From positions 1-25,370 of IMG/VR virus record IMGVR_UViG_3300032893_000261: a stretch of 25,370 nucleotides of DNA. The stretch is one strand, 5' to 3'. The notes under the pieces were generated by a model that saw only the letters and a program-made list of their open reading frames with translations, did no database searches and was not told where the DNA came from. The position numbers and the translations under genes were made by a program. Of this stretch, positions 1-25,370 are shown in pieces. The stretch comes from a virus. How positions within the stretch are numbered: position 1 is the stretch's first letter; each line of letters starts with the position of its first letter.

Positions 1-1
1 C

Positions 2-1666
2 TTGAATTCTATTGTTAAAGCTATCCCAAACAGAAGATGGGATGGTAAAAATAAATATTGGTCGGCACCAGCTATAAGAGCTAATGTATCTTATTTAAAA
101 GAAAAGATGAATAATGATATTGCAATAATACACGACTCCGCTAAAAATGTACTAGAAAACTACGATTTTGAGAAAAATATTAGAACAAATAACAAGGGGT
201 TCCCAATATCGAAATACCCATTCAAAACCAAACCGAGACAACAACAATTAGAAGCTTTAAATAAAATATATGGAAATAGAACAGCGGCATTGTTTATGGA
301 TATGCGGACGGGTAAAACAAAAGTCGTTATCGATTTTGCTTGTGCTATGAATATGGAAAGTAAAATCGATAGGGTTTTAGTTATTTGTCCTTTATCCATA
401 AGAAAGAATTGGCAAAGAGAGATAAATACACACGCCCCCAATGAATTTGGCGTTGATCATTTTCTACTGGATACATTTAAACCATCTAAATTTGACGAGT
501 TTAATAATGGTTTTGGTTTTAAATGGTTGTTGGTTGGGGTTGAATCGTTGGCGGCGGGGTCAGCGTATAAATATTGTGAAAGATTTTTATTAGGGTCATC
601 AAAATCTTTGGTTGTTGTGGATGAGTCAAGTAAAATAAAAAACCACTCCGCCACGAGATCTAAAAGGTGTGTTTCTTTGGGGAGGATGTCGGAGTATAGA
701 ATAGCTATGACCGGTACACCCATAGCGAATGGGCCAATGGATTTGTTTATGCAGTTTGAGTTTTTAGATCCAGATATTATCGGACTAGGTGATTTTTACT
801 CATTCAGGAATAGATATGCTGTGATGGGCGGGTATGATAATAGACAGATCATAGGCTATGAAAATTTAGATGAATTATTAGAAACAATTGAACCATTCAT
901 TTTTCAAGTTAGGAAAAATGAAGTTTTTCCTGATTCTCCAGATAAAATATATGTAATAAGAGAAGTAGAATTAAATGAGGCTCAAAGAAAGTTGTACAAT
1001 CAAATAAAAAGAGATAAAATGGTCCAAGTGGGGGAAAAATCATTAATAATAAAAAATTCTTTAGAAAAAATGTTGAGATTGCAAGAAGTTACTGGTGGAA
1101 TAGTGACATATGAAAAAAATGGGGAATTTGTTCGTGAATTCATTGATGGCGAAAATCCAAAAATAAATGAACTGATTGAGTGCACTAAAGAATATGATGG
1201 GTCAACCATTGTTTGGTGTGCATATAAAGAAGAAATAAATATTGTTGTTGAACAATTACGTAAGGAGTATGACCATGATCAAGTTGTAGAATTACATGGA
1301 AACGTATCCGAAGAAGATAGGGATATCAATATAAATCACATGTTTCAAACCGGAAGATCTAGATTTTTAGTGGCCAATGCAGCTACTGGCGGCATGGGGT
1401 TAACAATGTCAAAAGCAGAGGTTGAAATATATTATTCAAATACTTTTAATTTTATTGATAGAGAGCAATCAGAAGAACGGGCATTTTCTCCTGATCATAA
1501 AAGAGGTACCATCATAATAGATATAGTGGCATCAAAAACAGTGGATGAGCACATATTAAAAGCGTTGACGGAGAAAAAAGATATTTCCGAGTATGTTAGG
1601 TCAAATATTGACACGCTAAAAGAATCTATATTTGATGGCGTTGATATTTCTTTAAATAGAGGATAG
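2..1666 (+). CDS. SNF2-type (SF2) DNA helicase/translocase, 5' end cut by window edge
   Basis: The product is an SNF2-family ATPase, expected to translocate on or remodel DNA during phage replication or recombination. Visible motifs in order are Walker A (MRTGKTK, about residue 100), Ia (VICPLSIRKNW), a Walker B variant DESS (about 207) in place of DEAH, III (MTGTPIANG, about 236), IV (STIVWCAYKEE), V (ATGGMGLTMSKA, about 460) and VI (DREQSEERAFSPDH). The first residues (IPNRRWDGKNKYWSAP) look like the HARP-like domain that precedes the ATPase core in SMARCAL1-type proteins. The true start is therefore probably upstream of base 1, and the TTG at base 2 should not be taken as the start. The stop is four bases before the next gene, so they are likely co-transcribed. 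The family call is secure; the exact role is inference. Confidence 0.9.
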   Translation: MNSIVKAIPNRRWDGKNKYWSAPAIRANVSYLKEKMNNDIAIIHDSAKNVLENYDFEKNIRTNNKGFPISKYPFKTKPRQQQLEALNKIYGNRTAALFMDMRTGKTKVVIDFACAMNMESKIDRVLVICPLSIRKNWQREINTHAPNEFGVDHFLLDTFKPSKFDEFNNGFGFKWLLVGVESLAAGSAYKYCERFLLGSSKSLVVVDESSKIKNHSATRSKRCVSLGRMSEYRIAMTGTPIANGPMDLFMQFEFLDPDIIGLGDFYSFRNRYAVMGGYDNRQIIGYENLDELLETIEPFIFQVRKNEVFPDSPDKIYVIREVELNEAQRKLYNQIKRDKMVQVGEKSLIIKNSLEKMLRLQEVTGGIVTYEKNGEFVREFIDGENPKINELIECTKEYDGSTIVWCAYKEEINIVVEQLRKEYDHDQVVELHGNVSEEDRDININHMFQTGRSRFLVANAATGGMGLTMSKAEVEIYYSNTFNFIDREQSEERAFSPDHKRGTIIIDIVASKTVDEHILKALTEKKDISEYVRSNIDTLKESIFDGVDISLNRG

Positions 1667-1670
1667 AGTA

Positions 1671-1982
1671 ATGAAAAAAGTGTACATAACACAAGAAAAT
1701 ACGAATCACAATTACACTCAGGCTGAACAGTATGGCGATATTGTGTTTTTAACCAGATCCGATTTTTCAACGATAAAAAATTCTTTGTCTAATAAAGCAT
1801 TAATAGAAGAATTAAGATCAAAATTAAAAAATTTTGATAAAGATGATTATGTGATTGTTTCTGGGTCTCCAACAGTAGCATGTGCTGCGTTTATGATATT
1901 AAGAGAGAAGACTGATTCTCTTAATATCTTGAAGTGGTCAAATAGAGACCACCATTACCAGCATTTGGTGATAACAGTATGA
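1671..1982 (+). CDS. phage protein of unknown function (103 aa)
   Basis: A small soluble protein directly behind the SNF2 helicase. The start follows a purine-rich AGAGGATAGAG at a usable distance. The middle alternates charged helix (residues about 35-57) with a short hydrophobic strand (YVIVSGSPTVACAAFMIL, about 60-77), suggesting an alpha/beta fold. It ends with a basic and aromatic tail (LKWSNRDHHYQHL). Similar short proteins occur in replication modules of other phages, but I cannot name a function. Its position between a helicase and other replication genes suggests a DNA-metabolism accessory role, which is inference only. Confidence 0.7.
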   Translation: MKKVYITQENTNHNYTQAEQYGDIVFLTRSDFSTIKNSLSNKALIEELRSKLKNFDKDDYVIVSGSPTVACAAFMILREKTDSLNILKWSNRDHHYQHLVITV

Positions 1983-2062
1983 ATATCGTTATCATGATGA
2001 TTCTTGGGTTATGGACGTTTTATTTGGTATATTGATAATCATGATGTGTGTTTTAATAAAGG

Positions 2063-2095
2063 AAGATGAATAAGATGAATAAGATGAATAAGATG
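2063..2095 (+). repeat. 9-bp tandem repeat with four in-frame ATG codons
   Basis: The unit AAGATGAAT is repeated about 3.7 times. It encodes Met-Asn-Lys triplets at the very start of the next gene and places ATGs at 2066, 2075, 2084 and 2093, all in one frame. The purine-rich AAAGGAAG at 2058-2065 is too close to the first ATG and better spaced for the second, so the start used is uncertain. Confidence 0.8.
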
Positions 2096-2521
2096 TATGA
2101 ATTTTCACCCGAAGATATAGAGTCTTTAACTACTTTAGAATTGATAAAAGAATTTGATCTCTTAAGAAGGATAAAAGAAAAGCTAGAAGAAAAGCTAAAA
2201 GAAATAAATAAAAAATATGATTTCATAAGAATAACGGTAATACCAAATAGGTTTGAGTCAGAGGGAATTGAAAGTATGAAAGTAGAAGGAGTAGGAAGAA
2301 TCAATCTAACTGGTGATATGTATGTATCAATCCTTCCTGACAAAAAAACCGAAGCGTATGATTTTTTTAGAGATATTGGGAAAGGCTCTTTAATAACAGA
2401 AACGATCAACAGTTCTACATTAAAGGCGGCGGTGAAACAAATGATACTATCTGGTGAGGAGGTTCCAGATAGTATTGTTAAGGTCACCCCTTTCACAAGA
2501 GCCTCTATAACAAAGAAATAG
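2066..2521 (+). CDS. phage protein of unknown function with N-terminal coiled coil (151 aa)
   Basis: The longest reading frame gives 151 aa. The start is ambiguous because a 9-bp repeat supplies four in-frame ATGs; the second (2075) has the best distance to AAAGGA. Residues about 20-55 form a strongly charged Lys/Glu helix, likely coiled coil. The rest is a compact domain with a GVGRINLTGDMYVSILPD strand pair and a C-terminal segment (LKAAVKQMILSGEEVPDS, then VKVTPFTRASI). Similar proteins are common in phage replication or recombination modules. It lies between the helicase-linked gene and the 240-aa gene and is probably co-transcribed. I do not recognise a defined biochemical role. Confidence 0.75.
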   Translation: MNKMNKMNKMYEFSPEDIESLTTLELIKEFDLLRRIKEKLEEKLKEINKKYDFIRITVIPNRFESEGIESMKVEGVGRINLTGDMYVSILPDKKTEAYDFFRDIGKGSLITETINSSTLKAAVKQMILSGEEVPDSIVKVTPFTRASITKK

Positions 2522-2610
2522 AGTATTAGCATAGCGGGTTTTGGCTAATCAAGGATGGGCTCTTGCCGCAATTTTGCCCAGAACATGTTAAATATTGACT
2601 GGAGATATAT

Positions 2611-3333
2611 ATGAAAAATGAAATCATTTTACCGAACGAAATTATGCCTGATTTTTTGAAAAATAAACAATCAATAAGAGGGACTGAGAATATAACAGCG
2701 GAAGATCTGATAATTCCAAGATTAGAATTAGTCCAAGATTTATCCCCCTGCAGGAAAAAACAAGATCCAAATTACATTGATGGTATTGAAGAAGGTATGC
2801 TGTACAATAATGTAACCAGACAGAATTATGGTTTAGAAGCTTTAGTTCTCCCTGTTTATTACAAGAAGGAGTTTTTGTTGTGGAAGACTAGGGATTCTGG
2901 AGGTGGGTTTAGGGGTGCTTTCGAATCAAAAACAGAAGCTGAAAAATTTAAATCTTCATTGGAAGATCACCAGCACATAGAGATAGCTGATACTGCCCAA
3001 CACTTTTGTTTGTTGATCCACCCGACATCCAACAAAGTTGAAGAAGTAGTGGTATCAATGAGCAGGTCTAAGCTAAAAGTATCAAGGAAATGGAATTCAT
3101 TGATTAGGATGAATTCTGGTGATTCATTTAGTAGAGTGTACAAAATCAGTACGGTCTCAGAAAAAAATGCAAAAAACCAAGATTATTATAATTTTTGTAT
3201 TTCGCCTGCTGGCTATCCAACTGCTGAAGTTTATGATAGGGCTGAAAAGTTGTATGAAGCTATAAGTAGTGGTCTAGGTAAAGTAGACCGCAAGTTTGAC
3301 GAAGAACCGGAAATTTCTGGTTCTGAATATTAA
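2611..3333 (+). CDS. conserved phage protein, possible ssDNA/recombination accessory (240 aa)
   Basis: The ATG at 2611 has GGAG about nine bases upstream. The N-terminal half contains IIPRLELVQDLSPC and a 'yIdGieeGMlYNNVTRQNYG' segment, seen in a family of phage proteins that sit beside recombination or replication genes. The C-terminal part ends in an acidic tail (DEEPEISGSE), a feature of many phage single-strand-binding proteins. There are no nuclease or ATPase motifs. The neighbours are the 151-aa protein and the SF1 helicase, so a DNA-transaction role is plausible. The ssDNA-binding idea rests only on context and the acidic tail. Confidence 0.75.
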   Translation: MKNEIILPNEIMPDFLKNKQSIRGTENITAEDLIIPRLELVQDLSPCRKKQDPNYIDGIEEGMLYNNVTRQNYGLEALVLPVYYKKEFLLWKTRDSGGGFRGAFESKTEAEKFKSSLEDHQHIEIADTAQHFCLLIHPTSNKVEEVVVSMSRSKLKVSRKWNSLIRMNSGDSFSRVYKISTVSEKNAKNQDYYNFCISPAGYPTAEVYDRAEKLYEAISSGLGKVDRKFDEEPEISGSEY

Positions 3334-3344
3334 AACTTAGCTAT

Positions 3345-3370
3345 TAGGGCGGGTATTAATACCCGCCCTA
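3345..3370 (+). terminator. perfect 26-nt palindrome; hairpin between replication genes
   Basis: TAGGGCGGGTATT is followed immediately by its reverse complement, giving a GC-rich 11-bp stem with a minimal loop. It lies 11 bases after the 240-aa gene and just before the helicase ribosome site. There is no T-tract behind it, so it is either a weak terminator, an mRNA-stabilising or processing hairpin, or a protein-binding palindrome. Confidence 0.5.
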
Positions 3371-3383
3371 TCAAAGGATATTT

Positions 3384-4805
3384 ATGGTAGATACTTTCAG
3401 CGTATATGGTCCGCCAGGTTGTGGAAAAACAACCGAAATGTTAAAAAGATTAGAGGAAGCTAAAAACAAATATTCAGTTGATGAAATTTGTTTTTTATCG
3501 TTTACAAAAGCTGGCGCTTCAGAAGCTTTGAAACGCCTCAACATAAAAAAATCAGAAAAAATATGCACAATACATTCATTGATGTTTAAATTGAACAACT
3601 TATCGGTTGTTTCGGTTGTCGATCACAATAAATTGAAAAAGTTTGGTGATAAAACGGGGTTTAGGTTCAAAGGTACTACAAATGACACATCTGAGAACAT
3701 GGAAATCGGTGATCAATATTTATCAATTTTATATAAAGCTGTTAATAAAATGGTTGATATAAAAAGTGAATATTACGAATCAAATAGACCAGGAGACTGG
3801 CATAATTTCAAGTTTTTTTGTGAATGCTACGATAATTGGAAGCTGTCGAACGGATATTGTGATTTTAACGACATGCTGTTGATGTATTTGAGGAATACGG
3901 TCGATCATAAATCAAAAGCGGTTTTCATAGATGAGGCTCAAGATTTATCTAATTTGCAATGGTCAGTTGTTGATAAAATTATTTCGTTCCCATATGTTAA
4001 GGAAGTCCATATAGCTGGAGATGATGACCAGTCTATATATGAATGGTCAGGTGCTAACGCTCATGGTATGCAAAGATTTGAAAACAAATACGATTCTGAT
4101 AGATTGGTACTGAATCAATCATTTCGTGTACCGAGATCAATACACGAAATAGCCATTAAGACAGTTAATACAATAAAGAGAAGGGTACAAAAAGAATATT
4201 TACCGAAAACTGATGAGGGTATAATAAGACGATCGTCATTTTTTAATTCGAATTTATTTAGTAGTGGTGATGACGTACTGATTTTATGTAGAAATTTTGT
4301 TACAAAAAAAGAGATAGAAGAAGAATTAATTAGATCAAGGGTACCTTATTCTAATGATAGTGGTTTGCCTAGTTTATTTAGTAACAGGATAGCTGAAGCT
4401 ATAAAAATATTTAAAAAAATGGAAAATGGTGAGGCATTAACACAACCCGAAATAGATAAAATGTTAACAGTTTCCGACGATAGAACTAAAAAAGAATTAT
4501 CAACTAAATCTTTCCAACAAGTGTTGAAAAGGGGGTACATGGCTTCTTTTGTTATACCCATACATCTGGTAGATTTTTATAGAGAAGCGGATTTTTCAGT
4601 AATACCGACTGTCAGAGTGTCGACGATCCACGCATCTAAAGGTAGGGAAGCTGACCACACAATACTTCATACAGGTTTGACCAACAAAACTTTGTTGGAT
4701 ATGGATAGTAATCCAGACGCTGAGGCAAGGGTATGGTATGTTGGGTTAACTAGGTCTAAAAGGATATTGGATATAATTGAAGGAGACAACGGGTATGCGG
4801 TCTAA
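3384..4805 (+). CDS. SF1A (UvrD/Rep-like) DNA helicase
   Basis: An ATP-dependent 3'-5' DNA helicase of the UvrD/Rep group, expected to unwind DNA at the phage fork or in repair. Motifs visible: Walker A GPPGCGKT (residues 9-16), Ia SFTKAGASEAL, Walker B FIDEAQDLS (about 180), III IAGDDDQSIYEWSGA (about 211), IV LNQSFRVP, V STIHASKGREAD (about 413-424) and VI YVGLTRSK (about 450). At 473 aa it is shorter than cellular UvrD (about 720 aa), lacking much of the 1B/2B insertions, as is usual for phage versions. AAAGGAT precedes the ATG. The last codons overlap the polymerase start by 11 bases, implying translational coupling. Confidence 0.93.
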   Translation: MVDTFSVYGPPGCGKTTEMLKRLEEAKNKYSVDEICFLSFTKAGASEALKRLNIKKSEKICTIHSLMFKLNNLSVVSVVDHNKLKKFGDKTGFRFKGTTNDTSENMEIGDQYLSILYKAVNKMVDIKSEYYESNRPGDWHNFKFFCECYDNWKLSNGYCDFNDMLLMYLRNTVDHKSKAVFIDEAQDLSNLQWSVVDKIISFPYVKEVHIAGDDDQSIYEWSGANAHGMQRFENKYDSDRLVLNQSFRVPRSIHEIAIKTVNTIKRRVQKEYLPKTDEGIIRRSSFFNSNLFSSGDDVLILCRNFVTKKEIEEELIRSRVPYSNDSGLPSLFSNRIAEAIKIFKKMENGEALTQPEIDKMLTVSDDRTKKELSTKSFQQVLKRGYMASFVIPIHLVDFYREADFSVIPTVRVSTIHASKGREADHTILHTGLTNKTLLDMDSNPDAEARVWYVGLTRSKRILDIIEGDNGYAV

Positions 4806-6621
4806 ATTTCCTAATATATCAGAATGTAGATATATTAGCTATGATACAGAGACAACTGGTTTAAGTTGGTGGAAAGATAAAGTTTTTGGGGTGTCTATAT
4901 GTACTCCGGATGGAGAAGGGTACTATTTCGACATAAGGAAAGATGAAGAGGCATTAAGATTTTTGAGAAGCGAAATCCCGAAATGCAGAAAGATAGTATG
5001 TCACAATGCTAAATTCGATTGGCATATGTCAAGAGAAATCGGAATAATTTTTCCAGATGACCGCATTGATGATACAATGTTACGGGCCGCATTGATAGAT
5101 GAACACTTATTAACATATGATTTAGACTCTCTAGGTAACAAATACATAAAAATTGGTAAGGACACTAAAATCTATGAAGAGTTATCGGAAATATTTGGCG
5201 GTAAACCAACGAAAAGTGCTCAAATACCTAATTTATCACGGGCCCCACACAATCTCGTAGCCAAATATGCAATACAAGACGCCACAACTACTCTGAAGTT
5301 GTGGGAATGGCAAGAAGAAGAAATAGATAGGCAAAATATTCACAATGTGTGTGAATTAGAAAGAAGACTGTTACCGGTTTTAGTTGATATGGAACGGTAT
5401 GGGGTTAGAATAGATGTAGACAGAACTGAAATAGCTATTAAAGAAATAGATCAACAGTGTGAAACAACACAAAAAAAATTAAACCAATTAGCTGGGTTTG
5501 ATGTTAATCCAAACCCTTCCAATTCTATTAAAGCGTTATTTAAACCGAGATTTGTTGACGACAGGTGGGTTTTGATTGATGGTACTGTAGCCCCATCAAC
5601 CGATAAAGGCGGTGTTAGTATTGATTCTACAGTATTGAGAACAATGAAACATCCCGCAGCCGGATTAATTTTAAAGTTGAGGAAGATGATAAAAACTAGG
5701 GACACATTTTTGAAAGGACATATTCTTAATCATCACAACAATGGTGTTGTGCATGCTAACTTTAATCAAACTAAATCAGATAACGATTTGGGCACAAGCA
5801 CCGGAAGATTGTCTGCAAATAATCCCGCACTACAACAGATACATAAAAGAGATGTGGAAATCGCTTCAATTGTTAGATCCTTGTTTTTACCTGATGAACA
5901 TCATGTTTGGGTTTGTAACGATTGGGCACAGATGGACTTCAGGGTATTCGCTCATTATGTCAATGACAAAAGAATATTGGAGATCTATGAAAAAAATCCG
6001 GACACAGACTTTCATAAGTTGGCCAGTGATCTAACTGGCCTACCTAGGTCCCCACGATTCACCGGTGACGCTAATGCTAAACAAATAAATTTAGGGTTGG
6101 TGTTCGGAATGGGCCAAGGCCGACTTGCTGCCGAGATGGGCTTGCCCTACACGGTTGAGGTTAGCGCCAGCGGTAGAGAATACATAAAACCAGGAGAGGA
6201 GGCGACTAGAGTGTTTGAGAAATATCATGAGGCGATTCCTGGTGTACAAGATCTATTGAAAAACGTTGCATCCATCGCTAGAAGTAGGGGTTATGTAAAA
6301 ACTATTTATGGGAGACGAATACGTTTTCCGAAAGGTCAACACACTCACAAAGCGGCGGGGCTCATATTCCAGGGCTCAGCAGCCGATGCGCTGAAATTAA
6401 AATTAATCGAATTACATAATTATTTGAAATCGACAAATTCCGAAGCTAGGTTATTGTTGAATGTCCATGATGAATTTGATGTGTCAGTACCGGTAGATAG
6501 AGACGATATAAAAAAAGAAATAAGTAGGATTGTAACAGAATTCAATGATGAAATAAAATTTAGGGTTCCAATTAGAACGGATCAAGGAGTCGGGGAGAAT
6601 TGGTGGGAAGCATCAAAATAG
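4795..6621 (+). CDS. dpoZ: family-A DNA polymerase with 3'-5' proofreading exonuclease (DpoZ-like)
   Basis: The replicative polymerase, PolA family. The exonuclease is DEDDy type: YDTETTG (D17, E19), CHNAKFDW (about 69-76) and YAIQD (about 157-161), all catalytic residues present. The polymerase has motif A NDWAQMDFRVFAH (about 376), motif B AKQINLGLVFG (about 428) and motif C NVHDEFD (about 556). Differences from E. coli Pol I: motif A has Asp where Glu710 lies; motif B has Leu at the Phe762 position and Phe at the Tyr766 position; the Arg754 position appears not to be Arg. ATG 4795 is chosen over 4777 because AAGGAG (4780-4785) is correctly spaced. Beside purZ, mazZ and datZ it is the expected aminoadenine polymerase; that assignment is by context and family. 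Confidence 0.92.
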   Translation: MRSKFPNISECRYISYDTETTGLSWWKDKVFGVSICTPDGEGYYFDIRKDEEALRFLRSEIPKCRKIVCHNAKFDWHMSREIGIIFPDDRIDDTMLRAALIDEHLLTYDLDSLGNKYIKIGKDTKIYEELSEIFGGKPTKSAQIPNLSRAPHNLVAKYAIQDATTTLKLWEWQEEEIDRQNIHNVCELERRLLPVLVDMERYGVRIDVDRTEIAIKEIDQQCETTQKKLNQLAGFDVNPNPSNSIKALFKPRFVDDRWVLIDGTVAPSTDKGGVSIDSTVLRTMKHPAAGLILKLRKMIKTRDTFLKGHILNHHNNGVVHANFNQTKSDNDLGTSTGRLSANNPALQQIHKRDVEIASIVRSLFLPDEHHVWVCNDWAQMDFRVFAHYVNDKRILEIYEKNPDTDFHKLASDLTGLPRSPRFTGDANAKQINLGLVFGMGQGRLAAEMGLPYTVEVSASGREYIKPGEEATRVFEKYHEAIPGVQDLLKNVASIARSRGYVKTIYGRRIRFPKGQHTHKAAGLIFQGSAADALKLKLIELHNYLKSTNSEARLLLNVHDEFDVSVPVDRDDIKKEISRIVTEFNDEIKFRVPIRTDQGVGENWWEASK

Positions 6622-6634
6622 GGGATTAACGGTA

Positions 6635-6664
6635 TTGACTTTTTAAAAATAGTTATGATATAAT
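6635..6664 (+). promoter_or_regulatory. sigma70-type promoter of the Z-nucleotide operon
   Basis: TTGACT (6635-6640), an 18-bp AT-rich spacer and a perfect TATAAT (6659-6664) lie 22 bases before the 52-aa membrane-protein gene. This gives the purZ-mazZ-datZ operon its own start, separate from the polymerase transcript. Confidence 0.85.
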
Positions 6665-6686
6665 TCAATTATGAAAAGGATAGTAT

Positions 6687-6845
6687 ATGGGAAATTTAAT
6701 AGAAAGGCACCCGACCGCGACTTTGATCTTAGTCTTTTTATTGTTCGGTTATATTAGTGAAATGGATTTTAAAGATTCACAATGCGATATAGAAAATCGA
6801 AATAATCCTAATTGTGAAATATATTTTTCCGGAGAAATTAAATGA
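6687..6845 (+). CDS. small single-span membrane protein heading the Z operon (52 aa)
   Basis: This short gene has AAAAGGA six bases before the ATG. It follows a strong promoter, and its stop overlaps the purZ start (ATGA), so translation is probably coupled. Residues about 10-23 (PTATLILVFLLFGYIS) form one hydrophobic span after a short N-terminus with Glu-Arg-His. The remaining about 28 residues are polar and contain two Cys (33 and 43). No cleavable lipobox is evident. I do not recognise the family. Possibilities include a superinfection or membrane-associated factor, a partner that tethers a nucleotide enzyme, or mainly a coupling leader for purZ. Confidence 0.6.
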   Translation: MGNLIERHPTATLILVFLLFGYISEMDFKDSQCDIENRNNPNCEIYFSGEIK

Positions 6846-7960
6846 TCAAAAAAGTTTACATGATAATCGATTTACAATATGGATCTACTGGTAAAGGGTT
6901 GTTGGCTGGGTATTTAGCAAAGCAACAATGTCCAGATACTGTAGTAACAGCATGGGCCGCAAATGCAGGCCACACATATATTTCTGAAGATGGTAGAAAA
7001 TTTGTGCACACAATGTTGGCTAATGGCATTGTGTCCCCGAATTTAAAAAAAGTAATGATTGGACCAGGTTCGATCATTGACACAGAAAATCTATATAAAG
7101 AGATGGACAAGTGTAAAGATTTATTGGGAACAGTTGAAATATATATTCATGAAAATGCTGCAGTGATAACAGATGAGCACAGAAAAGAAGAAGATAAGTC
7201 TATGGTAAAAATCGGGTCAACAAAAAAAGGTTGTGGAGCTGCAGCAATACAGAGAATAAAGCGCGATCCAGATAATATGAACACTGCTGAAGTTATGCAA
7301 TGGAATAATATAACCTTTAGAAAAATATTGAGAGATTTTAGAAACGTTAGTGTTGTTAAAAACACCACATATCAACAATTATTAGATACAAGTGAGATAG
7401 TTGCGATAGAAGGTGCTCAGGGATATAGCCTTTCCATATATCACGGATTTTATCCTTATACAACTTCAAGAGACGTTTCAACGTTTCAAATTTTAGCCGA
7501 TTGCGGTATACCGGCTGGCTGGTTTAAGTACATAACTATCATCGGTACTGCAAGAACTTTTCCTATTCGTGTTGCGAATAGATTTAATGAGTCGGGTGAA
7601 CAAGTCGGGTGGAGTGGGCCGTGTTATCCGGATCAAGAAGAAATAACATTCGAATCAATAAATCAAGAAATAGAATTAACAACTGTGACAAAATTACCAC
7701 GAAGAATTTTCACATTTTCAGTTAAACAAATAGCCGAAGCGGTTAGACAAAATAAAGTTGACAAAATATTTTTAAATTTCGCTAATTATTGCCCATCCAG
7801 AGATTATTTAAGTACGATAATTGACAACATAGAACATGTGTCAATTGGTGGTAATGTTGAGTGGTTGGGGTTTGGTCCTTGCCATGACGACATTGAGACC
7901 AAATCATCTTTAATAAAAGAGGGCTATTTCAATTCTGAGGGGGTATCTTACCATGAGTGA
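6842..7960 (+). CDS. purZ: PurZ: 2-aminoadenine-pathway adenylosuccinate synthetase homologue
   Basis: PurZ condenses dGMP with L-aspartate, using ATP-type energy, to N6-succino-2-amino-dAMP. Host PurB and kinases then give dZTP for a 2-aminoadenine genome. It is a PurA-family fold with phage-specific marks. The PurA motif GDEGKGK is GSTGKGL here (residues 14-20), so the catalytic Asp13 of PurA is replaced by Ser, the known PurZ hallmark. The general-acid His of NAGHT is kept (His44). Also seen: GSTKKGCGAA (about 126), EGAQGYSLSIYHGFYPYTTS (about 193) and RTFPIRV (about 238). Length is 372 aa against about 430 for PurA. GGAG at 6831 sets the start. The gene overlaps mazZ by 8 bases. An ordinary PurA is unlikely given the Ser. 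Confidence 0.93.
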   Translation: MIKKVYMIIDLQYGSTGKGLLAGYLAKQQCPDTVVTAWAANAGHTYISEDGRKFVHTMLANGIVSPNLKKVMIGPGSIIDTENLYKEMDKCKDLLGTVEIYIHENAAVITDEHRKEEDKSMVKIGSTKKGCGAAAIQRIKRDPDNMNTAEVMQWNNITFRKILRDFRNVSVVKNTTYQQLLDTSEIVAIEGAQGYSLSIYHGFYPYTTSRDVSTFQILADCGIPAGWFKYITIIGTARTFPIRVANRFNESGEQVGWSGPCYPDQEEITFESINQEIELTTVTKLPRRIFTFSVKQIAEAVRQNKVDKIFLNFANYCPSRDYLSTIIDNIEHVSIGGNVEWLGFGPCHDDIETKSSLIKEGYFNSEGVSYHE

Positions 7961-8417
7961 GATAAAAGATTTGACTAAAGAAATTGTGGAGTGGGCGGAT
8001 TCTGTATTTCCGGACAGAGGACCGCAGGCAGCTTTATTAAAGTTATTTGAAGAAACAGGAGAATTGGTAAAAAATCCAAAGTCTCCTGGAGAATATGCTG
8101 ATATTTGTATAATGTTGTTTGATTTGGCAAATATGAATGGTATTGATTTATCATCAGCCATCAAAGATAAATTACAAATAAATAAAAGAAGGACTTGGGA
8201 AAAATCCTTAACCGGTACTCTTCAACATACCATATTTCCGGATTTTGAACCATCTGAATTATTACGGCTATCAGAAATAGCTAAAAATCTATATGAAATA
8301 GGTAAAAGAGATTTCAGAATGGGAAAGGCACAGAAAACATTTAAAGATTTTTCATGCATCAAGGAATATGAATGGTATTTGAATGGATATAGAATGGGAG
8401 ACGGAGATAATGATTAG
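7953..8417 (+). CDS. mazZ: MazZ: MazG-like nucleotide pyrophosphohydrolase with C-terminal RMF-like extension
   Basis: A MazG-fold NTP pyrophosphatase; in Z phages MazZ converts (d)GTP to (d)GMP, the PurZ substrate. The metal-binding signature ExxE...ExxD is present as EETGE (E34, E37) and EYAD (E47, D50). Residues 1 to about 90 make the enzyme. The remaining about 55 residues form an extra segment (about 110-149) with pattern 'nlYeiGkrdfrmGK...Y-WYLNGYrmG', resembling the small ribosome-modulation-factor/CrpP-like fold found on many phage proteins. GGGGG at 7938-7942 precedes the ATG. The gene overlaps purZ by 8 bases and datZ by 8 bases. The enzyme call is firm by motif and context; the RMF-like identification of the tail is tentative. 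Confidence 0.88.
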   Translation: MSEIKDLTKEIVEWADSVFPDRGPQAALLKLFEETGELVKNPKSPGEYADICIMLFDLANMNGIDLSSAIKDKLQINKRRTWEKSLTGTLQHTIFPDFEPSELLRLSEIAKNLYEIGKRDFRMGKAQKTFKDFSCIKEYEWYLNGYRMGDGDND

Positions 8418-8940
8418 TTTGATTGAAAAACTGAGAACTGGCCATGTACATAGATGGCATATTGTCAGAACCGCGAGAGAACAAACTCTTGCCGAACACA
8501 TGTATAGAGTATATTTAATCACAGATGAAATATGCAGAATTCTAAACTTACATGAAGATGTTTGGGGCATATGTATTATTTGGGCTTTAAACCATGATGT
8601 ACCAGAAGTTTTAGTAGGTGACATGCCCACACCTACTAAAAAATTTTTGAAAGGTGCCTTTAATCATATTGAAAATAGTTTAGATAAATTACACAAAGCT
8701 ATGTATGAAGATCTAAAAGAAAACAATCCCGTAGTATTAGATATAGTAAAATTAGCGGACTTGATGGAATCGATTGATTTTTTAACTTTAGAGGCTATAG
8801 GTGATCATGCCTCAAATGTTAAAAAGAGTCTATCTAGTGATTTTTTTAGCGAGGTGTCAAAATGTAGAGAAAAATATCCCGATCATGACTGGAACAAAAT
8901 AGTAACATTGCTGTCAACCATTTTACCTATAGGAAGCTAA
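8410..8940 (+). CDS. datZ: DatZ: HD-domain dATP phosphohydrolase
   Basis: DatZ dephosphorylates dATP (and dADP/dAMP) so that the polymerase sees dZTP instead of dATP. The protein has the YfbR/DatZ-type HD layout: HRWHIVR (12-20), QTLAEHMY (metal His30), NHD (His62, Asp63), GDMPTPTKK (70-78) and KLADLMES (Asp117). The start at 8410 is chosen because GGAGACGGAG lies just upstream and it overlaps mazZ by 8 bases; the in-frame ATG 27 bases earlier has no ribosome site. Length is 176 aa, typical for the family. Position directly after purZ and mazZ supports DatZ over a generic 5'-nucleotidase. Confidence 0.9.
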   Translation: MISLIEKLRTGHVHRWHIVRTAREQTLAEHMYRVYLITDEICRILNLHEDVWGICIIWALNHDVPEVLVGDMPTPTKKFLKGAFNHIENSLDKLHKAMYEDLKENNPVVLDIVKLADLMESIDFLTLEAIGDHASNVKKSLSSDFFSEVSKCREKYPDHDWNKIVTLLSTILPIGS

Positions 8941-8942
8941 AG

Positions 8943-9365
8943 ATGAACAAAAAAGTTAAAATAGAAATTGGACCAATAGTGTCTGCTGATGATTTCGGTA
9001 AACCTATACCTACCCACCATTATGAGTTCGGCAGGGTTAGAGAGAAACCAGAAATTCAATACGGTGAAATCTTTGATCTAGATTTTTTTTACAAAATCGG
9101 GATTGATGATTTATTTTTCACAGAAAATAAAGAATTGATTTATGATGGTATGATGATGGTAACTCAAACAATAATAGATAGATTAAAAGTAATTTATGAA
9201 GAATATTTAAATAAAAAATTGTTTTATGCTGAAAATGTTCAATTGATTTGGTTGTATAAGTGGATGGAAGCTTGTTCCAGGTATATGGTTTTGCCTGGGT
9301 TCCAAGTGTCTTGGGTGATTGAAAACGAAAACAGTGAGTTAAAAAATGAAAAAAGAGGAATTTGA
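8943..9365 (+). CDS. unknown protein downstream of datZ (140 aa)
   Basis: This gene starts two bases after the datZ stop, with AGGAAG six bases upstream, so it belongs to the same operon. The protein is acidic and rich in aromatic residues, with helical segments (about 58-90 and 95-118, the latter WLYKWMEACSRYM) and an N-terminal strand region containing THHYEFGRVREKPEIQYGE. There is no membrane span and no catalytic motif I can name. A link to the Z pathway is suggested only by its place. Confidence 0.75.
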   Translation: MNKKVKIEIGPIVSADDFGKPIPTHHYEFGRVREKPEIQYGEIFDLDFFYKIGIDDLFFTENKELIYDGMMMVTQTIIDRLKVIYEEYLNKKLFYAENVQLIWLYKWMEACSRYMVLPGFQVSWVIENENSELKNEKRGI

Positions 9366-9699
9366 AAAATTTATAGAGGATCAGTTTAACACAATCAAAA
9401 CTTTATCTAGAAGTAAAGGAGAAGAGTATTCTAGAAGTCAAGATCAATTAGCTAATTTCAAAAGGCAGTCGATCGACCTTGGCGTAGACCCAGAAAAAAT
9501 TTTAATGGTTTATTTAAATAAGCATTTAGATGCTATAAAATATTGGGTTAAGAATAATGAGTCACTTTCAGAAACGATACAAAGCAGAATCGATGACTCA
9601 ATATTATACCTTATTCTTTTAAAAGCGATTATTAAGGATGTTGGATCACCGTCTTCTTATAGCATAGACCATTGGAAAGGTACAGAGAGGCATGAATGA
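9346..9699 (+). CDS. all-alpha protein resembling nucleotide-modification-associated domain (Nmad1/DUF1599-like)
   Basis: A 117-aa helical protein overlapping the preceding gene by 20 bases. The sequence 'SKGEEYSRSQDQLANFKR' (about 23-40), 'LNKHLDAIKYWV' (about 57-68) and 'SRIDDSILYLILLKAII' (about 80-96) matches the pattern of phage proteins annotated as nucleotide-modification-associated domain 1. These proteins are MazG-like in helical layout and often sit in modified-nucleotide operons. If correct, the operon carries a second nucleotide-handling all-alpha protein besides MazZ. The acidic MazG metal motif is not evident, so catalysis is uncertain. It is the last + strand gene before the convergent leftward block. 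Confidence 0.7.
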   Translation: MKKEEFEKFIEDQFNTIKTLSRSKGEEYSRSQDQLANFKRQSIDLGVDPEKILMVYLNKHLDAIKYWVKNNESLSETIQSRIDDSILYLILLKAIIKDVGSPSSYSIDHWKGTERHE

Positions 9700-9727
9700 A
9701 TTAGTTGTGTTACCGGAAATATTTATT

Positions 9728-10132
9728 CTAAAAGCCCTTGATAAGTATTTCCTTTAATTCATCGGGGTTTATTGAATTTTCCCAAAACTTTAGGGCAATT
9801 TTTTTGTGTTCATCATAAGTCAGTTGCCCTATCTCATAAACCATTTCCCACCCGAATATCATATAATTTTTTTCAACTTGTAATAGCACAAAACATAATC
9901 CCCCCCTTCTCCCAAATGTTTTTATCCAATTCCTTTGAGTAGAAGTTAAATGATCTATTTTCATGATTTTTTTAGGAAGTTTTTCTAAATATTTTAGTTC
10001 AATCCAACCATGGGTTTTTATGCAATAAGATAAATCAGGAATACCTGATGAGTATTTATCTTCATGTCTTTGCACTTCCCAGTGTTTTGACATTATTCTT
10101 GATAAATATTTATATAAGGTTTTTTCTGACAT
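9728..10132 (-). CDS. VRR-NUC-like (PD-(D/E)XK) nuclease, 134 aa
   Basis: A small nuclease of the VRR-NUC/resolvase-like group. From Met at 10132 the protein begins MSEKTLYKYLSRIMSK. The nuclease core follows as GIPDLSYCI (catalytic Asp), then a strand with WIELKYLEK (the ExK pair), and QRNWIKTFGRRGG plus CFVLLQV, the usual VRR-NUC tail. A longer frame reaches 10264 through a TTG, but those residues overlap the upstream gene's end and are not nuclease-like. The ATG at 10132 fits family length, though its ribosome site is weak. It is probably a structure-specific or junction nuclease for recombination or repair. It is the last gene of the leftward block and convergent with the Z operon. Confidence 0.75.
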   Translation of the reverse strand: MSEKTLYKYLSRIMSKHWEVQRHEDKYSSGIPDLSYCIKTHGWIELKYLEKLPKKIMKIDHLTSTQRNWIKTFGRRGGLCFVLLQVEKNYMIFGWEMVYEIGQLTYDEHKKIALKFWENSINPDELKEILIKGF

Positions 10133-10190
10133 ATGGGGACCATGTAAGAGAATATGTAACGACAGGAGGACGGCTTTCCACGGGCATTTT

Positions 10191-10226
10191 ATAAAAGGGT
10201 GGAGGGATATACATAGCCAACCACCC
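10191..10226 (-). terminator. hairpin with T-run after the 149-aa gene
   Basis: On the minus strand GGGTGG pairs with CCACCC (stem 10221-10226 with 10197-10202, loop 18) and is followed by TTTTAT. It could partly terminate the leftward transcript before the nuclease gene. Confidence 0.4.
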
Positions 10227-10235
10227 GAGAGAAAA

Positions 10236-10685
10236 TTATGGAGAGATAACAAACTTCCCTTCAATTTTTGTTATTTTTTCCACATCAACCAATCCGACTT
10301 TAACTAGCCGTCTAATTCTGTTACCTATATTCATTCTCTTTAAGCCGTTAGATAAGTGGCTTATTTTGTTTTTAAGGTCTTCAACATTAATCCCGACAAT
10401 TCCGGCTAGTTGTAGCATTTCTTCTAAGTCATCTGCTTCTTGAAGAAGTTTTGCTACATCATCATTTATATTTTGAATTTTTTTACCGGAAGACCTAGAA
10501 TTTGGTTTTTTGTTTCCAGCTTTTATAGGTCTTAATACTTGAGCTGCAAACATTTTAATGTGGCCTTTTTTTTCTGCGTGAACATATATAGTTGTGTCAC
10601 TATCATCAATACGTGTCACGACCCATTTATTATCTGGTTCATCACGATATTGCACAGTATCTCCGACTTTATATTTAAGTTCCAA
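10236..10685 (-). CDS. phage protein with SH3/KOW-like N-terminus, paralogue of the 14202-14726 product (149 aa)
   Basis: The start codon is TTG at 10685, supported by GGGAGG (10691-10696) at proper spacing. Residues 1 to about 55 (KVGDTVQYRDEPDNKWVVTRI...) look like a small beta-barrel. Residues about 73-135 form a helical domain, DDVAKLLQEADDLEEMLQL ... ISHLSNGLKRMNIGNRIRRL. This matches the C-terminal domain of the 174-aa protein at 14202-14726 (DKIAELLRGKSIDEVYQIV ... YSKLNVGMQRMALGNCLRG). The pair therefore comes from one family that is frequent in phages. The 'LN-GM-RM-LGN-lRG' signature is shared by both. No biochemical function is known to me. Confidence 0.75.
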   Translation of the reverse strand: MELKYKVGDTVQYRDEPDNKWVVTRIDDSDTTIYVHAEKKGHIKMFAAQVLRPIKAGNKKPNSRSSGKKIQNINDDVAKLLQEADDLEEMLQLAGIVGINVEDLKNKISHLSNGLKRMNIGNRIRRLVKVGLVDVEKITKIEGKFVISP

Positions 10686-10697
10686 AATAACCTCCCG

Positions 10698-10886
10698 TCA
10701 ATCAGAATAATGCGTAATAGTTACATCACTGGCCTTCGGATCAGTTTTATTTTTATCTATGATTTTTACCCAATCCATAACATCTTCCATTGTACAAGAA
10801 TAATCAAAGGGTTTTGATATTCTTGTCGTGATGTACATGAGTTCGGTAACTTCTTCGTACATATTATAACTAGCAATAAATTTCAT
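10698..10886 (-). CDS. small unknown protein (62 aa)
   Basis: The start has an excellent ribosome site (AAAGGAGATG, seven bases before ATG). The product (MKFIASYNMYEEVTELMYIT ...) is acidic, with alternating helix and strand character and no membrane span or motif I recognise. It lies between the 102-aa and 149-aa genes of the leftward block. Codon use is like its neighbours. Confidence 0.7.
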   Translation of the reverse strand: MKFIASYNMYEEVTELMYITTRISKPFDYSCTMEDVMDWVKIIDKNKTDPKASDVTITHYSD

Positions 10887-10924
10887 TTTACATCTCCTTT
10901 AAAATTTTACCATACGTTTTTTCA

Positions 10925-11233
10925 TTAAATTTCCAACCCAAACAAGGAAAATGCCCATCTGTCATGATTAACCAAACACCATCCTTTAGTATACGGTATT
11001 CGGAACATATCACGGTACTTACTTTTAACCACGATGTTACCATAACTTTTTATTCTATTGTTTCTATTGTCAACTAGCTGAGCTATAATACTTTTATCTT
11101 CAGTTTCTTGAAAAATAACGGACACTCCTTTAAACAAATGTGGTTCAGATGACAGTCTTTCCCGCAACCACAAATCATATTTCGAAGATTGGTGCACAGT
11201 TTGTAAATTAGAAAAAAGTTTAGTTTTTTTCAT
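10925..11233 (-). CDS. unknown protein coupled to the XRE regulator (102 aa)
   Basis: The start ATG overlaps the stop of the XRE regulator gene (ATGA), so the two are translationally coupled. The product is basic, with WLRERLSS, SVIFQETED and a C-terminal aromatic section (KGWCLVNHDRWAFSLFGLEI). No known domain is recognised. Because it follows a helix-turn-helix gene directly, an accessory or antagonist role of the toxin-antitoxin or anti-repressor kind is conceivable, but there is no motif evidence for it. Confidence 0.65.
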   Translation of the reverse strand: MKKTKLFSNLQTVHQSSKYDLWLRERLSSEPHLFKGVSVIFQETEDKSIIAQLVDNRNNRIKSYGNIVVKSKYRDMFRIPYTKGWCLVNHDRWAFSLFGLEI

Positions 11234-11472
11234 TCATTGATCCGTTCATTGTTGGTTAACCCCATCAAGTAATCAACGGACACATTAAAAGTTTTTGAAA
11301 GTTTAGCTAGTGTATCCAGTGATGGGTTCCTAAGAACGTCTTTACATTCATAATGCCATATTGAATTAGATGACACTTTGGCTAATCTACTTAATTCTAA
11401 TTGGCTTAATCCCAATTTTTCACGCTGCAATTTTAGTCTTTCGGCCATCACGGCCCTTTTGTAAATTTTCAT
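11230..11472 (-). CDS. XRE/Cro-CI family helix-turn-helix regulator (80 aa)
   Basis: A DNA-binding regulator. Residues about 10-65 are a Cro/CI helix-turn-helix: RLKLQREKLGLSQLELSRLAKVSSNSIWHYE, then NPSLDTLAKLSKTFNVSVDYLMG. There is no dimerisation or peptidase extension, so it is Cro-like rather than a LexA-type repressor. The start overlaps the stop of the RNA-ligase-family gene (ATGA), and its ribosome site AAGGAGACCTAAAATG recurs at two other genes. Candidate operators are the repeated promoter elements at 14141-14193 and 14762-14877, or the GTTTCACGTGAAAC palindromes. Confidence 0.88.
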   Translation of the reverse strand: MKIYKRAVMAERLKLQREKLGLSQLELSRLAKVSSNSIWHYECKDVLRNPSLDTLAKLSKTFNVSVDYLMGLTNNERINE

Positions 11473-12119
11473 TTTAGGTCTCCTTCCTTATTGCTAACAA
11501 TTTTGTTTTTCACGAACTTAACAATATCTTTTTTGTTGTTAATGGCGATTATAAGACCTTCTGGCGTGTAAGGTCTTTCTTTGGACAATTGTTGGTAAAT
11601 TTGGTCGAGTCTTTCTGCTGTGCATTCAAAAACAGGTATATCATTTAAAACGACGGGAACCGTTTTTATGCAGCCTGGTAGCTCACCGCCCCAAGCATAC
11701 ATAAAATTATTTACATCGTAATTTAGTGATTCCAAGCTTAAATTTTTAAACCCGTATCCCAAATCAAACCCGTATTGAATCCGACATTTTGCAAACATGT
11801 AAAATCCATGTTCGACATGTTCTCCTGTTTTGTGAGTTTTAGATTGTTTGCTGATCCATTCTCCAAAAACCACAGAACCTGGGCAGATTTTGGAGAGTTG
11901 ATCAGCGTTGACAGAAACAAATTCTGTCAACCCGGGGTAGCCGTCGTAAGTTATTTTTTCTGATTTAAAATCAAGAGTAGTCCAGCTGTTTCTAAAAAAA
12001 ACAAAAAATTTTTTCGTGTTTGACATCCCAAACCCGATGTTTGATCCATCTAGTTTTTCTGTAATTTGACACGACCAATCAAATTTTTCGTATCTAACTG
12101 TTTTAGGGTACATACTCAT
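11469..12119 (-). CDS. RNA ligase-family nucleotidyltransferase
   Basis: A covalent nucleotidyltransferase of the RNA/DNA ligase superfamily. From Met at 12119, motif I is TEKLDGSN with the nucleophile Lys at about residue 22. Motif IIIa is VVFGEWIS (about 85-92), motif IV is TPEGLIIAI (about 187) and motif V is VKFVKNK (about 203). At about 216 aa it is a bare catalytic domain resembling Rnl2-type phage RNA ligases. The frame can be read from a TTG 15 bases earlier, but AAAGG/GGGAG sites favour the ATG at 12119 or 12113. Such enzymes repair nicked RNA, classically tRNA cut by host defence. It sits in the early block and is coupled to the XRE gene. Confidence 0.85.
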   Translation of the reverse strand: MSMYPKTVRYEKFDWSCQITEKLDGSNIGFGMSNTKKFFVFFRNSWTTLDFKSEKITYDGYPGLTEFVSVNADQLSKICPGSVVFGEWISKQSKTHKTGEHVEHGFYMFAKCRIQYGFDLGYGFKNLSLESLNYDVNNFMYAWGGELPGCIKTVPVVLNDIPVFECTAERLDQIYQQLSKERPYTPEGLIIAINNKKDIVKFVKNKIVSNKEGDLK

Positions 12120-12178
12120 TAACCTTTCTCCCAAATTTGCTGGATTTTTTTGACTTTTCTATTAAAGTCTTAACCATG

Positions 12179-12358
12179 TCAATCATTTTTAAACCTTTCA
12201 TCTGCCGCTTCGTTAGCGATTTCCATAGCCCGTTTTTCTGTAACCTTGTGTTTTTTCCTCAAAAAATAAGCAAACCTAAGAATAAACTCTTCCCGATCTG
12301 TTATTTTTGCGAATTCTTCTGGCATAAAGTTTAAATAAGGCATGCGCTCACCAGACAT
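12179..12358 (-). CDS. small protein, paralogue of the 13584-13766 product (59 aa)
   Basis: The product starts MSGERMPYLNFMPEEFAKIT and ends with an acidic and basic helix. It aligns along its whole length with the 60-aa product at 13584-13766 (shared core PEEF-KITDREEF, KH-VTE-RA-EIA-EAA). The DNA is also alike: 12284-12307 equals 13692-13715 base for base. The upstream sequence (AAGAGGTATCGTCTA before ATG) is shared as well. This is a clear local gene duplication. Function unknown. A 27-codon frame (12103-12186) overlaps its end, but I do not call it a gene. Confidence 0.75.
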   Translation of the reverse strand: MSGERMPYLNFMPEEFAKITDREEFILRFAYFLRKKHKVTEKRAMEIANEAADERFKND

Positions 12359-12395
12359 TAGACGATACCTCTTGTTTGAAAATGATCAATCTCAT
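12348..12395 (-). pseudogene. 15-codon remnant of a paralogue of the 13759-14106 gene
   Basis: Behind a strong ribosome site (AAGGAGACCTAAAATG) lies a frame encoding only MRLIIFKQEVSSNVW. Its end matches the C-terminus of the 115-aa protein at 13759-14106 (VLIIIQGGSSNV). In both places the stop overlaps the start of the 59/60-aa paralogue. The simplest reading is that a two-gene unit was duplicated and the first gene of this copy was then deleted down to its tail, which now serves as a short leader for the 59-aa gene. Confidence 0.6.
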
Positions 12396-12422
12396 TTTAG
12401 GTCTCCTTATGTTTCACGTGAA
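12392..12422. repeat. 31-bp direct repeat, copy 1 (ribosome site plus palindrome)
   Basis: Identical to 13052-13082. On the minus strand it holds the palindrome half, the ribosome site AAGGAG and the start ATG. The last 17 bases (AAGGAGACCTAAAATGA on the minus strand) also occur at 11469-11485. Confidence 0.85.
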
Positions 12423-12425
12423 ACG
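12410..12425. promoter_or_regulatory. parS-like palindrome 1
   Basis: TGTTTCACGTGAAACG contains the perfect 14-bp palindrome GTTTCACGTGAAAC. It matches 15 of 16 bases of the chromosomal ParB site consensus TGTTTCACGTGAAACA and all bases that are invariant in it. It begins just after the stop of the Ala-rich gene and directly precedes a ribosome site on the minus strand. No parB gene is in the window. Confidence 0.6.
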
Positions 12426-13055
12426 TTACATATTAATATCATACTGTTCACCACGTTCGATGCAATCGAGCATGCGTTTAAATTCTTCAATTTGTTTTTC
12501 TTCTTCTTCTTCTTCAGAAGCACGAGAAGCACGAGAAGCAAAAGCAGAAGCAGCAGAAGCTGCACGAGGAGCATAAGCATAAGCATCATCAGCAGAAGCA
12601 TAAAAATCAGCATCAACAGCATAAACAGCATAAAAAGCAGCACGAGCAGCAGCAACATCAAGATCAGAAGCAGCACGATCAGCAGCTTCAGCAGCATGAG
12701 CATCAGCAGCATCATCACGAGCAGCATTTAGCTCATCAATTGACGCTTCGCCCTTCGCGTACCTATACGCAACAGCTAAAGCATTTTTTGACCTATCATC
12801 ACGCATCAAATGCTCAACGCGCTTAACGCACCAGGTTGAAAAAATTCCGATTTCTCGGTCATAACCTTGAATCAGCCTAAAGCACCATGCTGTATCCCTC
12901 CACCCGTTATTCTCCAAAATGAACAAAATCGGTACATCTAAATCTGGTATTTCTTTCATGTTTGGATCAAGCTCAAGTCCATCAAGCAACTTACGCCAGA
13001 ATTCGTGGCATGGTTTTGCTTCATATATTTTTCTTAAATTTATTTTCATTTTCAT
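12426..13055 (-). CDS. Ala/Asp-rich low-complexity phage protein (209 aa)
   Basis: The start has GGAG seven bases upstream (AAGGAGACCTAAAATG). Residues 1 to about 105 are a folded region with 'GWRDTAWCFRLIQGYDREIGIFSTWCVKRVEHLM-DDRSKNALAVAYRYAKGEA', a sequence seen ahead of alanine-rich repeats in other phage and bacterial proteins. Residues about 106-180 are almost only Ala, Asp, Arg, Ser, Tyr and Phe, with Ala encoded very largely by GCT. A run of six Glu (about 181-186) precedes a helical tail (IEEFKRMLDCIERGEQYD). The repeat zone may form a long helix and can change length by slippage. Function unknown. Confidence 0.8.
   Translation of the reverse strand: MKMKINLRKIYEAKPCHEFWRKLLDGLELDPNMKEIPDLDVPILFILENNGWRDTAWCFRLIQGYDREIGIFSTWCVKRVEHLMRDDRSKNALAVAYRYAKGEASIDELNAARDDAADAHAAEAADRAASDLDVAAARAAFYAVYAVDADFYASADDAYAYAPRAASAASAFASRASRASEEEEEEKQIEEFKRMLDCIERGEQYDINM
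12508..12735. repeat. imperfect AGC/GCA triplet repeat tract
   Basis: On the + strand the tract is built of AGCA-, AGAAGC- and ACGAGAAGC-type units, is purine-rich and has very little T. It is the coding DNA of the Ala-rich zone of the 12426-13055 gene and is a likely site of replication slippage. Confidence 0.75.
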
Positions 13056-13082
13056 TTTAGGTCTCCTTATGTTTCACGTGAA
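13052..13082. repeat. 31-bp direct repeat, copy 2
   Basis: Identical to 12392-12422. It covers the start codon and ribosome site of the Ala-rich protein gene and most of the second parS-like element. Confidence 0.85.
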
Positions 13083-13085
13083 TCA
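13070..13085. promoter_or_regulatory. parS-like palindrome 2 (one arm mutated)
   Basis: TGTTTCACGTGAATCA matches 15 of 16 bases of the ParB site consensus, with one change in the right arm. It lies between the ribosome site of the Ala-rich gene and the tRNA-like minihelix, 660 bp from copy 1. Confidence 0.5.
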
Positions 13086-13086
13086 T

Positions 13087-13128
13087 TGGTTGGCCTGGTC
13101 GGACTCGAACCGACTGAGCTACAGGCCA
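13087..13128 (-). ncRNA. tRNA-derived minihelix (acceptor stem plus T arm, encoded CCA, no anticodon arm)
   Basis: On the minus strand a perfect 7-bp acceptor stem is formed by TGGCCTG (13122-13128) and CAGGCCA (13091-13097). Discriminator A and CCA follow (13087-13090). Between them are a linker TAGCTCA and a T arm GTCGG-TTCGAGT-CCGAC with a canonical 7-base loop. The linker plus stem also reads as the start of a D arm (TAGCTCAGTCGGTT). This suggests that recombination between GTCGGTT in the D loop and in the T arm removed the D-stem 3' half, anticodon arm and variable loop. It cannot decode. It lies between two leftward genes, so it would be cut from, or remain in, their transcript. Confidence 0.65.
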
Positions 13129-13141
13129 CTTCACGCCTGTA

Positions 13142-13582
13142 TTAAACTAATCCTTTTTCCGCTTCCACTGCTTCATGCAAGCTTTGATAATGTATGCGTT
13201 GACAATCTTCAATTAATTCAATCAAGTATGTGTATACTGTAAACAAATCGTCTTCAGTATACACTCCGCAAGAACATCCTAGAAATAAAAGATTGTCAAC
13301 ATCTTCAAAGCAGTCAGTTCTAGCATCGTAATTATTATAAAGTTTGTACAAGAACTTATTTGTGAATTCTTTATTTAAACACAAAGTGTTGGACGGTAAT
13401 GAATAAGTGTCGCGATCATAACATGCACCACTGTCGATAGCCACATCAAATTTAAAGCCATTTATATTAAATTTATCACCAGATAAAAAGTATGATGCAG
13501 CTAAAAACCATTTATCGTCTGATCTCAATTCTAAACAAGATTCAAAAACATCAATATCTTCAACTCTATAGTTTACATACAT
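13142..13582 (-). CDS. unknown acidic protein (146 aa)
   Basis: The start ATG at 13582 follows GGAAGGACG and lies just past the stop of the 60-aa gene; a longer frame upstream has no ribosome site. The protein is acidic and rich in Asp, Tyr and Cys (segments RVEDIDVFESCLEL, AIDSGACYDRDTYSL, LLFLGCSCGVYTEDDLF). It ends in a helix (YLIELIEDCQRIHYQSLHEA). No metal-binding pattern is clear enough to call. Function unknown; it is part of the leftward early block. Confidence 0.7.
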   Translation of the reverse strand: MYVNYRVEDIDVFESCLELRSDDKWFLAASYFLSGDKFNINGFKFDVAIDSGACYDRDTYSLPSNTLCLNKEFTNKFLYKLYNNYDARTDCFEDVDNLLFLGCSCGVYTEDDLFTVYTYLIELIEDCQRIHYQSLHEAVEAEKGLV

Positions 13583-13583
13583 T

Positions 13584-13766
13584 TTATTTCGTCCTTCCGT
13601 ATTTGAAATTAGCCGCATCTTCCGCAATCTCCAAAGCTCTTACTTCAGTAAAGTTATGCTTCTGCATTAAGAATTGTGACAATAATGACACAAACTCTTC
13701 CCGATCTGTTATTTTGGAGAATTCTTCTGGAACAAAATTTTTCAAGGGTACGCGTTCATCAAACAT
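13584..13766 (-). CDS. small protein, paralogue of the 12179-12358 product (60 aa)
   Basis: The ATG is preceded by AAGGGGGATCGTCTA inside the end of the upstream gene, and the two coding regions overlap by 8 bases. The product MFDERVPLKNFVPEEFSKIT... is helical and charged. It aligns with the 59-aa protein at 12179-12358, showing that the local unit of (115-aa gene + 60-aa gene) was duplicated. Function unknown. Confidence 0.75.
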   Translation of the reverse strand: MFDERVPLKNFVPEEFSKITDREEFVSLLSQFLMQKHNFTEVRALEIAEDAANFKYGRTK

Positions 13767-14106
13767 TAGACGATCCCCCTTGTATAATGATCAAAACGTT
13801 TGGTGTGGATATTGTTAATTTTTGAAATGTTACACGACTGTTTGAAGAAAAGACTAAGCCCTCAAACTCGATTTGTTTTTCGTCAACTCGAAACGATGAC
13901 ACGCCATGGTTCTCTAAAAAGAACAACAAATAATTCAATCTTTCTGTAAAGCCAGCAGCCTTCAGAGCCAGCTTTATCGAGCCAGACATTAAGCATGTAT
14001 ATTGCGGTAAGCATGTATAATGTGTCTCTTTACCGACAATGTCACCAGCAGCGTTAATTTGTGTGTCCCATTGCGGGTCTAAAAATCTGTCTAAATTTTC
14101 GTTCAT
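13759..14106 (-). CDS. unknown early protein behind its own promoter (115 aa)
   Basis: The ATG at 14106 lies about 35 bases after a perfect TATAAT on the minus strand, with GAGAAGAGAG as the leader ribosome site; the frame extends two codons to a TTG that I do not use. The product (MNENLDRFLDPQWDTQINAAGD...) has a mixed helix and strand pattern with 'LFFLENHGVSSFRVDEKQIEFEGL'. The tail VLIIIQGGSSNV recurs in the 15-codon remnant at 12348-12395. Function unknown. Confidence 0.75.
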   Translation of the reverse strand: MNENLDRFLDPQWDTQINAAGDIVGKETHYTCLPQYTCLMSGSIKLALKAAGFTERLNYLLFFLENHGVSSFRVDEKQIEFEGLVFSSNSRVTFQKLTISTPNVLIIIQGGSSNV

Positions 14107-14140
14107 TTTCAACTCTCTTCTCTATTAAGTTCAAAATTCT

Positions 14141-14169
14141 ATTATAACATATTAAAAAGTTTCCGTCAA
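14141..14169 (-). promoter_or_regulatory. early leftward promoter 2
   Basis: On the minus strand TTGACG (14164-14169), a 17-bp spacer and TATAAT (14141-14146) drive the 115-aa gene and genes beyond. The 57 bp at 14113-14169 are identical, inverted, to 14849-14905. Confidence 0.9.
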
Positions 14170-14193
14170 CCTGATCCGACGAACGGTTGACGG
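14163..14193 (-). terminator. hairpin overlapping the -35 box of early promoter 2
   Basis: CCGTCAACC and GGTTGACGG (9 bp, loop 13) are followed on the minus strand by AAACTTTTT. This is a fair rho-independent terminator for the 174-aa gene, and its 3' arm contains the TTGACG of the next promoter. The loop holds the TCGTCGGATCA element. Confidence 0.6.
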
Positions 14194-14201
14194 AGTGAAT
14201 A

Positions 14202-14726
14202 TCACACTATCTCAAGCTCTTTTTGTTGCTTTGCTTCTTTTTTAGCTTGTTTGTTATAATGTCCGCGCAAACAATTACCAAGTGCCATTCTTTGCATTCC
14301 AACATTTAGTTTAGAATATCTAGACATTAACTCATTTACTGTAATGTTTAATGTGTTCGAAACAATTTGATAAACTTCATCAATAGATTTACCCCTCAGC
14401 AACTCTGCTATTTTGTCATTACAGTCTATCGTACGCCTGCCGCTGCTTGTGCGCGTATCAGACACATAATAATTAGAAATTAAAGATCTTGAGTTGCCGA
14501 CTTTCACATATTTTTCACCAAATTTATCTTTCACAATATAAGCTCCGACACTACTTGCACTACTTGAATCTTGCATTTTGTTTTTCTCCGAACTAAAATA
14601 CTCAATATTACTGTTTCGAATTTTTTTCATTTTACCGTCATTGAAAAAAATTGTCGACCAGCCGCCTTTAACACTACTTAGTGTCACTACTTCTTTCGTA
14701 TCACTCAATCTAACTAACATTTTCAT
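14202..14726 (-). CDS. phage protein, paralogue of the 10236-10685 product (174 aa)
   Basis: First gene of the leftward early block, about 36 bases behind a TATAAT with leader GAGAAGAGAGATAGAAAATG. The N-terminus (MKMLVRLSDTKEVVTLSSVKGGWSTIFFNDGKMKKIRNS) looks like a small beta domain. A Ser-rich linker follows. The C-terminal helical domain (about 103-158) carries DKIAELLRGKSIDEVYQIVS and YSKLNVGMQRMALGNCLRGHY, shared with the product of 10236-10685. The tail is Lys/Gln-rich. This family is widespread in phages. A nucleic-acid-binding role is plausible from the basic tail, but is not shown. Confidence 0.8.
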   Translation of the reverse strand: MKMLVRLSDTKEVVTLSSVKGGWSTIFFNDGKMKKIRNSNIEYFSSEKNKMQDSSSASSVGAYIVKDKFGEKYVKVGNSRSLISNYYVSDTRTSSGRRTIDCNDKIAELLRGKSIDEVYQIVSNTLNITVNELMSRYSKLNVGMQRMALGNCLRGHYNKQAKKEAKQQKELEIV

Positions 14727-14761
14727 TTTCTATCTCTCTTCTCTATTAAGTTCAAAATTCT

Positions 14762-14790
14762 ATTATAACATATGCAGCTAAATGTGTCAA
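14762..14790 (-). promoter_or_regulatory. early leftward promoter 1
   Basis: On the minus strand TTGACA (14785-14790), a 17-bp spacer and TATAAT (14762-14767) precede the 174-aa gene. The -35 box lies inside the left arm of the 23-bp inverted repeat 14786-14853. Confidence 0.9.
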
Positions 14791-14853
14791 TATTGATCCG
14801 ACGAGCGGTAAACACTACCTCCATAAACTGCCGCTCGTCGGATCAATATTGAC
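14786..14853. repeat. 23-bp perfect inverted repeat between divergent promoters
   Basis: Left arm 14786-14808 and right arm 14831-14853 are exact reverse complements, 22 bp apart. Each arm includes part of a -35 box and the element TCGTCGGATCA, which also lies upstream of the third promoter. This is a likely shared operator that controls both directions. Confidence 0.85.
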
Positions 14854-14877
14854 GGAAACTTTTTAATATGTTATAAT
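14849..14877 (+). promoter_or_regulatory. early rightward promoter
   Basis: TTGACG (14849-14854), 17-bp spacer, TATAAT (14872-14877), driving the 101-aa gene. The sequence 14849-14905 is a 57-bp identical inverted copy of 14113-14169. Confidence 0.9.
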
Positions 14878-14912
14878 AGAATTTTGAACTTAATAGAGAA
14901 GAGAGATAGAAA

Positions 14913-15218
14913 ATGAAAAGAATTGAAGAGAACAATAGTTGCGTAATGTTTAATGTTGAAATAGTAGCACGCGGATACATTACACATATTAAAATAGATA
15001 GAATAATGTACTTCGTTTTTGAAAGAAACGAACATAATGAAATAGAACTCGATGTTGAAAACACACACGAATTTTTAATGTTCGTTTATGAACAACTCGA
15101 TGATGAAAATTGCGATGATGTAGAATTAGAATGCAGATCACTACTAGTTAAAGTCGCTGAAAATCTATCTAAACATCAGATGACAACAACACAAGACGCG
15201 ATAGAACACAATTCTTGA
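14913..15218 (+). CDS. unknown small acidic protein, only rightward early gene (101 aa)
   Basis: It stands alone behind the rightward early promoter, with the same leader (GAGAAGAGAGATAGAAA) as the divergent 174-aa gene. The product is acidic (runs such as QLDDENCDDVELEC) with two N-terminal strands (VMFNVEIVARGYITHIKIDRI) and helical ends. It has no membrane span and no recognised domain. Early expression and acidity would suit a host-takeover or DNA-mimic protein, but that is speculation. Confidence 0.75.
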   Translation: MKRIEENNSCVMFNVEIVARGYITHIKIDRIMYFVFERNEHNEIELDVENTHEFLMFVYEQLDDENCDDVELECRSLLVKVAENLSKHQMTTTQDAIEHNS

Positions 15219-15258
15219 TTAAGAGAAAAACCGAAACCTACCGTCGGTCGGGGAAATC

Positions 15259-15288
15259 TTGACGGCCGCATGGTAGGTATGGTATAAT
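15259..15288 (+). promoter_or_regulatory. rightward promoter without an obvious gene
   Basis: TTGACG (15259-15264), 18-bp spacer, TATAAT (15283-15288). It is preceded by CCTACCGTCGGTCGGGG, which recalls the CGTCGG element of the other early promoters. The transcript would run into the inverted-repeat region. Confidence 0.75.
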
Positions 15289-15416
15289 ATAGGAACCGGC
15301 AGTCATACGCCAAATATTCCAAAACTTGCAAAGATGACACACTGTACAGTATATGGAAGATTTGGCGTACATAGTGGGAACCAATACAACCGCCAGGAAC
15401 CACCAATCTGACCACA

Positions 15417-15498
15417 CTGTACATACGTGTATAGCGTCGCTCTCCGAAAACACTCTGATAAATATTCTCTAGTTCTCCGAAATTTCACGTATGTACAG
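15417..15498. repeat. 13-bp perfect inverted repeat, inner pair
   Basis: CTGTACATACGTG (15417-15429) and CACGTATGTACAG (15486-15498) are exact reverse complements around a 56-bp centre that itself carries two TCTCCGAAA copies. Confidence 0.85.
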
Positions 15499-15516
15499 TA
15501 TACACACATATGTACG

Positions 15517-15534
15517 ACACGCGAGACACGCGAG
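15517..15534. repeat. 9-bp tandem repeat
   Basis: ACACGCGAG occurs twice in tandem inside the outer inverted repeat. Confidence 0.8.
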
Positions 15535-15691
15535 ACAGATCTGTAACCACAGCGTGCGCCAAATCTTCCATATACTGTACAACAAACGTCGACAGACATT
15601 CACAAACATGCGGCTTAATATTTCTTATATATTTTGATTGTATTTCTTATATATATGTGTTTATCAGTTGGGTGTTGGGTACTTCGCGTTT

Positions 15692-15724
15692 TCGCCCGAA
15701 CCTCTACCGGTCGTCGCCCGAACC
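15692..15724. repeat. 11-bp direct repeat before the late promoter
   Basis: TCGCCCGAACC at 15692-15702 and 15714-15724 is spaced 22 bp start to start (two helical turns). It ends about 10 bp before the -35 box of the late promoter and could be an activator or repressor site. Confidence 0.7.
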
Positions 15725-15734
15725 CTGAGACCCC

Positions 15735-15763
15735 TTGACAGAGAACAAGTTTTATGGTATAAT
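15735..15763 (+). promoter_or_regulatory. promoter of the packaging/structural operon
   Basis: Consensus TTGACA (15735-15740), 17-bp spacer, consensus TATAAT (15758-15763), 31 bases before terS. A six-codon frame (MSHFKI, 15778-15798) overlaps the terS start as ATGA and may supply coupling, since terS lacks a clear ribosome site. Confidence 0.9.
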
Positions 15764-15794
15764 CGAGTTATAAGTATATGAGCCATTTTAAAAT

Positions 15795-16409
15795 ATGATA
15801 AATGTAGATATATATAAAAAACAATTGGAGCATCAGTATGCGCAAGAGGCCATTGATGAAAAAAATAATATAACTATATTTGCGATAGGTGGGTTCATGC
15901 CTGAGGATATCGAAGAGGCAAAAAAATGGTTGTTAACTAATCAAACATTGAAAAACATGACTGGGATGCAATTAAATATTTCGGAAATAATAAAAATTGA
16001 GAATGAGTTTAGAATTTCCTTAATCAATAAACTGAACTATTTTCTAAAGTGTTTGGAGCAATCAAAGGGAGTGTTGAAGAATGCATTGATGTTGTGTGGT
16101 ATGAGTAGGGGGCAAGTAGAAAAGTATAGGGGTGACTTTCCGATATTTAGAACGGTGTGGGATGAAATAGTTCAGGGCATTATTGACGAACTGGAGGAAG
16201 CAGCTTTCCAAAGGGCTGTAAGGGGTGTTGAAAAAGATGTTTATTTCAAGGGGCAGGTAGTTGGTAAAGAAACACAATATTCAGATAGTTTATTAGCTTT
16301 AATGTTGACGAATAGACGGTCCGAACTGTATGGTAAAGATAAGGACACTAAGAAAGAAAATGGGCAAGTGTTATCAGTAACTATAAATAAAGATGATGAA
16401 AAATTATGA
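15795..16409 (+). CDS. terS: terminase small subunit
   Basis: The DNA-recognition subunit of the packaging motor. The C-terminal half has the usual terS pattern: LEEAAFQRAVRGVEKDVYFK (about 133-153), then GKETQYSDSLLALMLTNRRSELYG (about 156-179). A helical N-terminal region contains a possible DNA-binding segment (LKNALMLCGMSRGQVEKYR). At 204 aa it is longer than P22 gp3 (162 aa) and differs in sequence. The next gene, terL, overlaps as ATGA. The gene-free repeat region just upstream is a natural candidate for its recognition site. Confidence 0.88.
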   Translation: MINVDIYKKQLEHQYAQEAIDEKNNITIFAIGGFMPEDIEEAKKWLLTNQTLKNMTGMQLNISEIIKIENEFRISLINKLNYFLKCLEQSKGVLKNALMLCGMSRGQVEKYRGDFPIFRTVWDEIVQGIIDELEEAAFQRAVRGVEKDVYFKGQVVGKETQYSDSLLALMLTNRRSELYGKDKDTKKENGQVLSVTINKDDEKL

Positions 16410-17743
16410 AATTAACCGCTAAGCAACAAGAAGCGAAAAAAATATTCATAAACAAATCTATGAATATTATGTTGTTTGGTGGGTCTCGTTCTGGTAAAAC
16501 TTTTTTAATGGTTTGGGCAGTGGTGATGAGAGCTATTAAGGCCCCTGGGTCACGCCATGCTATTTTAAGATTCAGATTTAATCACATAAAAGCATCTATA
16601 ATACTGGACACTTTCCCAAAAGTGATGAATATCATGTACCCTGGGGTAGAGTGGGTACTAAACAAATCAGATTGGTTTGTTAAATTCTCTAATGGTTCTG
16701 AAATATGGTTCGCGGGGTTGGATGATAAAGAAAGAACAGAAAAAATATTAGGTAATGAATATGTTACTATATATTTTAATGAATGTAGCCAAATAGCTTA
16801 TCAGGCTGTTGGGGTTGTAACAACTCGTTTAGCCCAAAGAGTGTATCAGATCATTGAAGGTAGGGAGAATGTGTTGATATCTCCGAAAGCATATTTCGAC
16901 TGTAATCCTCCTTCGAAATCACATTGGACATATCAATTATTTATAAAAAAAGTGGATCCAGAAACAAGAGAACCACTTATCAATCCAAGTAATTTTGTAT
17001 CATTCAAAATGAATCCGGTAGATAATGCCGAAAATCTTTCTGAAAACTATTTACAAACATTGAAAGAATTGCCCCCCCGATTAAGAAAAAGGTTTGCAGA
17101 AGGAGAGTGGGCGGATGCTACTCCTGGGGCATTATTTAGTGATGAAACGATAGAAAAATGGAGAGTAATTGATTCTGAAATCCCCGAACTGACTAGAGTG
17201 GTAGTGGCAGTGGATCCGTCGGGATCGGGGGATACTGACAATGCTGACAATGATGCTATTGGTATAATTGTTGCAGGATTAGGTATTAATGGGGTATGTT
17301 ATATACTAGAAGATTGTACAGTAAAAGCTGGGCCTGGAGTGTGGGGGCGTGTGGCTACTTCGGCATACGATAGGCATAAAGCTGATACAATCGTGGCAGA
17401 AACTAATTATGGCGGGGCTATGGTGAAACAGGTAATACAGGTAGCCCGTCCAAGAACTCCAGTGCTGGCTGTTACAGCCAGCAGAGGTAAAATGGTAAGG
17501 GCTGAGCCAATTTCGGCTTTATATGAACAGGGGAAAGTAAGGCATGTTGGGTATTTCCATGAGTTAGAAGAAGAATTAAGTTCTTTTTCAACCACAGGAT
17601 ATTTGGGGAAAGAATCACCAAATAGGGCGGATGCTATGGTTTGGGCCGTTAGTTCGTTGTTTCCAGCTATTATGAAATCAACGGAAAAATCCAGTGCATC
17701 TTCTGTTCTTCCTGTTGTTAATCATTATAATAGGCAAGCATGA
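16406..17743 (+). CDS. terL: terminase large subunit (ATPase/nuclease)
   Basis: The motor that pumps DNA into the prohead and cuts it. The N-terminal ATPase has Walker A GGSRSGKT (residues 25-32) and Walker B with the catalytic Glu in YVTIYFNECSQ (about 119-129). The C-terminal RNase H-like nuclease has VVAVDPSGSGD (about 264), IVAETNYGG (about 330) and the last acidic site in NRADAMVWA (about 407). At 445 aa it is complete and slightly shorter than P22 gp2 (499 aa). It overlaps terS and the portal gene by four bases on each side, so the three are translated together. Confidence 0.96.
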   Translation: MKLTAKQQEAKKIFINKSMNIMLFGGSRSGKTFLMVWAVVMRAIKAPGSRHAILRFRFNHIKASIILDTFPKVMNIMYPGVEWVLNKSDWFVKFSNGSEIWFAGLDDKERTEKILGNEYVTIYFNECSQIAYQAVGVVTTRLAQRVYQIIEGRENVLISPKAYFDCNPPSKSHWTYQLFIKKVDPETREPLINPSNFVSFKMNPVDNAENLSENYLQTLKELPPRLRKRFAEGEWADATPGALFSDETIEKWRVIDSEIPELTRVVVAVDPSGSGDTDNADNDAIGIIVAGLGINGVCYILEDCTVKAGPGVWGRVATSAYDRHKADTIVAETNYGGAMVKQVIQVARPRTPVLAVTASRGKMVRAEPISALYEQGKVRHVGYFHELEEELSSFSTTGYLGKESPNRADAMVWAVSSLFPAIMKSTEKSSASSVLPVVNHYNRQA

Positions 17744-19860
17744 TGGCTAGGAAATCTAAACAAGAAAAATTGTTCGATATTCATGAGGAAGCTCTTAGGG
17801 AGTTTGAATTAATTCAAACTGCATTACGTGATGAACGTATGCAATGCCTACAAGATAGAAGGTTTTATTCTATTGCGGGCGCGCAGTGGGAAGGGCCACT
17901 TGGGAATCAATTTGAAAATAAACCAAAATTTGAAGTAAATAAAATACATTTATCTGTGATGCGGATAATTAATGAGTATAGAAACAACAGAATAACTGTC
18001 AATTTTGTCAGCAAAGACGGTAATAATAGTAATGAATTAGCTGATATTTGTTCATCTTTATATAGGGCCGATGAACAGGATTCAATAGCCGAAGAAGCGT
18101 ATGACAACGCTTTTGAGGAGGGTGTTGGGGGCGGGTTTGGTGCTTGGCGTTTAAGGTCTGAGTATGAAGATGAGGAAGATGAGGAAGATGAAAGGCAGAG
18201 GATTCGAATAGAACCTATTTTTGATGCTGATTCGTCCGTCTTTTTTGATTTGAATTCGAAAAGACAAGATAAGAGTGATGCTAAATTTGCTTTTATAGTT
18301 AGTTCTATGACATATGACGCGTTTAAGAGTGAGTATGGTCAAGACCCTGCTGCATGGCCTAAAATTGTTACACAAAGACAATTTGACTGGCTAACACCAG
18401 ATATTGTATATGTAGCTGAGTATTATAAAATAGAATTTACAACGGAAACTATTCTCACATATGAAGGGTTGACGGGGGAAGAGAAACGAGTATCAGAATT
18501 GGAATTAGAAGAAAACCCAGAACTGGGATATGAATTAGAGTCAATGGGATTTAGGGAAATAAAACAAAGGAAGTTGAAAAAGAAAAAAGTACATAAATAT
18601 ATAATGTGTGGTAAATGTATATTGGAAGATTGTGGATATATTGCTGGGAAAAATATCCCGATTGTACCATTTTATGGTAAGCGTTGGTTTATTGACAATA
18701 TCGAACGATGCATGGGGCACGTTCGATTAGCTAAAGATAGTCAGCGTTTAAAAAACATGCAAATATCTAAATTAGGGGAAATAAGTGCTTTATCATCGGT
18801 GGAAAAACCGATTTTCACTCCTGAGCAAATATCTTCACACCAAGTGATGTGGTCAGAAGATAATATAAAAAACTACCCTTATTTGTTAGTTGATCCGATA
18901 ACAGATGGAACGGGTAATGTGGTGTCAATAGGACCAGCATCATACACAAAAGCCCCTGACTTACCGGCCGCATTGGCCGCATTACTTCAATTAACTGAAT
19001 CCGATATACAAGATGTATTAGGGAACCAAAAGATGGGGGAAAGGTTAATCGCTAACGTTAGTGACGAAGCTATAGGGCTCGTTCAAGGTAAATTGGATAT
19101 GCAAACATTTATTTACATATCCAATATGGCCAGATCTATAAAAAGATCTGGTGAAATATGGTTATCTATGGCCAAAGAAATACTTGTTGAAGAAGGTAGA
19201 ATTATGAAGGGTGTTGGGTTGCAGGGGGAGGTTACCCAAATAGAATTAATAAAACCACAATACAATCAAAATGAAGGGCGAATAGAATATTTAAATGATT
19301 TAAGTAATTCAGATTTCGATATAGCTGTTGAAGTAGGTCCTTCATCATCCAGTAGGAAAAATGCTATAACAAAAGCATTGACCAACATATTACAAATTGT
19401 CCAAGATCCCGAAACTATACAGGTTTTAGTGTCCATGATACTGATGAATCTTGAAGGTGAGGGAATTAATGATGTAAGATCTTATTTCCGCAAAAAATTA
19501 GTTAAATTGGGTGTTGTTAAACCCACAGAAGAAGAATTACTACAATTACAAGAAGAAGCTAAAATGGCTTCACAACAGCCTCCCGACGCTCAAACCCAAT
19601 TTTTACAAGCGTCCGCTGAAGAGGCTACTTCGAAATCAATAAAAGCTAAAGCAGACACTATGCTATCTTTAGCTAAGGCTGAAGAGTCTAAGGCCAAAAT
19701 ATTAGAAATATTGTCAAATGTTGATATAGATCAACAGAACCAAATACTTAAAGCCATTAAAAATTTTGCCCCACCCGCACTAGAGAGTAGTGATATTGGG
19801 CAAGAGCTGGGTGACCGTCGTACCCAAATCCCACAAATTGACGAGTTGAGTAGGGTCTAA
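17740..19860 (+). CDS. portal protein, P22 gp1-like
   Basis: The dodecameric portal through which DNA enters and leaves the head. At 706 aa it is close to P22 gp1 (725 aa). Typical segments: RDERMQCLQDRRFYSIAGAQWEG (about 32-54), FEVNKIHLSVMRIINEYRNN (about 66-85), KNIPIVPFYGKRWFIDN (about 304) and MAKDSQRL-like 'LAKDSQRLKNMQISKL' (about 329). The long C-terminal helical region (about 600-680, Ala/Lys/Glu/Gln-rich) corresponds to the barrel of P22 portal. Two ATGs in tandem open the gene, and the first overlaps the terL stop. Confidence 0.93.
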   Translation: MMARKSKQEKLFDIHEEALREFELIQTALRDERMQCLQDRRFYSIAGAQWEGPLGNQFENKPKFEVNKIHLSVMRIINEYRNNRITVNFVSKDGNNSNELADICSSLYRADEQDSIAEEAYDNAFEEGVGGGFGAWRLRSEYEDEEDEEDERQRIRIEPIFDADSSVFFDLNSKRQDKSDAKFAFIVSSMTYDAFKSEYGQDPAAWPKIVTQRQFDWLTPDIVYVAEYYKIEFTTETILTYEGLTGEEKRVSELELEENPELGYELESMGFREIKQRKLKKKKVHKYIMCGKCILEDCGYIAGKNIPIVPFYGKRWFIDNIERCMGHVRLAKDSQRLKNMQISKLGEISALSSVEKPIFTPEQISSHQVMWSEDNIKNYPYLLVDPITDGTGNVVSIGPASYTKAPDLPAALAALLQLTESDIQDVLGNQKMGERLIANVSDEAIGLVQGKLDMQTFIYISNMARSIKRSGEIWLSMAKEILVEEGRIMKGVGLQGEVTQIELIKPQYNQNEGRIEYLNDLSNSDFDIAVEVGPSSSSRKNAITKALTNILQIVQDPETIQVLVSMILMNLEGEGINDVRSYFRKKLVKLGVVKPTEEELLQLQEEAKMASQQPPDAQTQFLQASAEEATSKSIKAKADTMLSLAKAEESKAKILEILSNVDIDQQNQILKAIKNFAPPALESSDIGQELGDRRTQIPQIDELSRV

Positions 19861-19862
19861 AA

Positions 19863-20729
19863 ATGGAAGAACAACAGACAGGTGAAACAAATGATATTAT
19901 TGATTCTAATTCTGATCTCAATATTGTTGATGATTCAAACGATATTGAGACTGAGAGGGACAACCTTGATGAAGGAATTGAAGTATCTATTGATGGATTG
20001 GAGGAGTCGTCTGGTCCTCATGGTGACGAAAACAATAGCAGAGAAACAGTTGCTCCCGAGTGGGTTAAAGAACTTCGCAGAGTTCATAAAGAAACAGTTC
20101 GAGAGAATCGTGAACTACGTGAAAAAATAGCCTCAATAGAAGGGGCTAAACAAAAACCGTTATCAGAATTACCTAAAAAGCCAGAAATGGAAGATTTTAA
20201 TTATGACCAATATAAATATGAAGAAGCATTAAAAAAATATTGGATGTTGGAATCTGAAGTTGAAAGTAACAGGAAGAAATTAGAATTAGAAAAAGAATCC
20301 CAACAAAAAAGTTGGCAAGAAAAAATAGATAATTTTAATAGACAAAAATTGGAACTAAAAGTCCCAGATTTTGAATCTTCTGAAATGATCGTTGAAAATT
20401 CTTTTGATGTTACCCAGCAAGGGATAATACTTCAAGGGAGTCAAAACGCGGCTTTATTGGTATATGCTATTGGTAAGAATCCAGATAAAATTAAAGAGTT
20501 AAGTTCCATAAAAGACCCGATAAAATTTGCTTTTGCTATTGCAAAGTTGGAGAATAGTTTAAAAGTGACTAATAGAAAAGCACCACCACCAGAAAAATCT
20601 GTTCGGGGAGCCGCACCGTCCTCTGGAGTGATTGATTCTAATTTGGAACGATTAAGGGCTGAAGCAGAAAAAACTGGCGACTACAGTAAGGTAGTCGCTT
20701 ATAAGCGACAGCTTAAGTTTAAAAATTAA
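19863..20729 (+). CDS. scaffolding protein, P22 gp8-like
   Basis: The assembly chaperone that fills the procapsid and exits before DNA packaging. At 288 aa it has an acidic disordered N-terminus (Asp/Glu/Ser-rich to about 60) and a long helical centre with coiled-coil potential (about 65-165). The basic C-terminal helix-turn-helix (SNLERLRAEAEKTGDYSKVVAYKRQLKFKN) is the coat-binding feature of this family. It begins two bases after the portal stop and precedes the coat gene, the P22 order; P22 gp8 has 303 aa. Confidence 0.9.
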   Translation: MEEQQTGETNDIIDSNSDLNIVDDSNDIETERDNLDEGIEVSIDGLEESSGPHGDENNSRETVAPEWVKELRRVHKETVRENRELREKIASIEGAKQKPLSELPKKPEMEDFNYDQYKYEEALKKYWMLESEVESNRKKLELEKESQQKSWQEKIDNFNRQKLELKVPDFESSEMIVENSFDVTQQGIILQGSQNAALLVYAIGKNPDKIKELSSIKDPIKFAFAIAKLENSLKVTNRKAPPPEKSVRGAAPSSGVIDSNLERLRAEAEKTGDYSKVVAYKRQLKFKN

Positions 20730-20745
20730 ATAGGAGTTTATTTAC

Positions 20746-22017
20746 ATGGCAAATAGTTTTAGTAAAGAAGAAAGAGTAGCTTTTGAACAAATGCTCGAGG
20801 GTTTTGAAGATGCGTTGGTTTTGTCTAAGGTAGTATCTGTATATAGAACAGATTCTTTAACCATGGAAAGAGCTAATAACACAATGTGGCGTCCTCAACC
20901 ATATATTTCCCAATCGTTTGCGGGCACAGATATGACCGCAAACTTTAAGGATTATATTCAGTTATCTGTGCCCGCTACATTGGGGTTCGGTAGATCCGTT
21001 CCCTGGTCGTTGACCGCAACGGAACTAAGGGATGCCTTGCAAGAACGCAGGTTGGGGGAGGCCGCAAAACAAAAACTTGCTTCCGATATAAATGTGGCTT
21101 TGATGAATTTAGCTGCTGGTAGTGGTACATTAGTTGTGGCGCGGCCCAGTGCGGCTATGGGGTTTGATGATATAGCCCAAATTGATACTATAATGAATGA
21201 ACAGGGTGTCCAACCAGAAAATAGATACGCCGCTCTTAGTTCAAATGATTACAATAACATGGCTAGTAATTTAGCTGCTCGTCAAACAATGACGGGAAAA
21301 CCAGTTACAGCTTATGAAAGGGCTTACGTTGGTAATGTGGCGGGGTTTGAAACGTTCAAGTTAGACTATGCTAATAGTCTAACTCCTTCGCTTGCTGTGG
21401 ATGTTACAGTTAATGGCGCTAATCAATATTATGTTCCCAAAGCTACTTTGGCGGCCGCTGGCGGAGCTCTGAATAACGTAGATAACAGGTACCAAAATTT
21501 GACCGTTACGGTGACCAGTGGAACTATTAAAGTCGGTGATTGTTTTACGATAGCCGGTATTAATGCTTGCCACCATATCACCAAAGGTGATACTGGGCAG
21601 CTTAAGACATTTCGGGTAACTAAGATAGTATCTGGAGCGGGTTCCTCTGGTGTTATTGAAATTAGTCCTCCAATAATTTCTGGCACGGGCGGTACAGCGG
21701 CTGAAGTTGAATACCAAAATGTGACGGCACCTCCTGCAAATGGGGCGGCAATAAGTTGGATTAACATCGCGCCGGCTAAAGTTAATCCATTCTGGCAAAA
21801 AGATGCTTTAGAATTATTACCTGGTCGATATGCTGTTCCCGAGGATGCCGGTACAGCAGTGATGAGGGCAACTACGGAGCAAGGTATAGAGATTGTGTTG
21901 CAGAAATTTTATGACATAAATACTATGCGAACAAAATACCGCCTAGACACATTGTTCGGGGTTGTTAACAAACAACCGGAGATGAGCGGAATATTGTTAT
22001 TCAGTCAATCTGTTTAA
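20746..22017 (+). CDS. major coat protein, P22 gp5-like with I-domain
   Basis: The capsid subunit with HK97 fold plus the telokin-like inserted I-domain of the P22 group. TAGGAG precedes the ATG. The N-arm and core are MANSFSKEERVAFEQMLEGF..., then SVPATLGFGRSVPWSLTATEL (about 74-94). The insertion spans about 225-345, with strand-rich, Gly/Thr/Val-rich sequence. The C-terminal core is KVNPFWQKDALELLPGRYAVPEDAG, then KYRLDTLFGVV. At 423 aa it compares with 430 aa in P22. Codon use here is richer in GC than that of the early genes, as expected of a highly expressed protein. Confidence 0.94.
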   Translation: MANSFSKEERVAFEQMLEGFEDALVLSKVVSVYRTDSLTMERANNTMWRPQPYISQSFAGTDMTANFKDYIQLSVPATLGFGRSVPWSLTATELRDALQERRLGEAAKQKLASDINVALMNLAAGSGTLVVARPSAAMGFDDIAQIDTIMNEQGVQPENRYAALSSNDYNNMASNLAARQTMTGKPVTAYERAYVGNVAGFETFKLDYANSLTPSLAVDVTVNGANQYYVPKATLAAAGGALNNVDNRYQNLTVTVTSGTIKVGDCFTIAGINACHHITKGDTGQLKTFRVTKIVSGAGSSGVIEISPPIISGTGGTAAEVEYQNVTAPPANGAAISWINIAPAKVNPFWQKDALELLPGRYAVPEDAGTAVMRATTEQGIEIVLQKFYDINTMRTKYRLDTLFGVVNKQPEMSGILLFSQSV

Positions 22018-22021
22018 AAAC

Positions 22022-22038
22022 GGGGCCGTATTGGCCCC
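22022..22038 (+). terminator. GC-rich hairpin after the coat gene
   Basis: GGGGCC-GTATT-GGCCCC directly follows the coat stop and precedes the next ribosome site. There is no T-run, so it may attenuate or protect the abundant coat mRNA rather than end it. Confidence 0.5.
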
Positions 22039-22050
22039 TAAAGGATTAAA

Positions 22051-22311
22051 ATGAAACAACCAACTATGGTTTATAAACATCCAGGTAAACATAAAATACA
22101 TGGTTCTTATTTTGATTACAAAATAGTTGATATTTCTGAGTTAAAAAAATCTTTGGAGGAAGGGTGGTATTTAACTACTTCTGAAGCTAAAAATCGTAAA
22201 GAAGATAATTCTATTAGGCAAGAGTTAGAAAAAGAAGCGGAAGGAATGGGTATTAAATTCCCGCCTAATATAAAAACAGAAACACTAATTAAAAACAGAA
22301 ACACTAATTAA
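22051..22311 (+). CDS. virion-region protein with truncated HeH-like C-terminus (86 aa)
   Basis: The ATG follows AAAGGA. The N-terminus (MKQPTMVYKHPGKHKIHGSYFDYKIVD) and SLEEGWYLTTSEAK match a small protein common next to podovirus coat genes. In relatives the C-terminus ends in an HeH/LEM-like helix-extended-helix (RxELExxAxxLGIKF... followed by a charged helix). Here the frame stops in NRNTN just after that motif begins. Removing one unit of the 19-bp tandem repeat at 22271-22314 restores a frame running to 22387 (KIEEKKIEEKILKEGDD...), about 105 aa. The gene thus seems shortened by a duplication. Exact role unknown. Confidence 0.75.
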   Translation: MKQPTMVYKHPGKHKIHGSYFDYKIVDISELKKSLEEGWYLTTSEAKNRKEDNSIRQELEKEAEGMGIKFPPNIKTETLIKNRNTN

Positions 22312-22314
22312 AAA
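22271..22314 (+). repeat. 19-bp tandem duplication shifting the reading frame
   Basis: Units 22271-22289 and 22290-22308 are identical, with six further matching bases. Because 19 is not a multiple of three, the second unit throws the 86-aa gene out of frame and creates its stop. Confidence 0.85.
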
Positions 22315-22367
22315 AATTGAAGAAAAGAAAATTGAAGAAAAGATATTGAAAGAAGGAGATGACCAAA

Positions 22368-22856
22368 ATGGGGTGGAAGAAACGTAATTTGATTGAGCAA
22401 GCCTTCGAAGAGATTGGGCTAGCCCCATATGTTTATGATGCTAGCCCTAGCCAGTACCAATCGGCATTATTGAAGTTAGATTCTATGATGGCGGAGTGGA
22501 ATGCAAACGGCATAAGAATAGGATACCACATCCCTGTTTCTCCGGATGGGAGTGATTTAGAAGAAGAAGCTGGGATCCCTGATTGTGCAAATGGAGCAGT
22601 GTATTTAAATCTAGCTATTAGACTAGCCCCCTCATACGGTAAAACAGTATCATCAGAAGCGAAATTTTTAGCGAATGAAGCGTACAATATTTTGATTAAT
22701 CGAACCGTTTTACCTGTTCCAGAAAAACAATTCCCAAATACTTTATCCCGTGGAGCTGGGAACAAGCCCTGGAGGAATGTGAACAATCCATTTTTGGATC
22801 AACCGAGGGATTTAATAGATGTTGGGGATGATAACATACTAGAGTTGGGAAATTAA
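22368..22856 (+). CDS. head-to-tail adaptor, P22 gp4-like tail accessory factor
   Basis: Binds below the portal ring to close the filled head. The 162-aa product (P22 gp4 has 166) has the family sequence KKRNLIEQAFEEIGLAPYVY, LLKLDSMMAEWNANGIRIGY (about 33-52) and LNLAIRLAPSYGKTVSSE (about 78-95), then a conserved FPNTLSRGAGN. ATG 22368 is chosen because AAGGAG (22353-22358) is nine bases upstream; the in-frame ATG at 22359 touches that site. The restored reading frame of the preceding gene would overlap this start. Confidence 0.9.
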   Translation: MGWKKRNLIEQAFEEIGLAPYVYDASPSQYQSALLKLDSMMAEWNANGIRIGYHIPVSPDGSDLEEEAGIPDCANGAVYLNLAIRLAPSYGKTVSSEAKFLANEAYNILINRTVLPVPEKQFPNTLSRGAGNKPWRNVNNPFLDQPRDLIDVGDDNILELGN

Positions 22857-22859
22857 TTA

Positions 22860-23321
22860 ATGACTACAATTGATAAGTTATCCGCGATCAATTCAGACGA
22901 TATATCGGAATCTGATTTGATCCCATTTTTTAGTAACAAAAACGGTGACGCTAGAAGATTTTCAATCGGTGTTTTTTTAGATTATTTGAAAAAGTCTTTA
23001 AATATTGACCAAAATGGTTTTGTTATACAATACGCGGCTCCAACTGTTTCTGAGTCATTAATAACATTGTATAACAATTCGAACAATATATGGTTGGTTT
23101 TGACATCTCCGGGGACTTTGGCTAATCTAAATGTAAAACTACCAGATGTGTCCAATTGTGCAGGGGGTCAAGAAATAATGATGACCACTACCAATAATAT
23201 CACATCACTAGCGGTAAACTTAGCGGGGGCTAATTCTATCGGCGTTCCTTCAACATTAACCCCCACTGCCCCGATCAATTTAAAATTTGAACCGGTTACG
23301 AAAACCTGGTATAAGGTATAG
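22860..23321 (+). CDS. virion-associated protein of unknown role (153 aa)
   Basis: Begins three bases after the gp4-like stop. The N-terminal part (MTTIDKLSAINSDDISESDLIPFFSNKNGDARRFSIGVFLDYL) is a segment often found in phage tail or head-completion proteins. The rest is a Thr/Asn-rich beta domain (EIMMTTTNNITSLAVNLAGANSIG, then LKFEPVTKTWYKV), typical of surface or decoration modules. Its position among adaptor genes makes a structural role likely, but no specific P22 counterpart is recognised. Confidence 0.75.
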   Translation: MTTIDKLSAINSDDISESDLIPFFSNKNGDARRFSIGVFLDYLKKSLNIDQNGFVIQYAAPTVSESLITLYNNSNNIWLVLTSPGTLANLNVKLPDVSNCAGGQEIMMTTTNNITSLAVNLAGANSIGVPSTLTPTAPINLKFEPVTKTWYKV

Positions 23322-23325
23322 AATT

Positions 23326-23643
23326 ATGAGCAAACCATTCAACCCATCTAGGGGAACTAATCAAAGAGTTACAGCAACGGCAACGGCAACAACATTGACC
23401 GTCACCCCTGGGACTCATTCATTAAGAATATTGAATGAGGGGGACGGTACTGTATTTTTTACGACATATAAAGCTTCTGATCAAACTTTAGAAGCAACTG
23501 TGAACGATACTCCCGTAGGTAAATCAGGTAGTGCTGGTTGTGTGTTAGTAGTGAAAAAGCCTATTGATCATGACACTATTTCAATTATATCTGCAACTGG
23601 TGATCAGACAGTGAATTTCCAAATAGGTGAAGATGGGTATTAG
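23326..23643 (+). CDS. small beta-rich virion protein (105 aa)
   Basis: The ATG at 23326 lies four bases past the previous stop, and the earlier in-frame ATG is inside that gene. The product (MSKPFNPSRGTNQRVTATATATTLTVTPGTHSLRILNEGDG...) is all-beta and Thr-rich, ending INFQIG-like. Similar proteins between the gp4 and gp10 genes of podoviruses are minor virion components. ACGGCAACGGCAACGGCAAC in the DNA encodes the Thr-Ala run. Confidence 0.7.
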   Translation: MSKPFNPSRGTNQRVTATATATTLTVTPGTHSLRILNEGDGTVFFTTYKASDQTLEATVNDTPVGKSGSAGCVLVVKKPIDHDTISIISATGDQTVNFQIGEDGY

Positions 23644-23648
23644 AAAAA

Positions 23649-25052
23649 ATGCAAATACCGATCATGAGTGGTATTTACACGGATGGTTGTTCTGATTTTA
23701 GATCGGCCTACCCACGGAACATGATACCAGTCCCAAAGGGGAATGGTATTTCTAACGGATATTTAAGACCAGCGTTCGGAATTGATGAATTTTGTCGATC
23801 GTCTGGGGTGGATAGGGGGGGTATCAATTGGAAAGGGGAATGCTACAGGGTTATAGCTAATAAATTTGTTAAGGTTACTGATAAAGGTAGGATAATCGAA
23901 ATAGGTCAAGTTAGTTTAGAGGGAATCCAAGCAAAGTTCGATTATAGTTTTACTAGACTGGCAATAGTTAGCGGCGGCAGGGTGTATTATTATGATGGTA
24001 TTTCTTTTGTACAGGTTAGTGACCCAGATTTAGGTAAAGTCCATGATGTGTTATTTATAGATGGATATTTTTTATTTTGTGATGATCAATATATTATTGT
24101 AACAGAATTATCTAATCCATTATCAATAAACCCGTTGAAATATGGATCCGCTGAAGTTGACCCAGATGTGATAAATTGTATCACAAAAGTTAGAAATGAA
24201 TTACAAGTGGTTGGAAGGTATTCAATTGAAGCTTTTACTAATATCGGTGGTGATTTATTCCCTTTTCAGCGGATCCCTGGAGCTTATGTGGCCCGTGGTG
24301 CTGTTGGTAGAAGAGCCGCAGTTTTTTTTAATGAAATGATCGCATTTGTTGGTGGCGGTAGAAATGAGCCGATAGCGGTATGGATGGCATTGAACGGACA
24401 ATCACAAAAAATATCAACACGCGAAATTGACCAGATTCTACATGAGTATAATGAAAGTGAACTGTTTAATTGCGTTGTAGAAAAAATGGTAGATAATAGT
24501 CACCAATTTTTATTCATACAATTAAAAGATAAAACATTGGTGTATGATTTAAATGCATCATTAGTGGTGAGTGAGCCTATTTGGTTCACTTTAGATAGTG
24601 GCTTGCATACCCCGCTAAAGTATAGGGCTATGGGGTTTGTTTGGTGTTATAATAGATGGATTTTTGGTGATCCTACTACAAACAAACTGGGTACTTTTAA
24701 TCAAAGCCATTCAAACCATTATGGCCGCGAAGTAGGGTGGGATTTTCACACTGCTATACTTTATAACGGCGGTAAAGGTATATTAATCCATGAAATTGAG
24801 CTTGTCGCGCTCCCTGGTAGAGTTGATTTTAAAAAAGATCCAGTAATCTGGACGTCATATTCTCTAGATGGTGTTACTTGGAGTCAAGAAACACCTAAAA
24901 AAATCGGTCAGTCGGGAGAAAGGAATAAAAGAATAACATGGTTTAAACAAGGGCATATGAGAAATTGGAGGATACAGAAATTTAGAGGGAATTCAGATTC
25001 ATTTTTATCGTTTGCTAGATTAGAAATAAATGTGGAATCATTATATGTCTAA
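23649..25052 (+). CDS. packaged-DNA stabilisation protein, P22 gp10-like
   Basis: The second tail accessory factor, a beta-propeller-like protein that binds below gp4 and receives the needle and tailspikes. At 467 aa (P22 gp10 has 472) it shows the family pattern: MQIPIMSGIYTDGCSDFRSAYPRNMIP (1-27), GYLRPAFGI, INCITKVRNELQVVGRYSIEAF (about 176-197), RIPGAYVARGAVGR (about 212-225), AFVGGGRNEPIAVW and a C-terminal WTSYSLDGVTWSQE. It overlaps the following gene by 8 bases. Confidence 0.93.
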   Translation: MQIPIMSGIYTDGCSDFRSAYPRNMIPVPKGNGISNGYLRPAFGIDEFCRSSGVDRGGINWKGECYRVIANKFVKVTDKGRIIEIGQVSLEGIQAKFDYSFTRLAIVSGGRVYYYDGISFVQVSDPDLGKVHDVLFIDGYFLFCDDQYIIVTELSNPLSINPLKYGSAEVDPDVINCITKVRNELQVVGRYSIEAFTNIGGDLFPFQRIPGAYVARGAVGRRAAVFFNEMIAFVGGGRNEPIAVWMALNGQSQKISTREIDQILHEYNESELFNCVVEKMVDNSHQFLFIQLKDKTLVYDLNASLVVSEPIWFTLDSGLHTPLKYRAMGFVWCYNRWIFGDPTTNKLGTFNQSHSNHYGREVGWDFHTAILYNGGKGILIHEIELVALPGRVDFKKDPVIWTSYSLDGVTWSQETPKKIGQSGERNKRITWFKQGHMRNWRIQKFRGNSDSFLSFARLEINVESLYV

Positions 25053-25370
25053 TAGAATAATTCTGAACAGACAACAATTGGAAAGTTTCATAAAAGACCA
25101 AAGAACCATAATTGCTTTTGAGCAATTATTTCAGCTTGTTTTTGTTGACCAACCTAGTGAAAATGATTCTTTAGAAATTACGCGGGATACCGGGTTAGCA
25201 TTAGTGTCATCCTTGTTCGATAAGATACAAGATGTAATAGAATTAATGAAATTGCATAATTTCATTAATCTTGAACAAAAGATAAGTAAAGATAATGAAT
25301 ACCTCCCACCTTTTGTTCAAGATTTTAAAAATAGAAACAATGAATACATAGTAGATAGCAGTGTTTCCGT
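25045..25370 (+). CDS. late virion-region protein, 3' end beyond window
   Basis: Begins with ATG inside the gp10-like gene's end and runs open to the last base. The visible 108 residues start MSNRIILNRQQLESFIKDQR, then IAFEQLFQLVF, followed by helices (SSLFDKIQDVIELMKLHNF). Short helical proteins with an 'L-s-IkDqRtI-aFEqLF' start are frequent just after gp10 genes in podoviruses. A gp26-like needle is not excluded, but the sequence shown does not have a needle-type heptad pattern. Incomplete. Confidence 0.75.
   Translation, partial: MSNRIILNRQQLESFIKDQRTIIAFEQLFQLVFVDQPSENDSLEITRDTGLALVSSLFDKIQDVIELMKLHNFINLEQKISKDNEYLPPFVQDFKNRNNEYIVDSSVS

Follow-up and report, generated by a model that had tools for sequence, protein, structure and literature searches.

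A predicted 2-aminoadenine (Z) DNA pathway encoded beside P22-type packaging and head genes in a metagenomic phage contig

The window analysed here is the whole stretch of 25,370 nucleotides of IMG/VR record IMGVR_UViG_3300032893_000261 (positions 1-25,370), a 25 kb fragment that ends after gp10. It encodes DpoZ, PurZ, MazZ and DatZ close together at 4795-8940, in that order and with a gap of 220 bases between the first two, and all four ORFs are intact. Helicase and Pam3-like genes precede them, and a minus-strand block and a P22-type packaging and head module follow (Table 1). Neither tRNA genes nor Rfam matches were found in the window.

Table 1. Features of the window, with their positions, strands and supporting matches
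Feature	Position	Strand	Basis
SNF2-type helicase, first Z-module gene, 5' end cut by contig edge	2..1666	+	PF00176 3.7e-30; phrog_62 3e-110
Pam3 gp33-like protein, conserved in Z module	2066..2521	+	PF23984 8e-32; 53% in L090-L092
Pam3 gp34-like protein, conserved in Z module	2611..3333	+	PF23977 1e-68
UvrD/Rep-type helicase	3384..4805	+	PF00580 9.5e-26
DpoZ, family A DNA polymerase with 3'-5' exonuclease	4795..6621	+	NF038380, 7pbk, phiVC8 signature residues
PurZ, succino-amino-deoxyadenylate synthase	6842..7960	+	NF038379, 7odx, specificity residues
MazZ, S-2L type (MazZ-1) dGTP pyrophosphohydrolase, C-terminal extension	7953..8417	+	PF04447, 7ody, metal ligands
DatZ, dATP triphosphohydrolase, HD fold	8410..8940	+	phrog_7076, 6zpa, residues
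phrog_6802 protein	9346..9699	+	6e-22; after datZ in L091, L092, L095-L097, L254, same order
VRR-NUC nuclease, conserved downstream of datZ	9728..10264	-	PF08774 24.1 bits (cut-off 23.8, barely passed); 52% in L091, L254
phrog_8941 protein, minus-strand block between Z and head modules	14202..14726	-	7e-11; 36% in L254, same order
Terminase small subunit	15795..16409	+	phrog_4044 7e-22
Terminase large subunit	16406..17743	+	phrog_979 1.7e-77
P22-type portal	17740..19860	+	PF16510 5e-155, 518 bits
Scaffolding protein	19863..20729	+	phrog_648 2.8e-48
P22-type coat protein (gp5)	20746..22017	+	PF11651 9e-101, 338 bits
P22 gp4-type tail accessory factor	22359..22856	+	PF11650 1.6e-12
P22 gp10-type head closure protein	23649..25052	+	PF11134 1e-30; phrog_578 5.5e-95

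The polymerase gene starts at the ATG at 4795, with a longer ORF possible from a TTG at 4777. Its product scored 846 bits against the curated model NF038380 phage_DpoZ_1 (cut-off 500), while the general PolA model scored far under its own cut-off, and the best PDB match was 7pbk, the phiVC8 DpoZ (7.5e-142). In the alignment, all three phiVC8-type insertions are occupied by residues and the phiVC8 signature residues R440, L455, F459 and G548 are kept; with the NF038380 match, these insertions and these residues, the protein has, at the level of sequence only, the marks of a Z-selective polymerase. In the DpoZ tree the window grouped with L090 and L091 (96/95), and this group was nested in a broader set of IMG/VR phages. 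It should be noted that DpoZ alone is no proof of Z DNA, since DpoZ-like polymerases occur without a Z cluster, as in phiJL001 (PMC8599892).

PurZ reached 370 bits against NF038379 (cut-off 300), and here too the general model, that of PurA, scored far under its own cut-off; the best PDB match was 7odx, the PurZ of S-2L (3e-91). Residue S23 stands at the position of Asp13 of PurA, T24 and T273 are kept, and an Asn is found at S-2L Q308, as in phiVC8. The earlier note had named a grouping of PurZ with ordinary PurA as a result that would overturn its reading. In the PurZ tree the window fell within a supported group of PurZ proteins (98/94), and both E. coli PurA and phage Wayne PurZ0 lay outside this group. 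No named phage with a PurZ or a DpoZ at least 60% identical to those of the window was found.

The gene of MazZ sits between purZ and datZ. Its product scored 39.8 bits against PF04447 (cut-off 23), with 7ody, a MazZ structure, as the best PDB match (1e-16). The five metal ligands (E34, E35, E38, E50 and D53) are all kept, as are D60, which contacts the 2-amino group, and K31, K76, N80, R83 and W85. At the position of S-2L Asn20 there is a Phe, which is also present in the relatives L003, L004, L090 and L092. A reading of the C-terminal tail as RMF-like had no Pfam support. As regards DatZ, a longer ORF runs from 8383, and the ATG at 8410 is better spaced. The protein matched the dATP triphosphohydrolases of phrog_7076 (5e-32) and, in the PDB, best the DatZ structure 6zpa (6e-14), and it retains 15 of the 15 residues probed, including R19, W20, I22 and the HD ligands; W20 and I22 are the residues that exclude ribose and 2-amino purines. 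It is far from the characterised enzymes, being 33% identical to phiVC8 DatZ, and is the most divergent of the four Z proteins.

Residues were scored in alignments with S-2L, phiVC8, SH-Ab 15497 and E. coli PurA and PolA, at sites taken from the literature (PMC8065100, PMC8342488, PMC8599892). Nearly all of the published specificity and catalytic residues checked in the four Z proteins are kept, and the differences are tolerated ones. The earlier note had reported the four genes together in this region and had read in them the change of GDEGKGK to GSTGKGL (Asp to Ser), the ExxE and ExxD motifs of MazZ and the NHD of DatZ; all these motifs were seen, with GDEGKGK as the sequence of E. coli PurA and with EExxE and ExxD in MazZ, and the gene set was borne out by intact ORFs, curated models, best PDB matches and residues. 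In comparison with L090-L092, codon differences are mostly at the third position (0.59-0.78 of codons, versus 0.11-0.32 at the second position), and this concentration at third positions indicates that the Z genes are under selection.

All four proteins belong to broad superfamilies and are matched by general Pfam models, so one could suppose that ordinary purine and nucleotide enzymes (PurA, MazG, a YfbR-like HD protein and PolA) were gathered here by chance. We give this explanation practically no weight, since the curated PurZ and DpoZ models were passed while the PurA and PolA models stayed far below their cut-offs, the trees and the residues concur, and many phages share this order of genes. 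The identity of these proteins as ordinary PurA, MazG or YfbR was rejected on the curated models, the residues and the PurZ tree.

The roles of the Z-pathway enzymes are established for these families (PMC8342488, PMC8065100, PMC8599892). MazZ would cut dGTP to dGMP, which PurZ, with Ser in place of the catalytic Asp of PurA, would join to aspartate to give dSMP; PurB and kinases of the host would convert dSMP to dZTP, DatZ would destroy dATP, and DpoZ, a polymerase with a proofreading exonuclease, would incorporate Z over A. The likely benefit, as is usual for Z DNA, would be resistance to host restriction enzymes that read adenine. The earlier note had called this pathway complete, which stands for the part encoded by the phage and fails for the conversion of dSMP to dZTP, because this step depends on host enzymes (PMC8342488). 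The pathway is real and ordinary, of the standard kind, and its chemistry is already known.

From these genes we infer that A would be replaced by Z fully or nearly fully in the DNA of the phage. A different outcome would be that the genes are present and the DNA is only partly Z-substituted, or not at all, for example through loss or change of the activity of one enzyme. The DpoZ of phiVC8 prefers dZTP and can also use dATP (PMC8599892), so the exclusion of A may hinge on DatZ, precisely the most divergent protein. Against this, every DatZ residue probed is conserved, the four ORFs are intact and the differences fall mainly at third codon positions, and we regard partial or absent substitution as improbable.

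The surroundings of the four genes are also those of a Z module. The SNF2 helicase holds the same place in Z-module relatives, and the block formed by the SNF2, gp33-like, gp34-like and UvrD genes upstream of DpoZ is also present in IMG/VR relatives; Kokobel2 and phiVC8 present the same upstream block except that one or two of its genes are missing or lie elsewhere. Downstream, the minus-strand block comprises the VRR-NUC nuclease, phrog_8941 proteins, an HTH regulator and an RNA ligase-like protein, and then the packaging and head genes begin. The two terminase subunits, portal, scaffold, coat, gp4 and gp10 are all P22-type, and those from the portal to gp10 lie in the P22 order; the assertion of the earlier note that P22-like head genes are joined to the Z set agrees with the families matched by portal, coat, gp4 and gp10. 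The large terminase subunit is 70% identical to those of L028/L029 and 62-66% to those of the Z contigs G001-G003. Ejection proteins are present in the relative G008; the window itself ends after gp10. A host could not be assigned from the coat matches, because the four cellular ones (Methylococcaceae, Thiotrichaceae, Lentisphaera and a further MAG contig), all of them MAG contigs, are too distant at 61-64% identity.

Another aspect to consider is whether the junction between both modules is natural, given that the window is a single metagenomic contig. A Z-module contig and a P22-type head contig of two phages could have been misjoined at about 9.7-15.8 kb. The two halves mostly have different phages as their nearest relatives: those of the Z half are contigs that encode HK97-type heads (L090, L091) or a tail sheath (L092, L093), the DpoZ relatives at 65-70% identity mostly carry HK97-type or contractile-tail structural genes, and those of the head half are P22-type phages without PurZ, which was found in 0 of the 50 records that contain the nearest coat relatives. 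However, contig L254 (G070), which comes from a different metagenome and has 56% GC, crosses the same Z-to-head junction in the same gene order, namely PurZ, MazZ, DatZ, g117, VRR-NUC, g149 and g174 (these three on the minus strand), TerS and P22 portal, and ends in an incomplete P22 coat gene. The tail-to-Z side is found in G008, where a gp10 that is 51% identical to that of the window is followed by ejection proteins and then by the module from SNF2 to DatZ, and G002, G003, G096 and G102 combine PurZ with coat and portal genes of P22 type that are more divergent. Weak PF11651 matches in G074, G103 and G106 were not counted as P22-type, since the portals there are siphovirus-like. Moreover, the block genes g149 and g174, which reach up to the head side of the join, occur in Z phages too. 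Composition is continuous, with GC3 between 0.24 and 0.35 throughout the window, and the tetranucleotide signatures of the halves correlate at r 0.48, compared with 0.37-0.74 within single genomes and a between-genome mean of 0.22. An assembly chimera of both halves is unlikely, and we leave it only a very slight chance.

Gene content, homology, active-site residues, purifying selection, linkage and synteny are direct observations on the window, which very probably belongs to the genome of a short-tailed P22-type phage, one that would make 2-aminoadenine (Z) DNA through the known PurZ route. In this genome the four Z genes form part of a conserved replication cassette (SNF2 helicase, Pam3 gp33-like, Pam3 gp34-like, UvrD-like, DpoZ, PurZ, MazZ and DatZ), to which a P22-type module for packaging, head and tail has been joined. 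The sequence leads to the prediction of 2-aminoadenine DNA, with PurZ apart from PurA in the tree; in the same way we infer the enzyme activities, the actual Z content, the host steps and the virion form of the phage. A P22-type virion combined with a Z cassette appears to be an undescribed genome type that recurs in environmental viruses.

The Z module of the window also occurs, at 58-70% identity, alongside HK97-type head genes in some contigs and alongside contractile-tail sheath genes in others. Since it is shared across head and tail types, it behaves as an exchangeable replication cassette. Tail-sheath genes accompany the cassette in G006, G007, G011 and G012, and also PurZ in the more distant contig G117, the tail type being assigned in all of them by marker genes only. 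The Burkholderia myovirus Bm1, an isolate, has genes for a sheath and a DpoZ-like polymerase as well as purZ and datZ, and aminoadenine is not mentioned in the Bm1 paper. As two Z-phage papers of 2021 named only Siphoviridae and Podoviridae as Z phages, Z myoviruses may have gone unrecognised. A 2026 survey distinguished at least seven Z-phage groups and inferred horizontal transfer (PMC12884076), and the pattern of the window fits that expectation. The Z cassette is probably a portable unit that, at 58-70% protein identity, has been combined with structural modules of P22, HK97 and contractile-tail type. In that case at least three kinds of virion would package Z-DNA, among them those of a P22-type podovirus group and of Z myoviruses, both missing from the Z-phage literature examined. 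2-Aminoadenine genomes would then extend to P22-type packaging and ejection, a classic and structurally well-understood system, and a P22-type Z phage would make it possible to study the effect of Z-DNA on headful packaging and on DNA ejection. The data suggest that the genes for replication and base substitution are transferred together, as one block, between phages whose virions are quite different, which supports a horizontal spread of the Z-DNA trait.

With respect to known Z phages, the statement of the earlier note that the better-described ones are mainly siphoviruses did not hold, since phiVC8, VP2/VP5, ZP6 and OH are podoviruses already known (PMC8515928), although their head is of another type than that of the window. 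Like the window, phiVC8 (Enhodamvirus, as are VP2 and VP5) is a podovirus with PurZ, DatZ and a phiVC8-type DpoZ, and both share the signature insertions and residues of the polymerase; identity to the window is 41% for DpoZ, 44% for PurZ and 33% for DatZ. phiVC8 is a model system and one of the two best-studied Z systems. Its head is HTVC010P-like and without PF11651, whereas the window has a P22 coat; its MazZ is a MazZ-2 and that of the window a MazZ-1; and it has a primase between DpoZ and PurZ and no match to the UvrD-like helicase of the window. The HTVC010P-like head and the MazZ-2 of the phiVC8 group (Enhodamvirus) are both absent from the window, which places it outside that group.

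Cyanophage S-2L has adjacent PurZ, MazZ-1 and DatZ genes, as the window does, and provides the closest solved structures of the three proteins; unlike the window, it is a siphovirus with a PrimPol instead of DpoZ (PMC8065100) and lacks a P22 coat. The siphovirus group of Acinetobacter SH-Ab 15497, Providencia Kokobel2 and Salmonella PMBT28 shares with the window the order SNF2, UvrD-like, DpoZ, PurZ, MazZ and DatZ, with identities of 45-51% in DpoZ and 48-51% in PurZ. These phages are long-tailed and do not have a P22 coat, their DpoZ and PurZ genes are separated by an SSB or small gene, and their MazZ is longer, with extra domains. The closest named head modules, those of the P22-type phages MW202867 and Pseudomonas phage PfAn1 (coat 77% and 62% identical to that of the window), come without PurZ.

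A P22 coat was found in none of the named representatives of the main non-actinophage PurZ groups tested, and an open-access, not exhaustive search of the literature yielded no description of P22-type Z phages. The uncultured fragments L254 and G008 present the cassette and block order of the window together with a P22-type portal and coat in the former, or with gp10 and ejection genes in the latter; their PurZ is 60-63% identical to that of the window, and the L254 portal only 27%. The feature that sets the window apart from the known Z phages is its P22-type head.

The MazZ encoded in the window extends C-terminally past the characterised enzyme of cyanophage S-2L, and this extension is without a Pfam match. 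It is also present in three of the viral relatives compared with the window (L092, L093 and L094), where it is variable. Three other relatives (L099, L100 and L101) encode a DpoZ with 46-48% identity to that of the window, preceded by the same upstream genes; no PurZ match was found within the stretches compared, which stop shortly after DpoZ.

The minus-strand block, located between the Z module and the head and packaging genes, includes a phrog_18326 protein whose C-terminal half is repetitive, rich in alanine and encoded by imperfect repeats of 9-33 nt. The window also has a perfect inverted repeat with arms of 54 nt, 92 nt apart, which contains a nested perfect inverted repeat of 23 nt; the inner arm of the latter had zero exact copies in the viral collection. 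Two divergent near-consensus sigma-70 promoters lie inside the larger repeat, one serving the minus-strand block and the other the ORF at 14913. A further inverted repeat of 35 nt, with arms 89% complementary and 169 nt apart, is situated in a probably non-coding stretch ahead of TerS.

Features of the window, with positions and strand
Feature	Position	Strand	Remark
MazZ C-terminal extension	8240-8417		
phrog_18326 protein	12426-13055	-	function unknown
54-nt inverted repeat	14720-14919		
Promoter TTGACG/TATAAT	15259-15288	+	consensus-like
35-nt inverted repeat	15343-15581		
Promoter TTGACA/TATAAT	15735-15763	+	consensus-like; directly 5' of terminase genes

Tail-sheath genes were observed in the Z-module genomes L092 (G006), L093 (G007), L097 (G011), L098 (G012) and L162, which makes these five viruses candidate Z myoviruses. 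The last of them, Burkholderia phage Bm1, is an isolated phage, and its contractile tail has been seen by TEM.
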